DNA of 59,885 nt from Desulfobacterium sp. GTDB lineage: Bacteria > Desulfobacterota > Desulfobacteria > Desulfobacterales > Desulfobacteraceae. The notes under the pieces are model-generated. The model did not search any database. It was not told the origin of the DNA and was given only the letters and a program-made list of their open reading frames with translations. Positions 1 through 59,885 of this stretch are shown piece after piece. The position numbers and the translations under genes were made by a program. The first letter of the stretch is position 1. Each line of letters starts with the position of its first letter. Where the stretch lies: NCBI GenBank assembly GCA_016342325.1, contig JAEINR010000025.1, positions 1 through 59,885 on the forward strand. Direction: 5' to 3'.

Positions 1-835
1 CTATAAAAAAAAATGAGGAATATGTATGACTACTAAAAACTGTTGTCAGGCATGTTGCAAAAGAGCCGCACCCTTTTAATATAGCCAAGCCTTCATTTAA
101 AAGGGCCAGTAATTCAATATTGCCTTTCTTCACTGCATAGCAATATCGAAAACTTTTGATAGGTTTCCCAGACATCACAAGATTTGACAGGTGTAGTTTT
201 TTCCCGAGATATAACCCGGGCAGATTGGCAACGACAGCATAGTCATGCTTTCCGGATGCGAGAAGCCGTAATGCACTTGCATGGGTATCCGTCAACACAA
301 GTTTGTCATCCATACCCATTTTTAAGAAAGTATCATGAATAGATCCCCCTTTTTGAACAATGACATCTTTCTCTTTTAGGGCTTCTATCCCCTGAGCTTT
401 GCTTGATCCTTTTCTGTAAAAAATAGATTGATGAATTATTGCATGGGGAGGGGTAAAATCATATTTTTTTTTCCGGTCATCGGTAAAGACCATGCCTTGA
501 AGCGCATCTATCTCACCTTTTTCTAATGCAATGCGCATATGGTCCCAAGATCCCAAACGGATCTCGACCTTAGCCCCCATGACATCTGCAATGGCCTGGG
601 TCAACTCCACTGCATAGCCTGTAGGAAATCCTTGGTCATCCAGAAACTCATAGGGGGGATAATCAAAATCACCCCCTATGATAATCGTTTGAGGGCTGCT
701 TGGACTATTTTGAGCAAAAACAACAGATTGAGAATTTAGAAGAATAAAAAAGTAGAGGAATACGGTTGTGAAAGAAAGCGATTTAATGGCGATTGATTCT
801 GTTTTTTTTTTAAAAAAAGAGATTAAAAACATCAT
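1..835 (-). CDS. Periplasmic amino-acid-type solute-binding protein (family 3), 3' end interrupted at window edge
   Basis: The frame is open from an ATG-ATG pair at 835/832, behind a GAGG ribosome site, to the window edge. The product has a hydrophobic leader ending VVFAQ, then a family 3 solute-binding fold: GGDFDYPPYEF, a GYAVELTQAIADVMG helix, the DALQGMVFTDDRKKKYDF segment and LLALLNEGLAILK near the end. Proteins of this family bind polar amino acids for ABC import or act as sensor inputs. After LNEGLAILK the family normally reads on to a short YxxIYxKW ending, but here the frame turns into GCGSFATC and unrelated residues, so the true end seems replaced by foreign DNA near position 75. 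The downstream amino-acid enzymes suggest an amino-acid ligand. Family assignment is firm; ligand unknown. Confidence 0.8.
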   Translation of the reverse strand, partial: MMFLISFFKKKTESIAIKSLSFTTVFLYFFILLNSQSVVFAQNSPSSPQTIIIGGDFDYPPYEFLDDQGFPTGYAVELTQAIADVMGAKVEIRLGSWDHMRIALEKGEIDALQGMVFTDDRKKKYDFTPPHAIIHQSIFYRKGSSKAQGIEALKEKDVIVQKGGSIHDTFLKMGMDDKLVLTDTHASALRLLASGKHDYAVVANLPGLYLGKKLHLSNLVMSGKPIKSFRYCYAVKKGNIELLALLNEGLAILKGCGSFATCLTTVFSSHTYSSFFFI

Positions 836-951
836 AACACCTCTATATTCTTTTTTAAAATTCGGCATCAACATTAATAATATTAATATATTGGCATACA
901 CTGATTGTCAAATCCACTAAATAACGTTCAAAAATAAAATATGATCATTCC

Positions 952-1656
952 TCACTGGATATTTTTAGAGACAGTGACAATTTCCCGGGCTAAGAGTTCA
1001 GCTGCATCTGTAATATTAAAAGGAAGATCACAACTAATTACACTGAGTTCTGTGCAGGCGATGATGACAACTTCAACCCCGGCCGAATTAAGGTGTTCAC
1101 AAATTTCCCTATATTCTTTTACTACTTCCACCGAAGTGTTCCCGGCTTTGACATCCTTAATGACTTGAAGTAATCTCACTTGAAATTCAGAAGTTGGGTA
1201 AAGCACCTCTATTCCAACTTCCTGGAATCGTTTTTCATACAATCCGGTCAGAAGCACGGCTGTTGAAGCAAGGACACCAACCTTAACGCAACCCGGTCTG
1301 GCCGTTTTTACATGGGAAACAACAAGATCTATAAGATTAATCACCGGTATGTTAACGGCATTTGCAACCGCTTCATAGTAGAAGTGAGCAGTATTACAGG
1401 GAATCGCAATAAAGTCTGCACCCCATACTTCAAGACGACGGCCCATATCAGCCATACACGGGCCTGGGTCTTCTCCGTTTCCTTCAATAATGGCTTTTAT
1501 TCTGGAGGGAACTTTTGGGTTGTTATCGATAATACACCTTACATGGTCAATGTCATCCAAGGCCGGCGTCAGACGTATGATACGCTGCATCAGATCAATA
1601 GTGGCCTCAGGCCCCATGCCGCCGAGTATTCCCGCAACTTTTTCTTTTTTTGTCAT
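952..1656 (-). CDS. Aspartate/glutamate racemase family protein
   Basis: A 234-residue member of the cofactor-independent Asp/Glu racemase family, which uses two cysteines to remove and return the alpha proton. Seen here: N-terminal GILGGMGPEAT, first active-site block PCNTAH (Cys about residue 85) and second block ACTEL (Cys about residue 190). The start at 1656 gives MTKKEKVAGILGGM and the usual family length; an in-frame ATG at 1701 would add 15 residues of unlikely sequence. It is followed on the same strand by a PLP enzyme, RidA and a symporter that look like one degradation unit. The substrate could be aspartate, cysteate or another acidic amino acid. Confidence 0.88.
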   Translation of the reverse strand: MTKKEKVAGILGGMGPEATIDLMQRIIRLTPALDDIDHVRCIIDNNPKVPSRIKAIIEGNGEDPGPCMADMGRRLEVWGADFIAIPCNTAHFYYEAVANAVNIPVINLIDLVVSHVKTARPGCVKVGVLASTAVLLTGLYEKRFQEVGIEVLYPTSEFQVRLLQVIKDVKAGNTSVEVVKEYREICEHLNSAGVEVVIIACTELSVISCDLPFNITDAAELLAREIVTVSKNIQ

Positions 1657-1745
1657 AATAGCCAAATTCCATAGGTTTGGGGGCACTCCATGGGAAGTCA
1701 TTATGACAATCCCATGGAGACATAAAATACCAGGATATTAAATAC

Positions 1746-2744
1746 TTACCTAAATGTTTCCAAATATGCATAAAGTGCTGGAGATCCTCCGGTGTGGAGG
1801 AACAAAACATTTGATCCTTTTTCAAAGTAACCGTTTCTAACCAGATCAACAAGACCGGCTGCCGCTTTGCCGGAATAAACAGGATCAAGAAGAATGGCTT
1901 CGTTCTGAGAAAAAAGTTTTACCGCTTCCACCATCGAATCTGTGGGAAGAGAGTAACCCGGTCCCACATACTGGTCGAAACATACGACACTACCCCTTTT
2001 TACAGCATTCTCTATTCCGAGTTTTTTTGCTGTTTTTTGGGCCAGCTCGAAAACGATTTTTTCCTGAACATCCTTTATCCTTGAAACATTTATGCCGCTA
2101 ACTGGGATACCCGCATTTACACCCATCATCCCAACAATCATTCCGGCATGGGTTCCAGCAGATCCCGAAGGAACAACAATATGGTCCATCCCTAAACGCA
2201 TCTCATTCAGCTGCGTCATGGTCTCTTCTGCACAGGCAGCATATCCAAGGGCACCAATCTCATTAGATGCACCGCCAGGAATAATATAGGGTTTTTTTCC
2301 TGCTGCTTTAAGCTCGTCAGCTTTTATCCCCATCTGGGCCATCATATCAGAACCGGCTTCCACAACCCCAAGGCTCTTAACACCCAACAGCTCGAAAAGA
2401 AAATTATTCCCGCTTGCATCTTCCTTGTATGATCCCTTCACCCGCTCTTCAAGGATGAGGTGGCAATCCATTCCTTCTTTTGCAGACCAGGCTGCAGTGA
2501 GGCGGGCGTGGTTTGACTGAACGGCTCCACAGGTAACGATGGTGTCAGCACCTTTTTTCAGTGCGTCTGCAATGCAAAACTCAAGTTTTCTTGTTTTATT
2601 TCCTCCCCCGGCGCCGGGAAGCAGATCATCTCGCTTAACATAAAGGTTTACCTCACCACCTAGGACCTTGCTCAATGCAGGCATTGATTCAATGGGGGTC
2701 TGACCTTGAAGGTATTTTCGTCTTGGAAATTTAGTGAAATTCAT
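1746..2744 (-). CDS. PLP-dependent D-cysteine desulfhydrase / L-cysteate sulfo-lyase family enzyme
   Basis: 332 residues, starting at 2744 behind AAGGAT. It is a fold-type II PLP enzyme of the ACC deaminase/D-cysteine desulfhydrase group. Seen: GGGNKTRKLEF (PLP lysine about residue 50), QSNHAR, a SGSAGTHAG phosphate-binding turn and C-terminal LDPVYSGKAAAG and FLHTGGSPALYAY. The family eliminates sulfide from D-cysteine, or sulfite from L-cysteate (CuyA), giving pyruvate and ammonia through aminoacrylate. GGNKTRKLEF and the HLILEER stretch look to me closer to CuyA than to DcyD, but this is from memory. The next gene, ridA, hydrolyses aminoacrylate-type imines, which fits either reaction. Confidence 0.85.
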   Translation of the reverse strand: MNFTKFPRRKYLQGQTPIESMPALSKVLGGEVNLYVKRDDLLPGAGGGNKTRKLEFCIADALKKGADTIVTCGAVQSNHARLTAAWSAKEGMDCHLILEERVKGSYKEDASGNNFLFELLGVKSLGVVEAGSDMMAQMGIKADELKAAGKKPYIIPGGASNEIGALGYAACAEETMTQLNEMRLGMDHIVVPSGSAGTHAGMIVGMMGVNAGIPVSGINVSRIKDVQEKIVFELAQKTAKKLGIENAVKRGSVVCFDQYVGPGYSLPTDSMVEAVKLFSQNEAILLDPVYSGKAAAGLVDLVRNGYFEKGSNVLFLHTGGSPALYAYLETFR

Positions 2745-2786
2745 TTTGTATCCTTTTTGGTGTGTCAAATTAGTGTTTGATTCGTG

Positions 2787-3167
2787 TTAAAGCGTAAAAA
2801 CAGCTTCCATTTCGATGTCTGCGCCCAGAGGCAAAGCTGCCACCTGGAAGGCACTTCGTGCTGGAAACGGTTCTTTAAAATACTCTGCATAAATGGTGTT
2901 CACCACTTGAAAATCGTTAATATCAGCAAGATACAGTGTGGTCTTTACGGCATTGTTAAGGTTGGTTCCTGCTTCCTGGGCAATGGCTTGAAGGTTCCGG
3001 AAGACAAAATGCGCCCTCACCACTATGGATCCTTCAGGTATTTTGCCTGTAGCAGGATCAATGGGCAGTTGACCAGATGTAAAAAGAAGCTTTTCAGTAG
3101 CCACGGCCTGGGAATACGGACCAATGGCAGCAGGTGCATCTTCTGTGGCAATAACTCTTTTTGACAT
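2787..3167 (-). CDS. ridA: RidA family enamine/imine deaminase
   Basis: 126 residues, the normal length for RidA (YjgF/UK114). Seen: IGPYSQAV near residue 16, LLFTSGQLPIDPATG, the conserved arginine segment ARSAFQVAALPLGADIEMEA (Arg about 104) and the C-terminal glutamate. RidA homotrimers hydrolyse reactive 2-aminoacrylate and related imines to keto acids and ammonia, protecting PLP enzymes. It lies 42 bp upstream of the cysteine/cysteate lyase gene in reading direction, so it probably handles that enzyme's aminoacrylate. AAGGAA stands eight bases before the ATG. Confidence 0.93.
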   Translation of the reverse strand: MSKRVIATEDAPAAIGPYSQAVATEKLLFTSGQLPIDPATGKIPEGSIVVRAHFVFRNLQAIAQEAGTNLNNAVKTTLYLADINDFQVVNTIYAEYFKEPFPARSAFQVAALPLGADIEMEAVFTL

Positions 3168-3199
3168 AGTAAAATTCCTTAAGAATGAATTAATAGTTT

Positions 3200-4546
3200 T
3201 TATTCACTTGCAACAGCAGTAACGCGCGGTGCATCAGTAAACTCATTGTCACCGTTCATAATATTTTCATCAAATTCTTTCTCCGTTTTGGCAATAGCAC
3301 AGGTTACAGCCAGATCTCCAGTGACGTTCAGGGCAGTTCGGCCCATATCTAAAAGGGCATCAATGCCTAAAATCATGGCATAGGCTGCAGCGACGGCAGA
3401 ACCCGCCTCAACTTTAAGTCCAACCGATTCGAGAACCATAAGAAGCATTATAGCTCCTGCACCCGGTACACCGGCAGATCCTATCGAGGCCAGCACCGCT
3501 GTAATAATAACCGTTACTTGTTGTTCAATGCTTAGAGGCAATCCAATGGCGAGCCCTACAAAAATGGCACATACGCCTTGATAGATTGCTGCGCCATCCA
3601 TGTTAATGGTTGCGCCCAAGGGCAATGTAAATGAATAAACACCCCGAGAAACTCCCATTTTCTTCTTGGCAATTTCCATGGTGACAGGAAGTGTTCCGCC
3701 ACTGCTTCGTGTTACAAATGAAGTGACGATAGCAGTTCTTGCATTAAATAAGAATTTAAAAAAATTGATTCTGTATATGCTTAGCAAACCGCCGTAGACG
3801 AGGAATGCATGACAGAGAAATGCACAATACACCGCAATGGTTACAATGGCCAAGGGGCCGAATGCCTGGGCACCTTGCTTTCCGAATACGACAGCAATCA
3901 GTGCAAAAACACCGATTGGAGCATATTCAAGAACCCAGCCGACAACCTTGTACATGACTTCCGCACCTCCTTCAAAAAAAGAGAAAACGGTGTTGGCGGC
4001 ATTTTGAATTCGTTCATCATTGTTTTCTTTTAGGTGGGAAACTCCGATACCAAAGATGATGGAGATCAAAATAGTGGGCAGGATTTTTCCGGACGAGACT
4101 GCATTAAACGGGTTGGTTGGAATAATATTAATAAAGGTGTCAATGAGCGAAGGCGCCTGCAATGTTTTTCCTATAGCACCCGCTGTTCCGACCAATTCAA
4201 GAGATTCTCCCGGGCTGAACAGATTTGCGAATAAAAGCCCGATGGCAACGGCAAATGCGGATGTGAGCATATAAAAACCCAATGCTTTAACACCAATCCG
4301 TCCCAATCTTGAAGGATGGACACTTGCAGAGCCAACAACCAGGGTAAAGATAACCACCGGCATTACAATCATTTTTAAAAGACGAACGAAAATCACTCCA
4401 AGTGGATTGACCCAAGCAATTTCCGGGCCTACAACAAGTCCAACAACAGCTCCGAGAACCAATGCGCTGAATATTCGAATAAGTAAACTGGTTTCAAAAT
4501 ACCAGCTGAAGATCCCCGTGCGTTTTTTCTGAATGTCATTTACCAT
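3200..4546 (-). CDS. Dicarboxylate/amino acid:cation symporter (DAACS family)
   Basis: 448 residues with about eight membrane segments and two re-entrant loops, the DAACS (GltP/DctA/EAAT) pattern. Diagnostic blocks are FVTRSSGGTLPV, GATINMDGAAIYQG and the second hairpin ASIGSAGVPGAGAIML. These importers use sodium or protons to take up C4-dicarboxylates, glutamate, aspartate or neutral amino acids; cysteate, an aspartate analogue, would also be plausible here. The start at 4546 has a strong AAGGAGG site six bases upstream. It is the first gene of the minus-strand group symporter, ridA, lyase, racemase. Its first ~47 codons plus about 300 bp of upstream DNA recur, decayed, at 7171-7640. Confidence 0.93.
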   Translation of the reverse strand: MVNDIQKKRTGIFSWYFETSLLIRIFSALVLGAVVGLVVGPEIAWVNPLGVIFVRLLKMIVMPVVIFTLVVGSASVHPSRLGRIGVKALGFYMLTSAFAVAIGLLFANLFSPGESLELVGTAGAIGKTLQAPSLIDTFINIIPTNPFNAVSSGKILPTILISIIFGIGVSHLKENNDERIQNAANTVFSFFEGGAEVMYKVVGWVLEYAPIGVFALIAVVFGKQGAQAFGPLAIVTIAVYCAFLCHAFLVYGGLLSIYRINFFKFLFNARTAIVTSFVTRSSGGTLPVTMEIAKKKMGVSRGVYSFTLPLGATINMDGAAIYQGVCAIFVGLAIGLPLSIEQQVTVIITAVLASIGSAGVPGAGAIMLLMVLESVGLKVEAGSAVAAAYAMILGIDALLDMGRTALNVTGDLAVTCAIAKTEKEFDENIMNGDNEFTDAPRVTAVASE

Positions 4547-4860
4547 AAATGCCTCCTTAATCGTTTAATTTAGCAGTAAAATCCTGTGAAAGAACCTATC
4601 GGTTAAAGCATGATATCAATGCCGATGTTATCTTCTAAAGAGCAATTCTGATGCCAGAAGAAGCACCCACAATACAACGTATTGAAATCACAGCAATTAT
4701 TCAGAATGCAACCGGGCGGAGGCACGATCCAAAGGGGTATAACCTATTGAGCGCAATGCAACCACATCGATCATAATCCATTGAAATTACAGCCCCTACA
4801 CCCATTAAAGTTGAGTTATAACTTTTTAATAGTTATAGGGGTTGGGTGGGTCAGAGGTGA
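4405..4860 (-). repeat. Direct repeat copy A: symporter 5' end plus upstream region
   Basis: This stretch, covering the first ~47 codons of the symporter gene and ~310 bp upstream, matches 7171-7640 along its whole length in the same orientation. Shared landmarks include ggattgacccaagc, aataagtaaactggttt, aaagagcaattctgatgcc, aaaggggtataacctatt and ttataggggttgg. Copy A contains the live start codon and Shine-Dalgarno site. The right end falls where the HD-GYP remnant begins. Confidence 0.85.
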
Positions 4861-4861
4861 T

Positions 4862-5044
4862 GCCGTTGAGGTTGCGCATGATTTCCATGACTTTACAATC
4901 GTTATATCTGGTTTTATAGGGCCTTTTTGAAAACAGAGCATCATAGACATCTGCAATGGCGACGATCCTTGATTCAATGGGGATTGCATTGCCCGACAGA
5001 CCGCAGGGGTGTCCTTTGCCGTTCCAATACTCATGGTGGGTCAA
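4862..5044 (-). pseudogene. HD-GYP domain remnant
   Basis: On the minus strand the frame reads HHEYWNGKGHPCGLSG then RIVAIADVYDALFSKRPYK, the second half of an HD-GYP c-di-GMP phosphodiesterase domain. It keeps the HHExxxGxGxP block, although the expected Tyr of GYP is His. The upstream HD part is missing, and on the other side the domain runs straight into the direct repeat at about 4860. With neither end of the gene present this is a fragment, not a functional protein. It differs in sequence from the intact HD-GYP gene at 5812-7068, so it is not that gene's tail. Confidence 0.75.
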
Positions 5045-5375
5045 GGTGATGGTTGAAAATACTCAAGCCTGATCCAGACGCAGATCCTTCCAATAGATGG
5101 GGAAGGAACCCAGGTCGATTTTCACCCGGGGAATCCGGTTCCGGTTCCGTTTGATCAAGACTGCCATCAGGGGGGGGGGCATAAAATGAGGTCTTACATT
5201 TTGATTGCTTGTTTCAAAATCCCTTATGCTGCCGGCGGTATCCGGTGGGTCGTAACATGCCTGCCGGTTACTACCGGCAGGCCGTTATCCCAACCAGGAC
5301 GAAACAGAACCAAAAAAGTTTTTTGATTTTCCTGCCAAAAACAGCACGGGAATCAAAACCAAGAAGCAAATATGA
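5045..5375. other. Scar DNA between two gene remnants, with a 10-G run
   Basis: No intact gene is recognised. On the minus strand a 34-codon frame at 5167-5063 begins MAVLIKRNRNRIPRVKIDLG; I cannot assign it, and it may be the start of a lost mobile-element gene. A run of ten G lies just upstream at 5170-5179. The segment joins the HD-GYP and chemoreceptor remnants and looks like accumulated recombination debris. Confidence 0.5.
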
Positions 5376-5680
5376 GAATTTGAACCTGCCGATAATTTCA
5401 TTCAGCTTGGTCGCCATCTGCTTGAGCTCTTCAGCATTTCCCGAAACCTGGGTGCTTTTATCGGAGATTTCACCAGCGGAAGCATCTACCGAGGCAATGT
5501 CCACATTAATCTCGTTTATTACCCCGGACGCCTCTGCAATACTCACAGTCAAATTCTGGAGACCCTGGGAGGCCAGCGTAACGTTGCTTGAAATTTCACT
5601 GGTAGCTGCAGACTGTTCTCGATGGCGGTGGCGATGGTTGAAATGATCTCATTGATATCGGTAATTATGGTGGCGCAGAC
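5376..5680 (-). pseudogene. Chemotaxis receptor (MCP) C-terminal remnant with frameshift
   Basis: The minus strand encodes ITDINEIISTIATAIE, then, after a one-base deletion, QSAATSEISSNVTLASQ and on through QVSGNAEELKQMATKLNEIIGRFKF. This is the C-terminal end of the methyl-accepting cytoplasmic coiled coil. The break is at about 5615-5620, where GAGAACAG stands for an expected GAGGAACAG (Glu-Glu-Gln). Restoring one G rejoins the two halves. The signalling tip, sensor domain and membrane segments are absent, and the natural stop after RFKF is lost. Clearly non-functional. Confidence 0.8.
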
Positions 5681-5811
5681 GAAAGAAACTATAAGTTATT
5701 TCCTGATCGTTAATTTCATACAAATCTACCTTTCGGTTTTTGTTCATAAATGACAATATTAGCCACAATGGGATTCACATAATACTCATCTCCGAATAAA
5801 TCAGATTATAC

Positions 5812-7068
5812 TCATAGAAATGTTGAGAATTCAAAACTTTTGCTCCGGTTCAGGGTCATGACGAACCGCTTCAGCAGCTCGGCATCAAAACAGTGGGCCA
5901 TGCCCTTGTCCCTGAGCCGCATCCTGACTTCGACCCGTTTTACAGCCTCCCTGGTCATCCTGAGTTCATGCTCCAGGCGCTTGATGTCGGGATTTTCCCC
6001 ATGGTCCGCCCCATCAACAGCCGGGGTATCGCCGCTCTCAGCCACCTCTTTTTCCATCTGTTGCAGGGCATCCAGATTGGGATTTTTCCCGGCCATGATC
6101 ACCAGGGACTGATAGGGTGTTTTGGAGGTCTTGTAAGGCAACTCCGGGGTGAGTGCAAGGGCGTCAAACACATCGGCGATGTGGCAAAGCTTTGCAAACA
6201 AAGGAATTTTTTCACCTTTTAACCCGCAGGGATAACCGCTCCCATCCTCGTTTTCATGGTGGTATAAAATTCCCTCCATCACATGCTTGGGAAGATTCAA
6301 TTCAAAGAGAAGCCCCACGGAATAGACGGTGTGGGCCTGTATGGCCACATACTCAAGGTTGCTGAGCCGTCCCTTTTTGTTGATGATGTGCCTGGGAATT
6401 TTCGCCTTTCCGATATCATGGAGAAAGCCCATGACAGCGACCTCCACAACAAGTTTCTCAAGCTCGGATTTCCCGGATACCCCAAAGAGATCCGGATTGG
6501 CATTGACAAAAATAGCCATGAGCCACCCCACCTTGATGGAGTGGGTATAGGTCCCATAATCGTGGCCGATCAGGGTGGCAATCCCGTTGAGGAAATTGAT
6601 ATCCGAAACACCCCCAATGGCCTCGGACATCAGATACTTGAGTTTATTATACGTCTCAACCCCGAACTTGGGTAAGCCGAAATTATCCCCCATCACCCCC
6701 TGGATCACCTCAAAACAGATCTCGGTAAAGAGCATGACCCGCTTGTCAAGCTCTATTCCTTCGTTGGCAAGAATGATGTGGAGATTGTCCTTCAGATACC
6801 TGTCATAGTCAGCCATATCCTGCTTATGGATGTAGAGGCAGTCCCAGACGCTAAGCATACGACCCAGGGTCGTTTCAGGGATGGCGGTTGTATCCTTAAA
6901 AAGACAACGAAATCGATATACACCTTTTTCGCCGGACAATTCCAGCTTCTCATAGAAGCGAAACATGGTCAGGTAATTTGGAGTGATAAAGGTCGGAACA
7001 ATGCCTATGAAGTTAGTTCCGTCATCAACAAGTTCGTCGCCGATATCGATACCGCCAACCATTGCCAT
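5812..7068 (-). CDS. HD-GYP domain protein, putative c-di-GMP phosphodiesterase
   Basis: 418 residues from ATG at 7068 (GGGGGAA upstream). The first ~170 residues match no domain I can name. The C-terminal half is HD-GYP: a His at HSIKVG, FLHDIGKAKIP (HD pair about residue 217), the QAHT histidine and HHENEDGSGYPCGL, a complete GYP-type block. A charged helical tail of ~100 residues follows. HD-GYP enzymes hydrolyse c-di-GMP to pGpG or GMP at a two- or three-iron centre. No membrane segment or receiver domain is seen, so the N-terminus may sense or bind a partner. It stands alone between decayed sequences, apparently monocistronic. Confidence 0.85.
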   Translation of the reverse strand: MAMVGGIDIGDELVDDGTNFIGIVPTFITPNYLTMFRFYEKLELSGEKGVYRFRCLFKDTTAIPETTLGRMLSVWDCLYIHKQDMADYDRYLKDNLHIILANEGIELDKRVMLFTEICFEVIQGVMGDNFGLPKFGVETYNKLKYLMSEAIGGVSDINFLNGIATLIGHDYGTYTHSIKVGWLMAIFVNANPDLFGVSGKSELEKLVVEVAVMGFLHDIGKAKIPRHIINKKGRLSNLEYVAIQAHTVYSVGLLFELNLPKHVMEGILYHHENEDGSGYPCGLKGEKIPLFAKLCHIADVFDALALTPELPYKTSKTPYQSLVIMAGKNPNLDALQQMEKEVAESGDTPAVDGADHGENPDIKRLEHELRMTREAVKRVEVRMRLRDKGMAHCFDAELLKRFVMTLNRSKSFEFSTFL

Positions 7069-7170
7069 AATTTTCAAATTCCCCCAGGACTAAGGTTAAG
7101 TGCCTAGTTCTATCATTTTAAAACAAGTTCCACCTTTTTTTGTATTCTGACCATATCGTGTCAACAAAAA

Positions 7171-7640
7171 AAAGAGAAGGATTGACCCAAGCTATTTCCG
7201 AGCCTATAGCAAGTCCAACAATGGCACCTAAATTCAATGCAATGAATATTCGGATAAGTAAACTGGTTTGAAAATACCTGCTAAGAATGCCGTGTGTTTT
7301 TTCTGAATATCAACCGCCACAATCACCCCCCCCCAACTGCTTGATTTATCAGCAAAATAAACGCAAAAACCCTATCGATTAAAGCATAATATCAATGCCG
7401 GTGTTATCTTTTAAAGAGCAATTCTGATGCCAGAAGAAACGTTTACGATACAACACATTGAATTTATAATAATTAATCAGAATACAATCCAGAGAAAACA
7501 CAATTCAAAGGGGTATAACCTATTCAGTGCAATGCAAGCACACAGATCATAACCCATTGAGATTACGACCCCTACGCCCATTAGAGTTGAGTTATAATTT
7601 TTTAATGGTTATAGGGGTTGGATGGGTCAGAGGTGAATCC
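7171..7640 (-). repeat. Direct repeat copy B: decayed duplicate of symporter 5' end and upstream DNA
   Basis: A diverged copy of 4405-4860 lying 2.8 kb away in the same orientation. The coding part (about 7171-7311) no longer has a start codon: the CAT of the functional copy has become CAA/CAC, and the ribosome site is replaced by a nine-C run at 7326-7334. The upstream part (7340-7640) is conserved better than I would expect for dead DNA. I see no intact gene in 7069-7731 beyond this and the hairpin at 7676-7715. Confidence 0.85.
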
Positions 7641-7675
7641 CGGGGAGGACCATGTAAACTCGGTCCGGGTGAGGA

Positions 7676-7715
7676 CCCGGTCAGGTACGATTACAAAATC
7701 GTACCTGATTCCGGG
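7676..7715 (-). terminator. Strong hairpin downstream of the Cys-rich gene
   Basis: TCAGGTACGATT (7681-7692) pairs perfectly with AATCGTACCTGA (7697-7708) around a four-base ACAA loop, and outer CCCGG/CCGGG arms extend the stem. It sits 17 bp past the stop of the gene at 7732-7950. There is no clear U tract, so a transcript-end or processing hairpin is inferred from position and strength. Confidence 0.55.
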
Positions 7716-7731
7716 ACCACCGGGACACGGA

Positions 7732-7950
7732 TCACTGGTTGCCGAATCCGTTCTGGGCGCTGCAGTCGGGGCACTCCCAGGTGATGCCGTTGCAGGTCAT
7801 GCCCCACTCATTTTCATACATGCACTCCTGGCAGATGGCAAAGCCGCACCTGCAAATCCAGCAAAAGGTGAATGTCTTGCTGCAGCAGTGGCATACCTTG
7901 CCCTTTTTACTGCGTCGTTTCGCTTTTCTCTTTTCTTGTGCTTCTGTCAT
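7732..7950 (-). CDS. Small cysteine-rich putative zinc-ribbon protein
   Basis: 72 residues with a basic N-terminus (about residues 7-18) followed by eleven cysteines: CHCC, CWICRC, CQEC, one before NGITWE and a final CPDC. The spacing suggests two zinc or iron sites of rubredoxin/zinc-ribbon type. It has a good ribosome site (AGGAAAG) and starts 7 bp after the stop of the metal-binding protein gene at 7958-8797, so the two are co-transcribed. That pairing hints at metal handling, but I do not recognise the family. No signal peptide is seen, so it is presumably cytoplasmic while its partner is periplasmic. Confidence 0.75.
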   Translation of the reverse strand: MTEAQEKRKAKRRSKKGKVCHCCSKTFTFCWICRCGFAICQECMYENEWGMTCNGITWECPDCSAQNGFGNQ

Positions 7951-7957
7951 ATCTTTC

Positions 7958-8797
7958 CTACTTAAATGCGTTTTTTATCGTCCCGGCCATGGTCGTCAGG
8001 TTTGTAATGTAATCCTTTGCCAGGGGATCCAGGGGTACCACGGCACCGTTGATGGCGGTTGCGATCTTCTGGGCCGTTCTTGTGTCAAACTGGGGCTGGA
8101 CAAAGATCACCCGGATCCTTGCGGCCTTGGCCTGTTTAATGAAATGGGCCAGTTCCCGCCCCTTGGGGGCCTTGCCATGCACCTCCACGGCCATCTGGGT
8201 CAGGCCGTACTGGTCGGCGAAATAGCCGAACACGGGGTGGAACACAAAGATGGTCTCCCCGGCCAGGGGCGCAAGGGCCTTGGCAATGGTCCGGTCCAGG
8301 CGGTCAAGGTCGGCCAGGAGGCCTTCAAGGTTGGCCCTGAAATAGTCGGTGGAGCCGGGCGCTTTCTGAATCAGGGCGTTGCATATGGTGATTGCCTGCT
8401 GTTTCATGAGAATGGGGTTCATCCAGATATGGGGGTCCCCCCCTCCGTCGGCAAAGCGCCTCAAGGGGATCCCCTGGATGGTATCCACCAGGGTCAGTTC
8501 CTGGGAGGCACCCTTGATCCTGGGCATGAGCGCCTGCTCAAAGGGCACGCCAATGGAGAAGAAGAGCGTGGCCCGGGACAGCTTGGCCATCTGTGACGGC
8601 CGGGGGGCGTAGGTGGCCGGGCTCTTGCCCGGGGGCACCAACACTTCCACAGCCACCCGCTTCTTTCCGATGCGCTCCACCACGTAGGCCTGGGGCTGGA
8701 TGCTCACAAACACGGAGAGAGGGGCTTCCGCCCCGGCCTGGCTGGCCGTTGCCAGAAAGAGAACCGCGACCCATACAATCCATTTCAATCGATCCAT
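7958..8797 (-). CDS. ZnuA-like metal ABC transporter substrate-binding protein
   Basis: 279 residues from ATG at 8797 (GGAGG seven bases upstream), with a signal peptide ending SQAGAEA. The cluster A-I (ZnuA/PsaA) fold is shown by VSIQPQAYVVERIG, the APRPSQM helix, GDPHIWMNP, FVFHPVFGYFADQYGL and LDPLA. These periplasmic proteins pass Zn or Mn to a membrane permease. Oddity: the first metal His, usual in a PHTYEP-type motif, is absent; here the sequence is SPATYAPRPSQM. The second and third His and the Asp remain, and the His-rich loop of ZnuA is absent. No permease or ATPase gene is adjacent. The metal may differ from zinc or the site may have three protein ligands. Confidence 0.85.
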   Translation of the reverse strand: MDRLKWIVWVAVLFLATASQAGAEAPLSVFVSIQPQAYVVERIGKKRVAVEVLVPPGKSPATYAPRPSQMAKLSRATLFFSIGVPFEQALMPRIKGASQELTLVDTIQGIPLRRFADGGGDPHIWMNPILMKQQAITICNALIQKAPGSTDYFRANLEGLLADLDRLDRTIAKALAPLAGETIFVFHPVFGYFADQYGLTQMAVEVHGKAPKGRELAHFIKQAKAARIRVIFVQPQFDTRTAQKIATAINGAVVPLDPLAKDYITNLTTMAGTIKNAFK

Positions 8798-8872
8798 GAT
8801 CTTGCCTCCTTTGTCATTATACATCTCGTTTTAGCTTCTTCGCTATGATTATTTACGTTATTTTGGCAAGGG

Positions 8873-8899
8873 AATCAGAAACCTTTTCGGGTTCTGATT
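8873..8899 (-). terminator. Hairpin after the TRAP transporter operon
   Basis: AATCAGAA (8873-8880) pairs with TTCTGATT (8892-8899), with CC/GG extending the stem inward. It lies 8 bp past the dctM stop codon. No U tract follows on the minus strand, so termination is inferred from placement. Confidence 0.5.
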
Positions 8900-8906
8900 G
8901 TCCCGG

Positions 8907-10196
8907 TTACGGTGTATATAACCCGGCCTTCACCGGAAGGTAAAGGGAAAGCTCCGGGAACAGGGAGAGAATGATCAAAATGATCACATCCATGACGATA
9001 AAGGGGATGGCCTGTTTGGCAATGGAGTCCACCGATTCCCCGGTAAGGTTGGCCGCCGTGAACAGGTTAACCCCCACGGGCGGGGTGGCCTGGCCAATGG
9101 CCAGGGCCGAGATAAAGATCACCCCGTACCAGAGGGGATCGATCTTGAATGCGGCCAGCACCGGAATGAGAATGGGCATGATCAGGTATGAGATGGAGAT
9201 GGCGTCCAGCACCATGCCAAGGCCAAGAAGCAAAAAGTTGATCAGCACGATCATCACCACGGCATTGGGGGAGATATGGAGAATCAGTTCCGCAGCCCTG
9301 TCCACGATGCCGATGACCGATGCGGCCCAGGTGAAGATGCCGGCAAAGACCACGATGAACATGATCACGCTGCTGGTCACCGATGCATCCACCAACAGAT
9401 GGAGGAAATCGTTCCAGGTGAGTGAGCGGTAGACAAACACGGCCACGAACAGACTGTAAAACACGGCCACCACTGCGGCTTCCGTGGGGGTGAAGATACC
9501 GGAATAGATGCCGCCAAGGACGATCACGGGCGCGAGAATCGCCCAGATGGACTCTTTCAGGGCGGTGAGGATATCCCCCACAGGCGCCCGCTTGGTATCT
9601 CCCCTGTACCCCCGCTTCCTGGAAACGAGATAGGCCACCACAATGGTGCCGAGCCCCGTGAGGATGCCGGGCACGATGCCTGCGAGAAACAGGGCGCTCA
9701 CCGATACGTTGGTGATGTTGCCGTAGATGATGAAGGCGATGCTCGGGGGAATGATGATGGAAAGATCTGCGGCATTGGCGATCAAGGCCCCGGCAAAGCT
9801 CTTGTCATACCCCTGGCGCACCATGGGAACAAAGAGGATCAGGCCCACGGCCGCGGTGGTGGCAGGGCCGGACCCGGAAAGGGCGCCCCAGAACATGCAG
9901 GTGCACACGGCCACCATGGCCAGGCCCCCCGTGGCCCGTCCCACCAGCAGCTCAAAGAACCGGGCAATGGTCTTGGCAAGGCCGGCCTTGTCCAGGATCA
10001 CCCCGGCCAGCACAAAGAACGGGATGGCCAGCAACGGAAACGAGGCAATGCCCGAGGAGAAGTTCACCCCCAGCATCTCGATGCCCAGATCAAAGGTGTA
10101 GATGGTGGCAACGGCTGAGATGCCAAGGGAGGTGCCGATGGGCACCCCAAAGAACATGAGAACAAAAAAACTTGCGGCAATGAGAAGGATATCCAT
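8907..10196 (-). CDS. dctM: TRAP transporter large permease (DctM)
   Basis: 429 residues, very hydrophobic, the size and pattern of DctM. Typical blocks are FFGVPIGTSLGISA at the start, FFVLAGVILDKAG, SGSGPATTAAVG, IIPPSIAFIIYG, FTPTEAAVVAVFYSLFV and ATPPVGVNLFTA. DctM is the sodium-driven elevator subunit that moves an organic acid handed over by the binding protein. Its ATG overlaps the dctQ stop by one base, so translation is coupled. The substrate depends on DctP and is probably a C4-dicarboxylate or similar carboxylate. Confidence 0.95.
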   Translation of the reverse strand: MDILLIAASFFVLMFFGVPIGTSLGISAVATIYTFDLGIEMLGVNFSSGIASFPLLAIPFFVLAGVILDKAGLAKTIARFFELLVGRATGGLAMVAVCTCMFWGALSGSGPATTAAVGLILFVPMVRQGYDKSFAGALIANAADLSIIIPPSIAFIIYGNITNVSVSALFLAGIVPGILTGLGTIVVAYLVSRKRGYRGDTKRAPVGDILTALKESIWAILAPVIVLGGIYSGIFTPTEAAVVAVFYSLFVAVFVYRSLTWNDFLHLLVDASVTSSVIMFIVVFAGIFTWAASVIGIVDRAAELILHISPNAVVMIVLINFLLLGLGMVLDAISISYLIMPILIPVLAAFKIDPLWYGVIFISALAIGQATPPVGVNLFTAANLTGESVDSIAKQAIPFIVMDVIILIILSLFPELSLYLPVKAGLYTP

Positions 10197-10678
10197 CAGT
10201 GGGCCTCCTCCTCGATCTTCAGGCGTTTAACAGCGTCCCGGTAGATCCCCCTGAACACAAAGAGTGACAGGAACGGCACCCCGGCATAGTAGATCCACAC
10301 GGGAATGCTCAAGGAGGCCGAGGTGGCATGGAAGATGGTCAGCTCATCATAGATCGCCTGGATCATGAAAAAATCCACCAGCACGAATAAAACAGCGCTC
10401 AACAGGGCGCTTGCCACGACCACGGTTTTTTTGAGTTTTCGGGGAAACAGATTGTAAAAGGTGACCACCCCCAGCTGCCCGCCCCGCTCAAAGGCGACGC
10501 CGCACCCCACAACGGTCATCCACACAAACATGTTGATGGTGATCTCCTCTGTGGATGCGATGGAGAAGTGGAAAAAATAGCGGCTCACCACATTTGCAAA
10601 GGCAATGAACGCCATTGAAAACAGCAGGATGGCCGCCACCAGGTAATCGAATCTCAACCCTTGTTTCTCTTTTTCCAT
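10196..10678 (-). CDS. dctQ: TRAP transporter small permease (DctQ)
   Basis: 160 residues with four hydrophobic helices, the DctQ layout: a first helix around LVAAILLFSMAFIAFANVVSRYFF, then STEEITINMFVWMTVVGCGVAFERGGQLGV. It pairs with DctM as the membrane unit of the TRAP importer. I chose ATG 10678 because AGGAG lies six bases upstream; the longer frame to 10720 would run through the intergenic hairpin. The gene lies between dctP and dctM on the minus strand. Confidence 0.92.
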   Translation of the reverse strand: MEKEKQGLRFDYLVAAILLFSMAFIAFANVVSRYFFHFSIASTEEITINMFVWMTVVGCGVAFERGGQLGVVTFYNLFPRKLKKTVVVASALLSAVLFVLVDFFMIQAIYDELTIFHATSASLSIPVWIYYAGVPFLSLFVFRGIYRDAVKRLKIEEEAH

Positions 10679-10699
10679 GTTTTCTCCTTCTGTAATGCA

Positions 10700-10731
10700 A
10701 AAGCCCCTGGAATAGGGCATCCAGGGGCTTT
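10700..10731 (-). promoter_or_regulatory. Intercistronic hairpin between dctP and dctQ
   Basis: AAAGCCCCTGG (10700-10710) and CCAGGGGCTTT (10721-10731) form an 11-bp perfect stem with a 10-base loop. It sits between the dctP stop and the dctQ ribosome site. Such hairpins can protect the dctP message or partly terminate it, so the binding protein is made in excess over the permease. Confidence 0.65.
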
Positions 10732-10749
10732 AAAGTCAAACAGCAGCGG

Positions 10750-11820
10750 TTAGTCCGCCATATCTTGTTTTGCGGTTTCGTAGAGCGCTTTTCCGATCTT
10801 GGGCACCCACTTGTCGTACACCGAATCCGTTGCCGCCCGAAAGGCCTTCTCCGCCTCGGGGGTGAGGAAGTTGACTTCCATTCCCTTGGATTCGAGATAA
10901 CGGACCGGATCCGGCACCTCCATATCGTAGTTGAACTCGTTTTTCAGGATGTTGAGGGAAACGTCGCCGTCAAGCCCTGCCCGGCACAACGCCTTTTCAA
11001 ACCGGGCAGACTCCTTGGCCGCCTCGGAGATGGCTTTCTTGATGTCGTCCGGGAACTTGTTCCACTGGCGGGTGCCCCAATAGACCACCACGGGATCCAC
11101 CAGATAGTTCCAGAAGGAGGCATGGTTGTGGTACTGCCAGATCTGCACGGGGATCAGCACGCCCACCGGGTTCTCCTGGCCGTCCACCACACCCTGCTGG
11201 AACGCGGTCTGGGCATCCCCCCAGTTCATGTTCACGGGATCGGCCCCAAGGGCCCTGAAGGTGTCGATGAAGATGGGGCTTCCCACCACCCGGAGCCTCA
11301 GCCCCTTCATGTCTGCCGGGGTGTTGATGGCCCGCTTACTGTTGGTCACCTGGCGGAATCCGTTTTCGGCCCAGGCAAGGGGGGTGAGCCCGATCCGCTC
11401 CATCTTCTTGAACAGGACAGCCCCGGTTTTACCGTACTCGAGCCGGTCCAGGTTCTCAAAGCTGTTGATGAAAAAGGGAAGGGAAAAAATGTTCATCTCC
11501 GGGATCACCGGAGAGGAGTTGATGGTGGATTCATAGGCGCAGTCGATCACACCCTTGGAAACCATCTGGGGGGATTTGAGCTGGGCCCCCTTTAAAAGGG
11601 AACTGCCGAAATAGGGCTTGAGCTTGATCCTGCCCTGGGTTTTTTCCGCGACCAGTTCGCTGAACTTGGTGGCGCCCATGCCCCAGTAGAAGCTGGGCCC
11701 CACGTTCACCGTCATCTTGTACTCTTTCTTGAAATTTGCAGCCGTCGCGGGAATGGCAACCATAACCACAAACCATGCCGAGACAACTCCGATAACACCT
11801 CGTTTCAACCACGCGTTCAT
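10750..11820 (-). CDS. dctP: TRAP transporter substrate-binding protein (DctP)
   Basis: 356 residues from ATG at 11820 with an excellent AGGAGGTG site. A signal peptide ends AIPATAANF. The DctP signature is clear: MKGLRLRVVGSP with the carboxylate-binding arginine (about residue 175), DTFRALGADPVNMNWGDAQTAFQQG and VVDGQENPVG. It captures an organic acid in the periplasm for DctQM. It is the first gene of the dctPQM unit; I see no sensor-regulator pair next to it. Ligand not predictable beyond a small carboxylate. Confidence 0.93.
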   Translation of the reverse strand: MNAWLKRGVIGVVSAWFVVMVAIPATAANFKKEYKMTVNVGPSFYWGMGATKFSELVAEKTQGRIKLKPYFGSSLLKGAQLKSPQMVSKGVIDCAYESTINSSPVIPEMNIFSLPFFINSFENLDRLEYGKTGAVLFKKMERIGLTPLAWAENGFRQVTNSKRAINTPADMKGLRLRVVGSPIFIDTFRALGADPVNMNWGDAQTAFQQGVVDGQENPVGVLIPVQIWQYHNHASFWNYLVDPVVVYWGTRQWNKFPDDIKKAISEAAKESARFEKALCRAGLDGDVSLNILKNEFNYDMEVPDPVRYLESKGMEVNFLTPEAEKAFRAATDSVYDKWVPKIGKALYETAKQDMAD

Positions 11821-11933
11821 CCGGAACACCTCCTCTTTCGATTCATTGATTGTTTCTACATCCCTGCCCGAAAAAACGGGAGGAGAAGACAAACATCAAT
11901 AAATAGAGAAGGCCAGGGGGGATGTCAATCGTT

Positions 11934-11965
11934 TTTTGGCAGGGGGAACCGTCCCCCTGCCAAAA
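11934..11965. terminator. 14-bp perfect hairpin between amtB and dctP
   Basis: TTTTGGCAGGGGGA (11934-11947) pairs with TCCCCCTGCCAAAA (11952-11965) around a four-base ACCG loop. It lies just after the amtB stop and before the dctP promoter region. The stem is very strong, but the order of T and A tails is not the classical one, so I call it terminator-like. Confidence 0.6.
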
Positions 11966-11971
11966 TGAGGA

Positions 11972-13285
11972 TTAGAGATTAAAGTCGGGATAGGCGTTTC
12001 CGCCGTGTTCGGTGAAATCAAGCCCCTCCAGCTCCTCCTCGGGGGAACAGCGAAGGCCAATGGTCCCGGCGATGAGCTTGAACATGCCAAAGGCCATGGT
12101 AAAGGTCCAGGCAAAACAGGCCAGAATGCCGATCACCTGAACCATGACGATGGCAAGGGTCACCCCCTCCATGTTAAAGAGGCCGGCCGCCAAAGTTCCC
12201 CATGCTCCGCACACCCCGTGGACAGACACGGCGCCAACGGGATCATCGATCCTGAGCTTGTCAAAGAAGAGAACGGAAAAGACCACCAGGCCACCTGACA
12301 CGGCCCCGATGATGATGGCGCTGGAAGGCGAGACATTGGCACATCCCGCCGTGATTCCCACAAGTCCTGCCAGGGCGCCATTCAGGCTCATGCCCACCTC
12401 GGGCTTTCCAAGCTTGATCCAAGAAACGATCATGGCGACCACACACCCGGTGGCGGCAGAGAGGTTGGTGTTGACAAAGATCATGGCAATACTCGTGTCT
12501 GCCGTGGTGGTGGAGCCGGGATTGAATCCGAACCAGCCGAGCCAGAGGATAAATACCCCCAGGGACGCAAGGGGAATGTTATGGCCCATGATGGGGCGGA
12601 TGCCACCGTCCTTTGTGTATTTTCCCGTGCGGGGGCCTAGGACGATGGCGCCGGCAAGGGCTGCCCACCCGCCCACACTATGTACGACGGTTGAACCGGC
12701 AAAGTCGATGAAACCAAGGCCTTCAAGCCATCCCGAACCGTTAAAGAGGCTGCCCCACGCCCAGCTGCCGAATATCGGGTAGATCAGGGCCGAAACAACA
12801 AAGCTGTAGGCAAGGTAACCGGTAAATTTGGTCCGTTCGGCCATGGCACCGGATACGATGGTGGCGGCGGTGGCGGCAAACACCACCTGGAACATCCAAA
12901 AGGCAAGGATCCAGGGATCACCGTCCGGGGTGAAGTCGCTCAGGAAAAATCCCGAGGTACCGAAAAAACCAGTGGTGGTGGTCCCGAACATCAGGCCGAA
13001 TCCAATGGCCCAAAAGGCAAGGCTTCCCACGGAAAAATCCATGAGGTTCTTCATCATGATGTTGATGCTGTTCTTGGCCCGGGTGAATCCCGCCTCGACC
13101 AGGGCGAATCCCGCCTGCATGAAAAAAACGAGGCAGGCGGCGATCAGGGTCCAGAGGTAGTTTGCATGGGTCTGGACAAGTTCGATGGCCGCCTTGTTAC
13201 TAAGGGGTGAAGGCGGGGTATCCCCTGCAAAGGCCGGGGTTAAATACAAGCACAGTAATGCTGTCACAATCAATATTGGTTTCAT
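11972..13285 (-). CDS. amtB: Ammonium transporter AmtB
   Basis: 437 residues: a cleavable leader (ending TPAFAGDT) and eleven membrane helices, as in proteobacterial Amt. Seen: FFMQAGFALVEAGF in TM1, the first pore histidine in GHNIPLASLG, LWLGWFGFNPGS and the second pore histidine in VSVHGVCGAWGTLA. It conducts ammonium/ammonia into the cell and is plugged by GlnK when nitrogen is ample. The start at 13285 has GGAG upstream and follows glnK by 61 bp; the longer frame to 13372 overlaps glnK and is unlikely. It is part of the glnK-amtB nitrogen unit. Confidence 0.95.
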   Translation of the reverse strand: MKPILIVTALLCLYLTPAFAGDTPPSPLSNKAAIELVQTHANYLWTLIAACLVFFMQAGFALVEAGFTRAKNSINIMMKNLMDFSVGSLAFWAIGFGLMFGTTTTGFFGTSGFFLSDFTPDGDPWILAFWMFQVVFAATAATIVSGAMAERTKFTGYLAYSFVVSALIYPIFGSWAWGSLFNGSGWLEGLGFIDFAGSTVVHSVGGWAALAGAIVLGPRTGKYTKDGGIRPIMGHNIPLASLGVFILWLGWFGFNPGSTTTADTSIAMIFVNTNLSAATGCVVAMIVSWIKLGKPEVGMSLNGALAGLVGITAGCANVSPSSAIIIGAVSGGLVVFSVLFFDKLRIDDPVGAVSVHGVCGAWGTLAAGLFNMEGVTLAIVMVQVIGILACFAWTFTMAFGMFKLIAGTIGLRCSPEEELEGLDFTEHGGNAYPDFNL

Positions 13286-13346
13286 CGGTGGCTCTCCATG
13301 AATTAATAAAGTTACGGTAAAAGGGTTAAGGAAAAGGGACTTGGGC

Positions 13347-13685
<339 letters not shown>

Positions 13686-13742
13686 CTACTCCACGTCCTT
13701 TCCTGTTTTGGGTTTTGGTTTCTTACAACTGTTACCCAATAC

Positions 13743-13758
13743 TGCACACAGGGTGCCA
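13743..13758 (-). promoter_or_regulatory. Sigma-54-type promoter of glnK-amtB
   Basis: On the minus strand TGGCAC (13758-13753), five bases, then GTGCA (13747-13743). This matches the -24 GG and -12 GC elements of the RpoN consensus TGGCAC-N5-TTGCA with one mismatch, at a good distance (~45 bp from inferred start site to ATG). Nitrogen-regulated glnK-amtB operons commonly use such promoters. Confidence 0.7.
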
Positions 13759-14085
13759 AGGCACTAAAAAAGCGAAGACAATGAGATAACCACCTGTAAT
13801 ATCAATCCATCCACCCCTACACACACCCACACAGCAAATTCTCACCGCATATACAAAATTACATTTATGAACACAAAAGCATCATTAATTACATTTTTGA
13901 AATATCAAGGCACAACAATTCCCGGCCTCCCCAGCCCGCACATGGACAAATATCCAAACATTCGATTAAACCCACCATGGTATTCGACCGACACTATACT
14001 TCTTACAGTTTCGTTACGGATGAGTTGTCAAACAGGGACCACCTCTGATATGACTAGGGGACAATTCCCAAACCAGGTGGCAAAT

Positions 14086-15732
14086 ATGAACCAGAAGGAA
14101 AGCGTTGAGATGGACAAGGAACCAAAAGAACCGGTCCCCAAAAGAGACCCGGATTCACCATCAGACCCCCACAGAAAATTTACACTTTTTTTTGCCATTG
14201 GCGCCCTGTCTGCCCTGCTTCTTTTCAGTGCCGCCACATCCCTCATTTACAGCAAAGCGGTTTCAAGGCATGAAAAGAGGTTCAATGAACAGCAGGCACT
14301 CCAGGCCTATCTCGCCAAAAAAGCAATTGCCGATAAAATAAACTGGATTGCGGATCATGGAAAACTCCTGGCCTTATATTCATTGCCTGAATTTATCCAG
14401 GGCAAGCGTGACCTGAATTCCCTGGAACGTCTCTTCAAGATTGAGCAATCCTTATCTCCTGAAAATCTTGCCATCTGCTATGTTGATGCACCGGGCAAGG
14501 TTGTTTACGGCCTGCCCCATGAAACGCCGGCAGGCAGGGAGGCAGAAAGGATTGCCGTCAAACTCGCCCAAAACTACCTGGCCAATGGAATATCAAAAAA
14601 AGAGGACATGATTGTACCACCGTTTCACATCACAAACCGCTTCCAGATGGTTGTGATACTGTTCCCCGTATACATTGAAAATCGCCTCCGTGGGGTTACA
14701 GCCATGACATTTGATTTAAAGCCCATTGCAAGTCACTACATCGCACCGATAGTTTCAGGCAGATACGGCGCTGCATACCTTCAAGACAACAGGGGAAATG
14801 TTGTTTATGACCATGAAACCGATATCATAGGAAAAAACGTATTTAACGGCATCCACGACAAGTATCCCGATCTTTTGCGTGTTGACCGGCGCCTTGCCAG
14901 CGAACCGTCGGGACATGATGAATACCGATTCACGGTGGAACGTAATGGCCGGGTTTCACGAAAACTCATCGCATGGGATTCCGTAATGGTGGGGGAACAG
15001 AAACTTATCGTTTGCCTGTCCGCGCCGGATATGGAAATTGACAGGGAGCTTGTCAGCTTCCGCACCCAGTGGATCATATCGGCCCTGTTTCTTTTTATTG
15101 CACTGACGACAATGGGTCTCTTCTTTCTTCGTACACGCCAGCGGCTGTTCAAACAGGCAGCATCGCTTTTGAAAGACCGGGTCGAGGAGCGGACCGCCGA
15201 ACTCCAGGCAGCCAATGCAAAACTCAAACAATTATCCATCACAGATTCTCTGACGGGGATATACAATCGCGGATATATCTGCAAAAAACTTGAAGGGGAG
15301 GTCAAAAAGGTGATCCGTTATGGCCATCCCCTTTCCATCATCCTTTTTGATGTGGACCGCTTTAAAAACGTCAACGACAGATACGGTCACCAGTTCGGGG
15401 ACAGTGTCCTTCAGAAGATTTGTGATGCCATAAAAGAAAACATGAGAGAGATCGACTTTTTTGGAAGGTATGGGGGAGAAGAATTCCTGATTATTCTCCC
15501 AGGCATAAACCTTGAGCAGGGCCATGTGGTTGGAGAACGGATGAGAAAGGGCGTGGAGGCCCTGAAGTGGGATAAGCCGAATTTCAAGGTGACCATCAGC
15601 GGTGGTATCGTCACCCATGACACCGGGTCCGACAGCGAATTGCTGAAGACGGCCGATGATCTCCTTTACAGGGCCAAGTCAAGGGGAAGAAACCGCATGG
15701 AAACAAAAACGCCGAATCCTGTAACTACCTGA
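14086..15732 (+). CDS. Membrane diguanylate cyclase with extracytoplasmic Cache-like sensor
   Basis: 548 residues if started at 14086; an in-frame ATG at 14110 or the longer frame from 13867 are alternatives. Order: charged N-terminus, TM1 (KFTLFFAIGALSALLLF), a ~270-residue periplasmic region with Cache-like features (LAICYVDAPGKVVYG, GVTAMTFDLKPI, GAAYLQDNRGNVVYDHE), TM2 (WIISALFLFIALTTMGLFF), a short coiled coil, then GGDEF. The active site is GRYGGEEF, with SLTGIYNRGY and FKNVNDRYGHQFGD. An inhibitory I-site RxxD (REID) lies five residues before GGEEF, so product inhibition is expected. It makes c-di-GMP from GTP in response to an unknown ligand. Confidence 0.9.
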   Translation: MNQKESVEMDKEPKEPVPKRDPDSPSDPHRKFTLFFAIGALSALLLFSAATSLIYSKAVSRHEKRFNEQQALQAYLAKKAIADKINWIADHGKLLALYSLPEFIQGKRDLNSLERLFKIEQSLSPENLAICYVDAPGKVVYGLPHETPAGREAERIAVKLAQNYLANGISKKEDMIVPPFHITNRFQMVVILFPVYIENRLRGVTAMTFDLKPIASHYIAPIVSGRYGAAYLQDNRGNVVYDHETDIIGKNVFNGIHDKYPDLLRVDRRLASEPSGHDEYRFTVERNGRVSRKLIAWDSVMVGEQKLIVCLSAPDMEIDRELVSFRTQWIISALFLFIALTTMGLFFLRTRQRLFKQAASLLKDRVEERTAELQAANAKLKQLSITDSLTGIYNRGYICKKLEGEVKKVIRYGHPLSIILFDVDRFKNVNDRYGHQFGDSVLQKICDAIKENMREIDFFGRYGGEEFLIILPGINLEQGHVVGERMRKGVEALKWDKPNFKVTISGGIVTHDTGSDSELLKTADDLLYRAKSRGRNRMETKTPNPVTT

Positions 15733-15761
15733 AAAGAAAGCACCCCCCCTATCCCTTAACG

Positions 15762-16154
15762 TCACCCGGACAAGCCGGAACCAAAGGTGGCGATGGCATC
15801 GATCTCCACCATCACGTCCTTGGGAAGCCGTGCCACCTCAACGCAGACACGGGCGGGTTTATGGTCCCCCATGAACCTTGCATAGACGGTGTTGAGCTGG
15901 TCAAACAGAGTGAGATCCGACAGGTACACCGTTGTTTTCACGATGGCTTCCACACTTAGACCTGCCGCTTCCACCACGGCCCTCAGATTTTTCAGGGCCT
16001 GGTCTGCCTGGGTCTCCATGTCCGTCCCCGTCACAATCCCTGTTTCTGGATCCAGGGGGATCTGGCCTGAGACGTAAAGGGTATTGCCCGACCTGACGGC
16101 ATGGGAGTAAGGGCCGATGGCTGCCGGGGCAGCAGTTGAATTGATACACTCCAT
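15762..16154 (-). CDS. ridA: RidA family protein, second copy
   Basis: 130 residues with AAIGPYSHAVRSG, LYVSGQIPLDPETG and the C-terminal ARVCVEVARLPKDVMVEIDA block containing the catalytic Arg (about 108) and Glu. It resembles the other RidA at 2787-3167 but is clearly distinct. It is the last gene of the cobamide operon, 26 bp after cbiR, with AAGGAG eight bases before the ATG. Its place beside threonine-phosphate decarboxylase may reflect imine clean-up, which is inference. Confidence 0.9.
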   Translation of the reverse strand: MECINSTAAPAAIGPYSHAVRSGNTLYVSGQIPLDPETGIVTGTDMETQADQALKNLRAVVEAAGLSVEAIVKTTVYLSDLTLFDQLNTVYARFMGDHKPARVCVEVARLPKDVMVEIDAIATFGSGLSG

Positions 16155-16180
16155 TGATCTTTCTCCTTTATGGGTTGGTT

Positions 16181-16996
16181 TCAGCGAAAGTTGGTTTCAG
16201 CGAAAAAATGATTCGCCATCCACGCCACGGAAGCGGTGAGGTTCTCAAGGTTGAACACTTCCAGGCTCACCACCCCGGTGAACTGCTTCAGCACCCCAAG
16301 GGTCGGGGCCACCCGTTCCATGGGGGTCTTGTCAAGGCCCTGGTGGTCCTTTGACGGATTAAATGAGAAATCCACCCCGTGGAAATGGATCAGGGGGATT
16401 TTGGATTGATACCGCTCAAAGAGCGCTGCAATGTCGTAACCGTACTTGATCAGATGGCCTGCGTCAATGCACAGGGACATGGGGCAGTTGTCCAGGACCG
16501 GAAAAAGAATCTCCGGGGGAAAGTCAAGGGTTTCAATGGTGATGAGACGTGGATCCGTAACCCTTGCAGCAAGCCGATCAAGGCTATTGATCGCCCGCTC
16601 CTGCCAGCGCTTGATCCCCTCTTTTCCGGCCGCCCGGTCCTGGGCCGTAAAGTCAAGGTGTAGGGTGTGGGTGGTGGGGGCGAGGGGCGCCACAAGGGCC
16701 ATAACCCGCTCCACCGTATCGATCCCCGCCTCCCTTTCTTTTTTTGAACCATGGGACAGGGAGATGTCCGTTGGCAGATGAATGTTGTAGGTGACAGACA
16801 ACGCTTGGGAGAGACGGGCAAGCGTGTCGATATCGGCCTTTGGGGGCAGGTATTCAATGGGCTTACTCTCGAAGATCAAAAGCTCTATCTCGTCAAACTG
16901 CGGTCCCAGTTTTTCCACGTTGGGCACAATGTGGTCGGGATAGATGAAAGAGGTGGTGCCGAGCCTGAAGGGCCGGGCTGTTTTCACGAGGGACAT
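16181..16996 (-). CDS. cbiR: Cobamide remodelling phosphodiesterase CbiR-like TIM barrel
   Basis: 271 residues, AP-endonuclease-2/xylose-isomerase type TIM barrel: LGTTSFIYPDHIVPNVEKL at the start, IELLIFESK, a YNIHLPTDISL metal-ligand strand, ITIETLD with a metal Glu, CIDAGHLIKYG and IHFHGVD. CbiR removes the lower-ligand nucleotide from cobamides to give cobinamide phosphate, allowing remodelling. The assignment rests on the fold, these metal-site blocks and the position directly beside cbiB, cobD and cobS. A general sugar isomerase/epimerase is the alternative but fits the operon poorly. Confidence 0.8.
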   Translation of the reverse strand: MSLVKTARPFRLGTTSFIYPDHIVPNVEKLGPQFDEIELLIFESKPIEYLPPKADIDTLARLSQALSVTYNIHLPTDISLSHGSKKEREAGIDTVERVMALVAPLAPTTHTLHLDFTAQDRAAGKEGIKRWQERAINSLDRLAARVTDPRLITIETLDFPPEILFPVLDNCPMSLCIDAGHLIKYGYDIAALFERYQSKIPLIHFHGVDFSFNPSKDHQGLDKTPMERVAPTLGVLKQFTGVVSLEVFNLENLTASVAWMANHFFAETNFR

Positions 16997-17007
16997 AGTT
17001 TTTTCCT

Positions 17008-17970
17008 TTAAGCAATCACCCCAACCAGGGTGGCCACGACCATGGAAACAAGGGACGCCAGCACCATGAGTTCACAGGCCCGGGGGATGGTCTCCTGGTT
17101 CGGATCCGTGTAACCAATGCCGATGAAGGGCTTTTCCACCAGGGTGCCGTGGTAAAAGTTGGGGCCGCCCAGGCGTACACCCAGGGCCCCGGCAAAGGCG
17201 GCTTCAGGGTAGCCCGCATTGGGACTCTTGTGGCGCCTGCCCTCGGCAAGGCCGGTCTTGAGGGCCGCCCATCCCCGCTTGCCCGAAAGCATGGCCGCGG
17301 CAAGGGCGATCACAGGGACACTGAGCCGGGCGGGAATGTAGTTGGCCACGTCATCGATCCTGGCTGCGGCCCGTCCGAACAGGATGTAGCGCTCGTTTCT
17401 GTAGCCCACCATGGAATCCATGGTGTTGACCATCTTGTAGGCAAGGGCCATGGGCACCCCGCCGATCAGGGCAAAGAACAGGGGGGAGAGAAAACCGTCC
17501 ACAAAATTCTCAGCCACGGTCTCAACGCTTGCCTTGACAACGCCGGCCTCGTCAAGGCGATGGGTCTCCCGGCCCACGATCATGGAAACAGCTTGTTGGC
17601 CCGCCCCAAGCCCATGGGTTGCAAGGGCATCTCCCACCTCGGTTGCGGCCGTTGCAAGGCTTTTGGTAGAGAAGCAGAAAAAAAGCAGCACCACCTGGAC
17701 AACATCCCCTAAAACAGGGTGGATGAAAAGCGCCAGCCACACACAGGCAAGGGCAAGCACCCCGGTGGCAGCGATGAGGAACAGGGCAAAGATCAGGCCT
17801 GAAACAAACACGTTCTTCCCATGGCGTCGAAAAAAGGTTTCCGACCGTTCGATGGCCTTTCCCATGAACACAATGGGATGGGGAAGACTTCTGGGGTCTC
17901 CGATCAAAAGATCCAGGGCAAGGGCAAGGGGAATGACGTACCAGTTGAGATCTGCAAGCATTTGGATCAT
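17008..17970 (-). CDS. cbiB: Adenosylcobinamide-phosphate synthase CbiB
   Basis: 320 residues, an integral membrane protein. Seen: LALDLLIGDPRSLPHPIVFMGK, EHRAxT-like region VETVAENFVDG, PLFFALIGGVPMALAYKMVNTMDSMVGY, FGRAAARIDDVANYIPARL and C-terminal GGPNFYHGTLV. CbiB amidates adenosylcobyric acid with aminopropanol phosphate made by CobD. Its start overlaps the cobD stop by four bases, so the two are translationally coupled. Confidence 0.95.
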   Translation of the reverse strand: MIQMLADLNWYVIPLALALDLLIGDPRSLPHPIVFMGKAIERSETFFRRHGKNVFVSGLIFALFLIAATGVLALACVWLALFIHPVLGDVVQVVLLFFCFSTKSLATAATEVGDALATHGLGAGQQAVSMIVGRETHRLDEAGVVKASVETVAENFVDGFLSPLFFALIGGVPMALAYKMVNTMDSMVGYRNERYILFGRAAARIDDVANYIPARLSVPVIALAAAMLSGKRGWAALKTGLAEGRRHKSPNAGYPEAAFAGALGVRLGGPNFYHGTLVEKPFIGIGYTDPNQETIPRACELMVLASLVSMVVATLVGVIA

Positions 17971-19064
17971 CCTTTGAGCAGGGTGAGATGTTTTGTAAGA
18001 CCCAGGGACAGTTTGGTGTTGATCTCCCTGGTTTTCAGGGAGAAGCGCACAAACTGGTTGGAAAGACCGTCAAAATTGGTGCAGTCCCGGATCAGGATTC
18101 TCCCATCACCCATGCGTTGGCAGAGTTCCCCAGCCGGAATGGAAGGATCGAGCCCGGCCAGAAGAAAATAGGCGTGGGAGGGAAACAGCCGGAGGCCGGG
18201 GCAGTCGGCAAGGCTCAGCTTGAACCGCTCTTTTTCCGTTGCCGTGAACCTGCGGGTCTCGAGGGTAAACGCTTCTGTATCTCTTTTGTTGTCAAGGAGA
18301 TGAATCACGGCGGCCTGGGCAAGGGCGTTCACCGACCAGGGCTGGTAATAGTGCATGAACCCTTCAATCACACTGGGGTCTGCACACAAAAATCCCGTGC
18401 GCAATCCCGGAATCCTGAAGATCTTTGACATGGAGGAAAGAACCATGAGGTTGGGAAAGCGATCCTCACCCACAAGGCTGATGGCTTCGGCATGGTCCAC
18501 AAAGGGAAGATAGGACTCATCCACCACGAAACGGATGTGGGGATACTCCCGGACAAGCGCGAGGATCGCCTCTTTTTCCACCATGGCACCGGTGGGGTTG
18601 TTGGGATTGCAGATCACCATGGTGTCAAACGAGCCTGTGGCAAGCTTCTGTGACACTGAATCAAGATCCGGGGCGAACAGGGTGTCGGCAGTTGACAGGA
18701 CATAGTCATACGCCACACCGTGCATGACACACCCGTCCCTGTAATCGGAATAGGTGGGTCCCAGAATCAGCATCTTCCGGGTCTTTAACGCCAAGGGAAG
18801 GGTGTAAAGAAACCAAGTGGTGCCGTTGCCTGCCATCACCCGGTTGCCATCAACATCGTACCGCCGGGAAAAGGCGTTGACCATCTCCCGGGCATCGGCC
18901 TGGGGAAGGGAGCGTATCTTGCCCATGTTTTCAGCCAGAAACGCCTCAAGTCCCGGGGGCGGCCCCAGGGGATTCAAGTTGCTGCTCATGTCGATGATAT
19001 CGTCTATGGAACATCCGAGTCTTTCAGCCAGGGCGTTTACGTTGCCCCCATGACCTGTAATCAT
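17967..19064 (-). CDS. cobD: Threonine-phosphate decarboxylase (CobD/CobC)
   Basis: 365 residues, fold-type I PLP aminotransferase-like enzyme. Seen: HGGNVNALAERLG at the N-terminus, as in CobD/CobC, SSNLNPLGPPPGL, NPNNPTGAMV, VVDESYLPF and the PLP lysine in SSMSKIFRIPGLRTGFLCA. It decarboxylates L-threonine O-3-phosphate to (R)-1-amino-2-propanol phosphate for the cobamide nucleotide loop. The histidinol-phosphate aminotransferase family is related, but the N-terminus and neighbours cbiB and cobS settle the role. Confidence 0.93.
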   Translation of the reverse strand: MITGHGGNVNALAERLGCSIDDIIDMSSNLNPLGPPPGLEAFLAENMGKIRSLPQADAREMVNAFSRRYDVDGNRVMAGNGTTWFLYTLPLALKTRKMLILGPTYSDYRDGCVMHGVAYDYVLSTADTLFAPDLDSVSQKLATGSFDTMVICNPNNPTGAMVEKEAILALVREYPHIRFVVDESYLPFVDHAEAISLVGEDRFPNLMVLSSMSKIFRIPGLRTGFLCADPSVIEGFMHYYQPWSVNALAQAAVIHLLDNKRDTEAFTLETRRFTATEKERFKLSLADCPGLRLFPSHAYFLLAGLDPSIPAGELCQRMGDGRILIRDCTNFDGLSNQFVRFSLKTREINTKLSLGLTKHLTLLKG

Positions 19065-19079
19065 AACCTTACGTATCCT

Positions 19080-19871
19080 TTATAGTAGTGTTGCACCTGC
19101 CGTGAGAAATAAAATAGCCTCGGTCACCTCGGTCATTGCGCCCAGCATGTCCCCGGTGATACACCCCATCTTGATCTTGTAAAATCCAAGGAGCAAAAAC
19201 ACCGTAACCCCGAACACCAGGAGGAGAACCACCCCTTTGACGCCCAGGAAAAACACGAAAATCACCAGGAGAACAACGGAGGCGAAATCCTTCAAGGGCA
19301 AGGGCTTTTCAAAAAGATCATGGCCGGTACCCGTGTTTTTCCTGCCGTAGTTCAGGAACCGTATACCAAACAACATGCCGGCCCGGGAAAGCGCCGGTAT
19401 TAAAAAGAGAATCCAAATGGTCGAAAACGGTGTACAAGTGGTTTTCACGGCATAGATGCCCGCCACCTTTAGAGAAAGCATGCAGAAGATGGCCACAAGC
19501 CCCATCATCCCGGTCCTGGAGTCCTTCATGATCTCCAGGGCCCGCTCCCTTGAGCGATGGCTGAAGAGCCCGTCTGCGGCATCCCCCAGGCCGTCCAGGT
19601 GAAATGCCCCGGTCACGGCCACCAGAAAGAGCACGTCCATGAGCGCCACCACCGGCGCGGTCCAGAACAGGGATGCCACCTGGTCCATACCAACGAGCAG
19701 GCCCCCCAGTATCATCCCCACCACCGGAAAAAATCGTATCATGCCCGTGGCCGAGAACTCACTCCCCTTTCCTGCAGGAAGGATGGTGATGAACATGATG
19801 GCCGACCGTAAATCTCTGATAATTGTGTTAATCTGTGTCAATTGTCGCCTCTTCAATGCGTTTAATTCCAT
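19080..19871 (-). CDS. cobS: Adenosylcobinamide-GDP ribazoletransferase (cobalamin synthase) CobS
   Basis: 263 residues with several membrane helices. Seen: AIMFITILPAG, FFPVVGMILGGLLVGMD, FHLDGLGDAADGLFSHRSRERALEIMKDSRTG (the Asp-rich catalytic region), GTG and MLGAMTEVTEAILFL near the end. CobS joins activated cobinamide to alpha-ribazole in the last steps of cobamide synthesis. The first ATG overlaps the upstream gene by 44 bp; a later ATG at 19796 is possible, but homologues usually begin near LRSAIMFIT, so ~10-25 N-terminal residues are uncertain. Confidence 0.93.
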   Translation of the reverse strand: MELNALKRRQLTQINTIIRDLRSAIMFITILPAGKGSEFSATGMIRFFPVVGMILGGLLVGMDQVASLFWTAPVVALMDVLFLVAVTGAFHLDGLGDAADGLFSHRSRERALEIMKDSRTGMMGLVAIFCMLSLKVAGIYAVKTTCTPFSTIWILFLIPALSRAGMLFGIRFLNYGRKNTGTGHDLFEKPLPLKDFASVVLLVIFVFFLGVKGVVLLLVFGVTVFLLLGFYKIKMGCITGDMLGAMTEVTEAILFLTAGATLL

Positions 19872-21309
19872 TCTGATTCAGAACCAGCCGAAAGCGCTTA
19901 TACCTCACCCGCTTGTTCTCCGTGTACTTCATGATCATGTTGACATGGTAGACCCTGTTTCCGTAGATCTTTTGACAGCTCGTGTCGTCACACACGTAGA
20001 TGGGCGTTTGGGGATTGTCCATCTTGCTCAGGAAACGGCTCACGTTGAGCCGCATGATATCCACAATGCTGTTGGCCGGGTAGTCGTGATAGATGGATTT
20101 CAAGGGCCGGTTAAAGAGCTTGACCTGTTTTCGGTAGAGGATGATCTTCTCTCCCACCCAATCGTTCTCGATCTCCGTGATGTGATCCTTGGCCCTGAGC
20201 TTCACAATGGCATCGGGAATCTTGTCAGACTTGAGAAAGGTAAAGCTCTCCTTGCACCACCCCAGCTTTTCCTTGGCATTGTAATAGACGTTTCGCTTAT
20301 GGTCGAAGAGCCTGGCCCGCAGCTTGGTGCCAAGGTAGGCACGGATGAACTCCTTGAACCGATCCTTGAACATGTAACTGACCACCAGCACCACGAACAG
20401 CGGCATGGAGACCGTGGAATAGGTCACCTGGGCAAAAAAGGCGGCGGCCGTGGCAAACATCATGGCAATGCCTGCGGCCAGGGCAAAGGTGATCTGCTCC
20501 AGGAACTCCCCCTCATGCTTGAATCGGGTGTGGAGGAACAAAACATTGCCCATGAACTTTTTCAGCACGCTGGACCGGAAGAGAAACTCCTCGTTGGTGG
20601 AGTCCGCGCAGGGGATGGACGGGTAATCGTTCTCCTGGCGGTAGGTCAGCTCATGGCGGATGAGGGCCAGCAGCCTTGCGCTGTCCTTTTCCTTTTCCTT
20701 TTCCGGGATGTCCAGGGTGTTGAGCACCTGGAGCAACTCATAGGTATAGTACTCAATGAGCAGGCTCAGGTACTCGTCACCAAAGAGATATACGGAAAAA
20801 ATGCCCTCGTTCAAGGAGGGAACGTTGAGCAGGGATCTCACGCTTCTGAACCCTTTGGTGGTGGTCTCAATGCCGGAAAGGTACTTCTCGATCAGATCCT
20901 TGACATCCAGGCGGTGTTCTTTTTGGGAGACAAACCGGACATGGTCCCGGATGGCGCTCTTGAAGATGCAGCAGAACATCTTGAGTTGGTACTCATAGTT
21001 GGCAAAGGCTTTATCATCCCCATGGCGAAGAAGCGCTTCAATGCTCTTTCTCAACTTTTCCAGGGGGGAATCCTTGCCGTGGGTCATGTTCTGGAGAAGC
21101 ACCACCGGGGTCTTGAGTCTCACATAGACCTGGGTGTTGCCGTAGAAATCGTCCCGGGTGTAGGAGTACCGGTTGATACCGAGGTTGTTGGGAAAGAACA
21201 GGTAGGTCTCGACATCATACACCTTTGCCGTCTCTTCCCCTGCGAACTGGTATCCCAGCTTGATTTCAAACTGGTTTTTATCATGGATCTGGATGGTTTC
21301 TTCAATCAC
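19828..21309 (-). CDS. Conserved-looking membrane protein of unknown function in the cobamide operon
   Basis: 493 residues from a GTG at 21309. I do not recognise the family. The N-terminal ~250 residues look soluble and helical, with the segment ETYLFFPNNLGINRYSYTRDDFY near residue 35. Two adjacent hydrophobic helices follow (ITFALAAGIAMMFATAAAFF and VSMPLFVVLVVSYMF, about residues 275-310), then a basic soluble C-terminal domain with VCDDTSCQ. Layout suggests a protein anchored by a helical hairpin with both large domains on the same side. It overlaps cobS and follows the radical SAM gene closely, so it is probably co-expressed with cobamide genes; a functional link is only inferred. Confidence 0.8.
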   Translation of the reverse strand: MIEETIQIHDKNQFEIKLGYQFAGEETAKVYDVETYLFFPNNLGINRYSYTRDDFYGNTQVYVRLKTPVVLLQNMTHGKDSPLEKLRKSIEALLRHGDDKAFANYEYQLKMFCCIFKSAIRDHVRFVSQKEHRLDVKDLIEKYLSGIETTTKGFRSVRSLLNVPSLNEGIFSVYLFGDEYLSLLIEYYTYELLQVLNTLDIPEKEKEKDSARLLALIRHELTYRQENDYPSIPCADSTNEEFLFRSSVLKKFMGNVLFLHTRFKHEGEFLEQITFALAAGIAMMFATAAAFFAQVTYSTVSMPLFVVLVVSYMFKDRFKEFIRAYLGTKLRARLFDHKRNVYYNAKEKLGWCKESFTFLKSDKIPDAIVKLRAKDHITEIENDWVGEKIILYRKQVKLFNRPLKSIYHDYPANSIVDIMRLNVSRFLSKMDNPQTPIYVCDDTSCQKIYGNRVYHVNMIMKYTENKRVRYKRFRLVLNQNGIKRIEEATIDTD

Positions 21310-21365
21310 GCGTGCGCCTGTCCCCGTTGCCGGCGGCCTTCAAAACCCCGGCGGATGTTTCAAAC

Positions 21366-22316
21366 TTAACTGTCTGCAAATTTATTCCGGGCCTGGTAAA
21401 AAAGCCCCCTTTCCTGGCGCACGGGCTCTATCTTACCGGCCTCTTCCAAAGCGCCCAGGTACTTGTTGATCTCATTGACATGGGAACCGAGAATGGTTGC
21501 AAGATCCTCCAATGTACACGGTCTTCTCACCACGGTCTCAAGGATGGCGGACGCCATATCGCTTCGATAGGCGTCGCTCCCCTCTCGTTTGGGAGCGGCC
21601 GCAATCACCTCCACGGGAACGGGCCTGAAAAAATCAGCGATCTCTTCAAGCTCCTCCTGGGTGGCGGCATGGATGTTGGAGACCACCCCGGGACGGTCCA
21701 GGGTGTTGAGCTGAACCACGTCAGGGTTGATGCGCTCCACAGCCGCCTTCAGGGAGACAAGCTCTTCAAGGGTGTCGTTGCACCCGGGCAGGATAAAAAT
21801 CTCCAGGGCCAGTTTGCCCTTGAACTCAGCCCGGAACGCGGCGATCCCGTCAATGTAGGCCTTGGTGTCGATGGCGCCATGGGGCCGGTTGATGGTTCCC
21901 AGGGCCGACGCCGATGCCCCATCCAGGGAAGGCATGACAAGATCCGCCGGCAGCAGCGCCTTTCTCACATCAGGGTCTCCCAGGAGGGTCCCGTTGGTCA
22001 ACACGGCAATGGAGATATGGGGCTTTCGCGCCCGGATGAAATCAAGGACCTCCCCGATCCGGGAGTTGAGGCAGGGCTCGCCCGAGCCTGAAAAGGTAAT
22101 GTAATCCGGATCCGGGTGGTTCCGGAAATAATCCTCCAGTTCTTTCAGCACATCATCCACCGGAACATACTCCCGCCGCTCAATGGTGAGGTCGGTTGTC
22201 TCGCCGCACTCGCAATAGATGCAGTCAAGGGAGCAGATCTTATGGGTGACCAGGTCCACCCCCAGGGAGATGCCCAGGCGTCGGGAGGGCACAGGGCCAA
22301 AAAGATAGTTATACAT
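21366..22316 (-). CDS. Radical SAM protein (COG0731-like) with C-terminal winged helix
   Basis: 316 residues. Begins MYNYLFGPVPSRRLGISLGVD and carries the CxxxCxxC [4Fe-4S] motif in CSLDCIYCECGE, then FSGSGEPCLNS, typical of the COG0731/TYW1-like group. The last ~60 residues (LATILGSHVNEINKYLGALEEAG) look like a winged-helix DNA or RNA binding domain. The reaction is unknown; relatives are often annotated only as radical SAM proteins. AAGGTG stands five bases before ATG. It is the first gene of the run leading into cobS, cobD, cbiB and cbiR. Confidence 0.88.
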   Translation of the reverse strand: MYNYLFGPVPSRRLGISLGVDLVTHKICSLDCIYCECGETTDLTIERREYVPVDDVLKELEDYFRNHPDPDYITFSGSGEPCLNSRIGEVLDFIRARKPHISIAVLTNGTLLGDPDVRKALLPADLVMPSLDGASASALGTINRPHGAIDTKAYIDGIAAFRAEFKGKLALEIFILPGCNDTLEELVSLKAAVERINPDVVQLNTLDRPGVVSNIHAATQEELEEIADFFRPVPVEVIAAAPKREGSDAYRSDMASAILETVVRRPCTLEDLATILGSHVNEINKYLGALEEAGKIEPVRQERGLFYQARNKFADS

Positions 22317-22432
22317 CTTAACACCTTACAAAGAGATTAGCATTTTCCCTAATAGGACATTCACCAGGGCAAAATTTTAGCAAACCATTAAATAACACAC
22401 TTTGAATAATGTTTTAACACTTTATCTGTAAA

Positions 22433-22474
22433 ACCTGGGGGCGTTAGCAAACCGCCCCACCCAGGTGTGGGGCG
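22433..22474 (+). promoter_or_regulatory. Two mutually exclusive hairpins upstream of psiE-like gene
   Basis: ACCTGGG (22433-22439) can pair with CCCAGGT (22460-22466), helped by GGGCG/CGCCC, or alternatively CGCCCCAC (22453-22460) pairs perfectly with GTGGGGCG (22467-22474). The two share the middle strand, so only one can form. This lies 34 bp before the psiE start and could be an attenuation or translation switch, though no U tract follows. Confidence 0.4.
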
Positions 22475-22507
22475 CATGCCATAATTTAATATTACAAAGG
22501 ATAGACA

Positions 22508-22960
22508 ATGAAAACCCTCTCACCAATGGATGTCCATTCCCTGTTCAACAGGGCACTCACTTATATCATCAATGTTCTGATCATCTACATCATCATGATT
22601 CTCATCCTGGGGTTAGGAAAGATCCTCCTGCCCATCAAGCTTTTGCTGACCGGTGGGGAGGTGAACCTGGAGCTCTCCCACGCCATCACCGATATCCTCA
22701 GTTTTCTGGTGATGATCGAACTGTTCCGAAGCTTTATCGAATACTTCAAAACCCAACGCATTCGCCTCCACACCATGATCGACCCTGCCATCATCTTCAT
22801 CATCCGGGAGCTGATCATCAAACTCTACACCCACGATCCCCTGTTGAACTCGACCCTGATCGGTTTTTCCGTACTGCTCCTGTGCATGGGGATCATCCGG
22901 TCCCTGGCCATTGTCTTCAGCCCAAAGGAAAACAGAGTGCTCAAAAAGACCGGGGCCTAG
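22508..22960 (+). CDS. psiE: PsiE-family membrane protein
   Basis: 150 residues with four hydrophobic helices: YIINVLIIYIIMILILGL, DILSFLVMIELFRSF, PAIIFIIRELIIKLY and GFSVLLLCMGIIRSLAIV. The ELFRSFIEYFK and RELIIKLY stretches match the phosphate-starvation-inducible PsiE family, whose function is unknown. Good AAAGGA ribosome site six bases upstream. It is transcribed away from the cobamide operon and appears monocistronic. Confidence 0.75.
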   Translation: MKTLSPMDVHSLFNRALTYIINVLIIYIIMILILGLGKILLPIKLLLTGGEVNLELSHAITDILSFLVMIELFRSFIEYFKTQRIRLHTMIDPAIIFIIRELIIKLYTHDPLLNSTLIGFSVLLLCMGIIRSLAIVFSPKENRVLKKTGA

Positions 22961-23186
22961 GATCATACCCCAGGGACGACTTTTTCCTTGACAATCCCGT
23001 GGCACCCTTTCATATTAAAAGACATCCACGCCCCATGGCAAGACCATCTATAAACTATAGTTTCACAGGAGTGACCACCCCTCCACCCCTCATCTGGATA
23101 AACCGGAGCTGAAAACGTTTTCTGAGTCTCTTGCCGAAATAACACGAAAAGCAAAACAAAAGACCTAATTTTATACGGGGGGAAAC

Positions 23187-24512
23187 GTGAACAAAATAGC
23201 ATCCATGGTACTGTTCTTCGGCCTGGTGTTCGGTTCGACCCCGGCATGGGCAATGGAGACCGGTCATGACAGCCACTTTACCAGGGGAACCCTCCTCTTC
23301 AACGCCAAGGATTTCAACAACGCCTATGACGAACTGTTCAAGGCCTTTGTCCTCGATCCCGGCAATTCAGACATCAACTTCTACCTTGGCAGGGCAGCCT
23401 TTGAAACCGGCAACTATGAAATGGCGCTCATGGCCTTCGAGCGTGTCCTCATGGCGGACCCGGAAGCGATCCGCATCAAGCTCGAGATGGGCAGAACCTT
23501 TGCCTTGATGGGCAACGGGAGCCATGCCAAACGATACTTCAACGAGGTGCTGGCGACCCATCCACCGAATAGGGTCAAGCAGAACATCAACGCCTTTCTG
23601 CAAACCATCACCGCCCGGGAGAAGAAACATTTTTTCAACGGTTTCCTGGCCCTTGGCTGCGACTGGGACGACAATGTCCGGGTCGCCCCGGCAAGCGACA
23701 TCATCAACACCGTATTGGGAGACATACGGCTCACGGGTGATTCAGCAACCTCCCAGGAGGATTTCATCGTCAGCGCCACGGCCGTGCTCAAGCACACCTT
23801 CCGGTTACCGGACAAGCCCCTTGCATGGCAAACCACCGGTACCGGCTTTCATGGGGTGTACGGGGAGGAAACCGATCTGAACACCCTTTTTCTTGGGCTC
23901 AACACAGGACCCGATCTTACCCTTGGCAGGTTCACGGCAGGCATCCACGGCCTTTTCAGCCACCTGGATCTGGACGAGACCCGGTACCAGCGATCTCTAG
24001 GGGTTGAATCCCTGGTCGGCTTCGCTGCCACCCCTTCACTCCTGGTGAATGCCCGGTGCAGGTATGAGAAAAAGACGCTGTTTACGGATCCTGAAAGGGA
24101 CGCAAAAACAGGCTCCCTTGAGCTGATGGCGGCCCTGGTTTCCGGTGCCACCTGGTACAACGTCGCCATGGCTATGGAGATTGAAAACGCCGAAAACGAT
24201 ACATACACCTATGACCGTTACAAGGGGAAATTCTCGGTGGAACATCGGTTTAACCGCGGCCTCTCGGTTTTTGCGAACTATGATTTTCAACACACCCGGT
24301 ACAAGGATCCCTACGCCCTGTTCAATCAAAAACGGGACGACACCATCCACTACCTGGGCGGCGGCCTACGACAAGAGCTGTGGATCTCTTCAAACAAAGA
24401 CGCCAGGCTCTTTCTCCAGCTCAGTTACCGCTACACAAATGCAAACTCATCACTGGACCTGTATGAATACGAAAAAAACGTTGTCTACTCGCTTTTGGGA
24501 TATGAATTCTAA
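23187..24512 (+). CDS. Slam-like outer-membrane protein (TPR + DUF560 barrel), putative type XI secretion translocon
   Basis: 441 residues from a GTG at 23187 with GGGGGGAA upstream. Signal peptide (ending TPAWAME), TPR-rich periplasmic part at about residues 30-145 (ARGTL-like, GRAAFETGNYEMALMAFERVL, LEMGRTFALMG), then a beta-barrel: FLALGCDWDDNVRVAP, repeated aromatic strands and a terminal SLLGYEF ending in Phe, the usual outer-membrane insertion signal. This is the Slam arrangement, where the barrel moves specific TbpB-like proteins to the surface. The next gene encodes a candidate cargo with a TbpB-like C-terminal barrel. Confidence 0.78.
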   Translation: MNKIASMVLFFGLVFGSTPAWAMETGHDSHFTRGTLLFNAKDFNNAYDELFKAFVLDPGNSDINFYLGRAAFETGNYEMALMAFERVLMADPEAIRIKLEMGRTFALMGNGSHAKRYFNEVLATHPPNRVKQNINAFLQTITAREKKHFFNGFLALGCDWDDNVRVAPASDIINTVLGDIRLTGDSATSQEDFIVSATAVLKHTFRLPDKPLAWQTTGTGFHGVYGEETDLNTLFLGLNTGPDLTLGRFTAGIHGLFSHLDLDETRYQRSLGVESLVGFAATPSLLVNARCRYEKKTLFTDPERDAKTGSLELMAALVSGATWYNVAMAMEIENAENDTYTYDRYKGKFSVEHRFNRGLSVFANYDFQHTRYKDPYALFNQKRDDTIHYLGGGLRQELWISSNKDARLFLQLSYRYTNANSSLDLYEYEKNVVYSLLGYEF

Positions 24513-24567
24513 CACCGTGACTGCTCCCGGCTTTAAAAAACCGGCATGGCCGGAGCATGGTATTTGC

Positions 24568-24597
24568 GCTTCGACCACACCCCCAAAGGGGTGAAGC
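24568..24597 (+). other. Hairpin between Slam-like gene and its cargo candidate
   Basis: Outer arms GCTTC (24568-24572) / GAAGC (24593-24597) enclose CACCCC (24578-24583) / GGGGTG (24588-24593) with a four-base loop. It lies ~65 bp before the next start codon and may set relative expression of the two genes. Confidence 0.45.
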
Positions 24598-24661
24598 CGG
24601 GGAGCCAACGTCACTGATGATATCGCTTTAATCGGAGTTTCATATAAAAAAAGGGGGTCAC

Positions 24662-26893
24662 ATGGAACCGGAACGATCAAAGTTCAGGATCGCACTTTTT
24701 ATCGCTCTCCTTATCCTGCTGATCATGCCCATTGCCCCGGCCAGGGGTGCTGAAACCGTGGGCACGGTGGTGGCTATCCGGGGAGAGGCCTTTGCCGTCA
24801 ACCCCCAGGAGGAGTCAAGGCGACTTACGCTTCAATCCCCCATCCATCTGATGGACACCTTAAAAACCAGGCAAGGCCGGATCCAACTCATGTTCCAGGA
24901 CGCCACCCTGATCACCCTCGGCCAGAACAGCGAAATGAAGATCAAGGAGTTTCTCTGGCAGCCCGACCAGGAATACGGCGCAATGACCACCCGGGTCAAA
25001 GAGGGAACATTCCGGATCATGGGCGGTGCCATCACCCGGGGGGCGCCCCGGAACTTCAAGACGGAAACCCCGTCCGCAACCATTGGGATCCGGGGGTCCA
25101 TGTATGCTGGCAAGGTCAAGGACGAGACCCTGAGCATCGTACTCCAGGGCGGTCGCGGCATTTACGTGATGAACGGCCAGGGGCTCGTTAACATCACACG
25201 CCCCGGATTCGGCACCACGGTCAAGGGCATCGGCCTGGCCCCGTCAGACCCCAAACGGTTTATCGGCAAGGATCTGGACGATATCGAAGGGGACCTTGCC
25301 ATGGCGGATGAAAAGAACGGTAAAACCGATGATACGGTTGCGTCAGAGGCATCCCAGACGCCTGAAGAGGAGGAGGAAGAAACAAAAGCGGCCGGCGGAG
25401 AAGAGACCGGCCCACCCGTGACCGTGGCAGCGGCTGTGACGGCAGCGGTCTCGGACAACAGTCAAAAAACAGCGGCATCGGATGTTGAGCCTCCCCCGGA
25501 CGAAGAACCACCCCCTGACGAAGAACCACCCCCTGACGAAGAACCGCCCCCTGACGAGGAGCCGCCCCCCATTGCCGAAGATCCGACGCCCCCCGCCATT
25601 GTTGCGCTGCTGGACTCCCTGGGCTTTTCAGGACCCCTTTCAACCTCGGTTCCCGCCGACGGCGTTTATGCCTATAAGGGCGTTGTCCAGGAAGATGACC
25701 CCGGCGACAAGGGAACCATGAAAGGCCTGGTCAACTGGCACAGCAAACGATTTTTCCTGGGTGCGGATGATACGGAAACAAAGCCGTCCGGGCCTGTTTT
25801 TATCTTTGGAGAAGTAACCCCCACGGGAGAGATGGCCAACGTCACCATCATCGGATCGGGTTTTGACGAACCCACCGGCCGCATCGAAGCGTCCAAAGGA
25901 TCTTCCACCTTCGGACACTTTTATGGTGAAGACCAGGGGGCCTTTGGCCTGACACTGTCGGGGATCGATGTGGATGTCCAGAACCAGTCGTCCATCCTTG
26001 GGGAATGGTCGGGCATCGGTGCTGGAATATTTGAGAAGACAATTCCCTTTTACGATACCGGCACCGTCACCTACACTGGTTTCTTTTTCGGTCTTGCCGA
26101 GGACATGGGAGGCCCGGATAAAAACAAGCACCTCTTTTCCAACGCGGATCCAAACGATTTCACCCTGACCGTCAACCGGGACAACGGCACGATAATGGGT
26201 ACCCTCTCGGGCACCGACGTTCGTCACCCGGACAATGATATCAACGCCCTTCAGATCGGCGGAAGCGATACGAGCGCTTCCGCGTTTATCACGGACAAGG
26301 ATATGGTCGCGGTGCTATCAGGCACCAATGTGATCAGCACGGCCACGGGCACCACAGGATTAAAGGCGTACGGCAACTTCATGATCTCGGCCAGGGAAGA
26401 GATGATGTCCTCCTACTCCACCTGGGGGTATTGGGAGATTGCCTACAAGGAGCCCGGCACGGGCAGGGATTACCATCTGCACATCCCCGGCGCCATGTGG
26501 CTGGCAGGGGAAAGAACCCGGCCCGACGGGGTCAACACCCTCATTGCCTCACAATTTCAAGGCAGTTATACAGGGGGCGCCCATGGCATCGGGATCGACG
26601 AGAACGGCAGGGTGGAAGCGCTTAACAACGGGAAAACAAATCTGTTCATCGATTTTGCCCCCCAGAGCACACTGCCCGTATCCGGCACCCTCTCCTTTGA
26701 CCAGGTCACCCTCCAGGTCATGGGCACCCCGGAAGGCGTCACCGAGGCAGGGTTTCACGGCACCATCCAAGGCGCCGCAGAAAGCCGTGTCAACGGTGCC
26801 TTTTACGGCCCGGCTGCTGAAGGCATCGGCGGCAATTTCAATGCAAACATGGGGGATATGAATTACCACGGGATTTTTGCCGGAGATAGATAG
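24662..26893 (+). CDS. FecR-domain protein with Pro/Glu linker and TbpB-like C-terminal barrel, candidate Slam cargo
   Basis: 743 residues. Signal peptide ending APARGAE; no lipobox Cys. FecR domain at about residues 33-180 (VGTVVAIRGEAFAV, FQDATLITLGQNSEMKI, TPSATIGIRGSMY). Acidic region, then four PPPDEE repeats (about 277-303). The rest is beta-rich and ends VNGAFYGPAAEGIGGNF, the pattern seen at the end of transferrin-binding-protein-B-like barrels (NGxFYGPxAxExGG). FecR domains outside iron signalling are common in exported proteins. Beside a Slam-like barrel gene, this suggests a surface protein delivered by type XI secretion. What it binds is unknown. Confidence 0.75.
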   Translation: MEPERSKFRIALFIALLILLIMPIAPARGAETVGTVVAIRGEAFAVNPQEESRRLTLQSPIHLMDTLKTRQGRIQLMFQDATLITLGQNSEMKIKEFLWQPDQEYGAMTTRVKEGTFRIMGGAITRGAPRNFKTETPSATIGIRGSMYAGKVKDETLSIVLQGGRGIYVMNGQGLVNITRPGFGTTVKGIGLAPSDPKRFIGKDLDDIEGDLAMADEKNGKTDDTVASEASQTPEEEEEETKAAGGEETGPPVTVAAAVTAAVSDNSQKTAASDVEPPPDEEPPPDEEPPPDEEPPPDEEPPPIAEDPTPPAIVALLDSLGFSGPLSTSVPADGVYAYKGVVQEDDPGDKGTMKGLVNWHSKRFFLGADDTETKPSGPVFIFGEVTPTGEMANVTIIGSGFDEPTGRIEASKGSSTFGHFYGEDQGAFGLTLSGIDVDVQNQSSILGEWSGIGAGIFEKTIPFYDTGTVTYTGFFFGLAEDMGGPDKNKHLFSNADPNDFTLTVNRDNGTIMGTLSGTDVRHPDNDINALQIGGSDTSASAFITDKDMVAVLSGTNVISTATGTTGLKAYGNFMISAREEMMSSYSTWGYWEIAYKEPGTGRDYHLHIPGAMWLAGERTRPDGVNTLIASQFQGSYTGGAHGIGIDENGRVEALNNGKTNLFIDFAPQSTLPVSGTLSFDQVTLQVMGTPEGVTEAGFHGTIQGAAESRVNGAFYGPAAEGIGGNFNANMGDMNYHGIFAGDR
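25490..25570 (+). repeat. 18-bp tandem repeat encoding PPPDEE
   Basis: Four copies of an 18-bp unit plus a partial fifth, keeping frame and encoding PPPDEE. It forms a stiff acidic linker between the FecR and C-terminal halves. Copy number could vary between strains without breaking the frame. Confidence 0.85.
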
Positions 26894-26955
26894 AAAGGGG
26901 GCGCGGCCGAGAATCGGGCCAATGGGAATCATCGACATAGCCCCCCAAAAAAGAG

Positions 26956-27540
26956 TTACTCTGCGTAGTAGGGACGCACGTCTATGCAGGGAATGCCTGC
27001 GGCTTTAGCAGCGGCAAAGCCCTGATTTCCGTCCTCAAAGACCAGGCAGGTTTCCGGGGCACACCCCATCAACCGGGCAGATTCCAAAAAGATATCCGGG
27101 TTCGGCTTGGCCGGCATCGGGTCATCCGCTGTCAGGATCGCTTCAAACGCATCCAAAAGCCCGATGGCCTCAAGAATGATGCGAACATTTCGCCGGGTGC
27201 CCCCGGACGCCACGGACATGGGCAACACCCCCCGGTATTTGCGAACCACGTCACACACCGCCACCACCTCCCGGGTAGACTTGAGTTTCTCAACCACCAA
27301 GCCCTGTTTGTAATCTGCCACCGTCTTGGGATCCAGGTCTTTGTCAAAGCTTTTGTTGTAGGCACGGACAATATCCTGCCCGGCCACGCCGCAGAGGTTA
27401 TCCAGATAATCGGTGGAACAGGGGCAGTCAAAATGATTAAAGGCATGGACCCAGGCCTTCCAGTGGACTTCCATGGTATATGCCAGGGTGCCGTCGCAAT
27501 CGAAAATAAGTCCTTTTACCGCGGGGTCGATCTGTATCAT
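26956..27540 (-). CDS. HAD-superfamily hydrolase, beta-phosphoglucomutase-like
   Basis: 194 residues from ATG at 27540 (GAGGA upstream). HAD motifs in order: motif I FDCDGTLAYT, motif II VASGG, motif III lysine in AKPNPDIF, motif IV FEDGNQGFAAAKAAG. The DGTL and EDxxxGxxAAxxAG patterns place it with YqaB/beta-phosphoglucomutase-like sugar phosphatases. Substrate unknown. It faces the FecR gene convergently and has no partner on its strand. Confidence 0.88.
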   Translation of the reverse strand: MIQIDPAVKGLIFDCDGTLAYTMEVHWKAWVHAFNHFDCPCSTDYLDNLCGVAGQDIVRAYNKSFDKDLDPKTVADYKQGLVVEKLKSTREVVAVCDVVRKYRGVLPMSVASGGTRRNVRIILEAIGLLDAFEAILTADDPMPAKPNPDIFLESARLMGCAPETCLVFEDGNQGFAAAKAAGIPCIDVRPYYAE

Positions 27541-27710
27541 GATTTTCCTCAATATTTTTGTGTAATCAAGCCGGAGCGCATCTCTATATCTTCCCACGCT
27601 CTATCCGGCTCAGAGATATACCGGGATGTGATATATGAGTCAATGGGTAACCCCCTTTTTATTCCAGGAACCTAGCCCCCCCACACACAGGAAAAACGGG
27701 AGAAGATCAG

Positions 27711-29981
27711 ATGACCGGACAAAGCGCCTGGCAACCCCTCACCCCTTTCAAGGCAGGGATTGCAATGATCTTTCTTGCCTGCCTGCTCTTCTACTCCTTT
27801 GGCACCACCAAACCCGATTTTCTCCTGGCAATGGACAACCGGCTCCTGGACACCATGTTCCAATGGCGGGGAACCCGGCCGACCACCGGGTCCGTGGTCA
27901 TTGTTGACATCGATGAAAAAAGCCTGCAAACCATCGGCCAATGGCCCTGGCCCAGGAATATCCTGGCAACCCTGACCGACAATATCCACAAGGCCGGTCC
28001 AAAGGCCCTGGGGTTTGACATGGTCTTTCCGGAACCGGACCGAAGTTCCCCCAGCCGATTTCTCGAGGAGATCAAAAAGGCACTGCCCATGCCCGAGACC
28101 ACGTCCCCCCTCCTCCAACACCTCAAGGGCCTTGACCACGACCGGATCTTCGGCACTGCCGTGTCCCAGGGCAACACGGTGTTGGGCTATGTGTTTCAAA
28201 CCCGGAATGACGGGCTGAAAACCCACACAGACCAGCCCTTTCCATCGGCCGGAATCACTGTCGACCCCCGGGATTCAGGCTTCACGGATCTTGCCCTGAT
28301 ACCGGCCTACCGCGCCATCCTCAACATTCCGTCCATTGCCATGGCCAGGACCGAAGGGTTTTTCAATGTGTTCGCCGATATCGAAGGCACCCTGCACCGG
28401 GTGCCCCTGATGATGACCATGGATGGCGTGCCCTATCCCTCCATGGCCCTGGAAACCTTCCGCCTGGGCATGGGGATTTCCACCATCACCCTCCACGCAT
28501 CGACCCGGATAAAAAGCGGGGGAACACCGGTCCTGGGAATCAGCCTGGACCAACGCTTCATCCCCACAGACGAAAACGGGCAACTGGCGGTCAACTTCAG
28601 GGGCCCGGCAAACAGCTTCCCCTATGTGCCGGCAATGGAGATCCTCCAGGGCAAGGATCTCCACCGCCTGAAGGACAAATTTGTCCTGGTGGGCACCACC
28701 GCAGCCGGACTCTTTGATTTCAGGGCCACCCCCTTCTCCTCCACCTGTCCCGGGGTGGAAGTAAACGCCACCCTCATCGACAACCTTATGGCACAGGATC
28801 CCCTGGTCTATGACCTCCATACGGAGATCGGCCTCACCTACACCCTTGTGATTGTGGGAGGCCTTGCGCTCACCCTGATCCTGGTCCATGCCCCGCCCCT
28901 GGCAGGCGGCATCGCGGGTCTTGTGATCCTAACCGGAATCCTGGGGGCCAACCACGTGGTTCTGTTCCTGAACAACAAACAGGCCGGGATCACCTTTCCC
29001 CTGATTTCGCTTCTTGGGATCTTCATCCTTGTCACGACCCTGAATTTCTTCAGGGAAGGACGGGACAAGCGCTACATCCAGCGGGCATTCGGCCACTATG
29101 TCTCCCCCCAGGTGGTGGACCAGCTCATGGCCGACCCCACCACCCTCTCCCTTACGGGGGAACAGCGGGAGCTCACCATCATGTTCAGCGACATCAGGGA
29201 CTTCACCACCATATCGGAATCCATGGATTCCCGGGACCTGGGTGCGTTCATGAACGAATACCTGACCATCATGAGCGACATCGTGATGGCGCACAACGGC
29301 ACCGTGGACAAGTTCATCGGGGACGCCATCATGGCCTTCTGGGGCGCCCCGGCCCATGATCCCCACCACGGAATCAACGCGGTCAAAACCGCCCTTGCCA
29401 TGCTCGAGAAGCTCAGGGAGATGCAGGGGGTGTGGATACACCGGAACCTGCCCTTCATCGACATGGGGGTCGGCATCAACACAGGCCTTGTGAGCGTGGG
29501 CAACTTCGGCAGCAAGAACAGGTTCGACTACACGGTCATGGGGGACGCTGTCAATCTTGCCTCACGGCTGGAAGGGGCCAACAAAAACTACGGCACCAAC
29601 ATCATCGTGTCCGAATTCACAAAAAAGGCCATTGGGGAGGACTTCTTCTGCCGGTACGTCGACCGGGTCCGGGTCAAGGGCAAAGAAAAAGCCGTGGAGA
29701 TCTATGAACCCCTTGTCACCGGCACGCCCCCCAAGGCCATGGCAGACGAAATCCGGGCCTTTGAGGGGGCCGTCAGGGCCTATCAGCAGCAACGGTTCCC
29801 GGCAGCCTTGGCGGCCATGGAAAAATTAAACCAAACCAGCCCCCAACACCTCTATCAGACCTATATCCATCGGATACACGACTATATGGAGCACCCGCCA
29901 CTTCCAGAGTGGGACGGGGTGGAACAACGCCTGAATCTGCGCCAACCCTCCCCAAAGGCCAAGGCCAAGCCGGCACCTTAA
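27711..29981 (+). CDS. CHASE2-domain adenylate cyclase (class III)
   Basis: 756 residues. N-terminal membrane helix (IAMIFLACLLFYSFG), an extracytoplasmic CHASE2 sensor (about 35-370) with VVIVDIDEKSLQTIGQWPWPR and GPANSFPYV, then three membrane helices to about 450. The cytoplasmic class III cyclase domain shows TIMFSDIRDFTTISE and DKFIGDAIMAFWGAP (the two metal Asp), and NFGSKNRFDYTVMGDAVN. The Lys/Asp pattern suits ATP. It makes cAMP in response to an unknown external signal. CHASE2 cyclases often neighbour FecR-domain genes, as here. Confidence 0.92.
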   Translation: MTGQSAWQPLTPFKAGIAMIFLACLLFYSFGTTKPDFLLAMDNRLLDTMFQWRGTRPTTGSVVIVDIDEKSLQTIGQWPWPRNILATLTDNIHKAGPKALGFDMVFPEPDRSSPSRFLEEIKKALPMPETTSPLLQHLKGLDHDRIFGTAVSQGNTVLGYVFQTRNDGLKTHTDQPFPSAGITVDPRDSGFTDLALIPAYRAILNIPSIAMARTEGFFNVFADIEGTLHRVPLMMTMDGVPYPSMALETFRLGMGISTITLHASTRIKSGGTPVLGISLDQRFIPTDENGQLAVNFRGPANSFPYVPAMEILQGKDLHRLKDKFVLVGTTAAGLFDFRATPFSSTCPGVEVNATLIDNLMAQDPLVYDLHTEIGLTYTLVIVGGLALTLILVHAPPLAGGIAGLVILTGILGANHVVLFLNNKQAGITFPLISLLGIFILVTTLNFFREGRDKRYIQRAFGHYVSPQVVDQLMADPTTLSLTGEQRELTIMFSDIRDFTTISESMDSRDLGAFMNEYLTIMSDIVMAHNGTVDKFIGDAIMAFWGAPAHDPHHGINAVKTALAMLEKLREMQGVWIHRNLPFIDMGVGINTGLVSVGNFGSKNRFDYTVMGDAVNLASRLEGANKNYGTNIIVSEFTKKAIGEDFFCRYVDRVRVKGKEKAVEIYEPLVTGTPPKAMADEIRAFEGAVRAYQQQRFPAALAAMEKLNQTSPQHLYQTYIHRIHDYMEHPPLPEWDGVEQRLNLRQPSPKAKAKPAP

Positions 29982-30119
29982 CCCAGGATCCAGTATGCTT
30001 AAAAGAAACAGCGGTCCCACAGCCGACTTGGATCTTAAGGGTTGCGGTTCGACAAGACGTTCAAAACATGGTATCTGACAGTAAAAACAGACTATCAAGA
30101 AAGGCGGCCCCAACAACAT

Positions 30120-30827
30120 ATGAAACTCGAATCAATAATCAAACAACTGGTGGATGAACTCGCTCCCCTGACCTTTAACCCTCCGGTAACCCACGTATAT
30201 AACCCCCTGGAATATGCCCATGCCCCCCACACGGACTACCTGAAAAAATACGGCAGCACCCCCAAGGAGGTTATTATGGTGGGGATGAACCCGGGACCTT
30301 TCGGTATGGCCCAGAACGGGGTACCTTTTGGTGAAATTGAGATGGTTACCGACTGGCTTGGCATCAAGGGAGCGGTCGGGGAACCGGAAATCGTGCACCC
30401 GAAGCGTCCCATCCATGGATTCGACTGCAAGCGGAGCGAGGTTAGCGGGAAACGCCTATGGGGCTGGGCAAAGAAACGGTTTCAAACACCCGAAGTGTTT
30501 TTTGACCGTTTTTTTGTGGCCAACTATTGCCCCCTGGTTTTCATGGAAGAGAGCGGACGGAATCGGACACCCAACAATCTTCCTGTTGCTGAACGCAGGC
30601 AGCTATTTGAAATCTGCGACAAAGCCCTAAGACAAACAGTGGCGTATTTTTCACCCAAGCTGGTGGTGGGGATCGGAAAATTCGCAGCAGACCGGGCCAA
30701 GGCAGCCCTTTCCGGTCTTGATATTACCGTTGGACAGATTCTCCATCCAAGTCCGGCCAGTCCAAAGGCAAATCAGGGGTGGGAAAAACATATGGAGGCA
30801 GAACTGGAGGCCCTGGGAATTAAATAA
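30120..30827 (+). CDS. SMUG1-type uracil-DNA glycosylase
   Basis: 235 residues from ATG at 30120. Motif 1 GMNPGPFGMAQNGVPFG and motif 2 HPSPASPKANQGW are the signature of single-strand-selective monofunctional uracil-DNA glycosylase; NYCPLVFME in the middle also fits. It cuts uracil and oxidised pyrimidines from DNA to start base excision repair. SMUG1 is best known from animals and occurs sporadically in bacteria. It is monocistronic and ends at a clear hairpin. Confidence 0.9.
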   Translation: MKLESIIKQLVDELAPLTFNPPVTHVYNPLEYAHAPHTDYLKKYGSTPKEVIMVGMNPGPFGMAQNGVPFGEIEMVTDWLGIKGAVGEPEIVHPKRPIHGFDCKRSEVSGKRLWGWAKKRFQTPEVFFDRFFVANYCPLVFMEESGRNRTPNNLPVAERRQLFEICDKALRQTVAYFSPKLVVGIGKFAADRAKAALSGLDITVGQILHPSPASPKANQGWEKHMEAELEALGIK

Positions 30828-30829
30828 GC

Positions 30830-30853
30830 ATGCCGTACCATTGGGTACGGCAT
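30830..30853 (+). terminator. Hairpin terminator after the SMUG1 gene
   Basis: ATGCCGTACC (30830-30839) pairs perfectly with GGTACGGCAT (30844-30853) around a four-base loop, starting just after the stop codon. Only a weak T-rich stretch (ctattttt) follows some 15 bases later. Confidence 0.65.
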
Positions 30854-30940
30854 ATCCTGTCAAAGCACTATTTTTCAGGCTGATTTACAGGACTTAGCAT
30901 ATGAATTGATATCATTTCCCACGAATAAAGGTAAAGCGAG

Positions 30941-30962
30941 TATCAACCCAAGTGCAAACATC
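30941..30962 (+). repeat. 22-bp direct repeat, left copy
   Basis: TATCAACCCAAGTGCAAACA plus TC matches 36778-36799 at 20 of 22 positions. The two copies flank the flavoprotein/Crp/MocR/racemase/lyase/amidohydrolase block. Confidence 0.6.
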
Positions 30963-31591
30963 TATAGGCTGCCGGCAATCTGACGCCCCAGGGATTCCGC
31001 CTTTTCCCATACGCCGGTCTGGTCTTCAACCTTGATACATTTATCAACGGATGCTTTTGCATTTTCGCCAAACAGCATCGGCACGGCGCTCATTTCACAT
31101 TCATCCCCTTTGCCGCAGGTAAGACAGGGTACATTCCCTTTTACGGCCAATTGACCGATAAGGGTCATCCTGTCCATGGTCATTTCCATGGCCATCATTT
31201 CACTTACGTTATCCGTAATCCCGGGGGCAACGCCGCTCACAACGGTAACAGCAAGTTTGCCTTTGACCAGGTTGTTGACATGGCGAAGTGACCACAGCCT
31301 TTCCAGAAACGCTTTTGTAAAACCGTCAATGGAACCGTAGGGGCAATAACCGCCGACAACAATGGCGCTTGCGTTCTTGATCTTTTCGCCAAGGGCGGGA
31401 AAATCATCCCGTACTTTACAAATATTATCGTTAACGCATTTTTTGCATGCCCTGCAAGGCCTCACATCAATACTGCTGAGTTTTACAAACTCGCTTTCAA
31501 GGCCCGAGGAAGCCAGAATGTGTTTTACGATCCTGTCCGTATTACTGTTTTTAACCGGGCTGCCGGAAATTCCGATAATCTGTGGTTGCAT
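30962..31591 (-). CDS. NAD(P)H-dependent FMN reductase / iron-sulfur flavoprotein family
   Basis: 209 residues, flavodoxin-like fold: GISGSPVKNSNTD phosphate loop for FMN, then CRACKKCVNDNICKVRDDF, a compact cysteine motif like the cluster-binding region of iron-sulfur flavoproteins, and a second Cys set CLTCGKGDECEM at about 155-167. The family moves electrons to FMN and on to unknown acceptors in anaerobes. It lies downstream of the Crp/Fnr gene on the same strand with a 163-bp gap, so it may be that regulator's target. AAGGAG precedes ATG. Confidence 0.85.
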   Translation of the reverse strand: MQPQIIGISGSPVKNSNTDRIVKHILASSGLESEFVKLSSIDVRPCRACKKCVNDNICKVRDDFPALGEKIKNASAIVVGGYCPYGSIDGFTKAFLERLWSLRHVNNLVKGKLAVTVVSGVAPGITDNVSEMMAMEMTMDRMTLIGQLAVKGNVPCLTCGKGDECEMSAVPMLFGENAKASVDKCIKVEDQTGVWEKAESLGRQIAGSL

Positions 31592-31754
31592 TCGCGTTTC
31601 TCCTTATTACGTTTATCTGTTGTATGGATCATAGGCGTTATGGTCATTGGTGTCTGTAGCAATTGTTACATGGTTGCTTCCGGGGAGAAGCACCGGTTAC
31701 CCGGCGTGCCCCCGGGGGAAGGGCGAAACTATTCAGTTCCCACATGGGGCAGGA

Positions 31755-32447
31755 TTATTTTTTTACTCCCATTACTCCCATGAATAATTTTACCGGCATT
31801 TCTGAGTCCTTCATTGCCCGGGTAATACTCACCCTGTGGGCACCGGTAAGAAAGCTCAGATCTTCATGTGTCAACGGAAATTGTAACATGATTCCTTCAG
31901 GACTCTCGGTACCGTGCTCCTTTGCGACACTGGAAAGAACACGGTAAAGGCGTTCTTCAATATTTGTTACCGCCATACTGCCCACGTGGCTTGTCAGCCA
32001 GGAGATCCTTTTACTAAAATTTTTGATTACCTGTAGCCCGATACCGGGATGCTGTAAAACAAGCTTTTCAAACTGGTTTCTGCTGAACCCGCAGGTCAGG
32101 GTATCTTCCAGGCAGTATGCACTTACCGGATAGCGGCTTTCTTCCGAAAACATGTTTTCACCGACAAAATCACCTGCTTTACGAATATCCAGGGTGAGTT
32201 CGTTACCATCCTCAAGCACCTTGGTAAGTTTGACTCTCCCGCCTTTGATCAGGAGCATTTGATCTGCCGGGTCCCCCTGTAAAAACAATGCCCGGCCTTT
32301 AACATATTTTTTCCTCAGGGCTTCACGACCCAGCGCCCCAACTTCAACCGGACCAAGATCGTTGAACATCCAGAGCTGACCGATGCAGACAGGGGAAAGT
32401 TCCATCTCCTTACCGGCAATTTTTTCACAAAGACATTCCATTTTCAT
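31755..32447 (-). CDS. Crp/Fnr family transcriptional regulator
   Basis: 230 residues. Cyclic-nucleotide-type beta-roll at about 45-145 (FLQGDPADQMLLIKGGRVKL, AGDFVGENMF) and a C-terminal winged helix (LTHEDLSFLTGAHRVSITRAM) with the recognition helix near residue 200. Cysteines near the N-terminus (CLC and VC) and two more at 115-122 (YCLEDTLTC) could hold an FeS cluster or heme as in Fnr or CooA-like members, but their spacing is not that of E. coli Fnr. Likely redox or gas sensing in an anaerobe; ligand unknown. Confidence 0.88.
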   Translation of the reverse strand: MKMECLCEKIAGKEMELSPVCIGQLWMFNDLGPVEVGALGREALRKKYVKGRALFLQGDPADQMLLIKGGRVKLTKVLEDGNELTLDIRKAGDFVGENMFSEESRYPVSAYCLEDTLTCGFSRNQFEKLVLQHPGIGLQVIKNFSKRISWLTSHVGSMAVTNIEERLYRVLSSVAKEHGTESPEGIMLQFPLTHEDLSFLTGAHRVSITRAMKDSEMPVKLFMGVMGVKK

Positions 32448-32651
32448 CTATTTCCTATCTGCATATAAAATAACAGCCTATATTTTGTATCGTATAAAAT
32501 TCATCCCGTATGTAGCAGCTGTTACAAAACAACATTACCATTGACCGCATGGGTAAAAAATAATTGCCATCGGTTTTTGATCCCACAAATATGTTACCGG
32601 CTTGATTCAGCAGGCGCAACGAGGTTTATTCTTTTTTTCATAATCCGCTCC

Positions 32652-34034
32652 TTAGATATGAAAGCCCGGTGTCCCTGACGATTCAAAGAAGTGTTTATGA
32701 ATCATCCTGCCGGCATATTCCAATTCACTGAAGTCCTCGATCTGGCCCAGGCACAACCTGAGACCGCTGGGCATCATTCCGCTTCCAACAGAAAAATATT
32801 CACCCGGAGTGACATCGATCCCCTTTCGGCTTAAAACCATGACGGCCTCACTTTCCCGAATGGATGAAGGTAATTTCAGCCACACATGGGGGCAATGGGG
32901 ATTGGATCGCACAGTGGCTTCATTTAAATGTTTCTTGAAGATTGCGACCCGCTGGGCAATTCTACCGGCCTGAAGTGAAACCAAGCGATGGGCATTTCCA
33001 TCTTTGATCCATCCCGAAACCATCTCCACCATCATTGGAGAGGCCATCCATGACGTCACCCTGAGACCGGTAAGCACCCTTTGATGAAACCGTTCAGGCG
33101 GAACGATATATCCCACCCGCAAACCCGGGGCAATCCCTTTTGAAAAGCTGGTAATGTAAAACGACAGCGCGGGAATCATGGATGATACAGGGCTGACCTG
33201 TTTTTCCATAAGGCTGCCGAACACATCATCTTCCAAGATGTAGAGATGATATTTTTCAGCGATCTCAGCAATGGCCACCCGCCTTTCAAGGGGCATGACC
33301 GAAGCCGTTGGATTATGAAAATTCGGTATCATATAAAGCGCCCTGCATCGATTCTGTTTAAGCGTCTCCTCCAGCTCCCCGGGGATCATGCCATGTTCAT
33401 CCATGGCCACAGGTTTAAGCCGTAAGTGAAGCATGGCAGCAATGCTGCGAACCGCAGGTGACGTCAATGTGTCCGTAAGAAGCAGATCCCCGGGGTTGGT
33501 GAGTACCATCAGAGATAAAAAGCCCCCATGGAGCGCCCCATTGGTGATAACGATATTCTCAGTCAGGGTATTGACCCCGAAACCACTCAACCAGACCCTT
33601 GCAGTTTCTAAATGATCCGGCCTGGCAGATCCCGGCTGATACTGGAGAAGGCGGCCAAGCTCCGGATGGTTCCCAAGGTTACTGAACGTTTCCCTGAATA
33701 TGGGATCGTCTGCAAGACTGCAGGGAAAATCGGACCGCAGATCAATACGCCCGGGCAGTAGATTCTCCTTGGGCCAGGGGGTTTTTGAAGAGGGCGGCTC
33801 TTTTCTGACAAAGGTTCCCCTCCCGATTTCCCCCCGAACCAGTCCCCGTTCAGACGCAAGCACATATGCCTTTGTCACGGTTCCCAAATTGATATTCAAC
33901 CCATAGGCCAATTCCCGCTGGGGGGGTAATTTCTCTCCGGGTTTAAGTCTGTTTTTTCTGATATCATCGCAAAGTGCGTCTGCCAGGGCAATGTATTTCG
34001 GCCCGCTGTAATTGCTGAGATCCGGTTTCCACAT
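32652..34034 (-). CDS. MocR-type GntR/aminotransferase transcriptional regulator
   Basis: 460 residues from ATG at 34034. N-terminal GntR winged helix (ALADALCDDIRKNRLKPGEKLPPQRELA, GTVTKAYVLASERGLV) joined to a class I aminotransferase domain with NPTASVMPLERR, LEDDVFG and the PLP lysine in SFSKGIAPGLRVGY. MocR regulators bind PLP or a PLP-amino acid adduct and control amino-acid genes, often the divergent neighbour. Here the divergent genes are a racemase and a PLP lyase. Palindromic/direct TAACAAT sites lie just upstream of its start. Confidence 0.92.
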   Translation of the reverse strand: MWKPDLSNYSGPKYIALADALCDDIRKNRLKPGEKLPPQRELAYGLNINLGTVTKAYVLASERGLVRGEIGRGTFVRKEPPSSKTPWPKENLLPGRIDLRSDFPCSLADDPIFRETFSNLGNHPELGRLLQYQPGSARPDHLETARVWLSGFGVNTLTENIVITNGALHGGFLSLMVLTNPGDLLLTDTLTSPAVRSIAAMLHLRLKPVAMDEHGMIPGELEETLKQNRCRALYMIPNFHNPTASVMPLERRVAIAEIAEKYHLYILEDDVFGSLMEKQVSPVSSMIPALSFYITSFSKGIAPGLRVGYIVPPERFHQRVLTGLRVTSWMASPMMVEMVSGWIKDGNAHRLVSLQAGRIAQRVAIFKKHLNEATVRSNPHCPHVWLKLPSSIRESEAVMVLSRKGIDVTPGEYFSVGSGMMPSGLRLCLGQIEDFSELEYAGRMIHKHFFESSGTPGFHI

Positions 34035-34058
34035 GGGAGTCAGTGTCCTTCTCTGAAA

Positions 34059-34095
34059 TATTGTTATGGTAACAATAAAAACATTGCATAACAAT
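34059..34095. promoter_or_regulatory. Candidate MocR operator in the divergent promoter region
   Basis: TATTGTTA-TGG-TAACAATA (34059-34077) is a perfect palindrome, and a third TAACAAT lies at 34089-34095, 19 bp downstream in direct orientation. Repeated half-sites about two helical turns apart next to the regulator start fit MocR binding to direct repeats. Confidence 0.55.
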
Positions 34096-34233
34096 TTTCA
34101 AAATGCAATACAAACAATCATCAGAGCTTGAACAACAATCGAATTTAACGATCTGTTAATATAGAGAAAAACTGCATCAATGCATACCTGCAGCCGAATT
34201 GATCGGGCCGCATAAAATCAAGGAGAATACAGG

Positions 34234-34926
34234 ATGAAGGTGATTGGACTCCTAGGCGGTATGAGCTGGGAAAGTACCGCATTGTATTATCGATGGATCA
34301 ATGAAGAGGTCAAAAAAAGACTGGGCGCTCTGCATTCGGCACGGATCGCCATGGTGAGTGTGGATTTTCATGAAATTGAAATGCTCCAGCGTGCCGGCCA
34401 ATGGGACCGTGCCGGAGAGGTACTGGCCCAAGCCGCGCAACAGGTGGAGGCCGCAGGCGCAGATTTTCTTTTGATCTGTACCAATACCATGCACAAAGTC
34501 GCCCCCCAGATTGAAAATAGTATTTCAATTCCCCTGTTGCATCTTGCAGATGCAACAGCAGCGCATGTGAAGCAAAACAACATTAAAACCGTCGGTTTAC
34601 TGGGCACCCGGTTTACCATGGAGCAGGCGTTTTATAAAGACCGGTTAATTGAGCGCCATGGACTGAATGTGATTGTTCCGTGTGAAAAAGACCGACAGCG
34701 TGTCCACAAGATTATCTTTGAAGAACTCTGCCTTGGCATCGTGAAAGAAGCGTCAAGGCGTGAATACTTGAGAATCATGGCTCAAATGCAGGAACAAGGG
34801 GCGGAAGGCATTATTGAAGGATGCACGGAGATTGTCATGCTGGTCCAGCAGACCCATACGAATACCCCATTATTCGATACGACGGAGATCCATGCCAAAC
34901 AAGCGGTTACCCTGGCGCTCAACTAA
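34234..34926 (+). CDS. Asp/Glu racemase family protein, RacX/YgeA-like amino acid racemase
   Basis: 230 residues with GLLGGMSWESTALYYRWINE at the start, the first active-site block CTNTMH (Cys about 83) and the second EGCTEI (Cys about 193). The GGMSWEST form is typical of the YgeA/RacX broad-specificity racemases rather than strict aspartate racemase. It is the first of three genes reading away from the MocR regulator, followed by a PLP lyase and an amidohydrolase. Confidence 0.9.
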   Translation: MKVIGLLGGMSWESTALYYRWINEEVKKRLGALHSARIAMVSVDFHEIEMLQRAGQWDRAGEVLAQAAQQVEAAGADFLLICTNTMHKVAPQIENSISIPLLHLADATAAHVKQNNIKTVGLLGTRFTMEQAFYKDRLIERHGLNVIVPCEKDRQRVHKIIFEELCLGIVKEASRREYLRIMAQMQEQGAEGIIEGCTEIVMLVQQTHTNTPLFDTTEIHAKQAVTLALN

Positions 34927-34993
34927 ATTTGCCAGGACACAAGCAGGTGCGGAAGAATGCTGATTTTTAAATTTACATACAACAAAGGTAAAG

Positions 34994-35992
34994 ATGATGG
35001 ACACGATAAAGGATTTTCCGATTTCAATTGCTGAGGTGATCAGAGCACGCAAGCCTGTATATGAACACATGCAACCGACGCCCCTGATACAATATGATGG
35101 CCTGTCGGCAATACTCGGGGTCCATGCCCATGTAAAACACGAAAATCACAATCCCACAGGAAGCTTTAAGATTCGCGGCGGCATTAATCTGATGTCCCAC
35201 CTGAAGGCGAACGGTATAAAGGGCGTAATTACTTTTTCCACGGGAAATCATGGCATCTCAATTGCCAGTGCCGCCTCATGGTTTGGTATGAAAGCCGTTG
35301 TGGTTGTCCCGGAAAACAACAATCCGTCAAAAAACAGAATCATACGACAAGCCGGGGCTGAGCTGATTGAAGCAGGCAGCACGTTTGAAGAGGCATCAAA
35401 AGTGGTTGAGTCCCTGTGTAAAACCAGAGGGCTGTACTATGTTCACCCGGCAGAGGAACCCCACCTGATAAATGGTGTCGGCACCGAATTTTTAGAGGTG
35501 ATGGAAGACCTTCCCGATGTTGATGCGGTTATCGTACCCGTTGGCGCCGGCAGTGAGGCCGCTGCTGCCGCTGTCACACTCAAGGCCGTTAAACCGGAGA
35601 TCGAAATTTATGCCGTGCAGGCGGAAAAGTCTCCGGCCGCATATCATTCCTGGAAAGAGGGAAGATTATTAACAGCACCCAATACAACCTTTGCAGGGGG
35701 CTTCGCAACCGGGGCGGCCTATGAAACCCCCTTCGGTATTTATAAAGCGCATTTAACAGATTTTATACGTCTCTCAGAAGATGAACTTTATGAAGGAATC
35801 GCTTTGGCCGGCTTCTACACACGCAACCTGGTTGAAGGGGCCGGCGGTTCAACCATTATGGCGGCAATAAAGTTGAAAGATCAACTGCAAGGAAAAAGAG
35901 TGGTATTGCAATTCAGCGGGTGCAACGCCTCTCCGGAGGAGATAAGATTTGCGTATCAACTTCCATCGTTTTCAAATGGATATGCAGCTTGA
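34994..35992 (+). CDS. Threonine dehydratase-like PLP ammonia-lyase
   Basis: 332 residues, fold-type II PLP enzyme of the serine/threonine dehydratase group. PLP lysine in TGSFKIRGG (about residue 57), STGNHGISIASAA, VPVGAGSEAAAAA glycine loop, and C-terminal EGAGGSTIMAAI. It lacks the C-terminal ACT regulatory domain of biosynthetic threonine deaminase. The family deaminates hydroxy-amino acids to keto acids, or acts on related substrates such as in ectoine degradation (EutB). Preceded by a racemase gene, so it may use one enantiomer supplied by it. Substrate not determined. Confidence 0.87.
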   Translation: MMDTIKDFPISIAEVIRARKPVYEHMQPTPLIQYDGLSAILGVHAHVKHENHNPTGSFKIRGGINLMSHLKANGIKGVITFSTGNHGISIASAASWFGMKAVVVVPENNNPSKNRIIRQAGAELIEAGSTFEEASKVVESLCKTRGLYYVHPAEEPHLINGVGTEFLEVMEDLPDVDAVIVPVGAGSEAAAAAVTLKAVKPEIEIYAVQAEKSPAAYHSWKEGRLLTAPNTTFAGGFATGAAYETPFGIYKAHLTDFIRLSEDELYEGIALAGFYTRNLVEGAGGSTIMAAIKLKDQLQGKRVVLQFSGCNASPEEIRFAYQLPSFSNGYAA

Positions 35993-36101
35993 AAAGGCAG
36001 TCTTGATCCGCTTGCTGACAATCAGATGAATTACAACGTCCGGCACATATGGTATATTATTTTCAAGGTCCGTTCATCAAAACAAACCAACGGAGAAGAC
36101 C

Positions 36102-36686
36102 ATGGAAAATAATATAGCAAAATCAAAAAAGATAGCGGTACTTGTTATCGATATGCAGCGGGATTTCATTGACAAGGGAGCTCCCATCGAATGTCCGGGA
36201 GGTAGAGACATCATCGTTCCTATCCAGCGGTTATTGGCCGTTGCCCGCCAAAGAAATTTACCGGTGATTTACACCCAGGAAGCCCATCGGTCCCAGGGTG
36301 TGGATTTCGGCCGTGAACTTGACGGAGAAGAACCCGTACACTGCGTGGAAGGAACGCCCGGTATTGAAATCGTACCAGACCTGGCCAGGCAGCAGGGGGA
36401 TTTTTTAATTGTGAAAAGACGGTATAGCGCCTTTTTCGCGACAGATCTCGATCTGTTGCTCCGGGGTCTGAATATTGACACGTTAGTGCTTAGCGGGGTC
36501 GCAACCGACGTGTGTGTGAGAGCCACCGCCCAGGATGCCCAACAGTTGAATTACAAAGTCATCGTACCTGATGAATGCGTAGCCGGAACCTCTGTTGAGC
36601 AACACGGCGCCGCCCTTAAAAATATTTCCTATATCCTTGGCAAGGTATTGCCCCTGGATGAGATTATATCCATGCTTAAAAAATAA
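36102..36686 (+). CDS. Isochorismatase-family cysteine amidohydrolase
   Basis: 194 residues with the full catalytic triad: Asp in VIDMQRDFID (about 18), Lys in VKRRYSAFFATDLD (about 105) and Cys in GVATDVCVRATAQDA (about 140). The nucleophile pattern TDVCVRATA is that of amidases such as nicotinamidase, N-carbamoyl amino-acid or ureidoacrylate hydrolases rather than isochorismate lyase. With the racemase and lyase upstream it may remove an N-carbamoyl or amide group from an amino-acid substrate. Confidence 0.88.
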   Translation: MENNIAKSKKIAVLVIDMQRDFIDKGAPIECPGGRDIIVPIQRLLAVARQRNLPVIYTQEAHRSQGVDFGRELDGEEPVHCVEGTPGIEIVPDLARQQGDFLIVKRRYSAFFATDLDLLLRGLNIDTLVLSGVATDVCVRATAQDAQQLNYKVIVPDECVAGTSVEQHGAALKNISYILGKVLPLDEIISMLKK

Positions 36687-36777
36687 TTCCAAACACGGCA
36701 AGATCCACCCCGCCTGGATGGGCTTCTATCTATTCGCTTATGAACAGATCCGGTTTCTTTTCTAATAGGTGCTTTGG

Positions 36778-36799
36778 TATCAATTCAAGTGCAAACATC
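36778..36799 (+). repeat. 22-bp direct repeat, right copy
   Basis: TATCAATTCAAGTGCAAACA plus TC, 20 of 22 positions identical with 30941-30962. It lies between the amidohydrolase gene and the TetR promoter. Confidence 0.6.
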
Positions 36800-36853
36800 C
36801 CTAAAATGTCGATGTCCCATGATTTCCGGAAACCGTGCATAATAAAAATTGCC

Positions 36854-36901
36854 TTGACATAAATAGAACACCGTTCTATTTAATTAACCTAACAGTGTTA
36901 G
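36854..36901 (+). promoter_or_regulatory. Promoter with embedded TetR-type operator for the tetR-GRE operon
   Basis: TTGACA (36854-36859), 17 bp, TATTTA (36877-36882): a near-consensus sigma-70 promoter. A palindrome with 10-bp arms TAAATAGAAC / GTTCTATTTA and spacer ACC (36860-36882) fills the space between -35 and -10. A second palindrome CTAACA-G-TGTTAG (36889-36901) sits around the start site. This is what an autorepressed TetR-family promoter looks like; AAGGAT and the tetR start follow. Confidence 0.82.
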
Positions 36902-36923
36902 ATTAATATTAAGGATGGTTAAC

Positions 36924-37559
36924 ATGTCAAGAAAGTCGCGGTCCCCGGAGGTTATTGAAAAAGTTAAAAACGATATCATTGAAGCGGCGCTGGAATTGAT
37001 GCTTGATGTTGGCTTTAACAATATGAGCATGAGAAAACTTGCTGAAAAAGTCAACATGACAGCAACCAATCTCTACTATTATTATTCAAATAAAGACGAA
37101 ATTTATCTTTCCCTTCAGATAAAAGGATTTAGACTTTTGCACGGAATTTTACAGGATATTTGCGATGGGGATACTGATTCCCATGAAATCCTGAAAAAAA
37201 TGATCCGGGCATATCTTGAATTCGGTTTTACCAACCCTGACTATTATCGAATCATGTTGAACAGTGATACCCCCAGGTACAACGAATACAAGGGAACTGA
37301 AGTAGAGGCCGTGGCATTTATTGATAAGCAGATAGCCCTTGATATGGGGGAGCTTGTAGCAAAAGTCATTTCCGATATTGCAAAAACAAATCCGTCGGTT
37401 CACGTGGCGGATGCTGATTTCAGGGCAAAACAAATGTGGGTAACCCTCCATGGGATTGTGGTTTTAAACAACCGGAATATTTTACAGGAAGCAGATGAAA
37501 ATCCTGACAAACTTATCGAAAGAATGTGTGAGGATTTACTGGCTCCGTTTTCAAACTGA
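36924..37559 (+). CDS. TetR/AcrR family regulator of the GRE operon
   Basis: 211 residues from ATG at 36924, chosen for AAGGAT eight bases upstream. N-terminal TetR helix-turn-helix: IIEAALELMLDVGFNNMSMRKLAEKVNMTATNLYYYYSNKDEIYL. The C-terminal ligand domain (about 65-205) is not assignable to a subfamily. It lies 48 bp before the first GRE gene and behind a palindromic operator, so it probably represses itself and the GRE genes until a small, perhaps hydrophobic, substrate binds. Confidence 0.92.
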   Translation: MSRKSRSPEVIEKVKNDIIEAALELMLDVGFNNMSMRKLAEKVNMTATNLYYYYSNKDEIYLSLQIKGFRLLHGILQDICDGDTDSHEILKKMIRAYLEFGFTNPDYYRIMLNSDTPRYNEYKGTEVEAVAFIDKQIALDMGELVAKVISDIAKTNPSVHVADADFRAKQMWVTLHGIVVLNNRNILQEADENPDKLIERMCEDLLAPFSN

Positions 37560-37607
37560 CAGTAATCATTAGTGGGTAACATACACAAAAAAAGGAATGT
37601 TACGGTC

Positions 37608-40574
37608 ATGAACATAAACTATATGAACTTGCTGACCCACTGGGCGCTGGGTTTAATGGCGGCCCAGTTTAATTATCGCCCGTCCTTGAAACCATATTTG
37701 AAAAGCAAGGATGGCTGGATAAATTTTTCAATCGGAATTACCACAGAAACCGGCAGTGTTTCCCAGGCGATCATTTTCCATAACGGCAAGGTTCGAACAA
37801 CGTCGAAAATCCCCTCGAATGTTGATTCCATAATGAAGTTTGCCGACAATGATGTATTGGTGAGCATGGCTAAAGGTACGCCCAATGATATCTTCAATCT
37901 GATACTAAAGAACAGGCTTATCGCCCAAGGGAACCTGAATTCCTTACAGGCCTTCAATTTTTATGTTTCTCTTTTAATGGAAAAATCCCATCAAAAAAAG
38001 CTTGAAAAAGCCTGGGCCCAGGAAATCAAAGAGCGAAAAGCCGATGCCGTGGCGATAAGCCCGGCGGTTTACAAAGCCTTTATCGAAAGAAAGAACTACC
38101 GGATGAAAGGAGAACAAGGCGCTGATCCGGGAGTTAAATACCTGGACGATCCCTTTCTTTCAAAATATAAAATCGAAGATTTTCCAAGATTACAGGTATT
38201 CCTTGATAGTCATTTTGAGACAAAACCGGAAATTTGTCCTGAAAGACCCCAAATCCTGACCAGATGGTTCAGAGAAAACGGCTTTGAAGAAAAGAAAACC
38301 GGGGAGGCATGGTTCCCGGAATCAAGGCAGGCATTGGCGTTTAAGTATCTGATGGAAAACAGAAAACCGATCATCCGCAAAAATGATCTTATGGCCGGAA
38401 CAACAACGTCAAAGGCGACAGGGGTGACCTGTTTTCCCGATGGTCAGGCGCATATGTTCTGGGGCGAGTTGAATTCAGTCAACAACAGGGTTTTAAATCC
38501 ATATACCTGTTCTAAAGAAACCGCTGATATTCTCCATAATGACGTTCTGCCGTTCTGGATAAACAGAACGTTCAGGGAATATATAAGAACAAAATACGAT
38601 TATCCGATGTGCCAGCAGATAGATGAACGGTTTGTCGCCTATTTTGTCTGGAAATCCGTTGGCATTTCCCACACCATCCCCAATTTTAAAAGACTGCTTG
38701 AAAAGGGAACACTGGGTATTATCGATGATATTCAAAACCAGCTGAACCATGACATTGATACGCGACAAAAACAGTCCCTGGAAGCCATGGAGATCTGCCT
38801 GGAAGGGATTAATGGATATGCCGCGAATCTTCAAAAAGAAGCCAACGAACTTGCACAAAAAGAAACAGACAACAAAAGGAAAAAAGAGCTTGCGCATTTG
38901 GGAAAAATTTGCAGCCGGGTGCCTTCCAAGCCTGCCAGGACCCTGGATGAAGCATTAAATTCCATCTGGATCGTCTGGACGGCCATTCATATGGAAAATT
39001 CCAATACGGGAACGTCCCTTGGAAGGCTTGACCAATGGCTCCAGCCGTATTTTGAAAGTGATATGGCAAAACTTGAGACGGATGAAGAACGCAAGACGTA
39101 CATAAAATATGCCATTGAATTGACCGGTTGCTTTTATATGCGCCTCACGGACCATGTTCCGCTGTTGCCGGATGTGGCCAATTTTCTTTTCGGGGGGGCG
39201 TCCTCCACCCAGGCCGTAACAGTAGGCGGCATTACCCCTGGAGGAGAAGATGCGGTTAACGACATGACCTATATTCTCCTTAAGGTTACCGAACTGCTGG
39301 CCGTAAGGGATGTCAACCTCAATGCCCGGTTCCATAGTGATAAAAACAGCGACAATTACTTAAAAAGGCTATGCGAAGTCAATATCATCACCGCTGCAAC
39401 ACCGATCATGCAGGGGGACAAAGCCGTCATTCAGTCGTTGTCCCAGCACGATTATCCTGAAGAAGCAATAAATGACTGGGCCGCCACCGGATGTGTCGAG
39501 CCCACGCTCCAGGGACAAAACTTCAGCCATACCGCTTCCATTTTACTCAACATGGTGGCGTCCATGGAATTAGCCCTTAATAATGGGTTTCATCCCCTCA
39601 TGAACTGGTCGCCCGGCCCTGAAACCGGACGCATAGAAGATGGCGATTTTAAAACCTTTGAAGATTTCTTTACGGCATGGAAGATCCAGCAGGAATTCAT
39701 TATCGGACAGGCCGTTGAGCTGAACAATCTTCTTGGGGAAGCCCATCAGCAGATTCGTCCGACCCCACTGCTATCCAGCCTTATTGACGGCGCCATTGAA
39801 AGCGGAAAAGATGTTCTCCATGGCGGGGCACGGTACAATAGTTCAGGAACGTCGAATATCGGGATTTCCGATGTAACCGATTCGTTACTGGTAATAAAAA
39901 AGCTTGTTTTTGATGAAGAAAAAATACGGTTTCAGGATCTTAAAAAAGCCATTGATACAAACTTTGAAGACGCCCCCGGACTCCATGCAATGGTAAAGAC
40001 CAAGGTGCCGCTGTTTGGTTCCGGGGATAAAGACGCCATTAAAATGGCAAACCGTGTGGCAAAGGTTGTCCACGATTGCTATATGACCCATAAAAACTAT
40101 CGTGGGGGACGATATGCCGCAGGCTTCTGGTCCATGTCCCAGCACGTTGCCTATGGCTCCTTATCCGGCACCCTTCCTTCCGGCCGGTTGGCAGGCAAGC
40201 CCTTTACCCCGGGCCTGACACCAACGCCCCATGCGACAAAGAATTTCCTGAATAACATTTCAGATGTTGCAGCGCTGAACCCAGAGTATATGGATAACAA
40301 TATAGCCTTTAATGTAAAAATCACCCCCGCTGCAAACGAGTCCCGGGAAAAGAATGTGGATACCATGTTTTTCTATGTAAAATCCTATTTTGAGCAAGGC
40401 GGAATGCAGATGCAGTTTAATGTTGTCACCTCTGAGATGTTAAAAGATGCGGTTGCAAATCCGGAAAACCATCGAAATCTGATGGTTCGCATTTCGGGAT
40501 ATAACGCATACTTTGTAACCCTGAACCGGGAAATTCAACAAGAGTTAATAGAAAGGGCGGAATACGGTTTATGA
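37608..40574 (+). CDS. Glycyl radical enzyme 1 with N-terminal SCP2-like domain
   Basis: 988 residues from ATG 37608, chosen because MNINYMNLLTHWAL then aligns with the starts of the two paralogues; a GTG frame extends to 37572. Residues ~25-130 form an SCP2-like carrier domain (DGWINFSIGI, QAIIFHNGKVR, DVLVSMAKGTPNDIFNLIL, QGNLNSLQAFNFYVSLL). The rest is a PFL-type barrel: active-site Cys629 with Glu631 in TGCVEPTLQG and radical Gly964 in VRISGYNAYF, 25 residues from the end. CxE with Pro matches eliminating or decarboxylating GREs (diol dehydratase, CutC and decarboxylase types), not PFL. Usual GREs have ~800-900 residues. Reaction unknown. Confidence 0.9.
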   Translation: MNINYMNLLTHWALGLMAAQFNYRPSLKPYLKSKDGWINFSIGITTETGSVSQAIIFHNGKVRTTSKIPSNVDSIMKFADNDVLVSMAKGTPNDIFNLILKNRLIAQGNLNSLQAFNFYVSLLMEKSHQKKLEKAWAQEIKERKADAVAISPAVYKAFIERKNYRMKGEQGADPGVKYLDDPFLSKYKIEDFPRLQVFLDSHFETKPEICPERPQILTRWFRENGFEEKKTGEAWFPESRQALAFKYLMENRKPIIRKNDLMAGTTTSKATGVTCFPDGQAHMFWGELNSVNNRVLNPYTCSKETADILHNDVLPFWINRTFREYIRTKYDYPMCQQIDERFVAYFVWKSVGISHTIPNFKRLLEKGTLGIIDDIQNQLNHDIDTRQKQSLEAMEICLEGINGYAANLQKEANELAQKETDNKRKKELAHLGKICSRVPSKPARTLDEALNSIWIVWTAIHMENSNTGTSLGRLDQWLQPYFESDMAKLETDEERKTYIKYAIELTGCFYMRLTDHVPLLPDVANFLFGGASSTQAVTVGGITPGGEDAVNDMTYILLKVTELLAVRDVNLNARFHSDKNSDNYLKRLCEVNIITAATPIMQGDKAVIQSLSQHDYPEEAINDWAATGCVEPTLQGQNFSHTASILLNMVASMELALNNGFHPLMNWSPGPETGRIEDGDFKTFEDFFTAWKIQQEFIIGQAVELNNLLGEAHQQIRPTPLLSSLIDGAIESGKDVLHGGARYNSSGTSNIGISDVTDSLLVIKKLVFDEEKIRFQDLKKAIDTNFEDAPGLHAMVKTKVPLFGSGDKDAIKMANRVAKVVHDCYMTHKNYRGGRYAAGFWSMSQHVAYGSLSGTLPSGRLAGKPFTPGLTPTPHATKNFLNNISDVAALNPEYMDNNIAFNVKITPAANESREKNVDTMFFYVKSYFEQGGMQMQFNVVTSEMLKDAVANPENHRNLMVRISGYNAYFVTLNREIQQELIERAEYGL

Positions 40575-41491
40575 AAAAGACATTAATCCTGGAGCTAAAA
40601 GGAAATTCCCTGGACGATGGTCCGGGAATCCGATCGGTTGTATTTTTCAAGGGATGTCCCCTTTCCTGTATCTGGTGCCATAACCCGGAAAGTAAAAAAA
40701 CCGGTGTTGAAATTTCATTTGAACCCAATGAATGCGTCGGCTGCAACACCTGCCTTGGGACGTGCACAAAAAACGCCCTGTCAAAGGAGAATCCGTTTTT
40801 CATTGACCGGACATTGTGCAACCTGTGTTTTGAGTGTGTGACAAATTGCCCGTCCAATGCCTTGGAGCGGGTGGGCCATGAAATGAACGTCCCTGAAATT
40901 GTTGAAACCGTACTCAAGGACAAACCCTTTTTTGATACGTCAAAGGGCGGGGTGACCTTTTCCGGCGGAGAGCCGACCCTGGACATGGATTTTCTGGGGA
41001 AAACGGCAAAAGCCCTGAAAGAAAACGGGGTGCATGTTCTCATTGAAACCTGTGGTCAGTTTAATTACGAAAAATTTAATGAACTTGTGTATCCCCATGT
41101 GGATTTAATCTATTTTGATATCAAGATCATGGACAGCAGTCATCATAAAAAGTACTGCGGACTTCCCAATAAAACAATCCTTGAAAATTTCAGAACCCTT
41201 TACCGAAGATACCTGGACGGAGGTACGGAAGTTCTGCCAAGAACGCCTTTAATACCGGACATTACCGATACAAAGGAAAATCTTCTGGCCATTGTTTCCC
41301 TTTACAAAGAAGAACAGGTAAAGAAAACCCAATTGATGGCATACCATCCCCTGTGGCGGGATAAAAACCTTAAATTGGGCATATCCCTCCCTTCAACCAG
41401 TGAAGGCAAGATGGGAGAATGGATGGCCACGGAAAGGACCAAAGCGTGTGAGAAGATATTTACGGATGCGGGTATTGCTTTGGAACCATAG
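40571..41491 (+). CDS. Glycyl radical enzyme activating enzyme (radical SAM)
   Basis: 306 residues. Start: SLDDGPGIRSVVFFKGCPLSCIWCHNPES with the CxxxCxxC SAM cluster; then two ferredoxin-type clusters (CVGCNTCLGTCTKNA and CNLCFECVTNCPSNA), as in activases of non-PFL GREs; then TFSGGEPTLD and VLIETCGQ. It abstracts hydrogen from the GRE glycine to make the radical. ATGA overlaps the stop of GRE 1, so it is coupled to it. It is the only activase here and presumably serves all three GREs, whose RISG(Y/F)NAYF loops are almost the same. Confidence 0.96.
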   Translation: MKKTLILELKGNSLDDGPGIRSVVFFKGCPLSCIWCHNPESKKTGVEISFEPNECVGCNTCLGTCTKNALSKENPFFIDRTLCNLCFECVTNCPSNALERVGHEMNVPEIVETVLKDKPFFDTSKGGVTFSGGEPTLDMDFLGKTAKALKENGVHVLIETCGQFNYEKFNELVYPHVDLIYFDIKIMDSSHHKKYCGLPNKTILENFRTLYRRYLDGGTEVLPRTPLIPDITDTKENLLAIVSLYKEEQVKKTQLMAYHPLWRDKNLKLGISLPSTSEGKMGEWMATERTKACEKIFTDAGIALEP

Positions 41492-41502
41492 AGGAGAGAA
41501 CA

Positions 41503-44472
41503 ATGGGTACAAGAAACCACATGAACATCCTGTCCCACTGGGCCCTGCAATTAATGGCAGCCCAGTTTAACTTCCGGTCTTCTTTGAGAAAATATCTCAA
41601 AAGCTCGGATGGGTGGACCAATTTCACCATTGGCCTTAAAACTGAAACCAACACCATGGCCCAGGCGATTGCGTTTCAAAACGGCCGTGTCCGGGTACTG
41701 AAACATATACCGGACAGTGCGGATGCCGTCATGCGGTTCGTCAATGATGATGTCGTAAAGGAAATCGTCAAAACCACCCCCAATGAGATGGTCACGCTTA
41801 TTTTGAAAAACAAAGTGATCCTGGATGGCAACATGGCCTACCTCCAGGCCTTTAACTTCTTTGTTTCCCTGCTTCTGGGCAAGTGGCACCAGAGAATACT
41901 GGACCAGACCCACCAACAGGACATTAAATCCAGAAAAGAGGAATATGGCATCAGTGATCCGGAATTTTCAAAGGAGCTGGTCAAAAGAAAAGAGGGTCGG
42001 TTAAAAGCGGATACCATAGATGCCGGGGTCAAATATCTTGATGAACCATATCTGTCCGAATATGGCATCGATACTTTCCCGCGGATAAAAAGGCTCCATG
42101 AAATCTATTTTTCAACAACCCCTGAAATTTCGTCGGAACGGCCGGTTCTTCTGACAGAATGGTATCGGGAAAACGGCTTTGAAACCGATCCCACCGGCGC
42201 CCCCTGGGTGCCTGAACTGCGCCAGGCCCATGCCTATAAATACCTGATGGAAAACAAAACGCCCTTTATCCGAAAGGATAGCCTTATTGCCGGCACCACC
42301 TGCCTGGAGGAAGTGGGTGTCCTGATCTATCCGGATACAACCGGAACAGTGATATGGGGGGAACTTAGATCCATTGATAAAAGAATGCTCGCGCCCTACA
42401 ATATCTCAGAGAAAACCGCCCGGGACCTTCACGATATCTTCCCCTACTGGGCCAAAAGAACCACCCGGGCATGGATCAATGAAAACCGGGGGTATCCCTT
42501 TTGCCAGAAGATTGACGAACGCTTTGTGGCATCGTTTAATTTCAAGCTCGTCAGCATATCCCATACAGTGCCCGACCTTCCCCGTTTTGTAAATGACGGC
42601 ACCCATGCCATGATTGAAGAGATTCAACAGCAGATAGAGGCATTACCCGACGGCGAGACCGGCAAACGGGATACCCTGAACGCCATGGTGCTCTGTCTGG
42701 AGGGGTTAAATACCTATGCCGCCCATCTTGCCGAAGAAGCAAAACGCCTTGCTGAAAAAGAAAGCGATCCAAAACGAAAAGAGGAATTAACAAAACTGCA
42801 TCAAATTTGCCGGCATGTTCCTGCCCACCCGGCAAGAACCCTTGACGAAGCCGTTAATTCCGCATGGATCTCCTGGGTCGGGCTTCTTATGGAGAATACC
42901 AATGTATCCCTTTCTCCGGGAAGATCAGACCAGCTTTTTCAGCCGTTTTTTGAAAAAGAGATGGCCCAGCGTTCCACTGGCCAGGAGAAAAAACAATATT
43001 TAGAACATGTGATTGAGCTGATCTCCTGCTATTTCCTCAGAAATGCCGAGCACCATGCCCTTGTACCGGATGTGTCAAATTATCTGTTCGGCGGCAGCCA
43101 GTCCCAAACGGCCATCACCCTGGGCGGGGTTACCCCCGAAGGTAAAGATGCCGTCAACGACATGACCTATATATTTTTAAAGGTTACGGAAATGTTATCC
43201 ATGACCGAGCCGAACATGAATGCGCGGTTCAAACTCGGGATAAACAGCGACACCTACCTTAAACGCCTGTGCGAAGTCAATTATGTTACGGTGGCGACGC
43301 CTTCCATGCATAATGACGATGCGGTCATGGAAGCCTTCAGCCAGAACGCTGATAAGATTGAAGATCTGCGGGACTGGGCCGCCACCGGCTGTGTGGAAAT
43401 AACCTTGTCTGGCAAGCATATGAGCCATACCGGCGCCACATCGGTGAACATGGTGGCCGGACTTGAAATGGCGTTAAACAACGGTTACCATCCCCTGATG
43501 AACTGGCACCTCGGCCCAAAGACCGGGGAGGTGGCCAATGGTGATTTCAAGACCTTTGACGCTTTTTTTGAGGCGTTTGCCGCCCAGCAGAAATTCATCA
43601 TCGACAATACCATTGAGCTGAACAACATGTCGGCTGCGGCCTATGCCTACCTTCGTCCAACTCCCCTCCTGAGTACAGCCATACAGGGAGCCGTTGAAAA
43701 TGCAACAGACGTCACCCAAGGCGGTGCCATTTACAACACATCGGGCAGCTTCAACATCGGGCTTTCCGATGTGGTGGATTCCCTGATGGCTATCAAAACG
43801 CTTGTGTTTGATGAGAAAAGAATCACCTTTGAAGAGTTAAAAGAGGCCATTGACTCCAATTTCCAGGGGAATCCCGCCCTCCATGCAATGGTGCTCAACA
43901 AGGTGCCCCGGTTCGGATCCGGCAGTGACGAAGCCGTTGATATGGCCAACAGATTAACAACCCTGATCCATGGTTGCTACAAATCCACCAAAAATTTCCG
44001 GGGAGGAGATTACACGGTGGGATTCTGGTCCGTGGCCCAGCATGTGGCCTACGGCACACTTTCAGGCGCCCTCCCCTCGGGCAGGCTTGCCGGCCGGGCC
44101 TTTACCCCCGGCGCCACCCCGGACGCGTCTGCTTCAAAAAATTTCCTGGATAACATCCGTGATGTGGCACGGCTGGACCCGCACAACATGGACAACAATA
44201 TTGCCTTTAATGTTAAACTTGTCCCCAACCCAAAGGATTCCCGGGAAAAGCTCGTAAACACAATGTTCTCCTATGTGAAAACCTATTTTGAACAGGGGGG
44301 CATGCAGATCCAATTTAATATGATCAATTCAGATGTCTTAAAAGATGCCATGGCAAATCCTGAAAACTATCAAAATCTTCTTGTTCGGATTTCAGGCTTT
44401 AACGCCTATTTTGTAACCCTGAACAAGGAAATACAGATGGAACTTATTGGAAGAGCGAAATACGGATTGTAA
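41503..44472 (+). CDS. Glycyl radical enzyme 2 with N-terminal SCP2-like domain
   Basis: 989 residues, GAGGAGA five bases before ATG, 11 bp after the activase. Same layout as GRE 1: SCP2-like region (DGWTNFTIGL, QAIAFQNGRVR, GNMAYLQAFNFFVSLL), then the GRE barrel with Cys630/Glu632 in TGCVEITLSGKHMSHTG and radical Gly965 in VRISGFNAYF. Ile replaces the Pro that follows CVE in GRE 1 and many characterised eliminases, and the following loop differs, so the substrate pocket is probably different. Most residues are shared with GRE 3, far fewer with GRE 1. Confidence 0.9.
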   Translation: MGTRNHMNILSHWALQLMAAQFNFRSSLRKYLKSSDGWTNFTIGLKTETNTMAQAIAFQNGRVRVLKHIPDSADAVMRFVNDDVVKEIVKTTPNEMVTLILKNKVILDGNMAYLQAFNFFVSLLLGKWHQRILDQTHQQDIKSRKEEYGISDPEFSKELVKRKEGRLKADTIDAGVKYLDEPYLSEYGIDTFPRIKRLHEIYFSTTPEISSERPVLLTEWYRENGFETDPTGAPWVPELRQAHAYKYLMENKTPFIRKDSLIAGTTCLEEVGVLIYPDTTGTVIWGELRSIDKRMLAPYNISEKTARDLHDIFPYWAKRTTRAWINENRGYPFCQKIDERFVASFNFKLVSISHTVPDLPRFVNDGTHAMIEEIQQQIEALPDGETGKRDTLNAMVLCLEGLNTYAAHLAEEAKRLAEKESDPKRKEELTKLHQICRHVPAHPARTLDEAVNSAWISWVGLLMENTNVSLSPGRSDQLFQPFFEKEMAQRSTGQEKKQYLEHVIELISCYFLRNAEHHALVPDVSNYLFGGSQSQTAITLGGVTPEGKDAVNDMTYIFLKVTEMLSMTEPNMNARFKLGINSDTYLKRLCEVNYVTVATPSMHNDDAVMEAFSQNADKIEDLRDWAATGCVEITLSGKHMSHTGATSVNMVAGLEMALNNGYHPLMNWHLGPKTGEVANGDFKTFDAFFEAFAAQQKFIIDNTIELNNMSAAAYAYLRPTPLLSTAIQGAVENATDVTQGGAIYNTSGSFNIGLSDVVDSLMAIKTLVFDEKRITFEELKEAIDSNFQGNPALHAMVLNKVPRFGSGSDEAVDMANRLTTLIHGCYKSTKNFRGGDYTVGFWSVAQHVAYGTLSGALPSGRLAGRAFTPGATPDASASKNFLDNIRDVARLDPHNMDNNIAFNVKLVPNPKDSREKLVNTMFSYVKTYFEQGGMQIQFNMINSDVLKDAMANPENYQNLLVRISGFNAYFVTLNKEIQMELIGRAKYGL

Positions 44473-44570
44473 TTCAAATTCCTAACCTTGACAAGCCAGA
44501 ACCAAAGCGTTTTTCTGATTCTCTTGCCAAAATAACATGAACATCGTAACTAAAAAACTAAGGAAACAAA

Positions 44571-47540
44571 ATGCATTCAAGAAATCACATGAACATTTTT
44601 ACCCATTTGGCATTACGGTTAATGGCGGCCCAGTTCAACTTCAGGCCGTCATTGAACAAGCATCTTAAAAGCGCGGACGGTTGGACGAACTTTTCCATTG
44701 GCCTTAAAACTGAAACCGGCACCATGGAACAGGCGATTGTGTTTCAAAACGGCCATGCCCGGGTACTGAAATATATACCGGAAAAAGCGGATGCCGTCAT
44801 GCGGTTCATCAATGATGACATTTTAAAAGAAACGGTCAGGATCACACCCAATGAGATGCTTAATCTTATTTTAAAGAACAAAATAATTTTGGACGGAAAC
44901 ATGGCATATCTTGGGGCGTTTAACTTTTACATCTCCCTGATCATGGGTCGGCGGTACCAGAGAATGCTCGATAAAGCGAATCTTTTAGAAATCAAATCCA
45001 GAAAAGAGGAATACGGGATAAACGATCCCGGGTTCGCAAAAGAGCTTGATAAAAGAAAAGAAAGCCGGTTAAAGGCGGACACGATTGATGCCGGGGTAAA
45101 ATGCCTTGAAGATCCATACCTGTCGGAATACAGCATTGAGGCCTTTCCGCGGATTAAGATGCGCCATGAAAAGCATTTTAATGCCACCCCTGAAATTTCC
45201 TCAGAAAGACCCGTACTGCTGACCCAATGGTATAGACGACACGGGTTTGAAAAAGACAGCGACGGCAACCCGTGGACGCCGGAACTCCGCCAGGCATATG
45301 CCTTTAAATACCTCATGAAAAACAAAAAACCCGTTATCCGAAAGGACAGCATTATTGCCGGCACCACCTGTCCTGAGGAAGTCGGGGTTTTGGTTTATCC
45401 GGATACAAGCGGCACCCTGATATGGGGAGAACTGGGTTCTATCAGTAAAAGAGTGCTCACGCCCTGCAATATATCAAAAGAAACAGCCGGCCAGCTCCAC
45501 GATATCTTCCCCTTCTGGGCAAAAAGGACAACCCGGGCCTGGATTAGTGAAAACCATGGCTACCCCTTTTGCCAGAAGATTGACGAAAGAAGTGTTGCTT
45601 CTTTTAATTTCAAGACCGTATCCATGTCCCATACGGTGCCGGACCTGCCCCGATTTGTAAATGACGGCACCCTTGCCATAATTGAAGAGGTTCAGCAACA
45701 GATAAAAGCACTCGCCCCGGAGGAATCAGACAAACGAAACACCTTAACGTCAATGATGCTATGCCTTGAAGGGCTGAATGCCTATGCCGCCAATCTTGCC
45801 AAAGAAGCAAAGACACTTGCTGATAAAGAAACCGATCCCCAGCGAAAAGAGGAATTAAACAGGCTGTATCAAACCTGCAGCCATGTTCCTGCAAATCCCG
45901 CCAGGACCCTTGACGAGGCGGTCAATGCCGCGTGGATCTCCTGGATCGGTCTGCTGATGGAGAATACGAACGTATCCCTTTCTCCAGGAAGATTGGACCA
46001 GCTGTTTCAACCGTTTTTCGAAAAAGAGATGGGAAGTCTTTCCACAGGGGATGAGAAAAAACAATATTTGGAGCATGTCATTGAGCTGATCTCCTGCTAC
46101 TTCCTGCGCAATGCCGAACACCACAATCTGGTACCGGACGTGGCCAATTACCTGTTCGGCGGAAGCCAGTCGGAAACAGCCATCACCGTCGGTGGGGTGA
46201 CCCCGGACGGCAAAGATGCCGTGAACGATATGACCTATATTATTCTAAAGGTCACGGAGATGTTATCCCTGAATGATCCGAACATGAATGCGCGGTTCAA
46301 GCTGGGCGTCAACTCCGACACCTATCTGAAACGCCTGTGCGAAGTGAATTATGTCACCGTTGCAACGCCTTCCATGCACAATGATGATGCGGTCATGGAA
46401 GCCTTCAGCCAGAACTCGGATAAAATTGAAGACCTGCGGGACTGGGCATCCACCGGATGTGTGGAAATAACCTTGTCAGGCAAGCACATGAGCCATACCG
46501 GGGCCACATCGGTGAACATGGTGGCCGGACTTGAAATGGCGTTAAACAACGGTTACCATCCCTTGATGAACTGGCACCTGGGTCCAAAGACCGGGGTGGT
46601 GGCAAATGGGGATTTCAAGACCTTTGACGATTTTTTTGTGGCTTTTGCCGCCCAGCAGAAATTTATAATAGACAATACCGTTGAGCTGAACAATATGGCG
46701 GCAGAGGCCTATGCCTATCTCCGCCCAACCCCCCTTCTCAGCACCTGTATCAAAGGCGCCGTTCAAAATGCCACAGACGTCACCAAAGGCGGGGCCGTTT
46801 ACAATACGTCGGGCAGCTTTAATATCGGGCTTTCCGATGTGGTGGATTCCCTGATGGTGATTAAAAAGCTGGTCTTTGATGAAAAAAGAATCACCTTTGA
46901 AGCGTTAAAGGATGCCATTGATTCCAATTTTGAAAACGATCCCTCCTTACATGCCATGGTACATAAAAAAGTGCCCCGGTTCGGATCCGGCAGCGCAGAA
47001 GCGGTTGACATGGCAAACAAATTGACGGGCCTGATCCACGGGTGCTATAAATCGACCAAAAACTTTCGAGGCGGCGACTACACCGTGGGGTTCTGGTCCG
47101 TTGCCCAGCATGTTGCCTACGGTACCCTTTCCGGGGCACTGCCTTCAGGCAGACTTGCCGGCCGGCCCTTTGCTCCGGGAGCCACTCCGGACCCATCCGC
47201 TTCGAAAAATTTCCTGGATAATATCCGTGATGTGGCTCAACTGAACCCCCACCACATGGACAACAACATTGCCTTTAATGTCAAGCTGGTTCCCGGGCCG
47301 GATGATTCACGGGAAAAAATCGTAAACACCATGTTTTCCTATGTGAAAACCTATTTCGAACAGGGGGGCATGCAGATTCAGTTCAACGTGATCCATTCAG
47401 ATGTCTTAAAAGATGCCATGGCAAACCCTGAAAACTATCAAAATCTGCTTGTGCGGATTTCCGGATATAATGCCTATTTTGTACGTCTTAACAAAGAAAT
47501 GCAGATCGAACTGATTGAAAGGGCGAAATACGGGTTGTAA
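44571..47540 (+). CDS. Glycyl radical enzyme 3 with N-terminal SCP2-like domain
   Basis: 989 residues, AAGGAA upstream, 98 bp after GRE 2. Nearly the same as GRE 2 in its active-site loops: Cys630/Glu632 in TGCVEITLSGKHMSHTG and radical Gly965 in VRISGYNAYFVRL. Differences are concentrated in the N-terminal domain and surface helices. It looks like a recent tandem duplicate of GRE 2. The pair may make isoenzymes, or hetero-oligomers as the dimeric GRE fold would allow. It ends before a 16-bp hairpin, the likely end of the operon. Confidence 0.9.
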   Translation: MHSRNHMNIFTHLALRLMAAQFNFRPSLNKHLKSADGWTNFSIGLKTETGTMEQAIVFQNGHARVLKYIPEKADAVMRFINDDILKETVRITPNEMLNLILKNKIILDGNMAYLGAFNFYISLIMGRRYQRMLDKANLLEIKSRKEEYGINDPGFAKELDKRKESRLKADTIDAGVKCLEDPYLSEYSIEAFPRIKMRHEKHFNATPEISSERPVLLTQWYRRHGFEKDSDGNPWTPELRQAYAFKYLMKNKKPVIRKDSIIAGTTCPEEVGVLVYPDTSGTLIWGELGSISKRVLTPCNISKETAGQLHDIFPFWAKRTTRAWISENHGYPFCQKIDERSVASFNFKTVSMSHTVPDLPRFVNDGTLAIIEEVQQQIKALAPEESDKRNTLTSMMLCLEGLNAYAANLAKEAKTLADKETDPQRKEELNRLYQTCSHVPANPARTLDEAVNAAWISWIGLLMENTNVSLSPGRLDQLFQPFFEKEMGSLSTGDEKKQYLEHVIELISCYFLRNAEHHNLVPDVANYLFGGSQSETAITVGGVTPDGKDAVNDMTYIILKVTEMLSLNDPNMNARFKLGVNSDTYLKRLCEVNYVTVATPSMHNDDAVMEAFSQNSDKIEDLRDWASTGCVEITLSGKHMSHTGATSVNMVAGLEMALNNGYHPLMNWHLGPKTGVVANGDFKTFDDFFVAFAAQQKFIIDNTVELNNMAAEAYAYLRPTPLLSTCIKGAVQNATDVTKGGAVYNTSGSFNIGLSDVVDSLMVIKKLVFDEKRITFEALKDAIDSNFENDPSLHAMVHKKVPRFGSGSAEAVDMANKLTGLIHGCYKSTKNFRGGDYTVGFWSVAQHVAYGTLSGALPSGRLAGRPFAPGATPDPSASKNFLDNIRDVAQLNPHHMDNNIAFNVKLVPGPDDSREKIVNTMFSYVKTYFEQGGMQIQFNVIHSDVLKDAMANPENYQNLLVRISGYNAYFVRLNKEMQIELIERAKYGL

Positions 47541-47607
47541 AAGAAGCGCTGTGTCTTTTACTCAAAGGGAAACTTCCTGAATATACAGCCATGCAATACG
47601 ACGATGC

Positions 47608-47645
47608 CATGGTCTTCTGATTACTTTAATAATCAGAAGACCATG
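47608..47645. terminator. 16-bp perfect hairpin between the convergent GRE and secretion loci
   Basis: CATGGTCTTCTGATTA (47608-47623) is the exact complement of TAATCAGAAGACCATG (47630-47645) with a six-base loop. It separates GRE 3 from the convergent minus-strand gene ending at 47669. It can end transcription in both directions, though U tracts are lacking. Confidence 0.65.
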
Positions 47646-47668
47646 TAGTCATTGGGTGGAGCGCAGGC

Positions 47669-49798
47669 CTATTGTTCCAGGCTCCCCATGATGAAATCAA
47701 AGTCGTGCACCGTGACCAGGGGCGTGGTCTCTGCTTGGTCCGATCCCGTTATTGTCATGTTGGTGTGGGTTGAAATGCTGTCCGGAGTGTCCTGCACCCC
47801 ATTGCCATCATACCTTACGAGTTGCAATACAAAGTCCATGGAAACGTCGTACTGGCCGCTGCCTTTGGAGGTGAGGCTGAAGGTCAGTTTATCCGTCCTT
47901 TTGTCGCCTCCGTTTTCGTTCATATTCAGAAAAGCCTCCCGGGTGGATGGGTCATTCATCAAAAGGATTAGCAGTGTTGCCCCGGAGGCCTGGAAGAGCC
48001 CCCTGGTCGTCTGCCCGGCTTCGTTGATGCTCGGGAATTTGGAGATGAGCCTGTCCAGGGTCTGTTCCATGCGTCCTTTATCGTTGGTGCCGGATCCCGG
48101 GATGGCCTCACCGTCCACGATAATGCCGTTGCGGAAGAAGTCTTTCAAAAAGTCCTCTGAAAAATGAGCACTCTTGTCCTTCAAGGATTGCGGATCAATG
48201 GAATCGCCTTGTTTCGCCTTTTGAAGGGGGGAAGTCATGTCCTCGTTGATATTTTTGGACAGGAACTGCAAGGCGTTGTCCATGTCGAAACCGTGGATCC
48301 CGGGCAGCCCCTTGTCGGCATGGACCCCCGGACCAAGAAAAGCCCGTGCCTGGTCAAACGTCACGCCGTCCAGGCCCGGTCCTTTGCTTTGGCGATCCAA
48401 GGTTTTCTTGGGCACCCCGAGATGCCGGGCCAGTGTGGTCATCACCTCCACGTAGGCCGCTTGCTTTTTTTGATGAACTGAATTCCCCATATCCTGCCGT
48501 TCCTGGCTGAAGCGGCACGCGTTCATGGCCGACCCAGTGGCGGTCAACCGGCCAAAAACCGCCATGCCCATGTCACCGTCCAGGCCACCCAGCTTAAATC
48601 CGCCTTGGAGAAGGGCTTCTTTGACCACCGCCACCTCGTCCATGCCGTCGATACCATCACGTTTTTTCCCTTGCTCGTCCAGGAAAGACCTGTCCATGGC
48701 GCCAATAAAGGTATCCATGGCATCACTGACTTGGCCGGATGTGAGTCCCGGTGTGTGCAGTGTCTGCACCAGGGAATGGGTGTCCCTGATCCCGTCGCAC
48801 AGGGCCCCGGCCATGCCCTTGGTGAACACCAGGGATGAGGTGTTCACCACCTCCCGGGCCACCTCCTTCTCCCGGGGAGTGAGACTGGTGTTATCGTCTA
48901 TGACCTGCAAGGAGTTCAAGAAACTGTCGATGACCTTTTCCCGCAAGGCCTGCACCTCAGTGTCCGATGGGGGGTGGATGTTTTTCAGATCATAACCGCA
49001 GGTCACCGTCACCTTTTTCTGAATTAGACTGAGCAGCTTCCCCATATGGTCCGGGCCCATGTCCACCTTTATGCCTCGCTGGGCAGCCCTGTCCCTGAGG
49101 GCCGTGGGCAGAGCAGAATCCGGACCGGAATGATCACAATGGGCTTGGACCTTGTTCTCAATGTGATCATTATACCGGTCAAGGGAGAATCTACGACAGG
49201 CATCCAGGAGACCTTTCTCAAGCTGGTCCGGGGAGGGAGTCACGCCATTACCGGCAATTTTTTCCGCCAGCTTGTCCTTGATCCCCTTGTAATCGTCGGC
49301 GGTCAAGGCATCCATCTCGCCCGCCATGCCGAACACCTTCATCTTCGTCTCCATGCTCTTGACCAGAAAAGAAACCGAGCCTGGGCCACCACTGGGGGAG
49401 TCGCAGAAGTCCCTGACGTTGAGCTTGATGTTGGCCGCCTGGGCCATGTCCTCGCTTTTGATACGGAAGATATCCCCCAGGACCCTGGAGATTTGACGGC
49501 CAGTGATGGGGGTGCCTTTTTCAAGGGCGCTCCCGAAATTACCCTTGGCGATCTGGGCAAAGCGGTCCCCCATGCCCGGGGTGTCCCGAATGGTCCCGAT
49601 GACGTGGTTCATGATACTGCGGTTCTCCTGGGCAGCTCCCCCGATGTTCAGGGCCGACTTGATCCAATTCACAGTGCGGCCCAGCCAGTTATTCGCCCCG
49701 ACCTGCAGTTGGTTCTGATCTTTTAACCCCACATGGCGATCACCGACATTGCTGAACACCTCGTTCAGGCTTGCAAGACTTTGTATATTTTGAGGCAT
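47669..49798 (-). CDS. Large unknown protein, candidate type III secreted substrate
   Basis: 709 residues from ATG 49798 (AAGGAG upstream); a longer frame to 49999 overlaps the chaperone gene and is discarded. No signal peptide or membrane helix. Family not recognised. Near the C-terminus SEDFLKDFFRNGIIVDGEAIPG followed later by GLFQASGATLL matches SDNFMNDFARSGVVVNGTRIG and LLFQAGEA of the protein at 54076-56598, so the two share a C-terminal module. It starts 29 bp after a CesT-like chaperone gene, the normal arrangement of a type III effector with its chaperone. Function unknown. Confidence 0.75.
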   Translation of the reverse strand: MPQNIQSLASLNEVFSNVGDRHVGLKDQNQLQVGANNWLGRTVNWIKSALNIGGAAQENRSIMNHVIGTIRDTPGMGDRFAQIAKGNFGSALEKGTPITGRQISRVLGDIFRIKSEDMAQAANIKLNVRDFCDSPSGGPGSVSFLVKSMETKMKVFGMAGEMDALTADDYKGIKDKLAEKIAGNGVTPSPDQLEKGLLDACRRFSLDRYNDHIENKVQAHCDHSGPDSALPTALRDRAAQRGIKVDMGPDHMGKLLSLIQKKVTVTCGYDLKNIHPPSDTEVQALREKVIDSFLNSLQVIDDNTSLTPREKEVAREVVNTSSLVFTKGMAGALCDGIRDTHSLVQTLHTPGLTSGQVSDAMDTFIGAMDRSFLDEQGKKRDGIDGMDEVAVVKEALLQGGFKLGGLDGDMGMAVFGRLTATGSAMNACRFSQERQDMGNSVHQKKQAAYVEVMTTLARHLGVPKKTLDRQSKGPGLDGVTFDQARAFLGPGVHADKGLPGIHGFDMDNALQFLSKNINEDMTSPLQKAKQGDSIDPQSLKDKSAHFSEDFLKDFFRNGIIVDGEAIPGSGTNDKGRMEQTLDRLISKFPSINEAGQTTRGLFQASGATLLILLMNDPSTREAFLNMNENGGDKRTDKLTFSLTSKGSGQYDVSMDFVLQLVRYDGNGVQDTPDSISTHTNMTITGSDQAETTPLVTVHDFDFIMGSLEQ

Positions 49799-49827
49799 GG
49801 ATGTCTCCTTATGCGTAAACGTTAGGT

Positions 49828-50313
49828 TCAGACACGGATGGCCATTCCGGACCGGATGGATAGTTCGGAAGAATCCTGGGATGTTTCTCCGTCGTTCCCA
49901 AAGGACGCGGTGGTGATTTCCCGGATCTGGGCTTCGAATTCCTCGGCCAGATTGACAAAAGCCTGGACATAGTCCCCAAAAACATTGGCGTTTCGCCACC
50001 CGTCAGTGCCAACTTTGTTGGTGTAAATGATGGCATCACGGGCCATGTCCACGCCAAGCACACCGCCGCTGGTTCCCCGGAAGAAGCAATCGGTTTCCAG
50101 CAAATAGGTGAACGTGCGAAGCCGGGTCTCCCCATTCTCGGGCACGGCCCAGACCCTGCTATAAAAATAAAACTCTTCAGATTCAGGTAGATACTCCAGA
50201 TTGACGACCACATGGTCAAATTGCAAGGTACAACAATTTTTCTCGTCCAGGGCCAGGTCCTTCAGGCCAATGGTTTGGCCGAAATCTGCGACAAGATCAC
50301 TCACACTACTCAT
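49828..50313 (-). CDS. CesT/Tir-type type III secretion chaperone
   Basis: 161 residues from ATG 50313 with AAGGAG seven bases upstream. The opening VSDLVADFGQTIGLKDLALDEKNCCTLQFD and the mixed strand/helix pattern fit class I type III chaperones (small, acidic, dimeric, ~130-160 residues), which begin with a helix, then GLxxLxLDexgxCxLxfd. Such chaperones bind the N-terminal part of one effector. The immediate downstream neighbour is the 709-residue protein, its probable client. Confidence 0.75.
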   Translation of the reverse strand: MSSVSDLVADFGQTIGLKDLALDEKNCCTLQFDHVVVNLEYLPESEEFYFYSRVWAVPENGETRLRTFTYLLETDCFFRGTSGGVLGVDMARDAIIYTNKVGTDGWRNANVFGDYVQAFVNLAEEFEAQIREITTASFGNDGETSQDSSELSIRSGMAIRV

Positions 50314-50490
50314 ATGCGACTCCTTTGTATTTTTACTATTTTTTTTTAAATGCCTATGCAAAACCGATTCCACTCCTAACCCGTGGGTAATAGAAACAAC
50401 CCATAACTGTCAAATTTCCAGGGCCTTCCCGCTACAAGGTTAAGAATACTTCCATGGACGATTGTACGTTACGGATAGATCCGGGAGCAG

Positions 50491-51246
50491 TCATATGTGA
50501 ACAAAAACATATCCCCCCCGGCCATACCCGAAATGTTTAAACATATGGTTATAATTGGTAGAGAGACCTTTGTAAAAGGTGTCAAAACAAATCTGGTAGG
50601 GATGGGGTTGGTAGGGGTCCACATCCAGCAGGGTGACTTGACACGTGTCCGGGTCAAACCCTCCCACCGGAGAGATATGGGGAATATTGAGTTCCTGGAC
50701 AAAACTGCCCTGGTCAAAATGGGCAATGATCAGGCAATTGCCTTGGGTTTCAAATTGCGTAAGCCTGGCCAGAAGCGTCTCCTGGATGGACCGGGCAGAT
50801 CCACGGCCCCTTTTGGCCTGGACGGTCTCAACAGATCGGTAACCGATGTCATAGGTGTCCAGGCTGGCTTTCACCACCTGGGCGAGCACGGTCAGGGGAA
50901 GCCCTCGGCGGCCCTTGTAGCCATTCTCTCCCATGCGTTCCTTCCAATGGGCGGTTCTCACCTTTTCAAGGATTTCCTGCTGGGTAATGGGAGGCAGGTT
51001 CAGGGGCTGGTTCGTTTGCAGAATGGAATTGACCATGCAGACCACCGAGGCAACGGAACAGGAGGATTCGTGGAATTGCTTGACATGGTGGCGGAACAGC
51101 GCGTTCTTTAACGGGTTTCCGGTGGATTTGTAGGGGGTAAGAATATAATCGGCCCGATGGGGTCCAAAGGTGCCGGTTCCTGTTATTTTATGAAAATAAA
51201 ACCGCAGATAAAGATAGCTGCGCATGATATATCTTGATACAAGCAT
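50491..51246 (-). CDS. Phytochelatin-synthase-like cysteine peptidase
   Basis: 251 residues. The catalytic Cys-His-Asp triad of phytochelatin synthase is visible: Cys in FHESSCSVASVVCMVN (about residue 65), His in IPHISPVGGFDP (about 190) and Asp in VTLLDVDPY. Bacterial family members hydrolyse glutathione or other gamma-Glu-Cys peptides. The N-terminus is uncertain (ATG 51246 or 51225). No signal peptide. It lies upstream of the chaperone-substrate pair on the same strand with a 177-bp gap, so a role in that system, perhaps as a secreted enzyme, is conjecture. Confidence 0.78.
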   Translation of the reverse strand: MLVSRYIMRSYLYLRFYFHKITGTGTFGPHRADYILTPYKSTGNPLKNALFRHHVKQFHESSCSVASVVCMVNSILQTNQPLNLPPITQQEILEKVRTAHWKERMGENGYKGRRGLPLTVLAQVVKASLDTYDIGYRSVETVQAKRGRGSARSIQETLLARLTQFETQGNCLIIAHFDQGSFVQELNIPHISPVGGFDPDTCQVTLLDVDPYQPHPYQICFDTFYKGLSTNYNHMFKHFGYGRGGYVFVHI

Positions 51247-51592
51247 ATGGGTGACCCACCTTTTATGTTCAAGTTCTTTGATTTTTTACCAGTAATAAAT
51301 ATCTGTCCCAATGCTTCTTTGTCAATAGCGTTCAAAAAGAGGCAACATCGCTGTTCTAGGAATCCGTGACATTCAAAAAACAGCCCGTCCCTATCCCTGC
51401 CCCCAACCCACCCGACCGCCCCTATCCCATCAATAAAATACGATTTTTTATTGACAATGCCAATGAATTGATGGACAGTTCTGCCCCTTGAAAGAAGCCT
51501 TGGAGAGTGCGTGTCTTGCTCTTTTGAGAGATAGGGAGATGGTGGTTGGGAAATTAAGATTGGATACGACGGTTAGGGAGGATCAACATCAT
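51247..51592. other. Divergent intergenic region, no gene seen
   Basis: About 345 bp between the peptidase gene (minus) and the GGDEF gene (plus). It is AT-rich near 51270-51300 and 51430-51460 and holds one TTGACA (51453) without a convincing -10. Promoters for both genes must lie here. A TTG-started extension of the GGDEF frame (from 51488) is judged non-coding because a better ATG with AGGGAGGA exists at 51593. Confidence 0.5.
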
Positions 51593-52333
51593 ATGAACCC
51601 GTTAAAAGAACTCAACACAATTGTATCAGATATCATCACTGCAGATAGCCATGACAGTCAACTGGAAGCCGGACAAAAATTGTTAGCGTACACCGTGTGC
51701 ACGGCCGTTGACGAGGAATTCAGGGAACTTGCTGAAAATATCGCCATGCTGATGATCCAGAAGGAGGGTCGGGATCTTCATCTGGAGTTCATGGACGATG
51801 ACCTTCAAAAAACCAGCACGGCCCTTCATGAGGCAAAACATGACCCCTTGACAGGCCTGGCCAGTCGCGGCCTTTTCTATGAAACACTGGATGCGGCATT
51901 TGAGAAATCACAAAAAGAAGGCAACAAACTGGCCTTGATTCTCCTTGATCTGGATAATTTCAAGCCCGTCAACGACACCCATGGCCATGATGCAGGAGAT
52001 GCACTTTTAAGCCAGGCGGCCTTGAGGATAAAGGATGCAACCGGAGATGCAGGCATGTCCGCCCGCCTTGGCGGGGATGAATTTGTTGTTCTGTTACCGG
52101 ATCTCCAGGACGAAAAAGAGGCCTTCACCATTGCCCAAAAGATTCTGTTACGCCTAAAAAAACCGTTCAAGCTGGCTTCAGCCACGGTTTTCATCGATTC
52201 GTCCCTGGGGATCAGTTTTCTGGACGAGACAACCCAAGAATCCCGGGCCCTGTTAAAGCATGCAGACCTTGCCATGTATGAGGCAAAGAAGGCGGGTCGG
52301 GGACGATATGTGGCCTATACCGAAAAACATTAG
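51593..52333 (+). CDS. Cytoplasmic diguanylate cyclase (GGDEF)
   Basis: 246 residues from ATG 51593. An N-terminal helical region (~85 residues, with AGQKLLAYTVCTAVDEEF) is followed by a GGDEF domain: HDPLTGLASRGLFYETL, LDNFKPVNDTHGHDAGD and the active site ARLGGDEFVVLLP. No RxxD inhibitory site is present before GGDEF. No membrane segment. It makes c-di-GMP and lies 41 bp before the sigma-54 activator gene; both share a similar helical N-terminal style, so they may act together on the secretion genes. Confidence 0.88.
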   Translation: MNPLKELNTIVSDIITADSHDSQLEAGQKLLAYTVCTAVDEEFRELAENIAMLMIQKEGRDLHLEFMDDDLQKTSTALHEAKHDPLTGLASRGLFYETLDAAFEKSQKEGNKLALILLDLDNFKPVNDTHGHDAGDALLSQAALRIKDATGDAGMSARLGGDEFVVLLPDLQDEKEAFTIAQKILLRLKKPFKLASATVFIDSSLGISFLDETTQESRALLKHADLAMYEAKKAGRGRYVAYTEKH

Positions 52334-52374
52334 CCATCACTTGATTTTTACAAGGCATTACGGGGTTTCTCATT

Positions 52375-53727
52375 ATGGATATCAAAACCAATTCAGACGC
52401 TGAACTTTTAGAATTGATGGACCGGCTGTGTCATTATATTGCCTTTGAAACCACAGCCGAAACGGACGATAGGGGTATGGGTGCCGCAGAATCCAAGGCC
52501 CACCTGGGTATGGAAACCAAAGAAGAGATCATTGGGAACCTGTTTGCCCTGACAGACCAGGCCAAAACCTCCAAAGTTTTTTCCAGTCTTGCAGAATCCT
52601 TTGGCCTGATGCTGGTAAAACTGGAGGCCCGGGAGCTGAAGCAGGAAAAACTCATTGAAGCGTTAAAAGAAAACAACAGGGCACTTGAAATTGCAAAGGG
52701 TAAACTGGGCGAACAAAACAGGTCCCTGGTGCTTTCCCTGAGGGAAAAATACAGCCCAGCCCAGTTTGTTGGGCAGTGCAGGCAAATGCAAAAGGCAAAG
52801 CAACTTGCGTTGAATATCGCCATGCGTCCCATTAATACCATCATTTTAGGGGCCAGTGGAACCGGCAAGGAAGTGTTTGCCAAAATCATTCATTTTAATT
52901 CCCCCAGGGCCGACAAACCCTTTCTGGCCATCAACTGCACGGCCATTCCCGAGTCTTTGTTTGAAAGCGAAATGTTTGGTATTGAAAAGGGTGTTGCCAC
53001 CGGGGTTGCCCAGCGAAAGGGTTTTTTTGAACAGGCCCACACCGGCACTGTTTTTCTGGATGAAATCGGTGATATGCCCCTGGTGAACCAGGCAAAGCTG
53101 CTACGGGTCCTTGAAGAACGGGAAGTCCTCCGGGTGGGCGGCACGGCCCCCATAAAAATAGATGTTAAAATCATCAGCGCCACCAATGCCGATCTTAAAC
53201 AGGCGGTTGACCAGGGAAGGTTCAGGCAAGACCTCTATTATCGGTTAAATGTGGTGGAGCTTACCCTGCCCCTTTTGAAAGACCGGGGGGAGGACATTAT
53301 CATCCTGGCAGAAAAACTGCTAGCAAAGAATTGTTCAGACCTGGGGCGTTCCCCCCTTTCCCTGTCCGACGCTGCCCGGCAGTGTCTGCTTACATATGAC
53401 TGGCCGGGGAATGTCCGGGAACTGAACAATGAAATGGAGCGGGCCGCCGCCCTGACCCTGTCAGACGGGGTTGACATCGAAGATATGTCCGCCAAATTAA
53501 GCTCGCTTCACTGTTCCCCGGACCATAGGGATGTTCAAGGCAGTACCGAGCCCCACCATCAGACAAGGGAACGAACCGGGTTTAATCTGGCAAAAGTCGA
53601 ACAACAGGTGGTCTTACAGGCCCTGGAAAGAACTGGCGGCAACAAGACAAAAACAGCTTCCCTGCTCGGCATCACCCGGGAAGGGTTGCGGAAAAAACTA
53701 TTGAGATTTAAAGCCATCCCTCTGTAA
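52375..53727 (+). CDS. Sigma-54-dependent transcriptional activator with variant GAFTGA loop
   Basis: 450 residues. N-terminal ~135 residues helical, without receiver or PAS domain I can see; helix with KLEARELKQEKLIEALKENN is coiled-coil-like. AAA+ domain: Walker A LGASGTGKE, Walker B VFLDEIGDM, arginine finger FRQDLYYRLN. The sigma-54 contact loop reads EKGVATGVAQRKG instead of KGAFTGA. C-terminal Fis-type helix-turn-helix (GGNKTKTASLLGITREGLRKKL). It probably activates nearby secretion genes. The variant loop may alter sigma-54 contact. Confidence 0.92.
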   Translation: MDIKTNSDAELLELMDRLCHYIAFETTAETDDRGMGAAESKAHLGMETKEEIIGNLFALTDQAKTSKVFSSLAESFGLMLVKLEARELKQEKLIEALKENNRALEIAKGKLGEQNRSLVLSLREKYSPAQFVGQCRQMQKAKQLALNIAMRPINTIILGASGTGKEVFAKIIHFNSPRADKPFLAINCTAIPESLFESEMFGIEKGVATGVAQRKGFFEQAHTGTVFLDEIGDMPLVNQAKLLRVLEEREVLRVGGTAPIKIDVKIISATNADLKQAVDQGRFRQDLYYRLNVVELTLPLLKDRGEDIIILAEKLLAKNCSDLGRSPLSLSDAARQCLLTYDWPGNVRELNNEMERAAALTLSDGVDIEDMSAKLSSLHCSPDHRDVQGSTEPHHQTRERTGFNLAKVEQQVVLQALERTGGNKTKTASLLGITREGLRKKLLRFKAIPL

Positions 53728-54075
53728 ATCTCAATAATTCCTATTTCTATTTTGCAGGAATCTATGGTAGTTATTTTTTTTGACCAAGGGACCACAGGGT
53801 GAGAAAGCGCTTTATTTGGAAACGAACAGGAGGTAAAGGCAATGTATTTCATACCATCGGCAACTTCATTGGCAGGCGTGTCTCCGGCCGGAAAAGACAG
53901 GCAACGTTGTTGGCACTTCCCTGAAACCCAAGAGCAAAAAATACCGTTTTTACCGCTATAATAGGACTTTTGAGCCATGGTACACTAATTGCTATATGCT
54001 AACGGATAATAGTTATCGTCATTATAATTCAGCTATGTTTTTTATAGTTCCATAACAGAAAGAGGAGTTTACAGC
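53728..54075. other. Regulatory gap before the secretion genes
   Basis: About 350 bp between the sigma-54 activator and the large secreted-type protein. A TGGCAC at 53911-53916 resembles a -24 element, but the -12 position reads TGAAA, so it is not a convincing sigma-54 promoter. A small open frame with a strong ribosome site lies inside (53842-53961). AT-rich DNA at 54000-54050 probably carries the promoter of the downstream gene, whose ATG has AGAGGAG upstream. Confidence 0.5.
53842..53961 (+). CDS. Possible 39-residue small protein
   Basis: ATG at 53842 preceded by AGGAGG with eight bases spacing, reading MYFIPSATSLAGVSPAGKDR and ending at TAA 53959-53961. No homology recognised. The strong ribosome site is the main evidence; an overlapping GTG frame is equally short. 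It could encode a leader peptide or be spurious. Confidence 0.3.
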   Translation: MYFIPSATSLAGVSPAGKDRQRCWHFPETQEQKIPFLPL

Positions 54076-56598
54076 ATGAACGGTGTTGTTAGTGCAGGTG
54101 TTAGTACGGGTGTGGTGACCCAGCCCACAGACGTTCAGGAAAGTGTGTCTCCCCAAACAACCGAAACAACCTCCCAGGTTGAGCAGACGTTGGGCGGTGC
54201 TCCCAGAACCCCTGTGACTGCAAGCACAAGCGCCCAACAAACGGTTTCCACACGCCCCCTCTCCTCCCTGGGGGGAACCGGTACAAGGGGGGTCTCCTCA
54301 AATCCCCAAACCACCCAAAAGGCCCAGAGCAAGGCAAGGGCAGGCCTGGCAAAACAGATCGGCATCACCGTGCCCCCCGCATCAAGGGCCGTGAGCCTTG
54401 ACAGCCGGATGATCGCAAAGGAGATTCAAAGCCTTCCGAAAAGTCAGCGCCAGGCCGCAATGGCCCAGGCCGGCAAGACCCTGCAGCAGCGGGTGAACAA
54501 CGGCTTCAAGGTCCACCAGCAGATCCAGGCCGGCACGGCAAATACCCCGGCCTCATCCACGGACATCAGGGATTTCATGACCTTTCTCACGGCCAAGGCC
54601 AGCCAGAAGACCGCCGCTTTTGCCAACGGCGCTTTCAATCTGCCCGACCCGGGCAACAAGATCCGTGATTTTCTCGATTCCTCCACAGAGGTCTACCAGC
54701 GAAGTTCCACCCATATCGAAGGCTTCAGTGACCATGGGGGATGCGGTCACAGGGGCATCGATCTGAAACTGCCCCATGGCATGGGCACCCTCATGTACGG
54801 CGGCATGGAAGACGGAGTGATGGGCACCCAGGGGGACAGGATCTTCCTAAAGATGGAGAGCCATGGCTGCCGGATTTCAACCCTTTCAGAGAACCAGGTG
54901 GATACCCAAGGCCCCCAGAGCCGGCCCAAACGATTCATGTCAGATATTTTGAGTGCCGTCAAACATGGTTGGGGTGCCATTAAGACCCTGCTGGGCCTGC
55001 AAAATACAAAGGGTACACGAAAAGAACGGTTGGACAAGGGCGTGGAAAAAAGCTTTAAAGCCCTTGTGGAAAAGGCAAGGACTTCCGGGACTCCGGGGCT
55101 TGCCGATGCATTGGACCTAAACAATCCCGCCGGCAAGAGAACAGGCCATGGCGTTCGCACCATGATGAAGAACATCAATGTCCTCCTGGACCTGGAAAAT
55201 CAACCGGAAAAGGCAAAGGCGATCCTGGGACTGGAGACGCTGCCCCAGGACCTCCGGACCGAATTGGAGGCATTCAAGGGCGAGCTTGAAAGCCGGTACG
55301 ACCATGTGGAGCATCGTATCGGCAATGAAGTCGTCTTTGACACGGAGGAACTCACCGGGGCCGGCAATGCCAAAGATAAAATGCGGGAGGGCCAGGCAAG
55401 GAGCCTCGTCTCCCAACTCACGACCATCAAAGACGCTGAATCCGTCACCACCGATGATCTCAAGGGCCTGGTCACAACCATGTATGCCCTGGGTTCAACC
55501 ATTGATGGCGAAGGCAAGGACGATCGGGCGGCCCAGAAGGATGCCGCCATAACCAAGGCCATCACCGGCCTATCCACCGGCCAGAAAGCCCACCTGAATG
55601 AAATTCTCACCTCCCCCAAGGTCCAGGACCTGGCCAACGAATTTTTGGACAGATCCATGGGTGCGGAATTCGAATTGCCCGGGCACAGCCTGGGCCATCA
55701 GCAGGAACTCAATGTCCGGGGGCTCATGGCGGACGCCATGGAGACCCTGACCTTCATGACCCAGGAAGTCGGGGGGCAGCCCCGACTGGACGGAGAATAC
55801 GCCCAAAGCCAGGTGGAAGACCTGACAGACACCATCTTTGATATTACAGACGCCATGACCGAACCAAAATCCCAGGAACAGATCCAGGAATACCTCTCGG
55901 GTGTAAAGATAGAAAACCGGTCCGCCCTGCAATTGCAGACAGCTGCCGGTAAAGGAAACATGGTGGTGGGAACCAGTGCCAAGGCCCTGTTCCCCTCAGG
56001 CCCCCCACGTGTTAATTCAAAAGATCTCAATGCCAAAACAAAGGAACAGGTGAAAGACCTGTTGAATAATCCCCCAGCCACAGCAACCGAGGGACTGGCA
56101 AACAGGCTTGGTATTTCAGATAATTTTATGAATGACTTTGCAAGGTCTGGTGTGGTGGTTAATGGCACCAGAATTGGCAGTCTCCCATCAAATCCCCCCC
56201 AGGAACACCTAGACCAGGCGCTTCAAACATTTGTGGATGCCCTGGGAGGACCTGAACAAGCGGTCACCGCATCAAAGCTGCTGTTCCAGGCAGGAGAGGC
56301 GGTTGTGATGACGACCCACTTTGAAAACACCGGAGAAACAGGCCAGGCCCTTGGCCAGGCCATGCTCCAGGTGCAACAGCAGACAGCCCACCTGATTGGA
56401 ACGAGTCTCCCCACAGGATCGGAACGATCCATCACCGTGGATGACGACGGCAGCGCCACCCTGAGCCTTCGCCATAACATGGGCGCCATGGATCAGGTAA
56501 CCTACAACGCAGAACTGGGAATAAAACTGAGCAGCCTTTCCGGGGATGTCCAGGTGGAAATGGTGCAGACAGCCATGGTATTTACAAGTAACGATTAG
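54076..56598 (+). CDS. Large unknown protein, second candidate type III secreted substrate
   Basis: 840 residues, AGAGGAG upstream. The first ~110 residues are Ser/Thr/Gln-rich and low in structure (VVTQPTDVQESVSPQTTET), as expected for a type III secretion signal and chaperone-binding region. The middle is helical. The C-terminal ~200 residues share the SDNFMNDFARSGVVVNGTRIG and LLFQAGEAVV module with the protein at 47669-49798 and end in beta-like strands. No signal peptide. The next gene, 36 bp on, is a CesT-like chaperone. Function unknown. Confidence 0.75.
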   Translation: MNGVVSAGVSTGVVTQPTDVQESVSPQTTETTSQVEQTLGGAPRTPVTASTSAQQTVSTRPLSSLGGTGTRGVSSNPQTTQKAQSKARAGLAKQIGITVPPASRAVSLDSRMIAKEIQSLPKSQRQAAMAQAGKTLQQRVNNGFKVHQQIQAGTANTPASSTDIRDFMTFLTAKASQKTAAFANGAFNLPDPGNKIRDFLDSSTEVYQRSSTHIEGFSDHGGCGHRGIDLKLPHGMGTLMYGGMEDGVMGTQGDRIFLKMESHGCRISTLSENQVDTQGPQSRPKRFMSDILSAVKHGWGAIKTLLGLQNTKGTRKERLDKGVEKSFKALVEKARTSGTPGLADALDLNNPAGKRTGHGVRTMMKNINVLLDLENQPEKAKAILGLETLPQDLRTELEAFKGELESRYDHVEHRIGNEVVFDTEELTGAGNAKDKMREGQARSLVSQLTTIKDAESVTTDDLKGLVTTMYALGSTIDGEGKDDRAAQKDAAITKAITGLSTGQKAHLNEILTSPKVQDLANEFLDRSMGAEFELPGHSLGHQQELNVRGLMADAMETLTFMTQEVGGQPRLDGEYAQSQVEDLTDTIFDITDAMTEPKSQEQIQEYLSGVKIENRSALQLQTAAGKGNMVVGTSAKALFPSGPPRVNSKDLNAKTKEQVKDLLNNPPATATEGLANRLGISDNFMNDFARSGVVVNGTRIGSLPSNPPQEHLDQALQTFVDALGGPEQAVTASKLLFQAGEAVVMTTHFENTGETGQALGQAMLQVQQQTAHLIGTSLPTGSERSITVDDDGSATLSLRHNMGAMDQVTYNAELGIKLSSLSGDVQVEMVQTAMVFTSND

Positions 56599-56634
56599 CG
56601 AGCAAACTGTTTGAATCCATCTTAAGGAGCAAAA

Positions 56635-57090
56635 ATGAATTTTTCAGACCAGTCCCAGGCCATACTGGATCATATTGCGGAGCAGGCGGGCATTGAACCC
56701 TTTCAGTTCGATGATACGGGAAGGGCTTTTTTCAACGCCAATGACATGACGTTTCTCTTTTACGGCCTGGAAGATGAAAAGGTGCTTGTGACTGCCATTT
56801 ACATGGGCCAGCCCGATCTGGATGATGCGGATTTTCTCTACACCGTTCTCTGCGGTAACCATTTATGGGAATTGACCGGGGGGGGCAGCCTTTCCATCGA
56901 CAGTGACACAGGCCACATCTGCCTCCACCATCGTCTGGATCTGCCCCTGGAAGACCCGGCTGAAATCGAGGCATTTTTCGGCAATCTTCTCGGTGCGGCC
57001 GACTATTGGAAGGAGATTCTCTCCAAGGCAGACGGGGCGACCGGTTCGAATTTAACAGCGGCTGAAGCCCAGCATTTTATCCGGGTTTGA
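56635..57090 (+). CDS. CesT/Tir-type type III secretion chaperone
   Basis: 151 residues, AAGGAG six bases before ATG. It has the class I chaperone pattern: N-terminal helix, then GIEPFQFDDTGRAFFN, VTAIYMGQPDLDD, LSIDSDTGHICLHHRLDLPLED and a closing helix AEIEAFFGNLLGAADYWKEIL. Acidic and small. It is the likely chaperone for the 840-residue protein just upstream. It resembles the chaperone at 49828-50313 only in general plan. Confidence 0.75.
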   Translation: MNFSDQSQAILDHIAEQAGIEPFQFDDTGRAFFNANDMTFLFYGLEDEKVLVTAIYMGQPDLDDADFLYTVLCGNHLWELTGGGSLSIDSDTGHICLHHRLDLPLEDPAEIEAFFGNLLGAADYWKEILSKADGATGSNLTAAEAQHFIRV

Positions 57091-57118
57091 TCCAACGGTT
57101 TAAAACAAGGACGTCATT

Positions 57119-57397
57119 ATGGAACTGGGCGGTTATTTTCAGTCATTGACCATCATCTTTGTCATTCTCGGATTCCTGGGCCTTGTGCTCTGGGGAATAA
57201 AGAGATATGGGGCACGGTTTGGATTCAACCGATTCCACCAGGACAGGGATCTCTGCCTGGAAGATCATATTTCCCTGGGTCCCAAAAGGGATGCCTGTGT
57301 TATCCGGTACAAGGACAAGCGGTTTCTGCTGGGGGTGACCGACCATGGGATAAGTCTTTTGTCCGTATTGGACAACGATAAAAAACAGGGAGAATAA
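57119..57397 (+). CDS. FliO-like membrane protein in the type III secretion locus
   Basis: 92 residues: one N-terminal membrane helix (SLTIIFVILGFLGLVLWGI) and a small soluble domain DHISLGPKRDACVIRYKDKRFLLGVTDHGISLLSVL, the FliO pattern (LxLGPKRxxxxVxxxxRxLLLGVTxxGIxLL). FliO assists assembly of the flagellar export gate, whereas injectisomes normally lack it. Neighbours here are injectisome-type chaperones, not flagellar genes. It lies two bases before the next gene. Confidence 0.7.
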   Translation: MELGGYFQSLTIIFVILGFLGLVLWGIKRYGARFGFNRFHQDRDLCLEDHISLGPKRDACVIRYKDKRFLLGVTDHGISLLSVLDNDKKQGE

Positions 57398-57398
57398 A

Positions 57399-57758
57399 AT
57401 GTCAAAGACCCGGGAAGTCGAAGAAATCGAATCAAAAATAAGAGCGATCGACCAGGAGATGGCCGCAGCCGACAAACGACTGGAACGATTCAAACAGGCG
57501 GCGGCGGACATCAAAGAGAAAAACAAGCGGAACCTTAAAGCAATGGGACTGGCATCCCCGGCCGAGCTGGAAAAGCTGATCAAGGACCAGGGAATTCATC
57601 CGGATGGCCTGAACATGTTCAAGGACGCCCTGGCAGCCAAGGGCTGGACCATGCCCGAATCCCTGGCAAAGCTTGTACCGACAAAAAAAGAGACCGATTC
57701 GGGTAAAACGGCAGCAGCCCCCGTAAAGAAGAAAAAAAGAGTTAAAATAAGACTTTAA
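57399..57758 (+). CDS. Small coiled-coil protein of unknown function in the secretion locus
   Basis: 119 residues, GGGAG ribosome site. Residues ~5-45 form a charged coiled coil (EEIESKIRAIDQEMAAADKR); the middle resembles a short helical bundle, and the tail is lysine-rich (VKKKKRVKIRL). No family recognised. Tightly packed between the FliO-like and EspA/SseB-like genes, so presumably part of the same operon; a cytoplasmic sorting-platform or chaperone role is possible but not shown. Confidence 0.7.
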   Translation: MSKTREVEEIESKIRAIDQEMAAADKRLERFKQAAADIKEKNKRNLKAMGLASPAELEKLIKDQGIHPDGLNMFKDALAAKGWTMPESLAKLVPTKKETDSGKTAAAPVKKKKRVKIRL

Positions 57759-57774
57759 TCAAAGGAGGCAAACA

Positions 57775-58338
57775 ATGACCGCAGTTTCTGCAACGTCCAC
57801 TCAAGATATTTTAGCCGCCTATGAACTCGGTAAAACCGGTGATTTGGAGGCCATGACCCTACAAATAAACAGCTGCACCAACCCCATCCAGGCCTTTGCC
57901 TGTGTGGCTGCTTTTTTTGCCGGTGAACAGGAAACCATCATGGGCGAGAAACTTGAGGAGTATGAAGCCCAGCACAACGAATATAAGGAATGTCTCCAAT
58001 ACTCCAAGGAGGCCCACGAGGGAAAGTCCGAAACAGTATCGAATAAATACTCCTATTCAGGTTCCGGTTTTGACGATTATATGAATAAAATCAGCGATGG
58101 TAAGTATTCATCAAAAATGGACAAAGGTAACGACGGCAAGCACAATAAAGAAGAATGGCAATCCTTTGCCGATGTGATCAACCAGCAAAAGGACATGGAA
58201 TCCACGGATCTGAACAAGCTCTCCACGGAGATGGATATGGCGGTGAAGGATTCCAGCGAGGCAGAACAGATGGTGGTAAATGCGGTGAAAAAAATGATCG
58301 AACTGATGACCACCCAGGGAAAGGGTGCAGGAGGTTAA
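57775..58338 (+). CDS. EspA/SseB-like type III filament or translocator subunit
   Basis: 187 residues with AAAGGAGG upstream. No signal peptide; largely helical. A central FDDYMNKISDG and KMDKG followed by a long helix (NQQKDMESTDLNKLSTEM) and C-terminal helix VVNAVKKMIELMTTQ resembles the SseB/EspA family, where IDDYM...LDKG leads into a coiled coil that polymerises into the needle extension. Followed at once by a SycD-type chaperone gene, the usual partner for such subunits. The match is by eye and moderate. Confidence 0.6.
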   Translation: MTAVSATSTQDILAAYELGKTGDLEAMTLQINSCTNPIQAFACVAAFFAGEQETIMGEKLEEYEAQHNEYKECLQYSKEAHEGKSETVSNKYSYSGSGFDDYMNKISDGKYSSKMDKGNDGKHNKEEWQSFADVINQQKDMESTDLNKLSTEMDMAVKDSSEAEQMVVNAVKKMIELMTTQGKGAGG

Positions 58339-58339
58339 A

Positions 58340-58837
58340 TTGACAGAAATCGTGGATAAAAAAATGCTGATGGATGAGTTCGAGAAAGCGTCCACATATT
58401 TAGAGGCAATCCTTAGTGGAAAAACCACCCTTGCAAAGGCGGCAAAGGTGTCGACCCAGGAGCTGGACGAACTGTTTACCAAGGCGCAAACAGCCCTTCA
58501 ACTGGAAGATTTCCCAAAAGCGGAGGAGCTGTTCACCACCTTGCTTGTGTTGAACAACAAGGATACCAGGGCCGCCATGGGACTGGCCGGCGCCCTGGAG
58601 GGTCAGGCCAAATATGAATTTGCCATGCCCGTCTATTTTCTGGTGCTGGCCACCACCTTGTATGATCCGGTGGCACCGTTCAGGGCAGGCATCTGCCTGA
58701 TGCACCTGGGTAAAAAGGAAGAGGCGATCAAACTTTTCCAGCTTGCCGCAGATTGTAAGGGTGAGATAAAGAATCCCAAAAAACAGGTGTATATTGAAAA
58801 GGCCAATGGCATGTTAAAGGCGCTGGCTGCAAATTAA
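58340..58837 (+). CDS. SycD/LcrH/SicA-type TPR secretion chaperone 1
   Basis: 165 residues from TTG 58340, preferred because AGGAGG stands five bases upstream; a GTG at 58325 would overlap the previous stop. Three TPRs: LDELFTKAQTALQLEDFPKAEELFTTLLVLNN, TRAAMGLAGALEGQAKYEFAMPVYFLVL and APFRAGICLMHLGKKEEAIKLFQLAAD. This matches class II chaperones of translocators, including the RxxMGLAxxxEGQxxYExAxxxY pattern. Clients are probably the adjacent EspA/SseB-like protein or pore subunits beyond the window. Confidence 0.82.
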   Translation: MTEIVDKKMLMDEFEKASTYLEAILSGKTTLAKAAKVSTQELDELFTKAQTALQLEDFPKAEELFTTLLVLNNKDTRAAMGLAGALEGQAKYEFAMPVYFLVLATTLYDPVAPFRAGICLMHLGKKEEAIKLFQLAADCKGEIKNPKKQVYIEKANGMLKALAAN

Positions 58838-58850
58838 AAATGAGGTAAAA

Positions 58851-59357
58851 ATGGAGATCAATATGGCCGAGGAGATAACCAGGGAAACGTTTCTCAAGGA
58901 ATGGACGGAAACAAAGAAAATGATGACCGCGCATATGGACGGTCAAAAGACCTTGTGCGACACCATGGGAATTGCCAGGAAGGACCTCGGTGTTCTTTAC
59001 CAGAATGCCTACAATGCCTTTCAGGCAGAAGATTATCCCCAGGCAGAGACCCTCTTTTTTTCCCTTTTTCTATGGAATTGTAAAGACTACAGCTTCCAGG
59101 TCGGCCTGGGTGCCACCTACGAGGCCCAGGAAAAGTTTGACAATGCCCTTGCCATGTACACCCTTGCCATGATGACCAAGGAGCAGGAGCCTGAACTGCT
59201 TTTCCGGACCGGAAAATGCCTGCTTGCCATGGGGAAGAAAAGCGAAGCAAAGATCGTATTTGAGATAGCAGGGGAAGCAACGGGCGGGGGAAACAACTTT
59301 GCCAGGCTTGGCTCCATTGAGAAATCAAGAAACATTCTCACGCTTTTAACCGATTAA
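58851..59357 (+). CDS. SycD/LcrH/SicA-type TPR secretion chaperone 2
   Basis: 168 residues, GAGGTAAAA before ATG. TPR units: LGVLYQNAYNAFQAEDYPQAETLFFSLFLWN, SFQVGLGATYEAQEKFDNALAMYTLAM and PELLFRTGKCLLAMGKKSEAKIVFEIAGEA. It is related to the preceding chaperone and starts 13 bp after it, so the pair arose by duplication. Each may serve its own secreted subunit. Confidence 0.82.
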   Translation: MEINMAEEITRETFLKEWTETKKMMTAHMDGQKTLCDTMGIARKDLGVLYQNAYNAFQAEDYPQAETLFFSLFLWNCKDYSFQVGLGATYEAQEKFDNALAMYTLAMMTKEQEPELLFRTGKCLLAMGKKSEAKIVFEIAGEATGGGNNFARLGSIEKSRNILTLLTD

Positions 59358-59371
59358 AAAGGGATGGAATC

Positions 59372-59821
59372 ATGGTAGAAGGAATCGGTAATACCCCCCC
59401 AGTCGGAAATACCAGTCAACTCTACACTGAATATGAAGAAGTTGAACAGGCCCTGATGAAAGCCTTTCCGGACAAGAGTGAGCTTGAGATACAGCAGGCG
59501 GTCATCTCGTATTTGGAAACCAATTCGGCCACGGACGCTTCAGGGGTCGACAGCCAGAACATGCTCGACCATATTACCCGACTGTTCAACGTTGAGATAT
59601 CGACCCAGGCTGCCAATGAAATCAAGGCGGAATGGGAGGATCTCACCCAGAGTATGGATATTGACGTGGCAGACCTTGCCGCGGTCCTCACGGATTATTC
59701 CCCTGACGGCATTGATGAAACAGACAGGGATTTTATGGTACTGCTGTGGCAAAAACTCCAGGGAGAACTTGAAGGGGCATTTGGAGAAGAAAGCACAGCG
59801 GTTGCCATCGCTAACGAATAA
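59372..59821 (+). CDS. Small acidic unknown protein after the chaperones
   Basis: 149 residues, acidic, helical, with a disordered start (MVEGIGNTPPVGNTSQL) like a secreted substrate. No family recognised and no signal peptide. It follows the two TPR chaperones by 14 bp in the same operon, so a secreted subunit or component of the type III system is likely. The 64 bases after its stop to the window edge hold no complete gene. Confidence 0.7.
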   Translation: MVEGIGNTPPVGNTSQLYTEYEEVEQALMKAFPDKSELEIQQAVISYLETNSATDASGVDSQNMLDHITRLFNVEISTQAANEIKAEWEDLTQSMDIDVADLAAVLTDYSPDGIDETDRDFMVLLWQKLQGELEGAFGEESTAVAIANE

Positions 59822-59885
59822 GGATAGATCGTGTGAGGAACGAACCACGATCTTATCCGGTTGTTGGACAAGCCCGGTGTTTTAA

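Follow-up and report, generated by a model that had tools for sequence, protein, structure and literature searches.

Sequence comparison indicates that sulfate-reducing bacteria harbour a so far undescribed branch of oxygen-sensitive glycyl radical enzymes (GREs) paired with a lipid-carrier-like partner, which is present either in cis or as the product of the next gene. Three such enzymes are encoded in the window, a stretch of 59,885 nt from a Desulfobacterium sp. contig. Our reading, to which we give a probability of about one half, is that these are SCP2-GREs, in which the catalytic chain works with a fused or separate SCP2-like module to carry out a radical elimination on a hydrophobic molecule. 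We know of no characterised GRE that uses a lipid-carrier module to handle its substrate, and no GRE joined to an SCP2, sterol carrier or lipid-binding domain was found among the matches listed from the open-licence PMC literature, in titles and the beginnings of abstracts. The fusion itself had been noticed in a first-pass annotation of this DNA, which did not see that the SCP2-like protein can also be separate (the split form), that fused and split GREs form one group, or that a TetR gene with palindromes is present.

The operon and its regulator

Downstream of a TetR-family gene, a single forward-strand operon encodes three GREs and one activase (Table 1), which confirms the three enzymes of ~989 residues with a single activase described in the first-pass annotation. 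The start of GRE1 is the ATG at 37608; an alternative GTG at 37572 would give a protein of 1000 aa. There is a 4-bp overlap between the activase start and the GRE1 stop. GRE2 and GRE3 share 82% identity, and GRE1 and GRE2 56%. Comparison with plasmids gave no match.

Table 1. Features of the GRE operon in the window
Feature	Position	Strand	Basis
Promoter-like TTGACA-17-TATTTA upstream of TetR gene, operator 1 within spacer	36854..36882	+	read from sequence
TetR operator-like palindrome 1, core AACACCGTT inside TAAATAGAA-CACCG-TTCTATTTA	36867..36875	.	pattern scan
TetR operator-like palindrome 2, core AACAGTGTT, 24 bp from palindrome 1	36891..36899	.	pattern scan
TetR-family regulator, first gene of operon	36915..37559	+	PF00440 45.5 bits, PF13305 39.6 bits
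GRE1, 988 aa, CVEP	37608..40574	+	ORF, Pfam domains, motifs
GRE1 SCP2-like N-domain, borders approximate	37608..38012	+	
GRE1 PFL-like barrel domain	38187..40157	+	
GRE1 glycyl-radical domain, RISGYNAYF	40206..40517	+	
Radical SAM GRE-activating enzyme, 306 aa, two auxiliary 4Fe-4S motifs	40571..41491	+	TIGR02494 279.5 bits
GRE2, 989 aa, CVEI	41503..44472	+	ORF, Pfam domains, motifs
GRE2 SCP2-like N-domain, borders approximate	41503..41907	+	Pfam SCP2 at residues 28-118
GRE2 PFL-like barrel: H354, C630, E632, W842	42079..44055	+	
GRE2 glycyl-radical domain, G965	44101..44415	+	
GRE3, 989 aa, CVEI	44571..47540	+	ORF, Pfam domains, motifs
GRE3 SCP2-like N-domain, borders approximate	44571..44975	+	
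GRE3 PFL-like barrel domain	45159..47123	+	
GRE3 glycyl-radical domain, RISGYNAYF	47169..47483	+	

All three enzymes match PF02901 (PFL-like, 513.7–546.2 bits) and PF01228 (Gly_radical, 78.2–83.3 bits) far above the cut-offs. With a PFL-like barrel, a C-terminal Gly_radical domain, a catalytic Cys, a loop Gly and a radical SAM activase, they belong by sequence to the GRE superfamily. The motifs picked out previously are present: GCVEP in GRE1 and GCVEI in GRE2 and GRE3; a radical loop that reads RISGFNAYF in GRE2 and RISGYNAYF in the other two; and, in the N-terminal domain, WINFSIGI in GRE1, WTNFTIGL in GRE2 and WTNFSIGL in GRE3, together with GNxxxLxAFNF in all three. None of the eight full-length NCBIfam GRE equivalogs tested (HypD, CutC, HpsG, HpfG, PRK09983, indoleacetate decarboxylase, 4-hydroxyphenylacetate decarboxylase and PFL) accepted the window GREs, which scored 115–442 bits against cut-offs of 994–1150. 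Scores were 408–442 bits with HypD (cut-off 1100), 350–374 with CutC (1050) and 353–386 with HpsG (1000), whereas two genuine CutC copies in the same genome reach 1640 and 1363 bits with the CutC model. The cut-off of TIGR01774 (PFL2/glycerol dehydratase, 678.2) was not reached by the window GREs (457.4–491.8 bits), and this model also misses the two CutC (633.6 and 630.4 bits).

The activase, which exceeds the TIGR02494 cut-off of 174.35 bits, contains a CX3CX2C motif (C29/C33/C36) and two CX2CX2CX3C motifs (C55–C65 and C83–C93) with Fer4 matches, consistent with the two extra FeS clusters proposed earlier. Auxiliary clusters are ordinary in GRE activases and are carried by the majority (PMC11528403). 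It is plausible that the single activase serves all three GREs, since a related locus, L008, has two fused GREs and no adjoining activase.

A TetR gene lies directly upstream of 24 of the 46 fused GRE genes. The promoter-like element upstream of the window copy was missed by the consensus promoter scan, whose rule requires the second hexamer to end in T. The palindrome core pattern recurs in 22/23 TetR upstream regions of fused loci, a count that is partly circular, because the scan pattern was drawn from those palindromes, and that includes two regions (L012a and L012b) drawing on a single intergenic stretch and its three sites. Independent support comes from the background frequency (16 sites in 440,337 bp, or 0.01 per region), from 500 shuffles (mean 0.2 of 23, at most 2), from the upstream regions of split GREs (0/17) and from L008, which has two sites and no adjoining TetR gene; among the 15 fused loci checked that lack an adjacent TetR gene, sites were found in L008 only. 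The sites are conserved, and we infer that the TetR protein is a ligand-responsive repressor, such that the operon would be turned on when it leaves the palindromes in its own promoter.

The N-terminal domain in fused and split forms

Each window GRE begins with a domain of ~135 aa. In the full-length Pfam scan, SCP2 (PF02036, gathering cut-off 21.3 bits) was reported for GRE2 only (E 0.011, 16.5 bits). The 140-aa domain of GRE2 alone gives E 4.4e-4 and 21.0 bits, the best of the window copies, none of which reaches the cut-off. A stand-alone homologue, L067, passes with 22.0 bits, and PF02036 is the most frequent family match among fused (7/18) and stand-alone (10/19) homologues. Alignment by hhalign with 13 genuine SCP2 domains from this and neighbouring genomes gave single-pair E-values of 4.5e-5 and 8.1e-5 with probabilities of 61–69%, and none of 200 column shuffles was as good for either profile–profile alignment. 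Profile searches of solved structures with the fused and stand-alone alignments returned no SCP2 chain (best E 0.48 and 0.078, to unrelated names). Judged by these profiles, the GRE N-domain is a remote relative of SCP2, and the SCP2-like reading of the first-pass annotation is supported. DUF7884 (PF25371), which we take to be an N-domain of cyclopropane fatty acid synthases, matched 3/19 stand-alone members (own genome 0, control genomes 1/14); a search of the open-licence PMC literature on this family gave no papers, and the match was left as a lead.

The same domain also exists as a separate protein of ~135–180 aa, homologous to the fused version (E 1.2e-14 by profile comparison). The stand-alone gene lies immediately behind the GRE gene in 23 of 26 loci and immediately before the activase gene in 21 of 26. 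In a GRE-only search (at most six candidates scored per genome), 44 of the 45 matches at E ≤ 1e-200 were either fusions (36) or split forms with an SCP2-like neighbour (8); the remaining match ends at a contig edge. Fused or free, the module is present in 64 of 291 genomes sampled from the order to which the window belongs. Among the hosts are relatives named Desulfosudis oleivorans and Desulfobacterium.

In the tree, fused (36) and split (15) GREs form a single group (SH-aLRT 100; fused 99, split 98), separate from CutC, HypD, HpsG, GDH, PflD and YbiW. This tree and an earlier one come from quick searches, with branch support from SH-aLRT and not from bootstrapping, and the join between CutC and the SCP2-GREs may be false. 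Nine rows of the earlier tree were left out of the final one (L174_HpsG, in the wrong frame with a branch of 5.26; L007_other; and seven near relatives), and the groups were unchanged. Among the groups tested, equivalog scores and the tree place the fusion in no subgroup with a known reaction; membership of such a subgroup would have counted against the novelty claimed in the first-pass annotation.

A lipid-carrier-like partner, fused or encoded by the next gene, suggests radical chemistry on fat-like molecules. Neither fused nor split loci contain consistent pathway genes pointing to a substrate. Some fused loci carry SDRs of hydrophobic-substrate types (3beta-HSD/OleD-like, below NCBIfam cut-offs). 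SDR genes occur in 7/35 fused loci, that of L095 being ~5 kb off, and in two further loci (L218 and L219); they resemble OleD, HpnA, 3beta-HSD and, weakly, KdsR, and those scanned fall below the NCBIfam equivalog cut-offs shown. Split operons contain DUF6765 in 9/21 and an unnamed family (cluster 4) in 10/21. A further neighbour family, cluster 7, appears to be an artefact made up of frames read on the strand opposite the stand-alone SCP2 gene.

SCP2-like domains may serve merely as structural modules. There is perhaps one chance in four that the module is a structural or regulatory subunit working without lipid, as an oligomer contact, a docking site for the activase or a protection of the radical loop, in a role like that of the small subunits in benzylsuccinate synthase or hydroxyphenylacetate decarboxylase. 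A subunit would be expected to pair tightly with its GRE, fused or separate, as is seen here, the stand-alone gene mostly sits between GRE and activase, and the loci show no consistent lipid pathway. However, the two CutC of the same genome do without such a module (there is no SCP2-like match on their contig), and the polyol-binding residues of the active site have become small or apolar, which suggests a changed substrate.

Active site and possible reaction

Active-site residues were compared in an alignment of 58 GREs, from which duplicates (L033 and L085) and frames <780 aa were left out. The features of a 1,2-diol dehydratase are shared in part: the equivalents of GDH C433, E435 and H164 are kept in 58/58, and those of H281 and D447, which hold the diol substrate in GDH, are absent from all 58. 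No aromatic residue occupies the Tyr339 position (58/58). Where a residue is present, Trp replaces Y640 (57/57) and the radical-loop Gly is conserved (57/57).

Cys-Val-Glu plus His is the eliminase pattern. From the retention of the Cys, Glu and His164 equivalents and the loss of His281 and Asp447, we read the SCP2-GREs as eliminases, probably dehydratases, to which the SCP2-like module would present a hydrophobic substrate. The His is no strict mark of dehydration, since HpsG, itself a dehydratase, has Gln at this position in both usable rows (of three). The first-pass annotation had proposed an eliminase or a decarboxylase; the former fits the active site better.

Glycerol and hydroxyproline dehydratases provide the basis for a possible reaction scheme, given here with GRE2 numbering. 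The activase and SAM would generate the radical on G965, as is known for the family, and it would move to the conserved C630. The SCP2-like module may bind the hydrophobic molecule and present its polar end to the barrel, where the thiyl radical would take the hydrogen atom beside a hydroxyl, with E632 accepting the hydroxyl proton. The leaving group, most likely water, could then be expelled with the help of H354, giving a carbonyl product.

A more specific and more tentative proposal, with a probability of a little over one in three, is that SCP2-GREs act on lipids: the carrier would lift a polar-headed hydrophobic molecule, the barrel would remove the leaving group of the head, and a lipid-sensing TetR would repress the operon. 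Split and fused forms would be two designs of the same machine, shared by many Desulfobacterota and acquired by a few gut Clostridiales. Alkyl- or acyl-glycerols, long-chain amino diols and hopanoid polyols are examples of substrates under this proposal. If the carrier reading is true, GRE chemistry in anoxic sediments extends to hydrophobic compounds, whether membrane lipids or others. With its two proteins, the split form is a simple system for testing, and the TetR/operator pair gives ready access to the ligand.

It is unlikely that the enzymes decarboxylate hydrophobic compounds or add fumarate to them. Sulfate reducers degrade hydrocarbons, D. oleivorans is among the names of the hosts, and homology to TutD, MasD and hydroxyphenylacetate decarboxylase can be detected; but these are among the lower-scoring characterised relatives (for GRE2, MasD 222 bits vs 369 for diol/glycerol dehydratases; for GRE1, TutD 156), the arylacetate decarboxylase models give 207–294 bits against cut-offs of 1100–1150, and the eliminase pattern argues against both reactions. 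Least likely of all is that an incidental N-terminal domain sits on a dehydratase or lyase already known (glycerol/propanediol, hydroxyproline, choline or sulfopropanediol), since, although among solved structures GRE2 comes closest to diol, glycerol and hydroxyproline dehydratases (best 1r8w and 5i2a, 369.5 bits each), equivalog scores are about one-third to two-fifths of the cut-offs, the SCP2-GREs lie on a separate side of the tree, and D447 and H281 are missing throughout.

Comparison with known systems

A parallel outside the GREs is in ubiquinone synthesis, where UbiT, an SCP2 protein of 174 aa, serves oxygen-independent enzymes acting on a hydrophobic substrate, and a ubiT-ubiU gene fusion is reported (PMC6747719). 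UbiT and UbiJ resemble the stand-alone module as small SCP2 accessory proteins, but their partners are the UbiU-UbiV hydroxylases and not GREs, and the link is through the SCP2 family only.

SCP2-GREs share with the glycerol/1,2-propanediol dehydratases (1r8w, 5i2a) the PFL-like architecture and the equivalents of Cys433, Glu435, Gly763 and His164, and differ in lacking Asp447, His281 and an aromatic residue for Tyr339, in having Trp for Tyr640, and in the extra module. They have the Cys, Glu and Gly of HypD and the His of its GHTV/SHTV motif, but score far below its model and lie on the other side of the tree. Like CutC they are PFL2-type GREs, yet both CutC copies of the same genome have Asp at the His164 position. 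The first-pass annotation gave characterised GREs as ~760–900 aa and without the SCP2-like domain; CutC 9f3w is longer, with 1150 aa and a different N-terminal extension (its match begins at residue 363 or 403), so extra length alone is not unique to the SCP2-GREs. Finally, in benzylsuccinate synthase and 4-hydroxyphenylacetate decarboxylase the catalytic GRE subunit requires a small partner; there the partner is an iron-sulfur protein, whereas here it is SCP2-like.

The glycyl radical enzyme operon and its relatives

The window is contig 140 of a genome of 6.67 Mb that has seven PFL-like family matches. It encodes three glycyl radical enzymes (GRE1–GRE3), in which the GRE and N-domain motifs quoted in the first-pass annotation are found. 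GRE2 shares 82% identity with GRE3 and 56% with GRE1. The gaps between the TetR gene, GRE1, the activase gene, GRE2 and GRE3 are only 48, −4, 11 and 98 bp, which points to a single operon.

Coordinates of features in the window and at two other loci
Feature	Position	Strand	Remarks
MocR-type regulator, Asp/Glu racemase, threonine-dehydratase-like PALP enzyme, isochorismatase-like hydrolase	32652-36686		upstream of operon; regulator EhuR-like (451 of 480 bits)
AACRSYGTT site	36867		inside spacer of TTGACA-17-TATTTA
AACRSYGTT site	36891		
TetR gene	36915-37559	+	
GRE1	37608-40574	+	
Activase	40571-41491	+	
GRE2	41503-44472	+	
GRE3	44571-47540	+	
776-aa frame	47669-49999	-	converges on operon; without any Pfam match
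Phytochelatin-synthase-like protein	50491-51246	-	PF05023, 35.6 bits, above cut-off
L065, split form in the same genome (contig 58)	7103-12123		consecutive genes for DUF6765, GRE (819 aa, GCVEL), SCP2-like stand-alone protein and activase
L031, anaerobic sulfatase maturase	6053-7288	-	TIGR03942, 409.7 bits, above cut-off; directly adjoins fused GRE

At E ≤ 0.001, a profile of the N-domain matched 64 of 291 genomes in the order and 44 of 395 in the phylum; with an earlier profile of three rows, 6 of 38 near relatives gave matches. For one domain-bearing genome of the gut Clostridiales, two of 247 genomes in its order were matched, and in its class one of 391, that genome itself. The matches are of two kinds: GRE fusions, 986–1042 aa long except for one interrupted frame, and stand-alone proteins of 136–177 aa (the broken locus L010 aside), the two domains being homologous (hhalign E 1.2e-14, 114 columns). 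A GRE (810–864 aa where complete) lies directly upstream of the stand-alone gene at 23/26 loci, here termed split, and an activase directly downstream at 21/26. The three loci lacking an upstream GRE are L082, which starts near a contig start, L220, which has other genes there, and L224, apparently a broken copy with a short GRE remnant before the SCP2 gene. Other copies also appear broken: split L032 has its GRE in two frames, fused L010 consists of two short frames with the middle missing, and fused L102 is interrupted by a 403-aa frame.

A reverse search of 146 genomes with a profile of split GREs only, with no SCP2 sequence in the query (E ≤ 1e-200), gave 45 matches: 36 fusions, eight split GREs with an adjacent SCP2 gene, and L213, whose GRE stops about 230 bp from the contig end with its neighbour out of view. 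Since 44 of the 45 are paired, every GRE matched at this threshold whose neighbour is visible has an SCP2 module. The architecture, in which the SCP2-like module may be in cis or in trans, is genuine and coherent, and it is widespread across its phylum.

A TetR gene is directly upstream of 24/46 fused GRE genes and at 0/26 split loci; an activase adjoins 24/46 fused genes. The palindrome AACRSYGTT, a pattern derived from these same regions, is present, frequently in two copies, in 22 of 23 TetR upstream regions of fused loci (two of the 23 being one common intergenic stretch), against 16 sites in the remaining 440,337 bp of the loci and none upstream of the 17 split GREs examined. Two sites also precede L008, which has two fused GREs and no nearby activase or TetR gene, and L034, of the same genus, has TetR, fused GRE and activase; this suggests that the GREs may be controlled and activated in trans. 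Genes for a racemase and a regulator, each belonging to the same cluster as its counterpart upstream of the window operon, also precede the L008 GREs.

Relationship of the N-domain to SCP2

By themselves, the window proteins would make a weak case for SCP2: in Pfam, full-length GRE2 matched at E 0.011 and its 140-aa N-domain alone at E 4.4e-4 (21.0 bits; cut-off 21.3). PF02036 is the family matching most members of both sets (7/18 fused and 10/19 stand-alone domains), and the stand-alone protein of L067 clears its cut-off (22.0 bits, profile 9–96 of 101). Built from 13 SCP2 domains of the window's genome and neighbouring ones, all above the Pfam cut-off, a profile matched the fused and stand-alone sets at E 4.5e-5 and 8.1e-5 (hhalign); 0/200 column-shuffled controls scored as highly for either set, and reversed, TetR and DUF6765 control profiles gave E 0.03 or worse. 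The hhalign probabilities, just 61–69%, count against the match, and profile searches of solved structures with both alignments found no SCP2 chain. From these comparisons we conclude that the N-domain is probably a remote SCP2 relative; to this extent the sequence evidence supports the SCP2-like domain first proposed.

Active site, phylogeny and possible substrates

In an alignment of 58 SCP2-GREs (40 fused, 18 split) to the B12-independent glycerol dehydratase (GDH, 1r8w), the equivalents of Cys433, Glu435 and His164 (C630, E632 and H354 in GRE2) are kept in 58/58. The radical Gly (G965) and a Trp at GDH Tyr640 (W842) are found in 57/57 rows reaching those positions. His281 and Asp447, the residues that hold the polyol in GDH, are replaced in 58/58, by T/V/A/S/I or M/I/V (V468) and by G/N/A or S/G/A (G644), respectively. 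Retention of Cys, Glu and His164 with loss of His281 and Asp447 would fit an eliminase whose leaving group must be protonated and whose pocket accommodates a small polyol less well. At the His164 position HypD likewise carries His (4/4 rows), whereas CutC has Asp (2/2) and HpsG Gln (2/2 usable rows).

A tree of 67 GREs puts 51 SCP2-GREs (36 fused, 15 split) on one side of a single branch (SH-aLRT 100), apart from CutC, HypD, HpsG, GDH, PflD, YbiW and five other GREs; within them, fused (99) and split (98) forms are one group each. The same supports in a first tree of 76 rows were 99, 100 and 100. The simplest reading would be one fusion or one fission event. Three gut Clostridiales sequences are nested inside the Desulfobacterota fusions in the 76-row tree, a position as after horizontal transfer. 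The window GREs score far below cut-off in NCBIfam equivalog models, and together with the tree this places the fusion outside the GRE subgroups of known reaction that were compared. In the same kind of model, two true CutC of this genome (choline TMA-lyase; L001 and L002, about 8 kb apart on contig 194) score 1640 and 1363 bits.

No pathway common to the fused loci was found among neighbouring genes. Short-chain-dehydrogenase-type genes occur in 7/35 fused loci, some 3beta-HSD/OleD-like; L101 has an enoyl-CoA-hydratase-like gene (207 bits, below the cut-off of 330), L219 has putative beta-oxidation genes, judged by opening residues alone, and DUF6765 occurs in 9/21 split loci (family shown for one member). 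On these grounds we lean towards hydrophobic substrates, although the neighbours name none. A second family, of 315–813 aa, travels with the split operon in 10/21 loci, with no Pfam match in the two members scanned; one or both families occur at, for example, L069, L073, L077 and L081, and both are uncharacterized.

Comparison with known SCP2 helpers

UbiT, a 174-aa SCP2 protein, aids oxygen-independent hydroxylases in ubiquinone synthesis; UbiJ shares its SCP2 domain and binds hydrophobic intermediates, and a ubiT–ubiU gene fusion is on record (PMC6747719). These cases show that pairing an anaerobic enzyme with a small helper of the SCP2 type, whether separate or fused, is a known design. Titles and abstract openings in the literature yielded none joining GREs with SCP2 or lipid-carrier proteins. 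The partner differs, being a GRE here and hydroxylases for UbiT.
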